This document shows positions 1 through 64,000 of a DNA stretch of 64,000 nucleotides, one piece after another (the stretch's first letter is position 1; each line of letters begins with the position of its first letter). Source of the DNA: Sclerodactyla briareus (taxonomy: Eukaryota; Echinodermata; Holothuroidea; Dendrochirotida; Sclerodactylidae); the NCBI GenBank assembly GCA_026419785.1, contig JAODTK010001277.1, positions 1-64,000 on the forward strand, written 5' to 3'. Position numbers and translations under genes: made by a program. The notes under the pieces were generated by a model. It saw only the letters and a program-made list of their open reading frames with translations, ran no database searches and had not been told where the DNA came from.

Positions 1-26
1 CGCAGCCCTAATACAAACTCAAAACG

Positions 27-53
27 TGACGTCACTCACCCAACTACCACGTG
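27..53. promoter_or_regulatory. CRE-like palindrome plus E-box
   Basis: A perfect CREB/ATF-type octamer TGACGTCA (27-34) is followed 13 bases later by a CACGTG E-box (48-53). Both are exact palindromes and known binding motifs for bZIP and bHLH factors. Which gene they would control cannot be told, because the window begins here. A chance pairing is possible. Confidence 0.2.
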
Positions 54-792
54 ATCAAATACTCAACCTCATTGGCTCATTCACATCATCAACCCTAATA
101 CAACACTAAATACAATACCCTGAACTGTGCTAGGAAAGTCGACGTCATACAACTAATAGGTGCTGATTGCGTCCATGACTCCGGATGTCCACATTATATA
201 CTGATAGCCCCGCCAGTTGATGCGAACGAGGAGGGCGCGGTGCGCGTACAAAAAAATTAGGCTGGTGGCCAATTCGGGGTTTGGTATTTGCACCAGTTTG
301 AAAGCACCAGTTAAAAAAAAAGTGAAAACTATGAGTTTCAGCCTCCCATAAATTCTTTCATAAAAAATTTCAACTTATTGGAGTGGAGCGGCAGACTAAT
401 TAAGGGGGCATATTTTCCAGGATGGGTGGGAGAAATTTACCGTCAAATGCAAGAAGGGGGGGGGGGAACAACTGCAGGAATTCACCCTAGTCGCACTACG
501 TGTCAGTAGCTATTCTTCCACAACTCCCCCAAAGAGTAACAAAAATGTAACCCAAGCCTAGCAGGGCATGCTCTCCAGTCATCCACCACAAGTTTTAAAC
601 TGATTGAGTGTACGCAGGTCAGAAGTTTACGAATGAAGACCTATTGGGGCAAATAATTCGATTTAATTTTTAATGAAATGGCATCAAACTACTGGATGAC
701 AACAAAAGGTAATCGACTCCGCATAGCAGTTGATCTGCATCCACCGCCAAGTTTCACACCTGGATCCAGTAACGGTTCAGAAGCTACAAATG

Positions 793-862
793 AACGTGAC
801 GAAAAGAACGGGACGAACGAACGAACTAACGGACGAACGGAAATAACGAACGGACGGAGAGA
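793..862. repeat. Degenerate (GAACG/GGACGAAC)n minisatellite
   Basis: Short units of the type GAACG and GGACGAAC recur imperfectly about ten times (gaacgggacgaacgaacg and similar). It is a simple degenerate tandem tract. An open frame runs through it, but its peptide is only repeats of Asn, Glu, Arg, Gly and Thr, so I do not call it coding. Confidence 0.6.
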
Positions 863-1687
863 CATGATGACTGTTTGACCCAACGTCGGGGAATCCAAGG
901 TCAACGCCTGCTCTAACGGGGAAATACCTGTTGGCAAGGCAATTACCAACAACGGGAGGACCCTCCCGCATGTTTATTTCTGCTCTGTAATTATTCGATC
1001 CAATGTCGGTTTGGAACGGTAAACATCTCAGTTAATCAGTTATAAATTTAAAGTGCTTTTCCCAAAAAACCTTATGGGGTTGCAAAATCAAAACAAAAAG
1101 ATTCCATACGTTCATACCCTATCTAGGTTCAAATGGATCGCCCACTAAGAACAGGGTGTGAAGGCTGTTGTCTTTCCAGGACGCGACGTTAAACCCCCAA
1201 AACAATATCGCTTCGCTATATCCAATATCATCACACGGTCATATCATTGCTGCTAAGTTTACCCGCTTTCGCCCCGCAAACGATATGATAAATTGGTTGA
1301 AATCTAATTTCGGGTGATTTCGGGGCACTGATTCTAAATTAGAGCCGTAACTTTCCCTTCCCGCATTCGTGAACACGATTCAGTTTTATGTAGGTCGCAT
1401 TAAACCTCAATTCAGACATTCACTGCCGGTCCATGCGGGGAACGGAAATTTAGGTAAGAGTAAACGACTGCGAACGCGAAGTGTGACTAGGGTAGGGGCT
1501 AGCTGAGCATGCGTGAGCGACGTTTGACTTCGGTTGTTTCCACTGTATCCGTAGCACAGAGGTAACAGGGTGAAGCACGAAAAAATATAGGAAAGGGAAA
1601 CACCGGTTTAATCAGCATTTTATTCCTTGTACTAGGCATAGTTCATCCTCATCTGAAACAAGGTAAAATATAAAAAATTAAAAAGGC

Positions 1688-1797
1688 GATGCGAGGCAGG
1701 CCTAGGCTAGGCAGCCTAAGTTGGCAACCTAGGCTAGGCAGCCTACGCTAGTACAACCTAGGCATAGGTGTAGCCTAGGCTACGCAGCCTCGCCTAG
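1688..1797. repeat. AGGCTAGGCAGCCT minisatellite
   Basis: Imperfect repeats around AGGCTAGGCAGCCTA, each partly palindromic (AGGCT...AGCCT), recur about six times. The unit can form small hairpins. The flanks give no hint of a function. Confidence 0.65.
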
Positions 1798-3654
1798 ACT
1801 TTTGTAATTTGCAATGACTAGGTTTCAGGGCTGCCAAAGTAACCGATTTGGGCGTCGTTGTCGCCCAATTTCCTGGTTCTCATGTGCTCACTGATCACCG
1901 ACGAATCTCCCGCATTTCCCCCCAAACTCCCACACTTTCGGAGAATCTCCCGCATTGTAGCCTTGTAGGCCCGCAGGTTTTCCTGTTGAAAAGGTATCAT
2001 TGCTAGCGTGAAATATTTCATCACACCAAAAGGGGAGTTATCTCAGACAACCGCCAGGCATCAGCATCCGAAAGTCAGTGCATGCAACCAAACAAAGTAT
2101 GTGCGCTCCTGCCAGAAACTACCGGAGCTGTTTAAAAAACAGTGTAAATGCATGCCTCACTGTATACCGTAGGCTATCGGTTGGCTATGCGAGGACATCC
2201 GATAGCTGTGAACAATGGAAGTGCTGAAGCGATGTGCAAGCCAAGATGGCTGAGTTTGGAGTTGCCCCTGCGTGAGGGGAGTACTCTGGCATTCAAATTC
2301 AGTCATGGCTACTGGGCTGACACAGGAAGTGCTGATTCCTGCCGCGATCAAGGCCAGTCTGTCATACGACAATGATTTCTCTGATTGTACGCTTGGTTCT
2401 TGGTTCTTTGAGCATCCCAAAAATACCCGAAGAGTTTAAACTGGGCCTGTGAAGGGTGGCGGCCTAATTTTGTATTAGAGATGTTCCCGATGCAGCAGTC
2501 TTAAAGGTGTGAGGGGATGTCTTATTTATTTGTTATCTCAGTGTTTCATTCAGAGGTCGTTTCCATGATTTCAGAGTCCTCGGAAAAAAAAAATTCGCAT
2601 AAACATCAGTGCTGGCAAAGGGGACTTGAAACTGCTTCCGGTGTCCTCGTCTACATCGGTCTGGCTTTGGACCTGTGTAGTCATGGTAATCCACCTCTAG
2701 TTGACTCCAAACCTCCATGCACTGTCTCATTTTCCACCTCTAACCCTTGCTCCCATCTCAAGTATTGAGTATCCCATGACACAGTTGCAAAATATTCCGT
2801 CTTCTACTTTGAACAAAACAAAAAATACATATATGTAGACATTATAGATTCAGCTTAGATGACCCGGGAAGTGATGTTTCCAACCATCCATGGGAGCCGT
2901 GAGATCCCCCCAAATTGCCAGTTGCAAGAGTGATAATTTATCAAATGTTTCCCCCCCCCAAAAAAATAAATCATATTTCAATAAGAGTTCAAGAGAATTT
3001 TCAGCACCAATGCTTGAGGTGAGGGACGTACTTCGTTTTGATACGTAAAATTTGAAACCATAGTGAATAGTAGAAAAATTTAAATTCCTGAGTGGGTCTA
3101 AATCAGTATTCACACCTGAATACCGGAAATTTGGCTGACCTATTGAAGTATTGTTAATTTGTGTTTTTGACCTTGTTACAAGATTTCAAAACCATTCAGA
3201 CCATTGGAATCAGCACATAACCTTGAACAATAGTTGAATTTGTCATAAACAAAAATCCTCCCTCTCCGAAATTTGTTCCCCCCTGAAGGTCACAATTTCT
3301 GATTATTCTCTATAAATTTTGAGAGAATTTGGGTGTCTCGTGAGTTGTGACTCCTTTAACCTTGTAAATTTTACGATGTTCATAGCAGACCCCCTGCTTC
3401 GAGTGCACTTCATCGCCTGGACCTGCCTCAGTGGAATAGTTTTTAGCCACCACATTGTTACAATTTACAAAGAGGTCAACCTTTATAGGGGACCAGGTAA
3501 GGGGGCAAGCAGAGAGTGATGAGGTATAACAACCATTGTATGGCAACAGTGACAGTGATTATTACTCCTGATAAATTCAGTCTCTAATAATCATGGTATG
3601 TGATCATCATATACAGATCAGAGATCATATTACAGTTGTGAAGATTGTCATTCC

Positions 3655-3780
3655 AGTGGGACCTAGTGTCAAGACTGCGATGTTGGTGTTAGACGACCGC
3701 AGTCGCTATATCCCTCTGTGTGGCCCATGGTCTAGAGTGATGGCGGTGACCTGTGTCCACGGCAACACTCAGCCAGCACG
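3655..3780 (+). CDS. IUNH-family nucleoside hydrolase, N-terminal exon
   Basis: This exon encodes the N-terminal Ca2+/ribose-binding part of an inosine-uridine preferring nucleoside hydrolase, the family that splits ribonucleosides to base plus ribose in salvage. Read in order, the frames give DCDVGV (from 3673), then DD, then AVAISLCVAHGLE, then VMAVTCVHGNTQ (to 3772). Together these match the family signature DxDxxxDDAxAL...V.AVTCVHGN. Three single-base frame changes within about 100 bases separate the pieces: an extra A before GAC GAC, an extra C before GCA, and a missing base before GTGATG. The exon edges are approximate; ATTCCAG near 3656 is a possible acceptor and no clean donor was found. 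About 20 residues expected before the next exon are not located. The homology is strong; the exact boundaries are inference. Confidence 0.75.
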
Positions 3781-3959
3781 CTCATTCAGAATACAAGGGA
3801 GGTCATGAGGTTCTCAATAAATCTGAGGTAATTCTATTGACCTTATCAGGTCACCTGTGGTTGAGTGGCCCAACCCCTGTTGTCACACGCCCCCTACAAG
3901 CTCGTGTATGCCCCTGTCCTGAAGTGGTGACGTAGCCCGACATGTCTCATAGGGAGACC

Positions 3960-4862
3960 ATAGTACACTTGTTTTTTGGGGTGGAAAAACCTTTTTGATT
4001 CCTGGACAAGGTCAAAGGAATCTATTCAGTCATGACAGTGTGGGTGTGGGTGTGTTATGCCTAGCCTTGTTAACACGATAACTCAACCCCCGCTTGGCTG
4101 ATCGGTTCATACTTTGTAATATCGTCCCATATGAGTACATGATCCCTATTGTTTGTGGTCGGTTCGAAAGTCATCTGAGGTCAAGAGAGGTAAAAGATTG
4201 AAAATCTTGTTACACGATAAGTCCACAGTGCTTGGTCTGCTCATATTGAAACTCGGTATGCAGCTTTCTCATGAGGAGTACAGAAACCCTCATAGTTTTG
4301 GTGTCAATAGGGGGTCAGATTTGGGGGAAAAATTGGGTAATTGTGAAAAATTGATATTTTGGGCCCATTTTAGCTTGTTACCACAATAACTCGATTCCAC
4401 TTGGGTGGATCAAGTTCATAGGTGATATGTGTTTCCCATGATAGTACATGAACTCTACTTGTTTTTGGGGGTCAGTTTTCCCCCCCCATAGGTCAAAGTT
4501 TGAAACCTTGTCAACATGAATAGTCGTGATCCAGTCTTGACAGGTTGAAATCTGTGTGTGAGTTTTTTATATGGAACCCCTATTGTTTTGTGGTTTATGT
4601 GAGGTGAATTTTGGTCAAAATTGAAAATTTGTGAATAGTTAATATTTGGCTTGGGCCCAATTTTGGCTTGTACACATGATATCTCACTGTCACTTTGGAT
4701 TGATGAGGCCCAGAGATGGTTATGTGTGTTCCCCACAATGAGTACATGAGACCTATGTTTGGGGTCAGGTTCAGAGGTCATCTGAGGTCACCATAGGTCA
4801 AGTCTGAAATCATGAAATTCAGTGTGTAGCTTTCTTATCAAGAGTATAGGAACCCTATTGGT
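3960..4862 (+). repeat. AGGTCA-rich dispersed repeat, about 3 tandem units
   Basis: Three diverged units of about 300 bases each contain, in order, 'TTaACACGATAACTC', a 'cttGGnTGATC.GTTCATA' block, 'GAGTACATGA.CCCTATTGTTT' and several AGGTCA half-sites. Related copies in the opposite orientation lie at 9180-9790 and 39240-39830. It is noncoding and lies in an intron of the nucleoside hydrolase gene. A LINE is inserted at its right edge, beside the 'aaccctattggttgg' segment. Confidence 0.7.
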
Positions 4863-7075
4863 TGGTTTTTTTTTTTCTTTTCCTTTTTTCTTTTAAACAA
4901 AGAGTGACATGGAGGAAGGGGAAACCCATAATTGCCTAAAAGAAAGGCAACCCCCAAGCACAAGAAACTAAAAGAAAGAGGAGGAGATACAGTTGTTGAT
5001 TCTACTCTTTGAAACCGTTGGAGGTCAAATCCGGAGGAAATAACATAACGGGAAGCCCTATCCCGGCACGCGAAGTGCGAGGAAAAAAAGGAGACGAGCA
5101 TAGGTTTCGGTGCGATGGCAAGAAGAGGCAAACCGAAAAGGGTGGCTGGAAGAAGAGAAGAAGAAGACGAGTATGGCGAGAACCTCGAGTAAGGAGGACA
5201 GCATCCCAAGCTCAGAAGAACATTGACCATAAAAGTAACGGTTTAAAGGAGGCAGAGAAGAGATACAGATCGGCGATTGGGATAGAGATTCAAGTGAGGA
5301 GGTAAGATGATCATCGTTGATGAGACGAATGGCCTTTCTCTGGATACGATCAAGGACACTGAGAGAGGATGGCGAAGCCCCACCCCAAATATGGCAACCA
5401 TATTCCATTAGGGACCAAATTGGCATTTGGCTTTGTAAGCAGAAGTAGTGGTTGGGGAAGTGTGTGGTGAAGTATTTCCTTGTTCGGAAATAAGAAGAAG
5501 CCCAACTTCTAGAAGCATTAGTAGCGTTAGACTTGATATAGGAGTTCCAGGACAGGTTGTTGCTGCTGTCCATAACAAGGATATTAAGAGAGTAGACTGA
5601 GGGAGATCTGGTCAGCCATGAAAATAGCTGGTGCATCAGAAACACGCCCCGCCCAGAAATCAGGAAAGTTCTGAGGTTTAGGTGGTTGAAGGTACCAGAT
5701 TAGCAGTGCCCCAGTTCAAAATAGAATGAAGTTCATTATTCAGGGATGGCAAACTAGGGAACGGTTGTAGGACAAAAGGTTACGCTTCGGGGCGAGGAAA
5801 GCACAGAGAGTGGTGAAGGGTAGAATCATCAGCAAATGAGTGCACATATTAGGAGGGAGAGCTAGAAGATAATTGATAAAAGGAGGAGAGTGTTGTAGGA
5901 GAAAAACACAACATTGAGGAACACAAGCATTGAAGGAAGGTCTCGGAGAGTGCACCATCAACCCTAACAAAGATGAGCGACCGATAGGAAAACTGGCAGT
6001 CCAAGAGGTTAGAAGGGGGCTGAAACCAAATGAAGTTAATTTGGCGAGGAGTCCGGAGTGCCAAACAGGTCAAAGGCCTTAGTGATATCAAGGGCAATAG
6101 CCCTACTTTCACCGAAAAACTCAATGGCTTGGGCCCACTGTTTGGTGACAAAAGATAGTAGGTCCCCATTAGAGGCCATGCCGGAACAAAAAAAAAAACC
6201 ATACTGGTGGTCACTGATGAGAGAGTGAAACTCAAGAAAGTTCAAAAACATGCTGTTTACTATAGTTTCCATAACTTTGGAGAGGACCGATGTGATGGCA
6301 ATCGGCCTGTAATTGGAAGGGTTGGATTTGTCACCCTTGGTGGGATGGGCACGGCAGACATGAGCATGTTTCAAAACAGAAGGGTAGCATCCCATAGTAT
6401 ACAAAGGCGGTAAAGCTTGCTAAGGATAGGCGCAAGTTCGGGGGCACACTTCAGGAGGACTATAGGAGGAATGCCATCAGGACAAGATGCTTTATTAATG
6501 TCTAATTTATTGAGTGTTTGGCCGGACCATGCGAGTAGTGAAAACAACATCCAAGATCGTTCACAAAAGTGGCAAAAGATGGAGGAGGATGAGCATCTGT
6601 GTTCATAGTGGAATTAGAAGAGAATAGCTCGGCAAAAGTATAGCTTTAGAGGTGGCATCACTAGCCAAAGAGCCATCAGGCTTGACCAGCGGAGGGAGTT
6701 TGGAAGTACAGAAGTTTTGGGACACAGATTTGCCAGCGGACCCAAAATGAACGACGCAGAGGGCAGGATGAAGTTGATTAGCCAACGGAAATGAAAGAAT
6801 TTTTGCCTCATTGATAGTCTCAGAGCACACCTTACGAGCAGGAAATAGCTCTCTCTGGACGGTAGAAATCAGGTGAAGAAGAAGATAGCCAAGGCTCGAT
6901 AAAGTCGATTTTTCTCCTGGACGGCAGTAATACATTGATGGTTGAACCATGAAGGTGATGAAGAGGAGCCTGATCTTAGGATAAATGGGAAATTTGTCAG
7001 TTGTTATGTTGCCAATAATGAGCTGTTGCAATCTCCTATTTGTCTTTGTTTCTATAGCTAAGGTTGTCAGAAAGA
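4863..7075 (-). mobile_element. Degraded Jockey/CR1-like LINE (antisense in IUNH intron)
   Basis: Read on the minus strand, this is a non-LTR retrotransposon ORF2 remnant in broken frames. 7031-6603 is the pre-RT segment (SVSQNFCTSKLPPLVKPDGS). 6404-6036 is reverse transcriptase with SNPSNYRPIAITSVLSK, SDHQYGF and ALDITKAFD. Around 5970-5740 a shifted, damaged copy of the VPQGS...FADD block can be followed (VPQCCVFLL, then LLMILPFTTL). 5645-5058 is the C-terminal domain with EYGCHIWGGASPSSLSVLDR and RKAIRLIND. 5230-4870 reads into the family's usual LPP...DLQRF-type end. The 3' end is an A-rich tail (T-rich on + at about 4864-4895). No single frame is intact, so it is inactive as read. The 5' boundary is approximate and probably truncated. 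Confidence 0.85.
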
Positions 7076-7480
7076 CGTGAAGGATATACTAAGCCTTTTG
7101 GGCTTCTGGATCTTCTGGTGTAATCCGTTTATTCAGCACACCACATATATATATTTTTTAAAGCAAGCTGCATGTTTGGGATTCTCTCCCCCCTGCCTAG
7201 GCTGCTGGCTTTATAGTTTATATGGATTTTCCATTTTATGTATTCACTATAAGTGCCCCCATCTACATCTTGAAGTTGCATATATATTCGACCGCCTCGA
7301 GGACTTAAAAGATGACAGTTCTTTTTGTTGGATTGAACAAATAACAACTTGGAAATCAAGCTGTTCAGTGGGTGTGTTACTTTCTGAGCATATCTCTTCT
7401 TTCCTCTCCCCTCAATTGGGAATTTTCTGTATGTGTGAAGGCTACGTGCTGACACAGTTGTATCCTTCGTACTTTCCCAG

Positions 7481-7773
7481 GTTCCAATCTAGAAAGGATC
7501 GCCCAAGAGTCTCATTGGCTCAACCTTCTACGCCCATGAATTCCATGGTGAAGGGGGGCTTGGGAAGATACCCATTCCAGTCCACCCCGAGAAAGAGGTC
7601 CTGTCAGCCAGAGCATGCAGTGATGGCTTTGCTGGAGATGACTAAGAAGCAACCTGGGGAAATAACACTATTGGCCATAGGGCCCCTGACTAATGTGGCC
7701 CTGGCGATTAGGATGGACTCTGGATTCACCAAGCGGTTGAAGAGGCTTGTCATAATGGGTGGCAATACTACAG
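7481..7773 (+). CDS. IUNH-family nucleoside hydrolase, central exon
   Basis: The acceptor TACTTTCCCAG ends at 7480. Translation gives VPI-stop-KGSPKSLIGS, then FHGEGGLGKIPIP, then a one-base shift near 7605, then EHAVMALLEM, PGEITLLAIGPLTNVALAI and LVIMGGNTTG. These are the family's FHGxDGLG, GEITxLAxGPLTNxAxAI and MGGN blocks. A TAG stands where a Tyr is usual (VPVYKG), so it is either a sequencing error or a nonsense change. The exon ends ACTACAG|GCAAGT, which fits the GC-AG donor class; the codon split (G|GT) matches the next exon exactly. The preceding intron carries the antisense LINE. Identification is secure; whether the gene is functional is not. Confidence 0.9.
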
Positions 7774-8093
7774 GCAAGTTCGATTGACATATTTTTGTGT
7801 CTCATAATCATCCGGTTTTCACATCTGAATTCATCCATTTTGAGGTGGGTCAGGTGGTTTATGGGAGCTCTCCCAGATGGCCTTGGCGCTGCATGGTTCA
7901 GGGGGTAGTGGGAATTTCCAGCCTTCAATCTTTCAAGTCTTGTCCTTTTTGGTCTCACCGGAGGAGCAATGCCAGCAACTTGAAAGTTAGCACTCCCCTT
8001 TATACAGCCACCACCAAGCTGAGCATGTCGGCCATACCAAGCGAAGCCTTCTGCCGGACAAGTCCCGGCAAGGAGATTTACACTACTACGCAT

Positions 8094-8277
8094 CAGTGTT
8101 GTAACAAGTCGCAACTTGAGACTTGGGGTCAAAAAGTGTTGGCGACTTAACAAGAATTGAGTGACTTGCTTCCGTTGACTGTGTACAGTGACTTGCCTTC
8201 GAATGACTTGATTTGCACCACATTTTGGTGAATATGACTTCATTTGAACAGATTTCGGTGACTTGGTTACAACTCTG
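8094..8277. mobile_element. hAT-type MITE with perfect 8-bp target duplication
   Basis: The termini are CAGTGTTGTAACAAGTC (left) and the inverted CAGAGTTGTAACCAAGTC (right). They are flanked by identical 8-bp direct repeats CTACGCAT at 8086-8093 and 8278-8285. An 8-bp target duplication with CAG-starting inverted ends is characteristic of hAT elements. The interior is built of GACTTG-type repeats and codes for nothing. At 184 bp it is a non-autonomous MITE. The intact duplication suggests fairly recent insertion. It landed immediately outside a TIR-family terminus. Confidence 0.88.
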
Positions 8278-8285
8278 CTACGCAT

Positions 8286-8345
8286 ACTCAACTTACCCAT
8301 ATTGCAACATTGCATTCTGATTCATTACAATCTGGCAACCGTAGC
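8286..8345 (+). mobile_element. Orphan terminus of GC-rich TIR family
   Basis: The sequence ACTCAACTTACCCATATTGC is followed by a degenerate 'CATTaCAATCTGGCAACC' block. It matches the terminus plus subterminal domain of the elements at 48.45 and 54.6 kb. No matching inverted end was found nearby, so the copy is truncated or its partner has decayed. Confidence 0.5.
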
Positions 8346-8889
8346 AATTCTGTCCAGAAACACTACAGTTTCTTCTTACCTTCATATCTTTTTTCAACTC
8401 ATAGCAGTGTTCCATATCATACTGATATGAGGCCCCATTTCAGAAGAATTCTAGCTGAAGTTTATACAAACTCTGACAGCCCTGCCTATATAGTGAGCAG
8501 CAGTTCCAAGTTAATAGTGTCTGATTTTGCTTGAGTTCCCCACATGTCCTAGGTAATACTCGGGGTATCTCCATTCAGAATATTGCTAGCCAGGAGCCAT
8601 TTGGTCAGATGTTGGACAGTGGACACTGGAAGCTCTAGCCCCAAAGCTGTCAGAGCTGTAGAATAATTGTAGCCTGACTGTTTGTGGGTTGATATATGTT
8701 CTCCTAAGAGTTTGCTTGGGCACAGATATCTGCAACCATTTGTGAAAAATGTTCATACTTTTTCTCGTGCCCTCCCGTCCCTGTCCATGCTCTCAGTCAA
8801 ATGCTGGAGAATGCAGGATCAGGAAAGCCTGACAGAAATGTTAGTGCCCAAAGATATCTCGATTTGACCTATTATTGTATGCGGCACAG

Positions 8890-9026
8890 GTGAAGGCGCA
8901 AATCATCGTCCGGCAGCCGAATTCAACTTTTTCTGGACCCTGAGGCTGCCAGGTGGTGCTACAGGAGGCAGAGTGCCCTGTCACGGTTGTGCCCTTCCAA
9001 ACATGCTACAGCACTATGATCCATGG
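8890..9026 (+). CDS. IUNH-family nucleoside hydrolase, third exon
   Basis: The acceptor GCGGCACAG ends at 8889 and the donor is GTGAGT at 9027. Residues are GEGANHRPAAEFNFF, then DPEAA in a shifted frame, then VVLQEAECPVTVVPFQTCYS in a third frame. This is the conserved MGGN..GN.TPAAEFNxxxDPEAA..VL......TLVPxxTC segment that follows the MGGN loop. Two single-base frame changes fall within 30 bases. The exon ends CAT GG. One extra G is needed to keep frame into the next exon, so a homopolymer base is probably missing. The placement of the exon is certain from order and homology. Confidence 0.88.
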
Positions 9027-9179
9027 GTGAGTACATGGAGGGGTCTGGGCAAGGACATGCATACTTCAGTCGGTAATCCAGGCACAAGAACAAATAGGAA
9101 ATTGTACCAGCTCACTGTGTGGAAACATGACATTACTCACAATCCTTCCATATTCACCAAAAAAGTAGTCGTGATAAGG

Positions 9180-9790
9180 GAACCTACAATGAATCAACAA
9201 GTTGTCGTGTTTACAAGAATATTCCAAATCTGATTTCAGCTGGCCTCTGCCTAACCCTAAAACAATGTGGCGCATGTACCAGCATGGGACACCCTACACA
9301 AGTATGAGCATCATCCATCATGGTGCAGTTAAGTTATCATGTTTACAAGCGGATTCAGCAAAAATATCAATTTTTCACACACATTCTCATTCTTGATAAA
9401 AATGACCCGTTATGAGGTACACTGAAAACAAAGGTCCCGTGTACTTCGTGAGAAAAGCTTACACAAAAATGCCCCCTTGATATGACTAAGCATCCTGGAC
9501 TGGACGTGTTTAAGATTCCCAGGCTTTGACCTCCGATGACTCCAGATGACCTCTGCTCTGACCCCCAAAACTATGGGGAACACACCTCACAAAGAACATG
9601 AAGGAGAATTGTTTTTACAAGCTGAATTTGGCTGAAATATTGACTTTTCACAAAATCCTATTCTCAACTAAAAATAACCCAATCCACACTAAAACAATAG
9701 AGCTCTTGTACTCCTCATAAGAAAGCTAAACATCACATTTAGGCTTGCTAAGACAAGCGTTCTGGACTTCTTGTGTTCACAAGGATATCA
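9180..9790 (-). repeat. AGGTCA-rich dispersed repeat, reverse orientation
   Basis: Two diverged units with 'agtatgagcatcatccat', 'gtttacaag', 'TGACCTCCGATGACTCC' and 'cttgtactcctcataagaaagct' match the repeat at 3960-4862 read on the other strand and the one at 39240-39830. Noncoding, intronic. Confidence 0.6.
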
Positions 9791-9960
9791 GGAGCCGTAC
9801 ACAGCTGATAATATAGTGCCAGCTCCCGATGCCCTAACAAGTCCTCCATCAGAACCAGGACAGAGTTGAGGAGGAGCAATGAAGCAAACAATGAGCTAAT
9901 CCAGTTTTTTTATAGTCAAACCAGCTAATCCGTTATGCTGGTTGAGCTATTGGAATCTGC

Positions 9961-9987
9961 ATATCTATCTATCTATCTATCTATCTA

Positions 9988-10039
<52 letters not shown>

Positions 10040-10068
10040 CTCTATCTATCTATCTACTCTATCTATCC
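9961..10068. repeat. (TCTA)n(TCTG)n compound microsatellite
   Basis: An uninterrupted tetranucleotide tract of TCTA units switches to about a dozen TCTG units and back to TCTA. It is a typical length-variable marker. The reading frames through it give only Leu/Ser/Ile/Tyr and Cys/Leu/Ser/Val repeats and are not coding. Confidence 0.95.
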
Positions 10069-10697
10069 AGTGTGTAACATTGCCTTTTTGGCCCCCAAAC
10101 AGTCATTCTTTGATGGATGTCGACCAAACTTGGACACACGTTTATTGACACATGTTTATTGATCCATGGGACATGTTGGACTTTGTGGAGGTCAAGGTCA
10201 AGGTTGCTCACTGCTGGAGTTCAGTCATAATGTGGTCTAATAGAGTACCTTTAGGGTGTTGCCAGGGATTTAGGTCACAAGGCCAAGTGTGGGCCTTGGG
10301 CCCATCATGTGGAATTACGCAAAATGCTTCTCCCCACGAAGTTAAGTGACACAGTAAGAATGATGTCATCCTCATTAATGATAATCTATCAGCCGTACCT
10401 TTGGGGTATTCAGGAATTTTTGGTCCAAGGTCCCACTTGGCAATTTAATGAAATTCACCACAATGGTAATGGAATATTCTCCCACAAGCTTCAATTGATT
10501 TTCTTCAAGGGTTAACAGTAACAGTCTTTGGATAGAGGGATAGTGGGAGTGTTGGGAGATTTTGGCTTAAGGCCCAGTTTGGTCATAGGCCCACATATGA
10601 AAGACGCAAAATATTGTATCTCTTCAAATTTTGTTGACACTGGTGCTCATGTTCCAGTCATCGTATTACCAGGTACTTGCTCGGTACAAGCTCAGTT

Positions 10698-11043
10698 GAA
10701 GGCCGGGTTCCATTACGGTATAGTGGCAGACGTTACACCGAGAGATCACCGAGCGACAACCGAGTGAACACAGTGTGCAAACCGCAGAAACCTGAGTGAA
10801 TAAGGAGTGACCACGGAGTCAACACCGAGCGATTCTCTCGGTGGAGACCACCGCAAATTTTTGTGCATGCACAAATTTTTCCGGCGGGTCCACCGTGCAT
10901 CGCCGAGACAGAAACGTATAAGCCGAGTGACCACAGGGTGCCTACGGAGTGTCACCGAGTATCACCGGAAAGTCGCACGAAATCCAAAAATTATTCGGTT
11001 CTCACACGGTTGTCATTATCCGGTATTGTGTGACAGGGCCTTT
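10698..11043. mobile_element. MITE copy 1, CAGGGCC-type TIRs, ACCGAGTG subrepeats
   Basis: The imperfect terminal inverted repeats are AAGGCCGGGTTCCATTACGG (left) and the inverted AAAGGCCCTGTCACACAATA (right). The interior repeats ACCGAGTGA/ACCGAGCGA many times on both arms and has a central palindrome around TTTGTGCATGCACAAA. It is about 345 bp and noncoding. The ends resemble widespread animal DNA transposons starting GGGCCCTGTCACAC. The target duplication is not clear, so the superfamily is left open. Confidence 0.7.
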
Positions 11044-11675
11044 ACAACCAGTCAACTACACACACAAGTACACTACAACCCATGACCCGTTATATACATG
11101 TCAGGTCGGTTGCGGACAACAATGTGAAGAGAAATTTGAGTCATTTTAAAAAAAGTAACCTTAAGTTAGGTCTAGAGGTACAAAGTACAAGTACAACTTC
11201 GCAGTTGCCATATCTTCATGGTGCCCACTGCCCAGGAATTTAGGTCCCAAGGCCAGTGTGGGCCCATCAAGTGGAATTATGCAATTTACAAATTTTGTTG
11301 CAGAGTGCTGACATTGGGTCATAATGATTAATGGATGGTCTAACAGCTGTACCTTGTGGTGTCCATGAATTTTTGGTCCAAGGTCCCACTTGGGCCTGTG
11401 GGCCCCATTTCATGAAATTTCACACAATGGTACTTGGAAATGCCATCTCCTCCCACAAGCTTCAATTGATTTTCTTCAAGGTTACATGTAACAGTCTGTG
11501 GATAGAGGGCTAGTGGGAGTGTTCGCGGGAATTTTGTGCTTTAATGCCGTTTTGGGCCCTAGGGCTCCTCATATGAAATACTGCAAAATCTGTATCTCCT
11601 ACAAATTTTTGTGCACGTGCTCTGTTCAGGTCAATCGGATTCACACGCAGTTACTTGCTCGGTAACAAGCTCCTT

Positions 11676-12010
11676 GAAGGCCGGTCCCTACGGTAGTGGC
11701 CACTCCACCAGAATCAACCCGACGACAACCTAGGGGTTGACACAGTGTTGCAAACCGCATAAATCGAGTGAATACGGCGTGACCACGGAGTCAAAACCGA
11801 GCGATTCTCTCGGTGGAGACCACGCAAATTTTGTGCATGCACAAATTTTTCCGGCGGGTCCACCGTGCATCGCCGAGACAGAAACGTTAGCCGAGTGACC
11901 ACAGGGTGCCTACGGAGTGTCACCGAGTATCACCGGAAAGTCGCACGAAATCCAAAAATTATTCGGTTCTCACACGGTTGTCATATCCGGTATTGTGTGA
12001 CAGGGCCTTT
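11676..12010. mobile_element. MITE copy 2, duplicated with its host repeat
   Basis: Nearly identical to the element at 10698-11043, including the central TTTGTGCATGCACAAA palindrome and the ACCGAG motifs. The sequences outside both ends (TTGCTCGGTA...AAGCTC on the left, ACAACCAGTCAACTACAC on the right) are also shared. The copy therefore arose by tandem duplication of the array, not by a second transposition. Confidence 0.75.
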
Positions 12011-13360
12011 ACAACCAGTCAACTACACACAAAGTACACTACATACCCACTGACCCCGTATATTAACCTTCAGGTCGGTGGTACAACCATGTGAAGAAAT
12101 TTGATTCATTTTACAAAAGTACACCTAAAGTTAGGTTATAGGCTACAAAGTACAAGTACAACTTCGCAGTTGCCATATCTTCATGGTGCCCACTGCCCAG
12201 GAATTTAGGTCCCAAGGCCCAGTGTGGGCCCATCAAGTGGAATTATGCAATTTACAAATTTTGTTGCACAGTGCTGACATTGGGTCATAATGAATAATGA
12301 TGGTCTAACAGCTGTACCTTTGTGGTGTTCATGAATTTTTTGGTCCAAGGTCCCACTTGGGCCTGTGGGCCCATTTCATGAAACTTCAACAATGGTACTT
12401 GAAATGCATCTCCTCCTCCCACAAGGCTTTCATAGATTTTCTTCGAAAATTACATGTAGCGGTCCTTGGGTAGAGGCCATTAGAGTGGTTTGGGAATTTG
12501 AAACCTAGGCCCATTATGGACTACTGCAAATCTTGTATCTCCTATAAGCTTTGTTGCACAGTGCTCAATGTTCCAATCATATGGTGGTCCAAGTTTCCAT
12601 ATCTTCATGGTGCCCACTGCCCAGGAATTAGGGTCCCAAGGCCCAGTGTGGGCCCATCAAGTGGAATTATGCAATTTACAAATTTTGTTGCACAGTGCTG
12701 ACATTGGGTCATAATGAATAATGATGGTCTAACAGCTGTACCTTTGTGGTGTTCATGAATTTTTTGGTCCAAGGTCCCACTTGGGCCTGTGGGCCCATTT
12801 CATGAAACTTCAACAATGGTACTTGAAATGCATCTCCTCCCACAGCTTCAATTGATTTTCTTCAAACAAACTTACATGTAGCGGTCCTTGGGTAGAGGGC
12901 CATTAGAGTGGTTTGGGAATTTGAAACCCTAGGGCCCAATATATGGAATACTGCAAAATCTTGTATCTCCTACGAAACTCTGTTGCAGTGCTGATGGTAG
13001 TCATAATGATGGTCTAATAGCTGTACCTTCAGGGTGCCCAGGGATTTAGGACCCAAGGCCCAGTGTCACTGCAGCCCATTATGTGGAATATTTATTGACT
13101 GCTAAGACATCTTCGGGCCTATGAAGATCGTGGTCAAAAGTCGGTAAGGGCCACAATAGCCATTTTTTTCAAAACTGCCTTCTTGCCCCGATGATCTTGA
13201 ACATTTATCACATAATTGTACATTCGTCTTGGTATAGTTGTGTGGTTTACGCATGACAGCACCATAGACTGTATAGTCAAAAGACACGATGTGGGAACCA
13301 ACCCGGGTAATCAACTGATGTAATTCACTCAAATAATCTCTATTCCACCTCATTTTCTAG

Positions 13361-13693
13361 GATTGGTACGATTCTCTCGCGTCCACCCAGTCTGATGCCT
13401 GTCGTTTCCTGAGCAAGATCACAGAGTTTCAGCAGAAGTCAGGAGGAGGCGGTATAACCGGTTGTATGTGTGACGCCCTCTCGGGCTGCAAGTCCTGCTG
13501 ACGAGGCTACGGTACAAGAGTCCAACGTCCTCCCTGTTCATGTGGAGAGGAGTGGGACCTACACCAGGGGCCAGATGGTACAAATGGGGGGTAGCCCTCC
13601 TGGCATAAACTGGAAAAAGACCTGGGACCCAATATCAGAGTGGTGACCAAATGCGATGCTGAGCACTTCAAAGGGATAATGACAGCACGATGA
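13361..13693 (+). CDS. IUNH-family nucleoside hydrolase, terminal exon
   Basis: The acceptor CATTTTCTAG ends at 13360. Residues are DWYDSLASTQSDACRFLSKI, then the short CDA motif (the position of the family's catalytic-loop Asp), then in a shifted frame DEATVQESNVLPVHVE and GTYTRGQMV, and in another shift LEKDLGPNIRVVTKCDAEHF and KGIMTAR with TGA at 13691-13693. The family's 'TRGqtvvd' and 'vevvtkvD...F' C-terminal blocks are all present, so the gene ends here. Frame changes lie near 13495 and at the G-run near 13588. The downstream neighbour on the other strand (the DENND1 tail) converges on this gene. Confidence 0.88.
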
Positions 13694-13699
13694 AGCTCT

Positions 13700-14525
13700 A
13701 ACAATCTACTTCTCACTGATATTGACATAGCGGCCACGACTGGAACAAACGCTTGAAGATGTTTAGGTCGCTTGAAACCAGTACTGGAATGTTAGCGGCT
13801 GCAGCTGAGACACGTGGGCTCCCAAGCCACTAATCTTGCGTTTTTTGCGATCATTGGTTGCTAGCTGAGAAAGAGCTTGAACAAAATTCTTTCCAGTTGG
13901 AGTGTAGTATGATTCAGTAGGCATGGTGCCTGTCACGGAATTAAAGATTATGAATCTCACTTACTGCTGACTCATCATGGTTTTGGGCCAGTGTCTGGAA
14001 TGCTTTTTCGTCTGGTGCAGTACACGATTGCCTTTAACTCTGTTTAGGAGAGGTCCGTGAGCCTTGGGTTTTAACTTAATGTGCTTGGGGGGGGTATGGC
14101 ATAATGGTAATTTGATTGCTCAGCGACAGGCTGTGTTTGTAGGAGCACATGAATTGAACGAGTCGACATGGCCTGCCCTTCTATTATGGCCACTTACAAT
14201 TGGTGCAGATGTATTCCTGACAGTATAGACCATGGAACAAGGGGGGTGTTGACATTTGAAAGTTCAGTGAAAGTGAAATAGCTGGTATTGAAAGGGTCAA
14301 TGTAACAAAAAATGATCAATAGTGTTTATAGAGAGCTGAGTTATTGTTGAGTTCTGCTGCTGTGTCACTGCTTTCCCTACTCCTGTACAATGTATTTCAA
14401 AAGTTTCCTTTGGTTTCCCCTGATATGTCACAATGGGCATAAGTTTCCACTTATTTATCAATTGGCCGTTTTACTTGGCAGATGATAAATAATGATTCAT
14501 AATGATCATAAATAGGCCGGTCGTG
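13700..14525. other. 3' flank of IUNH gene, nothing recognised
   Basis: AT-leaning sequence. A 53-codon minus-strand frame starting in a good Kozak context near 13922 was inspected and not supported. No clear polyadenylation signal close behind the stop codon was found. Confidence 0.5.
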
Positions 14526-14529
14526 CCAA

Positions 14530-14880
14530 GGTAAACACTTGGTTATTAAACAGTATGAAAAAGAAGAGATAATAGGACTTTGCGAAGATTCTGCGGAAGA
14601 AGTCTGTTTTCAATCGATGGTAATGCTATTGAAGTTGTCAGAATTGAGGTATTCAGGGCTTACTTTCAGTAAAGAGCTCAACTGGAATACCCACGTGAAT
14701 AATATGGCTCTATTGTATTGGGAGACTTGCTCAGTTGGTGAATGACGATGTCGTGTAAGCAGCTTTTGGCTTTCTGGTACAGTCACTAACTATTTATTGC
14801 GGTCCAGTTTGGTTGAATAGATATTTCAAGAGATATTCTGCTATAACTGATGGTTACATTAGCAAATATATACTCGGGAC
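14530..14880 (+). mobile_element. LINE fragment (post-RT region)
   Basis: In broken plus-strand frames the sequence reads FSIDGNAIEVV, then YSGLTFSKELNWNTHVNN, then a segment encoding a SSKQLLAFW-like stretch. This matches the 'yLGvtfsk.LnWn.Hi..i' segment that follows the reverse transcriptase domain in many non-LTR elements. Both ends are missing and several frame changes are present. It is a relic. Confidence 0.65.
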
Positions 14881-15880
14881 AACTGAAGCATAATCATATA
14901 GTGATCTCCTTGGCACACCGTATTGACTGCTGATGCTGCTGCCTACTCTGATTATCCCTTTTTATTATATTGTCATTTTTCCTGATGAATAGCAATGAAT
15001 GAAGGTTTTAACTTAATATGAGAAAAAAAGTACCAATATTTTTATAATATTTCTTGTCTATGTCTATTATTATTCAGCAACTGAAAATACACACCCCTCT
15101 CTTATCATTCTACTCCTGTACAATAAAAATGAATACATTGTTTCACATCAATGTTACCTGAACTTCCCTATCCACAGGGTCCATTCCATGACCCCTGACC
15201 CCTTCTCCATATCATAATGCTGATGGACATTAGGGGGGGGGGGGGGGGGGGGGGGGGGGTGATGGGGGAGACTGCCTGAATGTTTTGGAATTTCTTCCTC
15301 CAGACTATTTATTTAATAGCACAGAACTAACTGTAAAGCGCGTTTCCATTCACAAACCTCCTGGGGCGGTTTAAAATCGCTGACCATATATTTCAATCAA
15401 CTGAACTGTTTCATGCACGCGGCGACACCTTCGTTTTACCCGCACCCCTGGCGTGGTATTTCGTCACGCAATCGAGTTTGCTTGTCCCCGCTAGTGCGAG
15501 TAGAGAACAAATGTCATGTCAAATAATGTTCCAACAACATTCATACTGTTTCACACTCGTGATTATCATTTATACAAATTGGCTCTATTTTTAACAGCCA
15601 GACCAACCTATCAGAAACATTTGGCATGTTTTTGAAACCATTGACGTGTCAAATATTTGCTAATTGATCCCAATACTGTCCAGTTCTATTAGTATTTTAG
15701 GTGCTATCTTTGACATTTAGAACACTGGTTCTTAGAAATTACACACCGGTGTTCAAGTTTAATAAACGCTAGTGTATCATCCGGGTGGTTTTGATTAAAT
15801 AATACTAATGATTATAAATATATTAAACCATAGCTCCACCACACCCGTTGAGCACTCTGTATTTTTCGAAGCAATTCCGG
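14881..15880. other. Intergenic, no gene; long G run
   Basis: AT-rich intergenic DNA with a homopolymer of about 27 G at 15233-15259, annotated separately. No exon, tRNA or element ends were seen. Confidence 0.5.
15233..15259. repeat. Poly-G run (~27)
   Basis: An uninterrupted G homopolymer in AT-rich context. Similar G or C runs occur at about 40557-40573, 46478-46494 and 49620-49650. They are prone to length error in sequencing and can form quadruplexes. Confidence 0.9.
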
Positions 15881-15884
15881 ACAT

Positions 15885-16120
15885 TTAATAATAATAATAC
15901 ACGGTTTCTATATAGCGCATATGATATACACACAAAAGTGTAAGAGGTACATGATTGTTCAAAATGCGGCACCCGCCCTGCCCGCGTGCATGGAATTGGA
16001 AACAACGGCTCAGGAGGCTGCTGGTTGTTTTTTCTACCAACTCGCCCTCCTATCCACCTGAAAACCCCCACGCATACTAAACGCGGCGTTGTGGTAACAC
16101 AAGTCTGGCAGCACCATGCG
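15885..16120 (-). mobile_element. SINE 3' part with GCGCTATAT tail
   Basis: On the minus strand it ends 'CATATGCGCTATATAGAAACC' then a (TTA)n tail. This ending is typical of deuterostome and lophotrochozoan core-SINEs ('GGCGCTATATAAAT...ATTATTATT'). A comparable tail ends the SINEs at 25863-26155 and 32600-32880. The tRNA-like head was not recognised, so the copy is either 5'-truncated or diverged. Confidence 0.5.
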
Positions 16121-16199
16121 TTCTTCCGACTGAAAGGACAAACGTGTGACTGTTTAGGAATGCCCGCAATTCCAGTAGCTAATGAGAGCTAAGGAAGTT

Positions 16200-18330
16200 G
16201 CTTTCTCCTGTAAATTTCAATATTATATATATTAAAGACCGATAGATATTAAATACAGTAAACTAGCCAGGCCGTTAATTACATGACATAAGAGAGATAG
16301 ACATATACATACAGAGCTGATGAAATTGAAACAGACTGGAGCGGGGAAAAACAAATCTTATTGCTTGCCCTAGGGTCAAGGTTCTCCCAATGTAAAGCAC
16401 CATTTAAGATACCAAATCAGAAGTTACAGTGATCCTCCACTTGTGTATACATCAACGTAGTAGTCACTAGATTGACATTCTGTGTTCAAGTTACGGCATA
16501 TCCCTCTGAGCCCAGTTGTCAGAGTGATCCAGCTCCAGGAAAGAACCCAACGCAGTATTTTGAAGTGGTAAAAGTGTCAGAGCACCACATCTACTATGTA
16601 TAGGCTATAACGTCAAAAGCAATATAATAACCTCTGTATACTCATGGGACATTTGCCAATAGACAGTGGCTAATGTCAATATATGGTCAGCCCTGCCACC
16701 ACTATCCTCCATCAATGCCCTACTGGGGGGGCACATTGGGTATCCTTATGAAGAATGTGATCCTAGAACTGGAGATGGAACTGTTTAGAAAACTGACAAC
16801 CAACTTTCCGGTTGTAATTTAGTAATGGACATCTTGTATAATCCAGCACACCCGATTAGAAATCCAGAGCTTCACAGAGGTGCTGAAATCAATCTGGCCT
16901 GGTTTAGTTTGAATCTTTAGGTTGTTATAGCGCCCTACCCAATTGCTTAGGAATGCGGATGGTTTCTTGTCGATAACCACCTGGTGTTTAAAAATTGGTC
17001 CCACAAACAGTTTCCTGTGTACATGTTGCTCCTCATCTACATCCCTAAAGCACTTTTATTTTACAATGCCCACAATCACAGGGAACACCAGGCTTATCCC
17101 CAGATATTCATTAGGCATAGCCAATAGCGAAACCAAATTCCGCATGATGAGTCGCATCTATTCAGTTCAGTATCCGGTGTGCCTTAGTGTTCAGAGTGGA
17201 CCATTTAATAGCCAGCTTGGGCGCGTGACAAAGCGAATCAATTGTAACCGAGAAATCAATTTTTTTTCATGACCCCAGAATTCACAGATTTTTGTAAAAG
17301 AAAACAGAATGCAGGAAACCAATCCGTTTGCAAATGTCGCATGCCTAAGTAAAAATGGCTTATGAAGTTCAAATCCCATTTCGCAGGTAGGTATGAATGT
17401 GAAGTGATTCACAGGGCCGAGGTGGTAACCAGAGTGCACTGAATATCTAGGCTGTTTGTTAGACAAGCGACCGCCCCCAGTGTCTCGCTGGTTACGCGAT
17501 CCGTTTTCTTTCATCTATTAGTCACCATGCGAACAATTACAGGCCATTTAATGATTGCTTTAAGAATTTGTATTAGCATTCGACAGGAACAGCCTACTAA
17601 TCAATTACCAATTTCAAATCCGTAGGACTGCTTATTGACATGTCTACCGAATGAATTGGTGGAAATGTGACTAAATGGCCTAAATTTATGTCAAATTCGA
17701 CAATCAACTCTCTGTTGACCCGTTTTCTCACTTCACTTATCTTAGGACCAATTGTTAACCACACTTCACACATTCGCATGACTCAAGCAATGTTATACAC
17801 ACGCATCACCCCTAATGAACTGATTCAATGTTAACATTTGGCGAGACTGAAGGTAAGAACCACAGCTCATAGTGGACGCTAGTCCTATCTAATTAAATTT
17901 GTTTGTATATCCTCAGTGGTCACCCATAAATTCCCATTTATACCAATTCTATCCCCATGGAGTTACTCTCTTACCTCCCCCCCCCCCTCCCTTTCACACA
18001 CCAGAGCTACTGCAGGTATAACCTGACCCCCTCTTCTTGAATAGTCCTTGGGAGTAGTAAACAAATGACTGAGTGTTTATCCTTTTATGGGCAGTGTAAG
18101 GGGCCCAGAAGGGGTTATGACAGGACATGAGTGAACCTCAAGGTAAAAAGGCAGGTTTTGACAATTTATGAAATCTCTGTCTGTCACAGATAGGAAACGA
18201 GTTAAGATGACATGGAAATAACAGGCCTGAGGGGTTGGAATGAGAAACTCTCAACATTTGTCATTGATAGCATGCTATAATGATCGTGATTTCACAAACA
18301 TCATGCTGGTCCATCTAGGGGTGTGCCCAA
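16200..18330. other. Intergenic, no gene recognised
   Basis: Plain AT-leaning sequence. The longest open frames (109 codons + at 16943-17272; 107 codons - at 17191-17514) show no domain I recognise and overlap each other, so they are treated as chance. Confidence 0.5.
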
Positions 18331-18339
18331 ACTATACAT

Positions 18340-18660
18340 TCTTAAAAAGGTCGCGTACAGTCTCGGAGGTTGTTGCAGTGAATGTTATTATTTGACAGTT
18401 TTTGGTCCTTAAACGTGCCCTGAGACCTTTGATGACATAACGGTGTTTTATGACAAAGTGTTCCCTTGATAACATACAGCATGTCCCAAAATTCAGCCAT
18501 ATCACAACACAGTCACTAAAAGATTGCGAAATGTTATGATTTTGCCAGTTTCTTGACCTCGAATGACCTTTGATGACATGACGGTGTTTTATGAAATGGT
18601 CGCCTCAATGTGATGCACCAAGCCCCAAAAGCATTCTGTAATCATGTACACACGCCCTAT
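18340..18660 (+). repeat. Direct repeat with TGACCTTTGATGACAT motif
   Basis: Two diverged direct copies of about 125 bases each contain 'GACCTTTGATGACATnACGG' followed by 'TGTTTTATGA' and an 'agcatgtcccaaaa'-type block. They belong to the wider set of TGACCT-rich dispersed repeats in this window. Confidence 0.6.
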
Positions 18661-18954
18661 GCTAAATCGGCCAAAAGGTATTAAAATCAACCTTTGGCCC
18701 CTGTAACTTGAAGACCCATGTTCGATCGAAGCGGGATTTGGTTTCGTCTATGTTGCCAAGAGAACTGTCCATATCTCAAAATCGACAGTTTTATTTCTTT
18801 GCCAGTAAACTCCTAAAATAGGCACTTGTCTTAAAAAACTTGACTTTGACCTTTTTGACCTTGTCTATAGATGTTTTGGATTACTTAACCCAAAAAATTA
18901 CCATGACAAATCTCTACAGTCACCCTACTGCATTCATCCCAACTGGCCATTTTT

Positions 18955-19290
18955 AACAAAATTCGATAAAAATGCATAATTTATGCAAATTACTCACATT
19001 AAATTACCTTAAGTGACCTCACACTGTTGTTAAATATTTTCAGGATCAAGGTGTACCATCTCCACCACGTTTTCATGAGGATCCACCACTTTAAAATATG
19101 CACATAAATTATGCAAATGGACTAGGTGATGCAGACAGTACATCAAATGACCTTCCCGTTTGCCTCGGCCCTACTGTAAAACTTCATCGCGACTATAGAA
19201 CACCTTCCTCAACGAGTTTCGTACGAAATCCAACGACGTCAAATATCGCAAATTATTGCAAATGACGACTTAATTAGCATATAATCATGC
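18955..19290 (+). repeat. ATGCATAAATTATGCAAAT dispersed repeat (~130-bp units)
   Basis: Units of about 130 bases contain an 'AAAATGCATAAnTTATGCAA' palindromic block, 'CATTAAATnACCTnnAGTGA' and a 'GGATCAAGGTGnACCA' block. A second array of the same family lies at 31515-31780. It is noncoding and intergenic here. Confidence 0.65.
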
Positions 19291-19299
19291 CAAGAATCT

Positions 19300-20840
19300 A
19301 ATCAATTCGTGTACTCTCATAGTTGTTTATATACTATATCTCCGACGGCATCACAATGCTCTACCGATCAGAGATATCTTGTACACAGCTCCCGGGCCAA
19401 TTTTCGTTAAATATGCAAATTTCTGCAAATGAGTATGGTCTTTCGGGTCGAAAAGTGGATGCAGCATCGGCAACTCTTCATCGCGCACCTCCACAAAAAG
19501 TTCCCAGCATGGTGGCTTCACGGTTCAGGAGATATCGGACTGCACATCCGGACACGACGACAGACCAGACAACATACAACCCACAACAAAGTGACCACTA
19601 TGTCTGCCCCTTGAACCAAGTTCAGGCGGCCACAAACAAAAAACAATCAGTTTTAACCACCAACAGAATACATCTAATACAACACTACCACTGGTAATTC
19701 CAATTACCTCATGTTCCACACTACTGACAACATTAGTCCGCTCTAGTAACTTCCTAAGATTAGGAAAACTGCAAGATCAAATATCATCAGTCTAATTTGA
19801 TCACTTTGGAAACAAATGTATCAGTCTAAACTGGACATTCCTATGATTTTCCACTATTGAGTCTGAGGCCTTTCAAGTTTGTACATGTGTATTTGGGCAG
19901 ATCGAAGAGCCAACCCAACATGCAATATTAAATGGCATACTTGAAACAAACCTGCAAATGTTCTTTGCTTTCTATCTAATCATAATTTACACCATACTTA
20001 GTACCTTGTGAATGTTCGTTTAACAACATCGAAACAAATAAATATATTGAATTCCTGTGTTTTTTTAATCTGCAACATCACAACCCCCACAATATCATCT
20101 CTGTTAGTTGATTCTGCAGTCCCTCCCTTCATATCTCTGATGTCGAGTAACTGAATGCCCCCCCAATGCTCGATCAAAAGACTTCACATTACCTGCATTA
20201 ATAGTAACTAAGGTGACAAAGTTACTACACTGTTAAAATTCACCCGGGACCACCTTACTTATCTGGGTATACTTACTGAATTACACATCAATTGTACCAG
20301 ATAAGCTCTTCAGAGATGGACAGGTGTATGGAACACTAACTGCAAGTATACTTCAATTACAGTTGAATGTCAGAATTGGAGCAAGCAGCAGCCATTTGGA
20401 AATTCCAAGTGCTGCTTTCTTCAAATTCAGATGATTTCATGGCACAGTCAACCGGAACAATAAATATTAAGCAACTTTTGAATACTGACATATTTGCCTG
20501 TTTCACATTTAATCACCGAGGTTCCAAACCTTTTTGGCCTCTGAAGACTGTTGTTGTGCCCGATCATGACCCCCGTCAACGTTCCAAAGACGGGAACTTC
20601 ATCGCGCTCATCGTCGCAGAAATTCCAAGCATTCTCCATCCAGGGGGGCAACAACTCCCATGTTGAAGCTAATTTTGTGCAAGTACTTGAAGACAAAACC
20701 TCAGAAGAATAATGCAATTCAAAGGATCCAGAAGCATGGCTCGGGATTCTCTGAATCTTACAAGTGTGTTTCTGGAAGATATGTCACTCTATCACACCAA
20801 ATGAGCCCACGCACAAGTGTTCCCAGAGGGTGTTTCCGTT
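19300..20840. other. Intergenic between convergent genes
   Basis: No exon is recognised. A 124-codon plus frame (19323-19697) and a 99-codon plus frame (20367-20666) have no recognisable domain. The part next to 20842 may be 3' untranslated sequence of the minus-strand gene. Confidence 0.45.
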
Positions 20841-20841
20841 G

Positions 20842-21336
20842 TCAGGTGTCAAAGGAATTCCTCTGCCTGGAGACCAAGTCGGCAAATGGGTCTAGTTGAT
20901 CAGTTTTTCCACCGCTACGCATTTCTGGCTAGAAGTGGGCGTGGTCACTTGGGGGGACGGAGGGGAGAAGGTCTTGCTCATAGTTTGGATTTCGCGTACC
21001 TGACCTTGTTTGCTGCTTGTGTTGTTTGTGGGGTGGGGGAGAGGAAAGTCTTTCATGTTCGGATTAGCAACTTTGACTTGCTGCTCGTGGCAGAGGGGAA
21101 TGCTGCACTGTCTCTTAGGGGGTGGCACCGGGGGCTTCCTCGGCATCGGGGTCGGATTTGGATGTTGTCCTCTGGGCCAGACGTCCTTCCTGTTGAGCTC
21201 CGCCCACTGCTCCGATGGTGTAGAAGGGAACTGTAGCCCTATTCCTTCCGCAGGCCGCTTTGGGGGAGACCGGTGGTTGGTTTGAGAGGTTCATTGGTTT
21301 CCCAAATGGATCTTGGGCAGTCCCCCTGGGAGATCC
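20842..21336 (-). CDS. Proline-rich DPF-motif C-terminal exon (DENND1 tail, inferred)
   Basis: The minus-strand acceptor TGTTGGCAG precedes 21336. Translation begins GSPRGTAQDPFGKPMNLSNQ, passes a frame change to SEQWAELNRKDVWPRG, then MPRKPPVPPPKRQ, and ends in a third frame with GGKTDQLDPFADLVS and a stop at 20842-20844. Two DPF motifs are the classic peptide for the AP-2 alpha-appendage, and RKPPVPPPKR is a typical SH3 ligand. Connecdenn/DENND1 proteins are known to carry AP-2, clathrin and SH3 ligands after the DENN domain. I therefore infer that this is the tail of the minus-strand DENND1 gene. Other endocytic adaptors share such motifs, so the linkage is inference. Confidence 0.5.
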
Positions 21337-21412
21337 CTGCCAACACTGATCTGCACAACCAGAACTCTATATCAATAAATATCTGCCATTTTCAAGTTAT
21401 GCTTGCTCTCAC

Positions 21413-21553
21413 TCGCACGAGGTCACTTCTCCTTCGTCCTGGGAGAGCACTGGGGGCGGAGGCAGTCATGTGGGGGTTCACTATTGCGATGGTCCTGGGG
21501 ACGTTTTTTCCTTCTTGGCGGAAGGGAAGCGGATAGCCATCCAATCATCGTCC
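21413..21553 (-). CDS. Probable DENND1 C-terminal exon
   Basis: On the minus strand a strong acceptor, TTTTTTTACTCAG, precedes 21553 and a donor GTGAGA follows 21413. Residues are DDDWMAIRFPSAKKEKTSPG, then after a frame change PPPPVLSQDEGEVTS. It looks like a polar, Ser/Pro-rich linker. It lies directly upstream of the DPF exon and on the same strand as the DENN exons. Splice signals are good; homology is weak. Confidence 0.42.
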
Positions 21554-21591
21554 CTGAGTAAAAAAAGAAGAGAAATTTGAACTATTATTTC

Positions 21592-21617
21592 ATATATATA
21601 TATATATTATATATAAT

Positions 21618-21657
<40 letters not shown>
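21592..21657. repeat. (TA)n microsatellite
   Basis: A nearly pure TA dinucleotide tract of about 65 bases with two interruptions. Confidence 0.95.
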
Positions 21658-21659
<2 letters not shown>

Positions 21660-22102
21660 TAATACCATACATACTATTATACACATGGAATAGTCTTGCT
21701 CTAGCCAACTTTCATAACAAACGAAGGGACATGCTCATCTGAGTTTTTTGGAACTTACTGTGTACTATGTGAGAATGTAGTGGGAAGGTTGGCAGGTGGT
21801 TTGAAAGACATTTTTGACCACATGAATTTTGGACTGTTGGCAGACTTTTCCAGGGACCCGTGTTATCTACAGCAAGGGCCAAAATAATATTCTAAATTTG
21901 AAAATACCTTCATGGCTACACATCTTAGCATAGACGGTGGGTGCCCAAGAGTGTCTGCCTGGAGTTGTTTTTTCTTCACCAGGACAGATCTAGCCGCAGG
22001 GCGGGAGGACAATGTTGGAACACTCCGTGTAAGTTTAGGGTGACCAATTGCCATTGGAGTTAGTGCTTGTGTTGGATACTAAGAGCAGGAGTGAGGGCTT
22101 GC

Positions 22103-22591
22103 ATGCAGAGAAAATTCATCCCCAAGAGAGTCTTTTGTCCAAAAACCGCTGTTTCTGTGATTGCTATTGTGGTCTTTGCATTGGTTCTTTCCCCCTTGTT
22201 GGAACGAGTGGAATACCCTGGGGTAGCCTGGGGTTATTAGGTTTTACTCTGATAAGTGTTTGGCATTGTACTGGTGGCATCATACTACTACCTCATCTCG
22301 CTGTTCTTTTTCAGGGAAACTGGAATGCTGAAGCCCAGCACAAGGTACAGGATTGGAAGAGAACTTGGACGTACTGGCAGTGTTCATATACAGTCCTACA
22401 CAAGAAAGCCGACAACCACTTCTAACAACGCAGCTCAAATGTGGCCCATCGGACCTGTGTCCCAGCCAGATAATCTCAGTCAAAGCATGCAAGAATTTAG
22501 AGGGCCAGTAAAGTACCCCTTGGCTGACTGGAAATTGCAACCTCCTTTTAACAAGTGGAAGAACACAGTTAGAGATGGTACGCTACAATGA
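22103..22591 (+). CDS. Possible two-pass membrane protein, ~160 residues
   Basis: From ATG 22103 the sequence reads MQRKFIPKRVFCPKTAVSVI followed by AIVVFALVLSPLL (first hydrophobic segment, about residues 14-33). After a compensating pair of single-base shifts near 22220-22255 comes GLLGFTLISVFGIVLVASYY then YLISLFFF (second segment, about 41-71). A polar tail follows with RETGMLKPSTRYRIGRELGR and PLADWKLQPPFNKWK, and TGA at 22589-22591. I do not recognise the family. The hydrophobic pattern and a 110-codon open tail argue for real coding. The apparent acceptor TTCTTTTTCAG at 22314 could be chance inside the hydrophobic codons. The gene lies inside an intron of the minus-strand gene, so it is either nested or a retrocopy. 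Confidence 0.4.
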
Positions 22592-22712
22592 TTCACATTG
22601 GGCATAGTTCGATTTTTTTCCAGTGTATGCCGAACAAAGACTAGGTCCTCTCGATCTCACAGAAATAAACACCCTGCCACGATGATGAAGGACTGATTCG
22701 CTATTTGCCTGA

Positions 22713-23446
22713 ACCAATCCTGATACAAGACAGACCTTCACTACGTTCTAGTAACCATCCTGATATGGGACAGACTCACTACTTCTAGTAACCATCCTGA
22801 TATGGGACAGACTTCACTATTTCTAGTAACCACCTGATGGACAGACCTTCACTACTTCTAGTAACCATCTGATTATGGGACATACCTTCACTACTTCTAG
22901 TACCATCCTGAGATGGTACAGCCTTCACTACGTTCTAGTAACCATCCTGATATGGGCGAGCTTCACGCATTCTATAACCACCTGATATGGGACAGACCTT
23001 CACTACGTTCTAGTAACCTCCTGATATGGGACAGACCTTCACTACGTTCTAGTAACCATCCTGATATGGGACAAGACCTTCACTACTTTCTAGTAACCAT
23101 CCTGATATGGGACAGACCTTCACTACGTTCTAGTAACCATCCTGATATGGGACAGACCTTCACTATGTTCTAGTAACATCCTGATATGGGACAGACCTTC
23201 ACTACGTTCTAGTACCATCCTGATATGGGACAGACCTTCACTACGTTCTAGAACCATCTGATATGGACAGACCTTCACGACATTCTAGTAACCATCCTGA
23301 TATGGGACAGACCTTCACTACGTTCTAGTAACCATCTGATATGGGACAGACTTCACTACGTTCTAGTAACCATCCTGATATGGACAGACCTTCACTACGT
23401 TCTAGTACCATCCTGATATGGACAGACCTTCACTACGTTCTAGTAA
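22713..23446. repeat. 40-bp satellite, ~18 copies
   Basis: The unit is ACAGACCTTCACTACGTTCT then AGTAACCATCCTGATATGGG. Copies are arranged head to tail and differ mainly by one-base deletions, the pattern expected from uncorrected reads. It lies in the inferred DENND1 C-terminal intron region. Confidence 0.95.
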
Positions 23447-23593
23447 TACGTATCCCACATTTCCTTGAGCAAACATTCTCTTCCCTTAACGAAGGAAATG
23501 ATTACCTTAGAGGTCCCTTTCTTCCTCGTTCTGCCTGAAACTCTGAGAAGATTCGTGCAGCAGAATGATAATTTGTTTTATAGTGTGACCTAC

Positions 23594-23716
23594 CTCCTTT
23601 TCTACTTGGATTCCTCTGTCCTTCGGGCTTTATGGACATCACTGACAAGATCAATGCCGGACAGCTGTGCTGCTGGCTCCTCGTCATCGAAAGAAATCTC
23701 CTTGTACTGCTTGCTT
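23594..23716 (-). CDS. Probable DENND1 C-terminal exon (acidic)
   Basis: The minus-strand acceptor GATTTCACAG precedes 23716 and the donor GTAGGT follows 23594. Frame +2 reads SKQYKEISFDDEEPAAQLSG then IDLVSDVHKARRTEESK, followed by an in-frame TAG five codons before the donor. The stop may be a base error or a true end of an isoform. The acidic LSGIDL-type sequence fits the linear-motif tail of a trafficking adaptor. Linkage to the DENN exons rests on strand, spacing and composition only. Confidence 0.45.
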
Positions 23717-23761
23717 CTGTGAAATCAAAATTTAGAGTCAATTCATTCTTCTGCACTTCCA

Positions 23762-24133
23762 TTTTTTTTTTTATATAAATTTTTTTGTGGTCTGCGTGCC
23801 GAGCATAGAGGATCGATCCTATTCAAGGCCCGCAGAGTGCAACCTGGATACTGACTGCACCTTATTGGGTCACTGCTACTCCTTCACCTGTTTACAGACA
23901 AACGTAATAAGGCAATGCTGGCTTTCTTTGGCGGTACCTTAACAGTGGAGTGGGTAGCACAACGCAGACGGAAAACTCTTGTTTAGTACCCGCTCCAATC
24001 CCTTGTGCTGAGCGCCTAGCGAGGCGGCCACAGGTTCCATTTTTAAAGTCGTTTGCAAGACCCACCGGGAATCGAAGCCTGGTGCCCGGGTGGAAGGCCG
24101 ACGCTCTACTAATCGTGCCAACCACTCGGTCCA
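23762..24133 (-). mobile_element. tRNA-derived SINE
   Basis: The minus-strand head (24133 downward) reads GGACCGAGTGGTTGGCACG, then TAGTAGAGCGTCGG, then GGCTTCGATTCCCGGTGGG. This is an A-box-like and a B-box (GGTTCGANTCC-type) arrangement of Pol III promoters. The body runs to an A-rich end (T-rich on + at 23762-23775). It is about 370 bp. The head resembles a tRNA with a long D-region, but no intact cloverleaf is needed to explain it. Confidence 0.75.
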
Positions 24134-24199
24134 TGCACTCTTATATCACCTCTAATAATATACATCCCCCTTATGGAGCATGAATATGTGGTCTTGTCT

Positions 24200-25460
24200 C
24201 TGTCACAATCGAACAGTCCAATAATTCTCCAATGCTTTGTTGGATTGATCTGAAACTTTGCACAAAGTTTGCTCGATAGAAATGTCAGAGGGTGGAGATG
24301 AGGGATTGTTTGACCACTCTGCTGGCAGTCATCTTGATGTCGGTCAAAAGTAGTTCATGAACTTTTTCAAATGTGGCATCATTTTCAGGACCAAGTTTGA
24401 TTTTCACCCAATGGACTCTACCCAGTGGACTCTACCCAGTGGACTCTACCCAGTGGCCGATTTTGAATTTTTACCACAAATTTTGGTGTTTCAGAACATG
24501 GCAATCATTTTTAGACTGACTTTTATATCCACCCTTGCAGTTATTTTGGATAGTTTGCAAAGTCTTTCCTCAACAGTTTGGTCGTGTTCAGGACATAACG
24601 ATCATTTTGAGGCTAACTTTATTACTGCTTTAGCATCTTATTATCTTTCCACAGCAGATTTGATGTTTCAGATCATGCAAATCATTTTTGTGAAAACAAC
24701 TTGAAACATGAAAACAACCAACAGTGGTTCCAGAAATGGAGCGATGCATGTCCCATGCCACCTTTTGAAAATGTGTTCAGTGACTAATGGAGCAGTAAAG
24801 GTTTTAATTCATTCTGCTGATATGTTTTGTGAAATCAGCATCTACCGATCAGATCTGGATGAGCAATTTACATGTACAAATTATATATTTTTATGCCGAT
24901 TCTGATTATGGCAATAATTGGGCCATAATCTGTTAATCAGTTCAGAACTAATTAGCAGAATGTAGGTCCTCTGTTGACCTGAATCCTGCCCCAAAACATT
25001 TGGCTTGTTATATATATTGGTTGGTGCAGCTTCAGCAATTCCATTTTTCACAGTCAAATTTTACCCAATTCACCTGGAGGTCTCTGGAAGTGGACATTTG
25101 TCTCTTTGTGGACATTTTTAAAATTGAAGCAAATTGCTTTGAAACCTACACACTGACACTTTTACTGACCCTTAAGGGAACCACTACTCCAGTGAATGGA
25201 CTAACACAATATTATCCTCTCCTAGTAGGAATTCACTGCCAACTGTGTAGAGGGTACTCACTTCTCGGTAGCACTCGTACGCTTGATTTTCACGACGTCA
25301 TCTTGTGGGTCATCGCGTCAACCTACGTCGGGATAGGTTGAGTTCCTCTGTTTGACTGACGCCCTGGTATTTCTTGGCCTGGCCATTCTGATTATAGGAA
25401 GAAACTGAACAGTCATGACCTGATTCTGGAGATTAGACAAACCCGCTATTCAGAACCTTG
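24200..25460. other. Intronic/intergenic repeats, no gene
   Basis: It includes a 14-bp direct repeat TGGACTCTACCCAG, about 3.5 copies, at 24411-24462, and a 'TTTgTGTTTCAGAnCATGnnAATCATTTT' motif recurring near 24370, 24490, 24590 and 24670. The motif gives a roughly 100-bp periodicity. A 115-codon plus frame over this periodic part is not convincing as coding. Confidence 0.5.
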
Positions 25461-25473
25461 GGACGTCCTAAAC

Positions 25474-25740
25474 CCATGTTCCCAACCTTTTTCTCACCAT
25501 TTCCCCCTTTGCCTTCTACTTGAGCCGTTCCCCTTATGAAATGCATTATAATTGAAGGTTGATAGGTGGGGAGATGTGAGAAAGGGTTTGAACTTGCTAT
25601 GTAATTGTGTTCGTAAACAAGAAAATTCACAACTCGAAAAATCCTGCAAAAATGATTACCTTTGTATACATCTTCTTCTCCCTCCCTGAAATCTTGAAAT
25701 TTCCCCCCTGGAGGAAATTTCCCCTGGTTGGGAACCACTT
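25474..25740. mobile_element. hAT-type MITE with perfect 8-bp target duplication
   Basis: Identical direct repeats TCCTAAAC flank it at 25466-25473 and 25741-25748. The inverted ends CCATGTTCCCAACC and AAGTGGTTCCCAACC match the 'CAGTGGTTCCCAACC' ends of known hAT MITEs. It is 267 bp with no coding capacity. Confidence 0.85.
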
Positions 25741-25862
25741 TCCTAAACCATGCAGAGTCTTTATGAGGAACCAGTGAATCTGTCACACACATGATTTGCA
25801 GAAATGTGAATCTTAATCCAATATGAGGAGCCTTGTTGGAGTAAATCTCTGTGGAGTGTATG

Positions 25863-26155
25863 TAGCCTTGGGAGATCGTATTACTTCCGTCGTAGAGCTC
25901 TGGACTTGATTGTGAGTTCGGATCCCAAAGTCCAATCAGCTTTTCAGTGGTGTCCATGGCCAAGGCACTTCAACTTCACACTCTCCCCACTCAGGGGCAA
26001 ATCACAGGTACAAATGGCACCGTGTTAGTTGCTGCTAATTATCTCTCAAAGTTGAGTGCCTACTGGTTTCTATAATCAGGGTGATTAATGTCGGTGATTG
26101 GGCTCTAATCACTTTGGTGGAAAGGTGCTATATGAGTCTCAGATAAGATTATCAA
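25863..26155 (+). mobile_element. tRNA-derived core-type SINE
   Basis: The head has CGTAGAGCTCTGGACTTGAT then GTGAGTTCGGATCCC, a diverged A/B-box pair. The body follows with 'CCAAGGCACTTCAACTTCAC' and the 3' end is 'GGTGCTATATGAGTCTCAGA'. This combination is typical of tRNA-headed SINEs with a conserved core. Confidence 0.7.
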
Positions 26156-26257
26156 TACTAGAGTGCCCAATCATTATTGTATAATTTATATGTGCAATAT
26201 GTGTAAAGAAAATCTGACACTGTCCCACAAGTTGATTACGCCCAGTATGATATGCTC

Positions 26258-26568
26258 ACAACAGTGCAGATTTGTGAACCATTGAACTATGAATACTCTC
26301 CCCATATAGAACTATATAGGACCCAGCACCCCCCCCCCCCCCTTGTGCACTCTGGGCTTCTTTCTTGCAATAAAACCTGGACCAACCCCCCCATATCGCC
26401 CTTCCCATTTTCCCAGGTTCAGTTGAGGCATGGAGGAGGGAGGGGGGGGGGAGAGACTGTACCTCTGTCATGATGTGATGCTAGTGACAAGCCAGAGGTG
26501 GGAAGGGAGGAATGACTGTCCTATATGGGGCGAGTATTCAGAGTTCAGATTACAAACCTGTACTGTTT
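26258..26568 (+). mobile_element. GC-rich TIR family, short copy A
   Basis: Inverted termini of about 50 bases: the left contains CAGATTTGTGAACCATTGAA and TGAATACTCTCCCCATATAG; the right, inverted, contains CAGGTTTGTAATCTGAACTC and TGAATACTCGCCCCATATAG. Just inside the left end is the subterminal block shared by all five family members ('GGGCTTC..CTTGCAA', 'CCCATATCGCCCTTCCCATT', 'TTCCCAGG'). The interior is C- and G-rich and noncoding. I do not recognise a described family. Confidence 0.8.
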
Positions 26569-26569
26569 T

Positions 26570-27975
26570 GCTTGATCTATTTTGGCCTTTCTCTTTGACC
26601 CATGACTCAACTTTGTGAACCATGTTGCTGTAAAGCTCGCTCTATCATTACTATTTTTGGTATCATTGTTTTCTTAGTATTAACCACCACTCAAAATGTA
26701 TTGCTGCAACTTTGCTACCATGCTTATTCCTTCACAATGAAATAATAATTATTGACAAAAAGACCACAATTTCTCATGGAATGTTTCAGAACTTTCAAAA
26801 TATATAGCTGGTATGATGATGATAAATCATGACAATTTCACTGAAAAATGTGATAAATCATGTGTGAGTTGAAGTTCCCCCCACCTTCATGCAAATATTC
26901 TTTTAACGGCCAAAGGCTTATGGGGCAAGCAATGGTGCAAACAATTTTTTTTTAATTAAAATTACAAAACTCATTCAGAGGAACGCCAATTAAAATTTTG
27001 TTGGCACAATATTAACTGTCTGGAATCGTTGCTTGAAGCACAACAACATTAAAACTCCTAATGAGTTTTTGTTAATTTTTGGGAGGAATGAAAAACCCTG
27101 AGAATTCTGTTGTACACAATCACTTCTCATATTTATTCCTTGAGCACAAACAATGCCACAAGGACTGAGTATCAAAACTAGGAGTTTTCATTGTCAGTGG
27201 CAACAGGCCAGCTGATCGCTCATAGTGTTGCTATAACAATTTCGTCTGAATTGTTTCAGCTGAACAACCGCAACTGGATTGCTTCATCTGTCCACTATTT
27301 TATGGTCCTAGACATGGCGGTATTATATGTTCATGTTAGAAGGATTAGCATTGTTTTGTCAAGTTCAATATCCTCTAGGTTTGTACATGTTTTTCTTAGG
27401 ATCTGAGTACATCTGACCCATAGAGTCTATCCTTCTAACTTGAGGAGCTGTGAACCAGTTGTTTCACAGTTCAATTTTAAGGATCGTTAGTGAACACAAA
27501 ACAGAGGGAGTGCTGCATGCATGCACTTCCTCATGTTAACACACAACTTTCCGAATCATGTTCTGCATTTGCTGCATCCCCATAAAAAACTAGCATCGTA
27601 TGAACCAATTTCTCGCCAAAAAATCGACCATGATTTTGCATGGCGCACACCCGCATTGCTTCATAGTATAGGCTGTTGGTAAACCACTGCCATCGTGTTC
27701 CACCCCTAATTACGGAAGGCCAGAGTTATAGTGCAGATACACACTATATCAGGTCCAGGGATTTACCTTGATTGTGTCTGACAAAGCATCATCAAGGCTT
27801 AAATACATTTTTTATGTAGCGAAGGAAATGCTAATTAACATAAGCTTCACTGTAGGGTGCAGGCGAGCAAAACTATAATTGCAAATCACATATAGATCAG
27901 TTTCCAACTGCTTTTCTGTTAGGTAGTATGTATTTCCAGGTGGAAAAATCTTTCATTCTATATTTCTATACTAGG
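26570..27975. other. Nothing recognised
   Basis: AT-rich sequence with only short chance frames. No splice-bounded conserved exon or element ends were seen. Confidence 0.45.
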
Positions 27976-27983
27976 CATCTCAA

Positions 27984-28326
27984 CAGCGTGGGTTTCCCAA
28001 CTTCAAGGCGGGGCGTGGACCCATTTTCACGTAGCGCATCCGAGCGGACTCCAAGTGTGTGTCTCCCAATAATGAAGATGTTACAGGCCATCCACTTAGT
28101 TGTATGTGAAAACAATATAGTGAATATACCGAAGCAGGGTGCCCATACACTAAATTTGAGTTTGCAGTTTAATTTTGTAGATTTTTGACTGCAAACGTTC
28201 AAATTTGGGCAAATTTTTTGGTACCCCCATTTTTTTTATCTATATTTTGAACAAGCTGCCCCCCACCAGATTGCTTCACACCCGCCAGTTGGTGGTGGGG
28301 ACCCCCTGTTTGGAAAACATGTGCTA
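27984..28326. mobile_element. hAT-type MITE, diverged
   Basis: The left end is CAGCGTGGGTTTCCCAAC and the inverted right end is TAGCACATGTTTTCCAAAC. They are flanked by 8-bp repeats CATCTCAA (27976-27983) and CAGCTCGA (28327-28334), which differ at two positions. The interior G/C-rich arms (GGCGGGGCGTGGACCC and GGTGGTGGGGACCCCC) fit the 'CAGTGGTTCCCAACTGGGGG' group. It is 343 bp and noncoding. Confidence 0.65.
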
Positions 28327-28334
28327 CAGCTCGA

Positions 28335-30160
28335 AATGAAGTTGAACCTGATCTGTGCCAGGGACATTGGCGGATGCATCATGTATTGAGAGTGTCACGA
28401 ACATGGACCCCACACAAAAGTCACACGGAATACTACTAACTACTTGCAAAACATGCAACACTGCAACATGATTAGGGCGTAAACTGTTGCCAGAATGCCT
28501 GTCAGGACGAATCCCCCAATCCCCCCCGGCCAAGCCAGCGTGATGAAGTGTTAGCGTTGTTAATATGGACTGATGTTACATTTTGGGGTTTGCAGCAATG
28601 TACATGCTCATTGTATACAGCCTCCCTAATACTCCTGCAGCACGAGTGCCAGGCGATACGTTGATTTGATGTATATAGCCGTACTGCATCTTGAACACTT
28701 CAATTGTTCCAACATTTTTGTCTGATTGACCTGGATTCCCAGAGTAAAAACTTATGACATAAGCATTGCAACGTGATCTGGGCAGGTTTGATTTTCAAAA
28801 TTTGGGTCCGACTTGACCAAAACTTGGGTTCCCTCTGGTCATGACAGACCGGAGTGGAGGTCATTTTGAGGCGTCAAATGATATCTCGGCTTGAGGAAAA
28901 TGGAACTGGAGGATGCATGGCTATGAACGAATGTGGAGGTCATTTCGAGATTACAGGAGGAAAAACATATGCATGATTGCTGCAATTTCAAAGTTTGTCA
29001 GATTTCATGAAACTTGGTGCATGTGGACATGGTACATTGGTCCAAGTTGATATTTCAAGTGATTAATGTAATAAGACTGTTTAAACGCTTTCAATGCCAG
29101 CTATTTTTCACTTGAGTGCTCATCTCCAGCGCTGTCTATCTTCAGATACAGGAACTTCTCTTTCCATGACCACTTGGTAAGAAGAGTGCGCAGTGGTGCA
29201 TAAGAATAAATGATACAATGCTCACATGTCTCCTTCAAAAAGGAAGGCCTTCTTATAGCACTGAAAAGTATCTTTGTCATCTACAGAGACCAAACTGCTT
29301 TCTCAAATCCCTCCCCTAATAAAGGTAGTTCAAACAACTACAAGTATTAATTCTCAAAAACTGCTATGTCAACATAGCCGCATTATGAAATGAAGTCGAC
29401 ACCACTTTTCAACTTTCTATGGCTCTAAGGCTCAACACATGTCAGCTTATAGCCAAAGGGGTCAGACCTTTTCACTAGGCCTATGACCAGAAAGAAGCAC
29501 AAGGCTTAGCGATTCCTTGGCTGTTCCGGATCAATCAGCCTGATCTGATCAAGGTAAACATTGTAACCAACATGGTTATAAGGGTTTACCAATTTACCAA
29601 GTTGGCCCTTCGATCGGACCCAAAAATCAGTTATGGTTTCATGTACGTTGTGGATCCACATACTAAATATGAGTGAGCTTCATACATCCAGGTGGAGGTT
29701 CCAGTTATTGTGTTAACAAACATGAATTCCTTTTGATTTCCGTTGTGACATCGAAAAACAAATGAAAGTGGATTTCTTCACTCACAAATGATTGGAACCA
29801 GGTTATTGGTTAGATTTCTTTATACACAGCAATGCTTGGATAAAACATTGCTTACAAGATAAGGAGCAGGCTGATCCAAAGGGGCAAGAGTGAACAGCCG
29901 AGAGAATTCGAAACCATACAATTGAAAAAAAAATGCATAATTTGGTAATTGATGGGAGCATAGCAAAAAAGAAAACAGGCTGTACAATAAAGCATATTAT
30001 GAACACACTGATTAATTTACTCATTCGATTACATCGTGTGCACTAAAGTGAATCTTTATTGTGGAAGACTTTGCTTGGATGGGAAATTATTGCTTTTGGG
30101 AGGGGAATGCAATTCAGCGGGTGATAGCTGATGGAATGGAGGTTGGTTGAATTTTTTCCC
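28335..30160. other. Intronic/intergenic, no exon recognised
   Basis: It contains 'gagcttcatacatccaggtgg' near 29660-29700, a fragment of the AGGTCA-rich dispersed repeat family. No coding homology was seen. Confidence 0.45.
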
Positions 30161-30164
30161 TCGG

Positions 30165-30272
30165 TTACGATTGGAATGACGAATGAATGTCGCAGTGTGG
30201 GATCGGAACATGCTCGGTGAGTTCGCTCGAACTGATGGAGCTTAGCGAGCAAGCTTGGCTGTGTGATACGCT
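30165..30272 (-). CDS. Possible alternative DENND1 exon, Ser-rich
   Basis: The minus-strand acceptor ATTGTCCGCAG precedes 30272. In phase with the previous exon it reads SVSHSQACSLSSISSSELTE then HVPIPHCDIHSSFQS and a stop at 30165-30167. Another frame stays open to 30043. The Ser-rich composition suits a disordered tail, but there is no conserved motif, so this is a weak call. Confidence 0.25.
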   Translation of the reverse strand, partial: SVSHSQACSLSSISSSELTEHVPIPHCDIHSSFQS

Positions 30273-30337
30273 CTGCGGACAATGTTCACAGAAATTTCAT
30301 CTTACAGAAACCGGGTATGAGGGTGGTGATGTCTTAC

Positions 30338-30477
30338 GGCAACTTTATTGAAGGTTGAACGCTCAAGCTTGGGGCTGGAGTTTGGTGATGCGGGGGCGGA
30401 CGATGACAGGGGCCGCGAGGGCACGTCCAAGGATTGACGCTCCCCAGCTCCGGTGGTCTCAAGTTGTCATCGACTTC
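30338..30477 (-). CDS. Probable DENND1 linker exon
   Basis: The minus-strand acceptor TTCCATCCCACCAG precedes 30477 and the donor GTAAGA follows 30338. It reads EVDDNLRP, then after one missing base GAGERQSLDVPSRPLSSSAP and ASPNSSPKLERSTFNKVA, ending in phase 0. A Ser/Pro-rich disordered stretch with SP sites is what follows the DENN domain in DENND1 proteins. Splice signals are good; sequence identity is weak. Confidence 0.45.
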
Positions 30478-30499
30478 CTGGTGGGATGGAAGAAAGGAT

Positions 30500-32595
30500 G
30501 AATGGGTGAATGCCACGATAACCGTGGGTAAGGTGAATGATATGACAGGGCTGAAAAGACATTTTTTGATACATGTTATTTGATACAAAAAGAGAGAAGA
30601 CAACGGTGAAATAGTGGAAATACTGCAGACCAGGGTATGCTTTATTTCCACCCATGATGTATTGTTAACTATCGTCAAAGAGTCAGTCCATTACTGGGCA
30701 TTTTTTGGCCAGGAATATCCTAGTGATAGCCACATTACGCACATCAAGGTGAATGCAATGCCTGTACATGTTATACAATATTCTTGCTGCAAGTCACTGT
30801 ATCTTCAGAAGACAATAAATACCCAAGCACAACTGATTTTGTTTCAGCATATAAACATAACAAGAATTACATACACCTAGCTGTCAACTCATAATGGGAT
30901 TCAGTTAAAATTCTCATTTTGTTCCATTGAATAACTACAGAACTAAGGAACGATACGTTGTAATTTAACCTGAGCTCCAAAAAGGTATGAGTATAATAAA
31001 GTGGAAGAGGATGTAGTTTTGTCAATCATGAGCCATTTCCACCTCCTCATGGAGAATGCTTTATTTATTTCATTTTTTATTCTCATTTTCTGTAACCATT
31101 ATTTGATTCTAGATAGTGAATTCGATAAGGAGGACATGGTTTTCAAGATTCTAGATGATGGCTGTGAAAATCCAACAAACAAATGGTATGCATGTACGTG
31201 GGAAGTTAGGGAAACCCTGAACCCAGAATGAACTTCTAACCTTTCACAAAGTAGTCCTAGGATTCTTACCTTCCCTTTGCCCATTTTTCTTCTTAAATTC
31301 AGAGTACAACCGTCTTTACGCGTCCTTGGTCTAACGGCCAGATGGAAGAGATGATAGAAATAAAATTGTAACAGGAGCAATGGTTTACTCATTCCTCGGT
31401 GATTTATTCTAACAGACGCTATTATATGATGGAATTCAATCAATTCATGAACATCAAACACATCAGATCCAGAAAATGTTAACAGACCATACCTACTGAG
31501 TTTGGCGAAATTCTCGGAAATTGGAATAAATTATGCAAATTCTCACCACAATGACCTCTACTGACGGACCCCAGCTGTACCTTTAAAATGATCAGGATCA
31601 AAGGTGGATCACATCTACCAAGTTTTGTGGAAATCCAACAAACTTTCAAAAAATGCATAAATTATGCATTAGACACATTAAATGACCTCCAGTGACCCCG
31701 ACTTCACTTTTAAATTTCTTGGGAACCATGTCAGACCACATCCACATTCGTGGAAATCCGACAAACTTCAAAAATTTGCATCTTATTGGTCCGATTGGTC
31801 TGAACGTGGTACACATGTCCGTCCTTAGTGGAATCTCAGTTCAAAAGTTGGCTTCACTGAATGTCTGCTGTCCTCTATTTTGCAGGTTTTTACGAAAATA
31901 CTAAGTTTAACCGATTTACACGAAACTTGGTGGGTGGGGAACAAAAGTTGGCCCCGAAGAATATGACAGTGAAATTTCAGGTCAACGGGATAAAAATTTG
32001 TGTTTTTTTTGTTTGTGAAAATACAATGTTAGTCCAATTCACCCGAAACTTAATTGGTGGGAACAAAAGTTGGTTCCCGAATACATGACGTCCATTTCAA
32101 GGTCACCAGAGGTCAATTTGAGCTCGTTCACAATTTTTCTGACTGATTTGAACAAAACTGTTGTTGGTCCTAAACAACATGAAGGTAATTTCAGGTCACA
32201 GGAGGTCAAACTTGCCTGAATAAAGTGATTTTTCAACTTTTGAATAAAGTGATTTTTCAACTTTGTTGCATTTAAACAAAACTTGGGGAATGTGGAATTA
32301 TTGGACCGTGAACAACTGGTCTGGCATTTCCAAGTGCACTGCAGGTCAGATGGCATATTTAATGGTCTTCCTCTAAACAAGGTCTACAAAAGCTGTTTCT
32401 GCGGGGATATACACGTTTTTCGGTTACCCCCGGCACTTGTCCTAGTTATATGGTTTGGGATTCTATTATCATTTCATTGCAATGGAACAATAATATTCAT
32501 ATCAGCTTTTTATGATGTTATAATACTTTTCATTCTACTTTGAGAACTATTTCGAGATAAATCAACTCAGCCTGCAGTGCAGCAGAGGTCTGCAC
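30500..32595. other. Intron with dispersed repeats
   Basis: No exon is recognised. The 31515-32300 part consists of the TGACCT/AGGTCA-rich repeats annotated separately. The remainder is plain AT-rich sequence. Confidence 0.5.
31515..32300. repeat. AGGTCA/TGACCT-rich repeats, two families
   Basis: 31515-31780 matches the ATGCATAAATTATGCA repeat at 18955-19290. 31800-32300 contains several units of the type 'ACnAAACTTnnTGGGnACAAAAGTTGG...GGTCACCAGAGGTCAA'. A 25-base stretch (CAACTTTTGAATAAAGTGAT and following TTTT) is directly duplicated at about 32225-32270. Confidence 0.65.
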
Positions 32596-32599
32596 TGAA

Positions 32600-32880
32600 A
32601 ATCAATTGATTGTTAATTCCTGTAATATTAGTTACCTCTGAGAATCAACTAGCATTATCTAGTGCACCCTTGAGCAAGACACTATTTCTATTGCACCACT
32701 CCACCCAGGTGACATTTGGGACTTGTGAGGAACCTGAGCACAACCTGAGCATGTAATCCTGCAAAAAACTCTCTCCTGGATTATTGAGTGCATACTGGAT
32801 TCCCATAATCTATGGAGCACTTTGAGCACTTTAGTGAGAATGTGGTACATGAATAAATTATAAATTATTATTCACCACAG
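32600..32880 (+). mobile_element. Core-SINE, 5' truncated
   Basis: The blocks 'CACCCTTGAGCAAGACACTA', 'TTGCACCACTCCACCCAGG', 'CCTGAGCATGTAATCCTGC', 'TGGAGCACTTTGAGCACTTT' and the final 'AATTATAAATTATTATT' are the hallmark order of a widespread animal SINE core and tail. The tRNA-like head is missing or eroded. Confidence 0.75.
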
Positions 32881-32941
32881 GTCACTGTGACTGGCAGCCA
32901 TCCAATCAGGACATGGTATTCAGAGATGGTATAACATTTAC

Positions 32942-32980
32942 CTGTTGGAAGTATTGCTTCATGGTCTCAGAGTTGACATC
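32942..32980 (-). CDS. Possible DENND1 micro-exon
   Basis: On the minus strand, GTCAACACCAAACAG precedes 32980 and the donor GTAAAT follows 32942. The 39 bases encode DVNSETMKQYFQQ in phase 0, which joins in frame to the preceding exon (ending phase 0 at 33781). The acceptor's pyrimidine tract lies some distance upstream. Plausible, but short. Confidence 0.35.
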
Positions 32981-33780
32981 CTGTTTGGTGTTGACATGGA
33001 GGTCGCCAAACAGGTGATGTCATGATGGTGAAATGGATGCAAATGGAGTTGAGGAGAGAGAAAAGATGATTTCAGAATGAAAGTCATAATATTTTCAAAG
33101 TGGATTTCAGTTTCAAAGTAAATGTGTTTGACTACTAACTGAACAACCTACAATGAAAATTTGAAATCTACAATGTGGGAGGATGATAGTATGAAACATG
33201 GTATAAAAAGAGGCAAAAAACTCTTTTGCAATGATAATTTGATGGGAATTGTTGTATTCTTCATTTAGATATAATCATCACTGATATACAGTGTAGCCAA
33301 GGTATAAAGGAAGCAAGAATAAAAACACGGGAAACTGCCCTACACTGAGACAGCTATGACACATGAACACGTGACATGGTGATTGCACACCCCATTAGGA
33401 GAAATTATGATACATGATACTTTATACAGTACCTGCTCAAGTGAACAACAAGTACTGCTAGGTCAATGCCTCAGACTGATGATGAATATGAGATGATCCT
33501 AGAATGTCAGTACCAAAATATAACAAATACTTCCTTCAAATGCAGTTAAAGCAGTGACTGCATTGTCAACACAGCTTTCCTGCAATGTGAAGCTGCAATC
33601 TAAAGAGTAACACAAACTGGTATGATGTTGCTCATACCAAATGTCAATTGATTGTTGATCAGTGTAGCTCACACCGGGACAAATAGTTACAACATTAGGC
33701 CCCAATTGCCTCTCCAGTTTAAATAATAGCTACATGCGATAAACCAACAGAGACACTGGAATGAAGAACCCTGTACTCAC

Positions 33781-33920
33781 GTTGATGGTTTCCTGGGCTG
33801 TCTTCTTGACTTCCAGGGCAACATTCCTCATCCCCTTCACGGTGGACAAGAGCAGCCTCCTGCCGTCCGTGGCAGTAGACTCCTTCAGCCGGAACATTGC
33901 ACTCTTCCAGTTCTTGGAGG
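33781..33920 (-). CDS. DENND1-like exon, post-DENN helical segment
   Basis: The minus-strand acceptor CTGTCCTCTCCTAAAG precedes 33920 and the donor GTGAGTACAG follows 33781. The full 140 bases are open: SKNWKSAMFRLKESTATDGR then RLLLSTVKGMRNVALEVKKT and AQETIN. The pattern and length fit the 'W...V.kg...l.tv..ka..a....yk.ak.hak' basic helical region after the DENN domain of DENND1 proteins, though identity is low. It carries no frame change. The exon before it, expected to hold the FIDGRL-type segment, was not found between 33.9 and 38.6 kb. Confidence 0.6.
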
Positions 33921-34357
33921 CTTTAGGAGAGGACAGATTCATTTGATGGATTTATTACAAATTGACAATTGCCATGTATCGTTGTATATTTGACGGACAT
34001 TGAAGATATTCCAATGTCACCGGGGTAACGATGCAGAGGCGGACCACAGAATTCTAACAGTAAATCGGCAATCTGCTTCACTATAAGAGGAAAGAGGTAT
34101 TTCACATGGAAAAAGAATATTGGTTTTTGGAACAATTCTTGTAAGTTTTTGATGTGAATCCCACCTATAGTTGTCATTTAAAACCCAGGTTCATTGAAAA
34201 GTCCTTGTTGCACATTGACTTCAAATTACAGAAAATTCGGCAGTTCCCCCTTGTCATATCACAAAGGGGAAATTCCAATTGGCCACTCTAACCCACCGTA
34301 TTGGCTGACTCAGATCTCTGAAATCAGTTTTGAGGGTTTGACTTCATGAGTATCGAT

Positions 34358-35386
34358 AATAAATAGGATTTACCAGAATGTCAGGTATGAATAGGATTTA
34401 ATTTACCAGCAGTCAGGTAAATGAATCGGATTTACCAGGAGTCTGTAATGAAAGGATGTCACCCAGAAGTCGGTAATGAATAGAATTTACCAAAGTCAGG
34501 TAACGAATAGGAAAGTCCGGTGATGAAGAGAGTTTCCAGAAGTCAGTCATGACTAGAATTTACCAGAAGTCAGGTCATGAATAGGTTCATTCACCAGAGG
34601 TTCAGTGTAAGAATGGGATTGATCGAAGTCAGGTAATGATTGATTTACCAGAATTCAGATAATGCATAGAATTTACCAGAAGTCAGGTGATGAATAGGAA
34701 TTCACCAGAGTCAGGTGATGAATATAAATTCCCAAAAAGTCAGTACTGAATAAAGAAATTTCCAGAAGTCAGGTAATTACTAGGATTACCAAAGTCCGGT
34801 ATGAATAGATAGGATTACACCAGAAGCAGTAATGAATAGTATTACACCAGAAGTCAAGTAATGAATCGGATTCACGAATCAGGTAATGAAAACAATTGTT
34901 ACCCAGAAGTCAGGTATGCATAGGATTTAACCAGAAGTCAGGTAAGAGTAGGATTATACCAAAGTCAGGTACTGAAATAGGTTTTACGCAGAAGTCGGGT
35001 AATGATAGGTTTAACCCGGAAGTTCAGATAATGAATAGAATTTACCAAAGTCAGGTAACGAATAGGATTTACCAGAAGTCAGGTAATGAATAGGATTTTA
35101 CCAGCAGTCAGGCAATTAAAGTTTAACCAGAAGATCAGGTAATGAATGGATTTACCAGAGGCAGGTAATGATAGAATTTTTACCAAAGTCCCATGTATGA
35201 ATAGGGTTTACCAGAATCAGATAATGAATAGGATTTACAAAGTCAGGTAATGAATAGGATTCACCAGAAGTCCCGGTGATTGATGCATTTAACCAAAGTC
35301 AGGTAATGAGTAGGGATTTCACCAAAAGTCTGTAATGATAGGATTTACCAGAAGTCAGGTAATGAATAGGGCCCTTACCAAAGTTG
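34358..35386. repeat. 28-bp satellite, ~36 copies
   Basis: The unit is about GAATAGGATTTACCAGAAGT then CAGGTAAT. Copies run head to tail, with frequent one-base indels in most units. It lies in a DENND1 intron. Confidence 0.95.
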
Positions 35387-35389
35387 AGT

Positions 35390-37465
35390 CATATTTTACA
35401 GACCCTTATACTTTGAACCATAGCTTCAACTATTTTCGTCTTTAGCCCAGGCTTCAGGTCTGTGTAACAGTGGCTCCTGATAAAACTCATTACCAGTCCC
35501 CTCTTTTGTCTTTACATTAAAATTTGATTCTGATTTGAATTCCATGGGTCCAAAGCAAGTGAGACACATCAGGAAACCCTGGCCAATGATCCTTGGATGA
35601 GTGCCCCAAATGCTCCTGGGACCACCAATGTACATTCCTCCGAAAAGATGATCAGTGTACTTCAGGATCTGACCAATTTCTCGGAACTTGGAGGTGAAAG
35701 AGGTGAAGAAGATTCAAATTCGAGGGTGACTGCTACAGTGAAGGACGGGAAGTATATCCGGACCAAACCCATAACTTCACTGCATTAAAGCAGATCATGG
35801 CATGAAGACCAAGACTTCCCTCATCGCAATGGCAAGGAACCCACATAAGGGCATGTCTTCCCCAAGACAAGAGTGATGAATGATAGCATGCAACTTCAAC
35901 CAGAAAAACAAAGGAATTCCAAGACTCCGCAAGTTTATCACTGATGGGGCTGTTTTTGCCCCATGGTATCCGCGTATGGAAACGGGTCCATGATGATCTT
36001 CCATGGGCTCAAGTTGACATCGTAGCTAGTTGGACAATTCTTCTCACTTATGGTAAAATTAGCTGATTGGTTGAGTTGCACCTTACTATTACTTAACTGA
36101 GGTGTAACAGTGAAAGCCCATGGAGGGACTCACCACCTCGACAAAGTCATCACACTCAGGCAAACTGTGTCACTAGTGCATATGCTTTAAACTACAACTT
36201 GTGTTGTGTCAAAATACACAATTTCTCTGTAACATTCATAACTCACTGATATCTCAGTGTTCAAATTATCCTCAAAAGCATATCGTCAAACAGGCATCGT
36301 TATGTGGTCCACCATGTATCATGAACTGTAATAAAAGAGGAAAACAAAATATATCGTTTGAGATCACTGGCACCAATTGATTCAAATAACTTATAGGATA
36401 GCATAGTTTGTTTGCCACATCAGCCACTGCCATCGCTCCCTAACACATTGAAACTCTGGTGAGATGAAATTGCACACACAGCTGAGCATTCCAAGGTAAA
36501 AATGTCGACTACAGTGGTTCATAACAAAACTGGAGACGAAACTTGCATTGGATTTCAACAAAACATGTTCCCTCCCTGTCATAGTAGCTAGCTAGAGGAG
36601 TCGAAGAACTGGAACCATATCAGATACGTCTCTCCTTGAACTTTGTTCAGGCGAGACAAAAACTTGAAATTTCAAGAGTAGATTCATTTGTCATACCACA
36701 TCCTAGGTGAGTGGAAACTTTTTGTGTTTCTATACACAGCGTGTTGAACTACAATAACATGAAATAATTTAAGGGGCCTCCCCAACAAGTGGAGCTTTCT
36801 TCATTTCAAGGAGCGCCACGACTGTGCATTCGATGCCCAGGGCACAGCCTGGTACATCCGGACAGAATTCCCTTCCCCCCCCCCCCCTACCTCCACGGGT
36901 GCCATGATCCGTGGATTTTAAACACAACATTCCATTTGCAGTAACTTGTATATCGAAATAGATTATGCAAGTGTTAGAATTGTTCCTCGGTTCTGTGGGG
37001 AACTGCGCAACCACTGTTGACACAGGGACCAACTACGCCAGCCAGTTTAAATCCTGACAGAATGGGTGCATTACCAGGGAACAATACCCTTTGTCATGTA
37101 CATGTAGCGCCTTCTTGTTATCGCAGGCGAGTGACCTGAAAATTCAATCAGGGTGTTGAAATGACAATCACATGATACAGGAGTGCTCTATCAGCGGCCA
37201 TCATTAGAGCATAATGCTCAAGGCAACCTGAATGGTCCGATTTCAGGAGTCCTGAAGAACCCATTCGAACTCTACATAATTAATTTAAACATGCGTGATT
37301 GGTCAGTGGCTGACACAAGCAAACCAGTAGTGCGGATTGATTCTCCCTAATTGATACATGAGTGCAGTTGCAACACTGGAATGCCTGTGAATTATTCATT
37401 ATGTCCACATGAAATAGTCTTTTCTGTTATTCATGGCTAAGCTTCATCTACAGGATTAGGTACCC
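35390..37465. other. Intron, no supported exon
   Basis: 35426-36040 has long but broken open frames on the minus strand (GGMYIGGPRSIWGTHPRIIG and similar) that could be a decayed coding element; the family is not recognised. The rest is AT-rich. The missing FIDGRL-type DENND1 exon should be here but could not be identified. Confidence 0.4.
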
Positions 37466-37469
37466 GTAG

Positions 37470-38035
37470 TCAGCTGACCAACTTGAATATACCTCAATTA
37501 CTAGGATCCATATTCTTCAAAAAAGGGTTGCACATATAATTTGTAATAATGGGTATAAAAAAATACCCCGCCTTTATTTCAAAATTTGGGTTTCATGACA
37601 ATTTATGATGTCTATTTGACATCGGGACTTTTATGTACCGCATTATCAACAACCTTCTGTCCCAAACTATGAATTTCTCTATGTGCATAATAATACATTC
37701 CACGACTATCGTTCAAGAAGTGCATCATCTCTCCGCCACGATAAACCTAGGACAAAATTGCGTAAACTTGTTTTAATTATACGGGTATTCATTTCTGGAA
37801 TTCTTTGCTAAACTATGTCAGGGTTAGTAATAGTTTCAGTATTTTCAAGCACAGGCTAACACACTATCCCAACAATTGTGCTTATTCATGATGAGTATGA
37901 TTTGATTTATCGTCTTATAGGTCGCTGTACCTGTCTCCACTACACCTATTTTCTCACTTTCTGTTCCTTCCTTTCCCCTTTTCTTTTTTTTTTCTCATTA
38001 TTTCTGTTTTGGTGGCCAGACATCGAATAAATTTT
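37470..38035 (+). mobile_element. LINE 3' terminal fragment
   Basis: Plus-strand frames read LEYTSITRIHILQKRVAHII then CNNGYKKIPRLYFK, and later NNTFHDYRSRSASSLRHDKP and RTKLRKLVLIIR. This is the 'ILQKRa.RiI......a.t..lf..l..l......' C-terminal domain of non-LTR elements, ending near the A-rich stretch at 38020-38035. It is 5' truncated with several frame changes. Confidence 0.75.
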
Positions 38036-38578
38036 TGAACCTTCTCCATTCACTTCAGTGATTTGTATTTATGCATGTTTATAAGTCTCCTTTATAGTCA
38101 CATTAAATATTGTATGCTTTTGTTCACTGGAGTGATGAATAAATTGAAATTTAATGAATTGCCTTCAAGAATGATTGATCTGAATGAAGTAAGAGTATAC
38201 TGATAGAAAAACTGCCAACAAATATAACAAACAAACAGGGCTGCCCAGGCAATTGAAATGATGTAACCCTATCCAATTTCGAATCACCAGTAATCAGCTT
38301 TTCGACACATGAGTATCGAACAATTGTGCATACAGTTTTACCAATTTGTTCAGAATTTCGAGGACGGTGTTGATGGACCTGTTTTTCTGAGGAGGGAGGG
38401 GAATAATTCAAACTGTTGGTCCTGAGTCCTCTACAGATAATATGTTGCAGTTATTTTTAGGGAGATCAATCTGTCCAAGCCTCTCTGTAAGCCACTGGTA
38501 ACTTGGAACTTGCTGACAATTTCTTCAGTACAATTCACCTACCAGAAAATGAACCCCTCTCACCATGTAACCACATAC

Positions 38579-38678
38579 CTGTGTGAAATGTTGCATTGTA
38601 GTAGCCTCTCAAGACACACCCTCATACCAGAGCCCCTGGAATCAGCAAAGAAGTCCTTATCAAAGACAATCTCCTCAC
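38579..38678 (-). CDS. DENND1: DENND1 exon, late DENN/dDENN segment
   Basis: The minus-strand acceptor TCTGATTCTTTCAG precedes 38678 and the donor GTATGT follows 38579. Residues are EEIVFDKDFFADSRGSGMRV then CLERLLQCNISH. They align with the human DENND1 segment GEPITFCEESFV...MKQFLE...LQLF in both spacing and hydrophobic pattern. The exon starts with two bases of a split Gly codon. The preceding exon appears to lack the matching base, so a G has probably dropped from its end. Together with the next exons upstream, this part forms the dDENN part of the Rab GEF module. Confidence 0.75.
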
Positions 38679-38919
38679 CTGAAAGAATCAGAGAGAATGG
38701 TATGGATAACATCAACATAAAAACCATCATTAACAATTTTAGGTTGGAAATCCATGCTAGCATAGGTAAGATGGGAAAGTAAAATAGCTACACCATCCTT
38801 TACTGTATGTATTCCCAGCCATAGTACTGATACTTTATGCACTTGCCACTCGTTATCCAGAATGGAGGAGGGGTTGGCCCAGTGGATTGCCAGGGGATGC
38901 GCGTTTAAAAATTAGAACA

Positions 38920-39060
38920 CCCCCCATGGGCGTCAATCCTGGGGGGACGGGGAGACGTGTCCCCCCACATTTCGAGGATGCTCCCATTGATTTTAATTTT
39001 TCACACAGTAATTTTTTTATTTTTTTTAGGTTTTTCATTTTCCCCCCACTTTGGTCATGT
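38920..39060. repeat. 'CATGGGCGTCAA' dispersed repeat, copy 1
   Basis: 'CCCATGGGCGTCAATCCTGG' is followed by GGGGACGGGGAGACGTGTCC and a CCCCCCACATTTCG block. A second copy with a longer G run starts near 46450. It is a G/C-run-rich dispersed element with unclear ends. Confidence 0.55.
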
Positions 39061-39239
39061 CCCCTACTTCTGAAGATGGATTGATGCACCCCCCCTGATA
39101 GGTCCTGGCCACAGGCATGAGAGACCCAGTAGGGCAGGGCATCATTTTATAGCGGTGCGCTACATTAGTGAACATCCAAGCTGCACTAGTATACCCTGGT
39201 TTGAAAGCGATGTCCGCATTAGAAGAAACCCCCATTGAG

Positions 39240-39830
39240 CCCCTGTAAAGTCCTGGGCTATCAGTACCATATACCGAGTATGAGCTTCATCCATCTAGGT
39301 GGGGTCGATTTATCACGTTTACAAGCTGAAATTAGCCAAAATATCACCCTCTCTCAGCTGCCTTCAGGGTGCCGTTGCTCTTGATAAGGAAGGATTTTCT
39401 GCCTTGCGGCGACCTCGGACCTGACCCAAACCAATAGGGTTCATGTGCTCATCATGGGGAACTCACTACCAAAGTATGAGCTTCCCCCATCCAGGTGGGT
39501 TCGAGTTATGTTTACAAGCCAAAATGGGCCAAAATATCAACTCTTCACCAATTTTTCTATTTTTTTTTACTAAAATTCACCCCCTCCTGAACCAAGAGCA
39601 ATAGGGTTCCTGTACTCCCATAAGAAAGCTATACACTACATTTCAACTTGACCTGTCAAACTGTTCAGGACTTATCCTGTTACAAGCATTTTCAGACCTC
39701 AGACCTGACCCCGAAACGATAGGGTTCATGCACTCATCATGGAGAACACACATACGAAGTATGAGCTTCATCCATCCAGGTGGGGTTGAGTTATCATGTT
39801 TACGAGCTGAGCGTCACATACATACATACA
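39240..39830 (-). repeat. AGGTCA-rich dispersed repeat
   Basis: Two to three units of about 240-290 bases repeat 'AGTATGAGCTTCATCCATC', 'CAGGTGGGGTTGAGTTATC' and 'AATAGGGTTCATG.ACTCAT'. They are the reverse-orientation relatives of the copies at 3960-4862. Noncoding, intronic. Confidence 0.75.
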
Positions 39831-39839
39831 CACACAGAC

Positions 39840-41190
39840 GCACTGGCACGATTGCATAGATTTCGTCAAGGAAAAAAAAAAAAGACTGGTGGACAAGGTT
39901 AAAGTAGAGGTACAAACTTTGACCAATACTTTGCTGTCAGACAGCCTAGCTTAGTTTAATAGGGTTACCTGCCACAACTTCTGCCTCCTGTTAACATGTC
40001 ATGCAAAATGGCAGCAGGTTTCAATATTCAGAATAAATCCTTCCTTCAGTCCACCCAAAGACCTTCTAGGAGAGAATAGGGTTTTGCATCCCAAACCATA
40101 GGGGGCCATGTCCTCCCTCTGCTTCTTGAAAATACTCCCACTGACTTCAACCTTTTCACATAATACAAATTTGAAAATGCGGCCATCTAATCTGAATCTA
40201 GTAGTCGGCAAAACATCACACTTGACGCATCATACCAACATTGAGAGTCATAAAGCTGGGTTACTGTTGGGGTCTGGATTGATAGAAGCTCCTCAGTTCA
40301 GGTTAAACTCGTTTAGAGTTCTGCTGTCAGCATCCTGGGATGGTGAACAATTCCAATCACGTATGTTGATAACTAACTGTCACAACGTGACTGAATAAAC
40401 TTCTGAGAATGTCCTCTCGTACCATGTTTGTACCAGGTAACATAATTCAAGAGAGGTGTGTCAACAAGATGGTTCACCATTTTATACAACATTGTGATAC
40501 GGTTTGCCCTGCTTTATAATTCGAGCAGCTCCCAGTTAAGTTCTTCAAAGACCATCCCCCCCCCCCCCCCCCTCCCCTTGGTGGTGACACTCGTGCCTCA
40601 AATTGTAACCTTTCAAAACCTGCCATGGACCAATGTCTGAAGTTAGGCAAATACCGACAAATGAGAAATTTTGAGTGACTCCCATCAGAGGCCTCACTCA
40701 ATAGTAGATTACACTATAGTAAACACACTTTAATACGAGGTTCATTTGGAAAGCCACAAAGGTTATCAACTCTGTCGAATACAAAATTACCACTACCTTC
40801 GCAATCAACCCTTTTCTCCTTCCCTAGATAACAGCACACCAAAATCATTCCACACCTACTTTATATGGTGACGGTTTAATTTTTTCCTAGATGTTTTCTT
40901 CATTTAACTGTTCAGTTTCAATACGTAAGTTTTTTCGAACTGTGAGGATGTTACCAAATTTGCTGAAGTTGATTCGCTGTAGTTCAAAAACATTAAAAAT
41001 ATCCCACCGATGAACTGCAATTTGTGTTTTACCTTGACGTGAACCAACAAGGAAAATCTGGATATTGGACGATGCTCCAATATTGGCTCTTGACAGCCCC
41101 ACAGCCATCTTCCACTTGTGGGAACACAATGTCTTTCCCTTCCTCTGATTAACCTAGGAACTGTGAAGTAAAAGTCAAAACTTGGATTCC
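39840..41190. other. Intron, nothing recognised
   Basis: AT-rich sequence with a C run at about 40557-40573. No conserved exon was seen. Confidence 0.5.
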
Positions 41191-41193
41191 TAC

Positions 41194-41319
41194 CTCCCTC
41201 AGCTTCAGCGCTTGCTTGGAGTTGCCAAACAGATGCACCATCGTCTTCAGGAAAGCCCGGGCTACCCCGTCCCCACTTATCGTGGCAGTGTTCTTCAAGT
41301 TGTTTTTCAGCTGTCGTAC
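41194..41319 (-). CDS. DENND1: DENND1 exon (SGDGVARAFL segment)
   Basis: The minus-strand acceptor TTTATCTTGCCCAG precedes 41319 and GTAGGA follows 41194. All 42 codons are open: VRQLKNNLKNTATISGDGVA then RAFLKTMVHLFGNSKQALKL and RE. It matches the human DENND1 segment LKNKLKK...TGDGVARAFLxxxxxLFGxYRxAL very closely. DENND1 proteins load GTP onto Rab35 at clathrin-coated pits through this DENN module. The expected Gly codon split at the exon end needs one more G than is present. Confidence 0.88.
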
Positions 41320-42885
41320 CTGGGCAAGATAAAAGGAGATGAATTAAAAACTGGTCAATTCCCAAAAGATGATTACAGCTCTGGTCCAGCAGCACATACT
41401 TCACCTGTTTCCTAGTAGTTACCTTGTAGATGTAGGGTTACTTTTTTTCAAATGATACATTGAACATTTGAGCATCTAGTAAAGTCTGCATGATTTATGC
41501 AAAATGCAAGAATTTATGGGTCTACTACATGGCCTGGACTACCAAACTTGGTCCATGGAAGACCTTTAACTTTTTCAAGACCACAATCAAACAATAATCA
41601 ATGATATTAGGACAGCTCCTAGGGAGTATCCGATTCAATTCGGTGGGAGTAGAAACAGCTCTATTCAGTCAGAATGGCCGAATTACCAATAGAGGACACT
41701 CCCTACTTACCCTTGGTCAATGATAATACTTACCAACTTTCAATACACCATCCAATTATATTCTGTAAGTTGAAGCCGGCTTGGAACATTCAAACAAAAT
41801 GGCCAGAACTGACCCTCAGATAATCTTTGCCTTCAAAATCATGGACATTCTATACGTACCATTTATCAATATCAGTCAATGTAACAAACTATCATGTTTA
41901 TTCGATTCATTCAGTGGAGGAGCACTAGGTTGTGTGACCCCTAAAATGACAATTTTGGTCAAAGTTACGCCTAGATGACCTTGGACGTTAATCACTGAGC
42001 ACCCAGTATGTAGCACTGGCCTCTGAAAATACTTCCATGATCCTCTGATTCAAACTGTAAGAAGAGCATTTTGCATATTTTCACAAAATAGCTAAAATTG
42101 ACCACCAAGACGATGTTGACCTCAATTTTTTTAAGCACTTTCCACTTGGTTATCAATGTGACCTAGTGTCATCATGGTCCATCAAAGGATATAAGAGAAG
42201 CAGCAGTTTGAAATCACTGTGACAGTCAGATGGATAAATAACAGATGGACATGCACATCACAATAGCTCACTCAGCTGTACGGCCGAGGTGAGCTACTCA
42301 AGATGGGGTGGTATGTCTCTTTCCCCGCCACCTTGTTACTAGCAGCACTGATGACACTCTTCTTGTGCAATTTTTCAAGTTGTGCACATTGCATTGAACT
42401 GATTTCCTCGATTCAGGTGCCAACAGAGCATCAGAGATAGTAGCAAAGCCCTGGGGAACACAATGGAGTGACACCTAGAATAGGTATGTCAAGAGTTAAC
42501 AGAAAGAAGTGCATACTATCTAGTATGAGTTGGACACACCTCTAATGGTTAGAGAGTGTTTGAGAGTGTTTGATCAAATATCAAGTGGGAATAACAGCTT
42601 TCGTATTATGCATAGAATTGGCCACTATTTCTTGAGTTTCTCTCCAGTGGCTTCCAAAAATCATCAGGTCTGTGAGGCAATACAAGGCAAGCGGACTCCA
42701 ACAGAACAACAATCACATCACAGAACTCTTTTCAAACAGTCCAACTACAGTCTATGAACAGATCAACACACTAATTACACAAGAATGTTCTTGGTATCTA
42801 GCTGCAAACTATAGTCAGATCGACGCACTTTTTCCAAGAAAACTGTCTCGATATCTAGCTGCCGAATATGGACAGATCAACTTAC

Positions 42886-42985
42886 TATTTCTGAGGGATT
42901 GTCTCGATATCTTCAAAAGGATCTCTATTTCATTTGTGTCTGCATTAAGGATGACCACCTCATCAATTGGGTTGCTCCTTATTCT
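42886..42985 (-). CDS. DENND1: DENND1 exon (VVILNADTN segment)
   Basis: The minus-strand acceptor CATTCATTTGCAG precedes 42985 and the strong donor GTAAGT follows 42886. It reads RIRSNPIDEVVILNADTNEI E, then after one missing base DPFEDIETIPQK. The human family reads ...DVVxLNVDTNTLETPFxDLxxLPxDV, so both halves match and only the frame is broken, at about 42925. Introns on each side are 0.8 and 1.6 kb. Confidence 0.85.
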
Positions 42986-43451
42986 CTGCAAATGAATGAA
43001 CATGAAATATCACCGTCAATAAAGTCAAATTTGTTCCTCATAATTTGAAGTTACATACTCATCTTGTTTTCGTGTTGTGTACATTGATAGTTTGGGCAAT
43101 TGATGTCACAAAGGGAACCAAATGAATTATGCTATGCTGGGTTTACACTATAATTGTTCATTTGACTCTTCCATAAGGGAAATTGCAAGGCAAGTCAATG
43201 AATACTTGCATCTATTTATTCTTAGAAATTCTATGAATTTTCATTCAAATTAGGTTCACCATTTTGTGTGACAGAGCTATTGAAACGTAAATTTTGCACT
43301 GGCACCACATTGAGCAGGTCTTCTTCTCCCCCCTCCCCCTGTTATCATGAACACATACATAATTAAATGTCTTCCACATTTCACTGTCTCATCGACCGAA
43401 AAATGTTGGGAAGTTTTCTCGTTCAATTTGTTGGAAAAGTATCAGCAGTAT

Positions 43452-43479
43452 TCACACACACACACACACACACACACAC
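43452..43479. repeat. (CA)n microsatellite
   Basis: About 14 uninterrupted CA units in a DENND1 intron. Confidence 0.95.
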
Positions 43480-43779
43480 TGGTACTTTCTACCTCCATGT
43501 TGCTCTACCTAGAAGTCCTCTCCGCAGGTTCACTGCTATTTGAACAGGAACTGTATGTTACTGATGCAATCTGTATACAAATGCAAGCAATCGCTTGTTG
43601 CTCTGTGTTTCTCACTCAGGGACATTTTTTCTTTTCAAGTAGTTACATACATTAGCCTACCATTGCCTCTCCAGATACTATGATAGCTCCATGTTTAGAG
43701 AATAAGACAGGTCCTGCAAGTCTGCGATTCACAAGAAAAAAGAGCATTACAAAATTTATATTGTTGATTGACCACTCAC

Positions 43780-43926
43780 AGGCATGAAGGAGTCATGTAC
43801 CCCGACTAGGAAGGGCATGGGGGCACAGCAGTAGTCTATGAGATGTGTGGGCATCACCGGAATGTAGATGTGCTGCCAGTCGAGTGGGAAGAGGAGAGAA
43901 GCTGCACCGTGGACGCACGCCGTTAA
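43780..43926 (-). CDS. DENND1: DENND1 DENN-domain exon
   Basis: The minus-strand acceptor TGTTCTCTCTGTAG precedes 43926 and the donor GTGAGT follows 43780. All 49 codons are open with no frame change: [49 protein letters not shown]. This is the diagnostic core of the DENN domain in the connecdenn family (LTACVHGA...[31 protein letters not shown]). DENND1 is preferred over DENND2-6, MADD and SBF because those diverge at [22 protein letters not shown]. The best-supported exon in the window. Confidence 0.92.
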
Positions 43927-43929
43927 CTA

Positions 43930-46440
43930 CAGAGAGAACAACAGAATCTTAGGCAGTCGCAAGGCTCTGTGTGCAGGGTCTGATGGCAATTGTCGGCGAC
44001 AATCGCAGACTTGAATTCAGTACAATACACATCACATCGAGGATAAAGGGCAAGTACAGCCGAAAGTATTTAAATGTCACATGACTGTGTATTGAAATGA
44101 ATGCCAATCAAACTTTGGTTCATGTCCTAGCATGTCCGAGGCTCATAAAGTTACAAATTTTAAACGATTAATATCACTGCTTAAGTTGGCAATTTGAAAT
44201 TGGCCAAAATTTTATGACTTCATATCTACCAATTTTAAAGAAAAAAGAAAATAGTCTTTAACTTTGCCCTTATGATTGGTAGATATGACATCATAAAAGG
44301 TTGCTAGTTTCCCCAAATCACCAAATTATATGAAATTTGAGGAAGCCATATCTTCCCAACCAAACATGCTATAAGCCTGAAACAAAGTAATATTTGAATG
44401 ATTTTTTATTCTCTTTAACATTAACACCAAAAAGAGTATTAATTTAGTGGGACTTTGCCTCTAGCACATCACACCTACCCTAACTGAAGGTGGTCAGGGG
44501 CGGAAATGTTCTTCTCCAGTCCCAGTGAGGCAATGGATTATTCTCACCCGATTGGACGCTCATGCAAACCATCACGCAGATAGAACAGTACTTGGAATAG
44601 CGCCCCATGTTGTGTCATATATTCGTAAGTTGTTTCCAGAAATCCAGCAAGCCATCTACAGTTTTGCGTACAAACTTTCCGTTGTTATGTCATGTGAGTG
44701 ACACTCTATCATTCGCTCGGTGTTGCAAGCCGACATAGGCCCGCAAGGATTAGCAATGTCATAGGTCTCCTCCTCATTAGAGATAAACAGGCCAGTTGGG
44801 ACCTATTCTTCGGTTAAGATTTTTTCTGTCTTGCCAGGACCATTCAGCAAACCATCGTTACCGCATACATCAGTGGTCCTCATTGAGCAAACTGTCTCAG
44901 AAAATTCTCCATTCCTGCTTTATCTTATAAAGGCACAGACTGCAAGGACAATCACCTTAGCTTAAAAGACTGAATGAATTAAGAAGAGGCTAATATGTTA
45001 GATGGAGGAAAACTGTCAGTCAAACCTAAAGTTGTAGACTTTCCGTTACAGAGTACAGTCCTTCGAATTGGTGCATGTGTATGTGCAAGATCGAAAGCAT
45101 CCATCATGCAATAATAAATGACGTCATAATGCACAACCCTGCAAACAATCTTGTTTCTATTGAAATTCACATACTATTTTCACTTCAAACGAAAAAGATT
45201 CAGTCTAGGGGAGAGGATTGCTGTAGTGGGTTGGTAGGAGGACAAAGAACTGCTAAGCGTGACTTATTGAACAAAATGAAACAATGAAATACTTAACATA
45301 ACTTCCTGGGTTGCCCATGTGTGACGGCATGAGTGATTGATGCAATGGGATTCTCCCGAAAACTCCAAATGATAACCTTACTGGAAAAATCGATTGGAAT
45401 GGGGTTTGGACCTATAGATCAGTTTCCATTTTCCACGATAAAACTCTGTTGGATCAAGCCTGCAGGTGTCCTTTAAGACCATCAGCACACATGCAGTCAG
45501 GTTCCATCTGTCAGTGCAGCTAGACCTTTGGAGTCACCTGTGGTGCATTTGATTGACCATTTACTTGTATACTTGAAAATTATGCATAGTTGTGACCTGC
45601 TCATCGGAAAAGTGCTACAAGCACTTTGATAGCACAGATTAATGGTATGTGAATAGGTTTCTTGAAGGCGCACAGGGAAAACAGCAAGCAAAGCATCTGG
45701 ACAAAACTAGTTGAGCCCCTGTACCACTGCTCACCCACATCAGGGCCCTTGATAACAATAGTCTGAGCGGTTTCTGGGTGGGAAATGTCCAGTTGTCCGT
45801 TAATTAATGGTCATTCAACATATAAACTGTTTCTAAGGGGGAACAAATATATAGGGGACCCAAGGTCATCGAAATGTTGGCATTTACTCCCCACAAGTCA
45901 CAGTACTGTACGCACAACTTGTGATAGAGTTATATTTTGACTTTTTACTTGGTACCCAACAAACACAATGTTTTGGAATCACTCCATCAAAACGTTTCCT
46001 AGATGTACAACAATACAAAGATTCACAGTTGAAAGAAGACGATAGAATCACTCCATCAACGTCCTAGATGTACAACCAATACAATATTCACAGTTGAAGA
46101 GACTATAGTAACCCTACGACCCCAACCACATCTCAATCACTCTTGAGTAACACTGAGGGCCACAAGCAATGTCCTGTGATAATTATCCAATACTAATTAG
46201 TGATACATCCTACATTCGTTGTCAGTGATCAATCCATGCGGTCACAGACTTTAATTATGTGTTGGAGGTTGTGGTTGACCCTGATGAACTGCCTGCCAAT
46301 ACGCCTTTTCACAAATTGTAAGTGCATGCTCAGCACTAAACAGCACTGTAAGGCAATGGCGAGCGAGCAAGTGCCACCTATGACTTTAGAATAATAGTTA
46401 TTATTACTCATTAACTATAACCAAGAACAGGCTATAGTGT
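43930..46440. other. Intron, nothing recognised
   Basis: AT-rich sequence. The expected upstream exon (the family's NLTEYFVAVDVNNMLxLYxSM and LYERRIL region) should lie somewhere between 43.9 and 62.1 kb on the minus strand but was not found. Confidence 0.45.
46248..46317 (+). CDS. Weak candidate exon, unknown
   Basis: GCGGTCACAG precedes 46248 and GTAAGTGC follows 46317. In between the frame reads FNYVLEVVVDPDELPANTPF then HK. Donor quality is good and the peptide looks protein-like, but I recognise no family and there is no neighbouring exon on this strand. It could equally be chance inside the DENND1 intron. Confidence 0.18.
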
Positions 46441-46445
46441 TGACT

Positions 46446-46560
46446 ACATCCATGGGCGTCAACGGTGGGGGAAGGAGGGGGGGGGGGGGGGGGGACATGT
46501 CCCACTTTCAAAAGTGAGGGGAGTTTCATATCGTTTGGTCCCCCCCACGTTTCGGACCGT
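46446..46560. repeat. 'CATGGGCGTCAA' dispersed repeat, copy 2
   Basis: CATCCATGGGCGTCAACGG is followed by a G run and GGACATGTCCCACTTTC, then CCCCCCACGTTTCGGACC. It is related to the copy at 38920-39060. Confidence 0.55.
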
Positions 46561-47026
46561 AATTAAAAAATAATAGGACACATACCCCATTTTGTATCAC
46601 TCTAAACTGATTCAATTTTGTCTAACCAACAATATAAAGCGTTGGAAATTGTCTTAGCATAATTCAGGTGCAGACCCAGGTAAGATCTGCGACCGACTAG
46701 GGCCGAAAGTGGAAGGATTACCCAGCTTCATGCAGAGTTCTCGATTTTATTTTAATCAATAGCCAAAGTGCATATTTTTCAAGTGTTTCGCGAGCAAGCG
46801 TTTTTCTTCCAGGCGTTGTAGGCTCTAAAATATGAGATGTAATGCCTTCGAATCATTTCGTTCACTCGTTTAATTCAGAAGCCTTGGGACAGGACTCCCC
46901 TCCCCCCCTCCCCAATTTTTATGGATGAAAAAATTCGGAGCGAAAAATTCGTGGAAAATTTGGGAGGAAAAAAATAAAAAAATTTTTTTAATTTTTTTAA
47001 TTTTTTTAAGGTTTTTGTTTTTTTTA

Positions 47027-47530
47027 ATTATGCAATTTTTTTCGCGCGCTCCGTGTGCGCCGGTCCATCCGATGACGACAGTATAAAATTTGGGTTAAGA
47101 ATTTTATGATCAGAAATTTGGAGTGGTTCCCGTACGCCGATGGCTGTTCCCTTCGATTCCACCATAGACCGTTCCGTAAACCCTGGATCCCACGCAAACA
47201 GACAAAAGCCAGCGTAGACAAGGCTAATAAAAAAAATACCATGGTGATACGCGGTAAATATCTTAGTATGCACAATGACACTTTGGTGGTCTGTCTTTCA
47301 ATCAAATCCAACATGGAGATGGGTCTTATTCGAGCCTGGCAATGCCGTTTCCGGCGATATGGAGGGTATTGAAAATTGAAATTTTCGTTGTACGCTCCAC
47401 GCAAACCAATGGTGGCGATCCACTTAGTGGATGGAAGAAGAAGCCAGACCAGGCGAGAAGAAACATTTTCCTGATGATCATGGTAATTTGAGAGACCTTC
47501 TTGTTTTCTTAAATCATCAACGTACGCCAT
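47027..47530 (-). CDS. Open frame of 168 codons, unknown
   Basis: A minus-strand frame starts MAYVDDLRKQEGLSNYHDHQ and continues through PSTKWIATIGLRGAYNENFN to a hydrophobic stretch ITMVFFLLALSTLAFVCL (about residues 105-122), with a stop near 47024. It is unusually long for this indel-ridden AT-rich region. An overlapping frame (47273-47028) also reads like protein (VYAGFCLFAWDPGFTERS), so a frame change inside a real exon is possible. No family is recognised. It may be a nested gene, an exon, or part of an unknown element. Confidence 0.3.
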
Positions 47531-47539
47531 GATTGTAAT

Positions 47540-48450
47540 TGAAGAGGTTATTCAACAGGGTTCTCACAGTTGTGTCACTATATTTGAATATCCACTCTAT
47601 AGTGTGGGAAAAGGTGAACAACGGAATAACTGGTATCCCTAAATTTGGGAACAGCATTTTGATTCCTGACTTCCCAGGCACACTGTTAGGGGTTACACGT
47701 ACCATGTTACATATCTGGGAAAACTTAGGCACCAGACTGCAGATTGGTTGCATCAATTACGATGGTTTACACCATATTCACAATTTCCAGATTAACTAGT
47801 AGATTCGCAGCACTGCAGATCGTTTGCAGCTGTCAGGTGGGTTACCTATGTTCTACAAACTTCTTGATTAACTCGTAGTACCTGCAGGACCATAGAGGAA
47901 ACTGCAGCTGTTAAGGGAGGGGGGAAAAGTGGGTGGGGGGGGGGGGGTTGTAAAACACTCACTGTCAAAAACTAACAATCTGTTCAAAAGTGAGCAGCAT
48001 TTCACAAATTCTCACCACCCTCCACCCAGATGTGAAGTATGGATTGTTTTCCTACTCTGTTGCTTACACCTTTAGGAGTCTTTACAACCCAACCAGGATC
48101 ATAGCCGTCTAGAGGGTTTTTTTTGGGGGGGGGGAGGGGAATTGTTGGGGGGAGGGAGGGGCAGGGAGGATCGTACACTTTTTCTCATGATGAGGTAAGG
48201 GGGGTGATAGATGAAGCCCCACTAGCAGGCCAACTAGTCGATTGTAGATCTCGAGCAGGAAGCTAGATTCCTCTATCTATGGAAGAGCGAATAAATAAAT
48301 ATGAGAATTCTCACGACTGAGCTTGTTTGATGTGAGGAGTACTTCCTGCGTACAGCAAACTGTTAGAAAAAATAGAAAATCGTTTCATCACAACATTCTA
48401 GGACCGAAAAATGTTACAAGACAGCTGTTGTGCATATTCACAAAACTTAT
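47540..48450. other. Intron, G-rich tracts, no gene
   Basis: It contains G runs at about 47937-47947 and a G-rich stretch at 48124-48170. Opposite-strand open frames of 79 and 86 codons (47517-47799) overlap each other and show no known domain. Confidence 0.45.
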
Positions 48451-48716
48451 GGGTTTGTGAATTGTGGAATACGACTACTTACCCATATTGCACTTTGCAC
48501 CCAACCCCCAAGCCATTGAACATCTGGCAAACTTTTTACAGTAGTAGGGCTGGCAACCCTATCGTCCTTCTTATTTTTTAGGCGAGGCGGTCCAAGGGAT
48601 TGAGGGAGAAGGCCCGCGATCCGACTAAGGAGGACGCCCCGTGAAGGCCCGGAAGTGGGGAGGTTTCTGGGGGGTACGTCCCCAATATGGGTAAGTTGCT
48701 AGTTAATATCCAAACC
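48451..48716 (+). mobile_element. GC-rich TIR family, short copy C
   Basis: The left terminus contains GGGTTTGTGAATTGTGGAAT and CTACTTACCCATATTG. The right, inverted, contains GGTTTGGATATTAACTAGC and AACTTACCCATATTG. Inside the left end lies the shared subterminal block: CATTGAACATCTGGCAAAC, ACAGTAGTAGGGCTGGCAA, CCCTATCGTCCTTCTTATT. This block matches, in inverse orientation, the right end of the large element that begins immediately next door. It is about 266 bp and noncoding, and looks like a MITE-sized derivative of the large copy. Confidence 0.82.
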
Positions 48717-49559
48717 AGTAAGTTTGTGACATCTATTTCACTTACTCAACTTACCCACATATTGAACTTTGCACCAGACTAGCCAGGGCCACTGGAGGCG
48801 GGTCCCGTGCCGTCACGAGAGGGGTGTGGCGGTTGTAGGATGCAGAGCGCCCTCGTGCCGGTAGCCTGAGACTGTGCTGGAGAAGCAGCATGAAACGAAC
48901 GTGTGTGGTTAACCCCACAGACGCTCGAATACCGTCTCCGCGAGAAGCGTAGCTCGGGAGAACGAGGAGGGCCGACTTCCGGATCAGTGACAACGGGTAG
49001 TGCACATGTGAACCGAGCGAAACCCCTGCTAAGAGATAGCGGCCTTGCACGGCTCTCTATCCCACGGACTGAGAAAGCCTTCGATGCCTGAGAGAAAAGC
49101 TGACTACTTAGGAAGAAGAGTTGAGTGTGTTAACGAACGAACTTCGTATTCAACCCAGGTAATGTGCCGTGACCGCACGGACACCACACCTGACTCCTCC
49201 AAACCGTGGATAGATTCCGACGGAGCAGAAGAGAGGGAAGTCTCTTGACGCGATGTGAACCGACCCACGGACCGCACGTGGGGTCGACCCCCCCACCGCC
49301 CTCGAAAGAGCTGGAACTGGTCGAATTGGCGAAAGGGTAGGTGCCGCGGCTGCGGACCGAAGGATTGGGGCGTGTACCAATCTGGCACGGGGAGGGCCTA
49401 AAGGGTCGGATCACGGGTGGGCCCACCCATCAGTGGGAGAGTCGATTGGGCTCAAGTGAGGCCAGAAGAAGGTCGGAGGCCCGATCCTATGCCGGTAGGG
49501 CCGGACCTCACTAGGAGGGCAGGGAGAGTCGGATTACGGCTATGGAAGCTCGGTATGAA

Positions 49560-49619
49560 CCAATCCCAGGGGATCGATGCCAAGGGAGCCGGCAGGAAGA
49601 GTTGGGACAGTGTCTGGAA

Positions 49620-49651
<32 letters not shown>

Positions 49652-50330
49652 GGGGGGGGGTTAGGCAGCTCGATCCTCGGCTCGGTTAGAGCTGCATCTC
49701 ACCAGGAGGGCAGGACAGAGTTGACCTGTCTGGTGAGCGGAGGGTCGATCCTCGGCTCTGTAGGGCGATCTCACACAGGAGGGCAGAGCGTCGGGCTCCG
49801 GCTATGCAAGCCGGGATGAGCGAACCACTGCGCAGGGGAGCTTGCTTGGTGCTTGAAGAGGCGAGCCGCTGGCTACAGGGGACGGGAAAGTCGAAACGCG
49901 GCTCGGGGGGGTTTGATCTGGACTCAGGAGATGTCACGGAGAGAAGTGGGATGAAGGCTCCGGAGGGGTCAGGTAGGGCAAACCCTCGGCCCGGGAAGAG
50001 CCGTCGGGCCCAGGCCGGATGATAGATGTCAGGACACGGAAACTGAAACCGGGCAGGGAAGGCCGACATCGGCTCGGGAGAGGCCCATCTAAATCGGAGG
50101 CCGAAGAAGTCCGACCCACAGCCCGGGAGAGGGTCGGAAGAGGTCGACAAGGCTCTAGACGGGCCCGACAGAGACGGTTCACGGCTCTGGAGAGCCTACC
50201 CACGGCACCGGAGGGCAGACCCGGTTGGGGAAGGCCGGGGTAGGACGGTTCACGGTCTGAAGGGCAGACCCGCTCTGGAGTCTTAGTGAGACAGTCCCGG
50301 CTAGGAACCGGAACACACCACACCACCGTG
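49560..50330. repeat. Degenerate GC-rich repeats inside element D
   Basis: Motifs 'CGGCTCGGGAGAG', 'GAGGGCAGA' and 'CGGCTcTGgAGAGC' recur every 50-70 bases with much divergence. A G run (about 49620-49650) interrupts them. This is a decayed array rather than coding sequence. Confidence 0.5.
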
Positions 50331-50395
50331 CACTCCGCTGATCAGAGCGGGTCGGCTAGGCCGGTCTGTAAAAGGGCCGGCTTTATGGAGCACGG

Positions 50396-50720
50396 CTACC
50401 TCGGGGTTAGAGGTTGACTCCGTAAATGGGCGGACGGTTTGTCTCTCAGCGAATGGGGCGGGTCGGTCGAGCGGAACGTGATGATTCAGGAAAAACGCGT
50501 CGCGTGAAGGTCGATGACTGCGTTGGTGGTAAGCCATGGGATCCAGGAGTAGACGGCAGAGGTCTGCAGAAAGCCACGCTAACTCGGGGTGTGAGCCGGC
50601 TGCTCGAAACGGGCCGTGGTTCGCTCTCAGCGGGAACAGGGCGGGTAGATCGAGCGACAGTGCATGGCTTGGGAAAGGCGTGCGACGTTGAAGGTATAAG
50701 GGTGAATGCGCCAACGAAGG
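50396..50720 (+). repeat. Diverged ~182-bp direct duplication in element D
   Basis: 'TACCTCGGGGTTAGAGG' ... 'CTCTCAGCGAATGGGGCGGG' ... 'TCGAGCGGAACG' at about 50396-50500 recurs as 'TAACTCGGGGTGTGAGCC' ... 'CTCTCAGCGGGAACAGGGCG' ... 'TCGAGCGACAG' at about 50578-50685. Confidence 0.65.
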
Positions 50721-52339
50721 AATAGGGTCAATGGAGAAGTAGGGACGAGACCTAACTCAGCGGAGAACGAGAACGCGGAACGTCGGCGAGACTGGCTACT
50801 CGTCAAGTAGGCATAACAAGGCGAGACGTAGTCGGCCAGCCCAAACTACGGCAGTATATGCCGGCGTTTCCGTCGTCTGAGCCCCCATATCTTCAGTAAG
50901 CTGTCTCTGTAGGCGAGCCCTCTAGAGTATCGGCTACGGAGCAGATGGAGCGAGAGTGGGGCCTGGTTACCGCAACCGAGGGAAGGTAGCCAAGTGCTTA
51001 TCTCCCCCGGTAGCAGTACGCTTGGAAGCCCGACCATGACCGGAATAAAGGACGTGGTCCTCAAATGGCAGCGGTTGTTACGTGTTACGTCGATAGTGGA
51101 GCCTGCAACCCTACGCCCCGGTGCTTCCCGCACGGGGGGGGGGGCGGCAGGCTAGATAGGAGTCCTTTCGCCTGCGAACAATAGTAGTCTTCCAGCATAC
51201 ATGGCCTCCGCGAAGCCTGCTGATTCTCTTTAAAAGAGATCCGAATCTGGCAGGGGTGGCGCTCTGGGTGGCGGCAGCAAACCACGCCGGTGACCCGAGC
51301 GGTCCATAGTCTACGCGAGGAGGCTTATACGTCTGACGTAGACGTTTGGGGGAGACTCAAGTCGGCTCCCTTCAGGGGACTAATTTATTCAGTCCCACTA
51401 GCCGCACTTCTTCGAAAGATCCCGCGAGGAGGCCCCGGCCCGCGATTGGATGGCTTTGGGAATGAAGCAAAGCCTTACCGAACGGGGCTGGCACCAGGAC
51501 CGGTGCGCTGTCCGTGCGGCCTTAAGTCACCCGCGCTCAAGTCGGACAGACGGGCCATGGATGACGGAGGGCAACGGAAACAACGAACGAGATTAGAGCC
51601 ATTGAAAGCAAACAGACAGTATGAAAGTCTGCTCCCGAAAGTAGTAACATGTAGGAGAGGGGACCGAGAACAGTCTCTGGCGATGCGGGACATGAACAAA
51701 GGTCCGTCGCTGAAAAAAAAAGAGGACCGCCAGCGCTAAGTCTCGCTCGAGGTTGATCGGGGATACCCAACGGCACCACTAACAAGGGGATGTGTCCATC
51801 CGACCCCTTGGGACTTCGGGGGTAATAGCCTCGCCGTATGGGTGTAGAACACACTGCCACTTGAGTCGCAATGTCCTGACAGAGAGACTCCGGCGGCTAC
51901 GGGCTGTTTCGGACGGATGCTCGTACCCCGGAGACCTCCGAGAGATCTCGGTATGGGGAGGAGTCCTGTCGTCTTCCCCCCCTCTTGCCGGAACCCAACA
52001 GCTGAAGTTCCGGAGGGGCCGTCGCGGCCTCACCTCCCCTAAGAGGAGGCCCGGGAGGGTCCGGGAGCGTCAAGCCGTACGCGCCCCGGAACGTCGGCCG
52101 TTCTAAACTGTCTGAAAAACCAGAACAACGGTTGAGAAACATCGCCCCGGAGGGCTCGCGGCTTGGCTATCCAATGTTAACTTCTCTGCCTAGCCGCTAT
52201 CCGAATCCGAAGCCCGCCGAGACACTTCTGGGAGATGTTGCGATGTATTGTTGTAGGCGTGCTGTAGGGCTTGGATGCATCCCTGGTCCCCTGGATCCCC
52301 GGTCCCCTGGCGCTGTGGTCTGACGCATGAGCGTACCGG

Positions 52340-52870
52340 CCCCCCTGCCGGATCCGCGGGCCGCGGGACCGGTCCCGAAACGCACTCGTCGGGGACCTCC
52401 GGGGCCGTTTAGAGGTGTAACCCCACCCATCGGAACGGCTGGGCCGGCCCCGACCTTGCATGTCGGGACCCCCGGGCCCCGTTCCCGAGGTTGTAACGGA
52501 CCAACCGTCTCGGGAAATGGCTGGGCCGGCCCCGACCCGACGCTTGTCGGGACCCCCGGGCGTCCCGAGGTTGTAACCACACCCCGATCGGACCCGGCTG
52601 GGCGGCCCCGACCTCTCTGTCGGGACCTCGGGCCGTCCCGAGGTGTAACGACACTCCGTCCGGACCCAGGCTGGGCGGAAACCGACCTCTCCTGTCGGGA
52701 CCCCGGGCCGTCCCGAGGCTGTAACGAAACCCAGTTAGGACCGGACAGGGCCGGCGCGGACCTAACCGTCGGGCTGGACCAGGCAAAAGAACGAGCCACC
52801 CCGATGCGTCGGCCCGACCTCCACTGTAGGACATCAGGACCGATCTTGAGGTGTAACGACACCCCGTTTA
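52340..52870. repeat. ~75-bp hairpin repeat array in element D, ~7 copies
   Basis: GTCGGGACC recurs near 52388, 52462, 52546, 52619, 52694 and 52768. Each unit has a CCCGACCT...GTCGGGACC hairpin, a CCCGGGCCGTCCCGAGG block and a GTAACGACACC spacer. Spacing is 73 to 84 bases. The self-complementary GC-rich units resemble ribosomal spacer enhancers in style, but no rRNA sequence is present. Confidence 0.85.
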
Positions 52871-53249
52871 GGGTCCGGCGCGGAGGGGGGAAGGGACCAG
52901 CAAGAGCGGCCTAATCGAGTCGAGACGAGCAACCTCGGCCCGCCCCGACGGATTTAGGTCATGCTACCCAGGCTCATGCCTGTGGGACTTACGCGTGCTA
53001 AAGAGACCTGCCCACGGAGCCCCGGAAGGGGCAAGCTCGGGAACGGTCCCTTTCTTCGAGCGCCCCCATATCACTGGGTCTTCTGTGCCGTCGGTAGGTA
53101 GTCTCGTTAGACAAGGCGGACGGGGCCTCACAGCGTTCCCTCTGTCCCCAGGTAGCGATATTATGCCGGAAGTCCGGTAAGCGACACAACTTTCCGTATC
53201 CTGCGGAAGGGAACTCCCGTACGGAAAATCCTTCAGGAGTATAACTCCT

Positions 53250-53960
53250 CCCGAACGATATTACAATAACAATATCACGATAGGGAATCAATTCCGGACA
53301 TATCATGGAATGTGATATGTATCATACGAGTGTATTGCGTATAGATGATACAAAATTACATAAATCAGCGATACGGAAACTATTTATTCAAGGGGATTAC
53401 TCATCCCGCACGCATATACAATCACAATCACAACATAGGAATCACTTCCTTGACATGAATGTGATATGTGATAATACGAGGTATTGCAGGCTAAGATTAT
53501 ACCAAAATACATAACATCAGCCGAGAACGAAAACGGATGAAATGTGATATTATAATACGAGTGTATTGCCAGAGGTATTAGGATTATACCAAAATACTAA
53601 ACAACAGCGATAACCGACCAGTACCCCATTAGTGATATCACAGTAGGAATCATTCAGACCTGATATGCGAGATGTATAATACTAGTGTTATGCGGTAAAG
53701 ACTATACAAATTACATCACGGCCGGTTAACAATATCACCAAAGAATCACTTCCGACATGATAAGCGAAATTGTCATAGCCGAGTGTCTTGCAGTATAAGA
53801 ATATACCAAATACAAACCCTCCAGCCGATAAGGAACGGTATACAAAAGCAAATATCACAAGACAGGAATCACTTCCGGAATGATGATGCGACAGTCATAA
53901 ACGTAGTGTATTGCAGTAAGACTATACAAAAACAAAGTAATCGGCCGGGGGTAACGAAAC
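53250..53960. repeat. ~115-bp repeat array in element D, ~6 copies
   Basis: Units contain 'AATATCACnATAGGAATCAC', 'TTCCGGACATGATATG', 'TAATACGAGTGTATTGCAG' and 'ACTATACCAAAATACATAA', spaced about 80 to 150 bases by indels. It is AT-richer than the rest of the element. Confidence 0.8.
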
Positions 53961-54640
53961 TAAGCGAAAAGACGAGTTAACTTAGAATCAGCCAAGTTAA
54001 CGAACAAAGTATCCACCATTCCCACGCTCTCACCAGTCTTGCGTAACATTCCCTAGCCGCCGCGCGCGGAGAGAGAGACACACCCCCCCAGGAGAAGGGG
54101 ACAGGGAGCGGAAGGGGGAAAAACCAAGGAAGGAGGGAGGGAGGGAAGGGGGGGAAGGGCTCAGCTAGGGAAAGAACAGGACAACCGTCCAGCTACTGAC
54201 CGAACACAATCGGGAGCCCACCCACCCGCGTGTGGTAGGCTACGGGGGAAGCCATCCACAACCCTATTGTGCTAGGACCAGCTTAGGCTAAATATGACTT
54301 ACGCAAAACGGGACTCGAGCGGGAGAAAAATCCCAAACCAATATCACGCAAAACGCTAAGGATAAACATATCCTGATAGATGACGTCGGAAGAAAAATGC
54401 TCCTAGCAAGATTGTGAATGTCGATTGAAAGCAGTGGGTGATTTTCGGCGATGAAAATCGATGAAATTCGTAGCCAAGATGCTCATGAACGTTAAACGTT
54501 CAACTGGCAAACTGAGAAGGACGATAGGTTTGCCAGCCCGGACTACTGTTAAAAATTGCCAGATGTCAATGGCGCGGGGTGGGGTTTGTAAAGTTGCCAT
54601 ATGGGGTAAGTTGAGTAGTGAAATGGTGACAATGTTTGTC

Positions 54641-55890
54641 GAGGCATTAAAACAAAAAAGTAAAACTGCCCCAAGGAGGGGGTCTTGGCTATTATGAGCC
54701 TTAGCAAGGCAGGCAGTTCCTATGGCAGGGAGGGGATAGGGGGATCATCCGGAAACAGGGATTGCATGCCCAACACACAGAAAAGAACCTCTGCAGATCG
54801 GGAGGCCAGACGCTTTGGACCAGGGGTCCTAATTTCTTCAAGCTTGCACTAGTAAAAGAAGTGCTTTTCCTCAAGGGCTCAGAATCGGTACAATCATAAT
54901 GGACCTCTCAAACATATTGTTCTAAAGCATGCCTAGAGCATCATGGCACTCAAATATAGTTGTTTGTTTCAAAGGGGTGGGAAGCACTTACCATCACAAC
55001 GGATTTAAATCATGATTCTGCTATTTGGACACTATTTTTATTTTCAATTTATTGCTCCCATCATGCTCCTCTCTTCAACTGTTTAAATACTGAAAATTAT
55101 GGAAGAGCCATGCAAGAAGCGATATATAAACATAAATAGCATTTCAATTTATGGATGTGAAAATCTGTTCAGTAATTAATGAAGGGCAATACATTCAGTT
55201 GGGAATGAATAAATGCTCATTTGTAAATTATTATAGAAATCCATTCTGGACTACATTGGACAAATTAATGCTCTGTTTTCATAGGCGTGTTTAGATGAGG
55301 GATAAATTTTATTATCACTCGGTACGTCCAGAGTTGCTTCTGATCCCGAAAATAGATTAATATTAGCATTGTAAAAATAACCAAACAGTTTACAATTTAA
55401 AAAAAATCATCCCCAAAACCAGAACATAGCTTTATGATCTATTTTTACTCTCCAATTTGAAAATGTGATTTTCAAAAACTGTAGCAAATCGGATGCTGAA
55501 ATTTATAGCTCATCCCAAACAGGTGATGAATATCATCTTAACTATGTGGAAGGTGGTTAAGCCAAAACCAGCCTATTATGACAACAGAGTAGAGAACATT
55601 GCTGGATTTATTAAAGTTGTCTATACTATGATATAACAGGCATGTTAAATATGTATAATGGTAGCAAGTACCAATGCTCACCACTCCTAAGCGGGTAAGG
55701 GGTATAGACGGAGAGGGGATTCCCCCCATAGCTATTAGGGATTCCCCCCATCGACTTAGCATTGTCACACTCTTTCAAAAGGTGTTTTACTATGTTATTG
55801 TTTTTCTATTTCCTGGCAGGAGGGGGGCGTAAAAAAATTTGAAAAGTTTTCTTGACTGTGGAGCATGTAAAGCTTGTCCGACAGATCACC
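54641..55890. other. AT-rich intron spacer between TIR elements
   Basis: Returns to ordinary AT-rich intron composition between the giant copy D and short copy B. No exon or other element was seen. Confidence 0.55.
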
Positions 55891-55895
55891 AAAAA

Positions 55896-56171
55896 AGAAT
55901 AGGTTTTCGGAATCTGTGAATTTAAGAATACTCACCCCACATGGAACTATGCACCCACCCCTTGCCACGTCCAGCTTCTGGCAAGAACACAAAATGCGGG
56001 GGTAGGCCATCCCATCGCCCTTCCAATTTTACCAGGCTAGGCGTCAACCGGAGAGGGCTCAGAGCCCGAAGGGTGCGCACGTGATGGCAGGAAGCGCGGA
56101 CAGGAAGGGCGCGGGGGAAAATCCATGTGGGGTAAGAATTCATAAATTCACAGATTCCCCAAACCTGTTCT
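55896..56171 (+). mobile_element. GC-rich TIR family, short copy B
   Basis: Inverted ends of about 50 bases: the left has AGAATAGGTTTTCGGAATCT then GTGAATTTAAGAATACTCACCCC; the right, inverted, has AGAACAGGTTTGGGGAATCT then GTGAATTTATGAATTCTTACCCC. Just inside the left end is CCAGCTTCTGGCAAGAACAC then CCCATCGCCCTTCCAATTTT and ACCAGG, the same subterminal block as in copy A. The right arm is CpG-rich. It is noncoding, about 276 bp. Confidence 0.85.
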
Positions 56172-59100
56172 GTTTGGGTGCACCAATCCTAACTCATTAT
56201 TCAACTTACCCCACAGGCTAGCACAGATTAGCACAGGGACCGGCGGGGGCGGGTGAGTGCCATCCCGCTGTTTTAGTCTGAGGGTGGACGTTCACGGAAC
56301 AAGTTCTGACGACACCAATTAACATCAGTCGTTAGAGCCATAACCCCTGTGGTGCTCGGCCGGGATGCATGGCCGAGGTCACCACCGGGGAAGGACCTCG
56401 CCAGGCCTCCGGCCGCAGAGACCCGGGGCAGGCCAGCCGAAAACGCGACTCACGCGGTGGTATCAGTCCACCGGGGGAGCGGAGTTCCAGGCGAGCGTGG
56501 TCGCGTCCCGACGCGCTCGCTCCGCGTCAACCGTCCCCAAGCTGCGCCGGGAACCACAAAAACTTGCTTGACGTCGAGTCAAGAATGAAAACGAGTCTTC
56601 GGCCGGACCTCTAACGCGGCACAACTGCGATAGCATCGAGCCATGCTTCCGCATCGAACGGTATGGGTGGAGACCCCAAGAGGAGAGCGGCGTTTAGAAA
56701 AAAGCGCCACCACGCTTGTACCCTGAAGGCCCGCATCCGCAGCGCCCGCTGGGGAAAAAAAGGGGGGCCCAAGCAGCAGCGGCACCCAGTTCCCAAATGT
56801 CACTCAGCGGCGGCTGGGTGACATGAGCCCAGAGGAGACAAAGGGTTGATTAGCGATTGCTGCGGCTACTGCTGCCTGCTGTTGTGGGAACTCCCCAAGG
56901 CTCTCTGGAGTCTGGTCCCAGCGGCGAGCGCTCCCCCTCGAGGAGACGCGTGGACGCAGGACCGGGGGTGACCTGGCCTACGCCGCTTCCTTCGCCGCTC
57001 GAAAATGGCGCCGGCCCGAAGCTGGGTCAGTGTTCGGTAGACGCAGAAGGGGGTGGAGAGGCTGCGGCCGGGGCCGCGAGCTGGTTGGTTGGCTCCAGCT
57101 TGGTATAGTCGGCCGGGAGGACTGCTGCTCCCGTCCCTGTCTGACTGTACACGCGCGGTGGGCACAGCTCTGGCTGTGGAGGGAGGCCAGGAGAACTGCC
57201 CGCAGGGAGCCATGAGACCACCTGGAACAAGGAGATGCACACCCGGGGGCGATCCAAAAGGACATCCAGGGTTTTGCTCGTTGCACTGGCCGACGGCTGC
57301 TGCTGCTGCACGGACCGTGCCGTTGCTTCCAGCTGGGCCCCTGGATTCCGAAGCCATGCCATTTGCAGCACCATACTCACCCTCCATTTCTGTTCTGTTC
57401 CGAGCCGCGAGTCCAGTCTTCAACTGTGCTCATGAGTTTTCTGAGCCGTGATCCACTCTTCCGAGCAGCGATTGGCCCTGTATTCATGGGCGGGTTCTAG
57501 CAAGTCACGGCCGGCTTAGCGGGCCGCGAGCGGGCTCAGAACCGTCGCGGCTCTGCCGATACGTAGCTCTACTGAGCCGTGACTGGCTCTACCGGACCCA
57601 TGGGGGGGGCCGGGCCAGCTACTACCGGGTTCAGGGCCAGTACAAGTGAGCCGCAGGTCGGCCCTGCCGTGGGCCCCTCTGCCAACCGGGGAGGTTGGGT
57701 CGCCCGAGCCAACGATTTGTGTGGATTTTGGCGGCCATCTCGCGGGCTTGATTCCGCGGGCGGTCCCTAGAGGACATCATGAAGGCCTTGCCGAGCATGG
57801 GCCGGCTCTGCGAGCGCGGGGTCGCTCTACCGAGCCTGGAGTGGCTTCCGACTGAGCCGTGTGGACCGGCATCTATGTGAGCCATGGGTGTAGGTCTGCC
57901 ATGCATGGTTTCGTCAGACTCTGCCGAGCAGTGGGTCCGCTCTGCCGAGCCATGGACCGGCGTCTGCCAGGCCGTGGGTCGGCGCTGTCTGGCTGTGGCT
58001 CGGCTCCGCGTGAGCAATTTGGTCCCGGCTCTGCCGAGTCGCTTGGTGGTCAGCTCTATCGTTAGCCGTAGGTCGGCTCGCCGAGCCTGGCTTGGCATCT
58101 ACCGAGCCGTTTTTGGTGGACCCTCCCAGCAGACTCTGCCGAGCCGGAACGGCGATGCCGAGCCGGTGGCCCCGGCTGTACGAGCGTTAGATGGCTCAAT
58201 ACCGGAGCGTGGTCGGCTCGAGGCTCTGCCGAGCGTGGGTCAGCGATCTGGCTCTCGGCCAGGCAACGCCGGGACAGCCCGTCGCCCCAGCTCACCGACG
58301 GCGGATGCCGCGGCGGCAGGCGTGTCGCCCGCAGAGGGGCCCGGGCGCAGACAAGGCGACACGGGAGATTCTCCCAGGGGGCCTAAGAGCATTATGCGAG
58401 GCCGCCAACGGGGCCATAACCGGTCTTCTCGGCGGCTCGCCCGCTCCGCGGCGCCTGGAAAAAGGCTTGCAGCTCTCTAGCATCTTCCTGGAGGCATGGT
58501 CCCGCCGGACGTCGTCCTGGCCTGGCGCCGTCTCCCTTAGCGTTGGCGGTGAACCTGAAGTCGCAGTTTGTTGGAGTTTCGCGGACGCATCTGGTCCGTC
58601 CCGAGTTGGTCCCCAGCCCGCTGGTAACCCCTCCCCGGCTCCAGTATCTTCGAATCCCCAGGCCCTGAGGGTGGTAATTTTCCCAGGCCCGGTTGAGACA
58701 CCGCCCCCCGGTATACGGGAACAAAACAGCACACCGCCGCGGCAACTAACCACGGCCTCCACGAGCCACCGGGACATCCGGTATCCAAAGCTCGGATAAT
58801 CCCTAAAACGACCCGCTGTATTAACTACGATCACACCAATCCACGGAACGTCCGTAGCCAAGGCCTCGTTAATGATGAATGACGACCACAGCACAAGGAG
58901 CTGTGCTGGAATTTTCCGTGAGAGAAATGGAAGTTACGTGAATCAAAACAATTCTCCCACGGCCAAAAATCTTGTTATGCTACACGAAGATTCGAAGCAT
59001 CCTCCGTAGAAAAACTAAGAAATCTACTGGGAATGACACGGCGACCATACTTTTGGCCGCGCGTCCCCCGAGGGAAAGTTTTCCGAATTCCCCCGCGCAA

Positions 59101-59738
59101 GCTCTTTTTGAACGAAATTCGCTCGTGGCGCCGCCACCCCCCCCCGCTGCGAGGCCAAACAACGAAAACCGGCGACCCTAAAAGGTCCCCAAACCTCCGG
59201 TGAAGGGAAGGGGAACAGGAACCAAGGGCAGGCAAAGGGCGGTACGGGGAGGGAAGGGTAGAGGGGTGGGCCTCGGGAATACACCCGAACGACATAGAAG
59301 CCACGCGGTCCAGGCGCTAGGGCTAGGCCTGCATACCGCGTTAGTGTTAGGCTAGCTGCCAGTACGCAAAAACTACAGCGAGGTAGGAAGCTAGGCCTAA
59401 CGCCCCCGCATGGAACGGGCGGTAGAGAGTACTTAAAACCTTTCAAAACTCACCTAAGTGGAGAGATACCTGAACGAAAGGTGACGAAAACGCTGACAAA
59501 TTCCCGCCAACGTAAGAAAGAATATAGAAAGCCAGAAAAACGCTACTAGGAACGATTTTTGGGCGAAACTCTTACAGCCAAAAACTGCGAACGAAACTCG
59601 ACACTATCCTGGCAAAAAGAGAAGGCGATGGGGTGGCCAACCTGGCATTTGTGTATTGCAGAAGCCGACGTGGCATGGGGGGGGTGCCATAGTCCATTGG
59701 GGTAAGTTGAATATATGAGAAGATTCCGTGCAACGTGC
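56172..59738 (-). mobile_element. GC-rich TIR family, large copy E (~3.6 kb)
   Basis: The left terminus is GTTTGGGTGCACCAATCCTA then ACTCATTATTCAACTTACCCC. The right, inverted, is GTTGCACGGAATCTTCTCAT then ATATTCAACTTACCCCAATGG. The family's subterminal block lies inside the right end (inverted: CACGTCGGCTTCTGCAATAC, TTGGCCACCCCATCGCCTTC, TTTTTGCCAGG), so the orientation is minus. Its left interior (GCACAGGGACCGGCGGGGGC) resembles that of element D. The interior is GC/CpG-rich with a ~21-bp tandem array. Overlapping frames of about 200 codons on both strands are not supported as genes. It starts where short copy B ends. Confidence 0.82.
57470..58230. repeat. ~21-bp GAGCCGTGGGTCGGCTCTGCC array in element E
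   Basis: The consensus is GAGCCGTGGGTCGGCTCTGC plus C, with more than 20 degenerate copies (GAGCAGTGGGTCCGCTCTGC, GAGCCATGGACCGGCGTCTG and similar). Spacing is mostly 19 to 28 bases. The unit is partly self-complementary (GAGCC...GGCTC). Confidence 0.8.
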
Positions 59739-59749
59739 GAACTGGGGGG

Positions 59750-62100
59750 ACAGTTTACACCTATGAACCTTTGACACCATATAATTATTACTCTTTATGG
59801 TAACTGTTTAACATAGGCCACACATAATGAACTCCTCCACTTGTTCTTCCCCCATAGAGAATTTTGCCCTATGACCGTGAGATGATCACATCTGGGAAAT
59901 CATAAGCTTTCTCCTGTTTGCACCATTCACACCCTTCACACAGCTAACTGGCAAGTGGCAACCCAGTGTAACTACCCACCCCCATATTAATAACTAGATA
60001 CTGCTAGGGTCATAGGCCGAACAGGCATATATGGCAACACAGTAGCAAAATACGCCTGCTCTTCATAGAGTTGCACAGTGAAACCCTATGGCCTTCCTTA
60101 AGCAACTCACCTTACAATGGAAAACCATATCGCGAGTCCCATGCCACAAAACACACATGAGTTCCTGTAATGCAATATAAAACAAAAGTTAGCTGTTCAC
60201 ATGCCTTCCTTCCTACTCTCCTGCAGCTTGCACTCCAGTTTTTCCACTTTTTATATTTCGGCAGATTATTGGAAGGCAAGCTCGTTCACATGCCTAATAA
60301 GTCTGTTCATGGTTGCGAGTGCACAGTCTCCACTGCTAAGCAGCTTCAGGAGTATAGACACGATAACCCTCCCTTCCCCCCTCCCCCCTTATTTCCTCGT
60401 GGGCATACTGTTACAGCCTAGGTCTGAAATGGTCACCACATGTTATCAGAAAATTTATCTTTATATCACAAGTTTCACTGGGCTACTGCTGTATGGGGCA
60501 AATCTGTGAGATACTGTGCTTTAGGTATTGATTTTGTCAGGTGAGTTTCCGGGAAGATGAATCCTCAGCAATGTGCAATATCAACAGCCAGATATCCTCT
60601 ATGACCTTGACACCAGATCATTATTACGTACCATGAACAGAGGCCTCTTGCTAATACACAATTGTGTGAAATGTATTCAATGTTAGATCCATATTCAGTC
60701 AGTCTCCTTCATAAAGCCCAGTTTCGGAGTTGCGCATGGGCATTTGAGCAATTTGGTCCAGTTTTGTGAAACTTTCTCACCGTGCCCGTTCCCGTCCATA
60801 TGTGTTACTGTGTGTCTCCTGAGCTCGCCAAATTATTCAGTAAAAAATTCAATAACTTTTGTTTAGAATTCAACTTACCTAACAAATATTAACATCAATT
60901 CGAAGGTTTCTAGAGCACGGATAACTCTGTGATATTCCTCTGTGGAGAAAAGGAATTAACTACTGTAGGATTAAGACTAGCTCATTGCACGAAAGCCAAA
61001 AGGCTTAGTGATATCCTTGACTGCACGATGGGCATTTGATCGCAACAATGGGAGTTTTTGACCCCATTGTGGGGAATCAACATACTGCGTATGAGTTTCA
61101 AATCCATCATGTTATTGTGTCACTGACCAGGATTCACATGACAGATACATAATCATCCATACAGCACGGCCTCATATATGGGCATAGCTGCCATGTTTTC
61201 CTGGATTTCCAGGACCCAATGAACCACACCCTGAAAGCATGCTGTTCTTTATAGAATCTTCAGTTCAAAATTGGAATCTGCCAATCTGACAGTAATTCAG
61301 TCATGATGGCAATGCCAGTGTACTCCAATTTGACTTTGTGATCTTTTGGGGTCCATTAATTCACGCCATCGTCATGATATTATACAATCTCACGAAGTTA
61401 TCGAATATCCCCAGTAACTTAGATTGAATAGACCCCCCCCCCCTCAGGGTTGCGTGAGTAATCGATCGCCCGATGGGGGCTCATGCTCCTGTATGGGGGA
61501 GGGTTGGGTGGTACCCTTCTCTACCCAGATGGGGACCCCACTCTTCTTGTGGGTGAATGTTTCCCTCTCTGTCAGGCTAGGGAGGGACATTTGTTGGGTA
61601 TAGCGGGTTGCTTGGGTGTTGTCATTTCCCAAAACTTAATGGTTTGGGTATTAACGAGCGACTAAGCGTCCCGCTAATTAGGCAGTTTGCCCTATTAACT
61701 CACCTTATTGGGGCAGTTTTACATTTACAAACCCACCCTACCGTCCGCCCAACTCTATGCATAATTAGGAACGAACAAGCCTCCTTCTATGACTTGACTT
61801 CCTACGTTATCGTTTATATTTTTTCTGGACCCAATACCCTGGATTTACCATTGTCTTTATAGGATTATTAAGTGGGGATTATAACATTTTGCACAGAATT
61901 TCCTAGAGGATTTTTGAGATGAAAACTCTCACTCTTCTACATTAGCTCGCGAGAAGGTTACTTGGGAGCGCAGTGAATTATGGTGACAATGGCAGCAGTA
62001 ACCTGTTATTGTCCTGAATGGCCCATCACTTGGGTAAAGAAGTCTGATGACTAATCATTTCTTTGTAATATAATACATACTGCGAAATAAGTAAAGGCAC
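59750..62100. other. Intron, nothing recognised
   Basis: AT-leaning intronic sequence. Candidate minus-strand exons near 60300-60400 and 60550 were inspected and not supported. Confidence 0.5.
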
Positions 62101-62107
62101 CACTCAC

Positions 62108-62161
62108 ATTCGCTGGTATCCGAGGTAATGCTCGAGGGTCAGGACATGCAAAGGAGAACTC
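62108..62161 (-). CDS. DENND1: DENND1 exon upstream of DENN core
   Basis: The minus-strand acceptor CATTTATTCTTGCAG precedes 62161 and the donor GTGAGTGG follows 62108. The 54 bases encode EFSFACPDPRALPRIPAN. This lines up with the family's 'yFxxPDxRELPxIPeNRNLTEY', which comes about 35 residues before the LTACVHGA exon at 43.9 kb. Both splice sites are strong and the strand agrees. If accepted, the intervening 18 kb contains the unlocated NLTEY...ICSSKLS exon plus all the GC-rich TIR elements. Confidence 0.7.
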
Positions 62162-62169
62162 CTGCAAGA

Positions 62170-63915
62170 ATAAATGTAATATGTGCATTATGATAGTTTT
62201 AAACAATATCTATCTCAATAGAATTCTAGCAATCAACCGAGCTATTCACAGAAATCCTGTAGGATGACTTTGACTGATGCTTTTTTTATATCTCCCCTCC
62301 ACATGACCTGAATGAATTATGCATATGGGGGCCATGCATTACACAGTGTGCTAACTGCTAAGGTTGCAGTTTCACACAACGAAACCAGGTAATCAAAATT
62401 TTGAATGGCTATCAGAATTATACTGATAATTGTCATTCGACAACAATTCCTGCATTTTAGCAGGTTTGAGGTTTTGAGGATGAGCACGAGTTCGATCGTA
62501 AGTGATATTTCCCAGAATACAGAATTCTAAATTATCATAAGCACATGATGGTTGTTATGGTATAGGCGTTTCCCTCTTCGTGGGAGCGAGTACCCACGCT
62601 CACATGGATCATGCCGTGCAGAAGAGGAAACATTGTGATGATTCCTCTAAACTATCTCTATGCTTTCACTGTACTAGCTGTCACCATTCGCTGGAACAAA
62701 TTTAACTCTATGTTGTTTTTCATTTTCTTACAATTTTTTCGTCAGCAGGAGTACTTTCCTCAGGCGTTTTAAAATAACCCTCCCCATGCTTCGACAACAA
62801 TATCACTGAGTTGAGCACTCTAATTCACTGAATTTCAAATGCTCTATCTCGCCAATAGATGCTGGAAGCCTCACTAAATTAGTTCTGTCATAACAGCAAT
62901 ATTTTGTATAATTGTTCATGTATGCACACGTCAGGGTTTGAGTCACTACAAGTCATCGGAAGTCATTCACAAGACTTATGCAATTTGTTTTTGTCAGAAA
63001 GAAGAATAGTTGATACATATGGACACATCCTGCAAAGTTTAGGTCATTCAGGGTTGGAGGTCCTCTGTTGTGGATTGCGGTAAATACCAGTCTATAGTTA
63101 TCATTCTGTGGAACCCGGTTTTACGATCGATAAATCGTCTTGTAGTGTATAAGTCTTTTGGTGCGTTGTTACATTTCTGTAGTCCCCTTGACGGAGTCGC
63201 TTTTGGCGATTCCATTCTGTGATGTGTAAATGTTTTTTTCTTTATCCTCCACAAGTACATTCCTAGACGTGATGAAATTATTGCCCTTTTACTAAAGATG
63301 TAAAATACATTTGATCCAAAATGTTTTTTAGTCCCTTTCCTCCTGCTACACATGAAATTGTGGGGCAAAGCGCTAAACCTTATATAGCCTTCCAAGCTTC
63401 TTGCCCATAATAAATCTAAAAACCGATATTGGGGCCCATTACCTGTTTTAAAAATTAACCGAACCAGGTTGCAACATCGATTTTATTTTACGAGCCCTGA
63501 AATCGCTTGCTATTCCACGGTCAGTGAATTTGTAGTCTTGTACATTTTAATTCTATAGTTTGTCGTTACCAGTATGTTTACGAACATTATTATGTTTTAT
63601 TGCAATATACAGAACAATTTTTCTAGTGTTTTCCTGCACTCGTAACGTATCCCAGTCCCCCTAATACATACGTAGAACACAAATGCGTCTATACCTAACT
63701 GCAAGCGCCCCTGTGATGGTTTTCCGAAGCGAAGGCCTTCAGCTGCGGCGCTGCCTGCTTGCTGTGCACGATACGTTGCGTGGTTAGACAGATAGCTATT
63801 CCAAGCGATTTACAATTTATAGATGGTAACCTATTAAGCAACAATCGTACTAACTTGCAAGATCAAAGGACGTTCAGCGATTCGGTTTGTAAGCAAACAG
63901 TACTTCAAACAACAA
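62170..63915. other. Nothing recognised
   Basis: AT-leaning sequence, presumably the next DENND1 intron. A 115-codon minus frame (63048-63395) is basic and has no recognisable domain. No earlier DENND1 exon was identified. Confidence 0.45.
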
Positions 63916-63930
63916 TAATTTAGAGTCCGG

Positions 63931-64000
63931 GTCATTCCCCGTAGTATAGTGGGGTGCACTCCTCTCCTCGAGCGTTGGACGTACGCGACCCGGGGTTCGA
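63931..64000 (+). ncRNA. tRNA-like Pol III sequence, cut by window end
   Basis: TTCCCCGTAGTATAGTGGGG resembles the 5' part and A-box of a tRNA-Asp-like gene. GACCCGGGGTTCGA at the very edge is a B-box/T-arm start. The spacing between them is longer than in tRNA-Asp, and no standard anticodon loop is evident. This favours a tRNA-derived SINE head or a tRNA pseudogene over a functional tRNA. The 3' part lies outside the window. Confidence 0.4.

Follow-up and report, generated by a model that had tools for sequence, protein, structure and literature searches.

Five GC-rich repeats (A to E) with shared inverted ends were compared within the window, that is the whole 64,000-nt stretch of DNA analysed, and across the host genome. 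In the sequence-only reading these repeats were copies of one family with a common terminal inverted repeat (TIR) core. A 17-base piece of this core matched the window four times with at most three mismatches, versus 0.28 matches expected in shuffles; the matches, at the right end of D, both ends of B and the left end of E, support the shared inverted core, while A and C lay beyond the mismatch limit. The block described at one end was also recovered, with C matching the right end of D at 82% and B the right end of E at 79%. On the other hand, the division into three free-standing MITE-size copies (A, B and C) and two giant ones (D and E) did not hold. A profile assembled piecewise from 12 other copies of the C+D family, with the window copy excluded, crossed B into E (55909-56267, E=1.6e-29), matched the final 520 bp of E (59206-59725, E=2.8e-13), and crossed A beyond its right end (26256-26612, E=3.7e-20). 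The window instead contains two composite units, in each of which a ~290-bp left module adjoins a GC-rich module of 3.5-5.9 kb, and one broken third. The features are as follows.

48437..54629, minus strand: unit 1 (C+D), a composite mobile unit; join shared with other loci, T1 profile match 48436-48589, T2 profile match 54478-54624
48437..48729, no strand: left module C of unit 1, with the T1 end and block, and T1′ at the join (profile and sequence)
48437..48462, plus strand: terminal hairpin of T1, TTCACAAAAC..GTTTGTGAA (folding, -10.0 kcal/mol)
48477..48577, plus strand: subterminal block with core, an inverted copy of 54509-54611 (82% over 106 columns)
48713..48770, no strand: internal join T1′.T2 of unit 1, the reverse complement of a head-to-tail end-to-end junction
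48730..54629, minus strand: large module D, bounded on both sides by T2; its GC-rich cargo is noncoding and contains degenerate tandem repeats
52392..52763, no strand: GC-rich ~75-bp tandem repeats within D (repeat analysis)
53240..53960, no strand: AT-rich, CpG-rich degenerate direct repeats within D (self-comparison; limits taken from the sequence)
54480..54624, minus strand: block plus T2 end of D (T2 pattern and profile)
55886..59725, minus strand: unit 2 (B+E), a diverged composite unit (family-profile matches; edges taken from the sequence)
55886..56181, no strand: left module B of unit 2, its right-end hairpin altered on both sides (CCCAAAC..GTTTGGG)
56182..59725, minus strand: large module E of unit 2; noncoding, GC-rich cargo with degenerate repeats of ~21 bp at 57920-58004
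26256..26612, no strand: A, a third, diverged left module with a join remnant and without cargo (profile E=3.7e-20)

The join lies at ~48729 in unit 1 and at ~56181-56185 in unit 2. The strand of unit 1 is given as minus because the hairpin end, T1, is assumed to be the 3′ end, and we infer its right edge at 54629 from the window copy, which departs from the family past 54624.

The two-part arrangement of unit 1 recurs elsewhere in the host genome. A pattern for the T2 end found 306 genome sites and its reversed control none, which bears out the proposal of a multicopy family. Twenty loci were fetched as the best-scoring ones for the end of D, which makes them a biased sample; cargo was present in 14 of them, and the inner join in 13 of these 14, with L050 counted via a neighbouring copy. 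The genome pattern scan also showed T1 and T2 patterns abutting at C2254, C2883, C329 and C2067. A pattern for the 5′ cargo had 64 genome sites, and the same pattern recovered nine of the 13 known copies. Module A had a single further genome match, in the small copy L052 (82% over 57 bp).

The inverted core and block, about 100 bp, are present at both ends of the unit, and the ends are asymmetric, with the common core starting ~23 bp deeper at T1 than at T2. T1 carries a hairpin at its very end, beyond the shared inverted core, while no hairpin was noticed at T2, which was inspected by eye only. Since T2 has nothing that corresponds to the outer ~23 bp of T1, the unit does not truly terminate in inverted repeats, and the earlier description of the ends as equal TIRs has to be revised; an equal-TIR MITE was rejected on the same grounds, though L053 has T2 at both ends. 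The T1 hairpin of unit 1 was equalled in stability by 2 of 60 mononucleotide shuffles, and in 24 of the 43 hairpin rows, some of which are one hairpin on both strands and one of which (L049 9724) is not a T1, only 0-3 of 60 shuffles were equally stable. When folded as RNA, the two end regions were barely more stable than shuffles (z -1.4 each). The D-family sequence runs from TTCAC... to ...ATAGATT; TT was found at the T1 edge in all 14 D-family copies with a readable edge (the window copy and 13 fetched ones, including the neighbouring copy in L050; L033 was unreadable), and 12 of the 14 cargo loci had GATT at their T2 edge. Of 14 inner joins, 10 had 2-3 Ts, one had 4 and three had no T run. 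Because two complete ends would yield 4 Ts, and most joins have fewer, the Ts seem to be shared there.

The proposal that the family has no transposase of its own agrees with the protein comparisons. In six frames of D and E, with X at stops, no Pfam family scored above the curated cut-off, and the same was true for ten ORFs, of which eight lie in D and E. Marginal matches in E and D to DUF222 (E=0.0012), DUF3649 (0.017) and SpaA_4 (0.2) were below the cut-off and were taken as chance. Such scans of single copies are weak evidence because each copy carries 161-261 indels. The longest open frames in the majority columns of 13 copies were 302 (within the GC-rich repeats), 271 and 262 amino acids. 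A search for RNA families and tRNAs gave none, and a viral-contig pattern scan had no match.

The reading that we tentatively prefer, giving it not quite an even chance, is that rolling-circle transposition made the units, as non-autonomous elements of the Helentron/Helitron2 kind, moved in trans into TT without duplication. In its favour are the lack of a target duplication at 11 of 12 full-length copies, TT at the edges of the D family, the recurrent T1 hairpin and the asymmetric ends. Copying would begin at T2, the presumed 5′ end, and T1, which has its hairpin beyond the inverted core, would serve as 3′ end and stop signal; a putative Rep/helicase would mobilise the units in trans, and insertion into TT would leave no target duplication. 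The inner join T1′.T2 has, in inverted form, the head-to-tail junction that a circle or a tandem intermediate would produce, so that the composite would derive from a rearranged tandem. In copies that retain only T2, copying may have halted early, with the free end closed by host repair in a way that gave rise to direct repeats of 28-79 bp. We know of no rolling-circle product of that kind.

The comparison with described elements brought both likenesses and differences. According to PMC4067079, the subterminal inverted repeats of Helentrons and HINEs lie 2-4 nt from the 5′ end and 38-60 bp from the 3′ end, near which there is also a palindrome; insertion is into TT with variable edge Ts and the target unchanged, and some copies carry tandem repeats, while Helitron2 has asymmetrical TIRs and palindromes on both ends. 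The present units are like HINE/DINE-1 in being noncoding, in having asymmetric subterminal inverted repeats and a palindrome near one end, in the apparent preference for TT with variable edge Ts and no target site duplication (TSD), and in the internal tandem repeats of some copies (PMC4067079). They differ in their size of up to ~6.2 kb, their GC- and CpG-richness, the about 100-bp inverted block, the hairpin at the extreme end and the recurrent inner T1′.T2 join, and the family differs in its truncated copies, which have direct repeats of 28-79 bp, and its diverged copies without the TT edge. The asymmetrical TIRs are shared with Helitron2, whereas the palindrome was here noticed at T1 only, T2 being judged by eye. 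The satellite-like tandem arrays between conserved flanks of Cg_HINE from the Pacific oyster (PMC7492417) are also similar, as is, on the preferred reading, its TT insertion without TSD, but the units described here have two modules and several unlike degenerate arrays in a 3.5-6 kb cargo. The Tsp transposons of the sea urchin Strongylocentrotus purpuratus (Cohen, Liebermann and Kedes 1985), compared via their citation in PMC4067079 alone, are called DINE-1-like there and are likewise a heterogeneous echinoderm mobile family with tandem repeats. The ends, TTCAC... and ...ATAGATT, are not those of a canonical Helitron (5′-TC...CTRR-3′ in A^T); no CTRR was seen by eye at these edges on either strand. 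A literature search by keywords only brought nothing recognised as these ends; the Holothuria glaberrima genome preprint (PMC13228809) gives TE totals.

Several observations argue against the rolling-circle reading. A Rep/helicase with these ends, the partner expected from HINE/DINE-1, was not found, and the three genome matches to PF14214 (Helitron_like_N), on contigs C2413 and C2926, lie outside the contigs listed for T1, T2 and cargo sites (100 of the 306 T2 sites being listed). A, B, L052 and L029, which are diverged, lack TT at their T1 edges, and unit 1 lacks GATT at its T2 edge; the missing TT edges, together with the flanks of L052, somewhat lowered our confidence. The hairpin lies 0-2 nt from the edge, thus at the extreme end and not 8-35 nt inside.

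The edges could alternatively reflect a cut-and-paste DNA transposon whose superfamily is undescribed or was not recognised. Such an element would have long inverted repeats in subterminal position and duplicate a short target (TT, or perhaps 6 bp at L052), and the truncated copies would be by-products of repair. This explanation is unlikely, although it accounts for the inverted core and block at both ends, for TT on both edges of the D family, for T2 at both ends of L053 and for the internally deleted copies L036 and L049, and a possible 6-bp flanking repeat, AAACTC, at L052 would favour it over a rolling circle. The inverted-repeat termini that it calls for are contradicted by the outermost ~23 bp of T1, and only one end is kept in the truncated copies. 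Moreover, full-length copies have no consistent short duplication: in 11 of 12 the flanks showed no target duplication, scoring no higher than the maximum of the mismatched-pair null (5.5). The exception, L041, is flanked by a direct repeat of ~98 bp, which speaks against the rolling circle; it may consist of host monomers, since one alignment extends past the edges.

The truncated copies first suggested a LINE/Penelope-type retroelement, an idea later demoted on account of the full-length copies without TSDs. They retain T2 and are cut at varied points (reference positions 5545-5807), which suits a LINE-like enzyme that recognises T2 and, moving the element via RNA, produces 5′-truncated copies with long TSDs, the full unit being a long noncoding template. 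In four of six such copies both edges carry direct repeats, 39 (perfect), 51, 79 and 28 bp long, which naturally suggest target-primed reverse transcription, at the expense of the rolling circle, and L002 has a perfect 84-bp repeat, although this could be a tandem duplication. We nevertheless regard a retroelement as rather improbable, because full-length copies differ from truncated ones in their TSDs (Fisher p=0.022, in a small sample with truncated edges placed by eye), the core is inverted at both ends, no poly(A) or simple-repeat tail was seen by eye beyond T2 in all 20 fetched right ends, and no RT domain was found in D or E, which is weak evidence in such noisy copies. Primate retro-DNAs, as described in PMC11195612, are DNA-transposon copies with retrotransposon-type TSDs, poly(A) tails and no TIRs; the flanking TSDs of transposon copies are the likeness, while the copies here end at T2 and are tail-less. 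The truncated copies also show T2 unpaired, which had been named as grounds for giving up the family; we read them as one-ended copies.

Finally, a single joining of two adjacent elements that were then copied together, a small family (C/B/A) and a large one (D/E) with their own TIR pairs, would fit T1 at both ends of C, T2 at both ends of D, the small T2..T2′ element L053, and the T1/T1′ pairs on C993, C1369 and C3079, contigs without a 5′ cargo match (by a pattern that finds 9 of 13 known copies), but it is very unlikely in view of the block common to C and D in inverted order, the join also present in the diverged unit B+E, and L052, which by our reading of its sequence would be a small T1..T2′ element.

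The family is real; on our best reading it is non-autonomous and looks most like rolling-circle elements of the Helentron kind with a second, aberrant insertion route. If a rolling circle is indeed involved, the inner inverted junction would preserve in its sequence the trace of a circular or tandem intermediate. The truncated copies, with their long direct repeats, would then offer natural evidence that rolling-circle insertion can be one-ended, a step otherwise hard to see. A stronger claim seems quite doubtful, namely that this is a distinct rolling-circle lineage whose transposing unit is a relic tandem holding an inverted circle junction, kept in two diverged families with a CpG-rich cargo of noncoding repeats (3.5-6 kb). 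Such a lineage would spread by two routes, in that whole units would enter TT precisely, while one-ended insertion would leave long target duplications.

The units also bear on the dispersal of satellite-like arrays in echinoderm genomes, and such large noncoding elements raise the question of the role of a GC-rich, CpG-intact cargo. The GC content and CpG observed/expected ratio were 0.57 and 0.95 in D, and 0.61 and 0.92 in E, against 0.42 and 0.51 in the bulk, in line with the GC-rich noncoding cargo noted before. The satellite-like content was likewise seen, as the tandem or direct repeats found sit inside the cargo of D and E. Foldback/TU elements have inverted ends and variable length, and their inverted repeats consist of tandem repeats. 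Here the repeats are direct and lie in the cargo, not forming inverted ends, and self-comparison of D and E gave no internal inverted repeats, so that the foldback-like interpretation of D and E finds no support. Copies differ from the majority sequence by 10-20% substitutions, with transversions exceeding transitions in 11 of 13 copies (the exceptions being L033 and L040). CG was retained nearly as well as GC (0.780 versus 0.802), and CpG decay therefore does not explain the scatter among copies, which may come from assembly noise, misalignment or absence of methylation. A composition trough like that of D at 53240-53960, with GC of 0.34-0.42 and CpG observed/expected above 1.2, was present in 11 of the 14 cargo loci.

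The sequence-only reading treated C, B and A as MITE-size copies and D and E as giant copies of one undescribed family with long TIRs. The analysis presented here describes the following two units:
48437–54629, unit 1, the left module C (~290 bp) and the GC-rich large module D
55886–59725, unit 2, the left module B and the GC-rich large module E

The host genome (319 Mb, 3171 contigs, with the window on contig C1271) was searched with 171 bp from the right end of D, and of the 611 candidates 40 were scored; 20 loci of 10 kb were then picked among the best 28, a sample biased toward the T2 end (the end without a hairpin) of the D family. The GC-rich cargo was present in 14 of the 20 loci and absent from L031, L035, L036, L037, L039 and L045. 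The data showed the arrangement of the window, a C-like module adjoining the cargo module, in 13 of the 14 cargo loci, and because this join recurs, C and D are a single unit and not separate copies. The join was found in the searched-for copy at 12 loci and at L050 in a neighboring copy ~6 kb off, the searched-for copy there having no visible T1 (the hairpin-bearing end). At L049 the join was lost through an internal deletion, at L033 T1 could not be read to its outer edge, and at L038 the left module was ~825 bp long versus the usual ~290 bp.

A piecewise profile of the C+D family, built without the window copy, extended through B into E and matched the last 520 bp of E, and it also matched A, continuing beyond its right end; hence, the proposal that A and B are free-standing small copies was not borne out. 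The same profile had no match in the middle cargo of E at E ≤ 0.1. The two-module architecture is therefore older than the cargo.

The T1 (left) end reads TTCACAAAACTTACTGGTTTGTGAATCTGTGAACTACGAATACTTACCCCATATTG and the T2 (right) end, read inward, AATCTATTTCACTTACTCAACTTACCCCATATTG. The common core is followed by the block at both ends, and T1 has an additional ~23 bp outside the core, which form a hairpin. In 24 of 43 hairpin rows, some of which are one hairpin on both strands and one of which (L049 9724) is not a T1, 0–3 of 60 shuffles were equally stable, with more in the remaining rows. The right end of B carries the same stem altered on both sides (CCCAAAC..GTTTGGG). As read by eye, TT starts T1 in all 14 readable D-family copies (13 fetched and the window copy), and GATT ends T2 in 12 of 14 cargo loci; it is absent at T2 of unit 1. 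In the diverged A, B, L052 and L029, no TT stands at the T1 edge. Read on the opposite strand, the inner join T1′.T2 (prime denotes inverted orientation) is T2′ leading directly into T1, and its seam in the 13 loci and the window contained 2–3 Ts in ten cases, 4 in one and no T run in three.

Genome pattern matches also placed T1 and T2 side by side at C2254, C2883, C329 and C2067, and T2 ~290–300 bp after T1 at C498 and C2838. With ≤3 mismatches, the T2, T1 and 5′-cargo patterns had 306, 42 and 64 sites, counts that are not directly comparable given the unequal length and sensitivity of the patterns, while reversed-pattern controls had 0; the 5′-cargo pattern recovered 9 of 13 known copies. 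By our reading, L052 is a small element bounded by T1 and T2, and AAACTC may flank it as a 6-bp repeat; L053, also small, has T2 at both sides and lies against a T1′-like remnant. A further diverged T1 end was located in L029 (C1546, 1128–1287, E=2e-13), with a T2 end ~740 bp away. The T2 variant GTAGAGTAGG recurs on C87, C1435, C1478, C1506, C2134 and C2137 and may mark a sister family.

Direct repeats were sought by an anchored test at both edges of 12 full-length and 6 truncated copies, and 18 mismatched pairs supplied the null (maximum 5.5). Excluded from the test were L033 and L050 (unreadable left edge; two similar right flanks), L036 (deleted internally), L002, the two units of the window and short loci without left-end sequence. 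Eleven of the 12 full-length copies scored at or below the null maximum, the exception being L041 with 28. Direct repeats flanked the truncated copies L031 (39 bp), L039 (51 bp), L045 (79 bp) and L026 (28 bp), while the same test gave none for L035 and L037. The classes differ with Fisher p=0.022; the edges of the truncated copies were set by eye, some after the repeat had been seen, a procedure that favors the truncated class. In L002 (C2993:204877–208018), an identical, perfect 84-bp sequence lies between and after two truncated copies in tandem, which may reflect tandem duplication. At L050 (C1951), two T2 ends separated by ~6 kb are followed by sequences that resemble each other for ~111 bp, so an element-containing segment may have been duplicated.

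D (GC 0.57, CpG o/e 0.95) and E (0.61 and 0.92) are sharp islands compared with the bulk (0.42 and 0.51) and with the CpG o/e of 0.35 between the units. Several mutually unlike degenerate tandem arrays are present in D and short ones in E; no protein family scored above its cut-off in D or E, and no RNA families or tRNAs were detected.

The combination of asymmetric ends, one of them with a hairpin, duplication-free TT edges, tandem repeats inside the units and a circle-like join fits the Helentron/HINE and Helitron2 rolling-circle elements, as portrayed in PMC4067079 and, for oyster elements, in PMC7492417. Unlike Helentron/HINE, the diverged edges have no TT and truncated copies carry long direct repeats, a pattern of truncation consistent with target-primed reverse transcription or with one-ended insertions repaired by the host. 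The search for a Rep/helicase partner found none among the contigs listed for these ends (100 of the 306 T2 sites were listed), Helitron_like_N having 3 matches on 2 other contigs. Because of these misfits, we call the units Helentron-like only tentatively, with doubt slightly outweighing belief where the two were balanced before the edges were re-examined, and do not assign them as members.

The copies differ from the majority by 10%–20% substitutions and 161–261 indels each, and lack the CpG decay expected of old methylated DNA. Assembly noise within GC-rich repeats is a serious possibility, which weakens every statement on coding capacity and age.

The host is likely a holothuroid, as judged from the sequence of one nucleoside-hydrolase exon, whose nearest named matches were in the sea cucumbers Holothuria leucospilota (70%) and Apostichopus japonicus (66%), followed by one in the sea urchin Diadema (59%). 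This exon and other features of the window are:
4838–6404, − strand, remnant of a LINE-like reverse transcriptase, broken and with shifted frames (RVT_1 E=0.013, below cut-off)
7077–7784, nucleoside-hydrolase exon
8275–8341, very weak match to the profiles of the element family (E 0.004–0.09), possibly an old remnant or chance
61624–61746, another very weak match (E=0.0016), possibly of the same nature
12168–13040, 424-bp unit in 2 tandem copies (90% matches)
22712–23446, 39-bp tandem repeat, ~19 copies
34357–35370, 28-bp tandem repeat, ~36 degenerate copies
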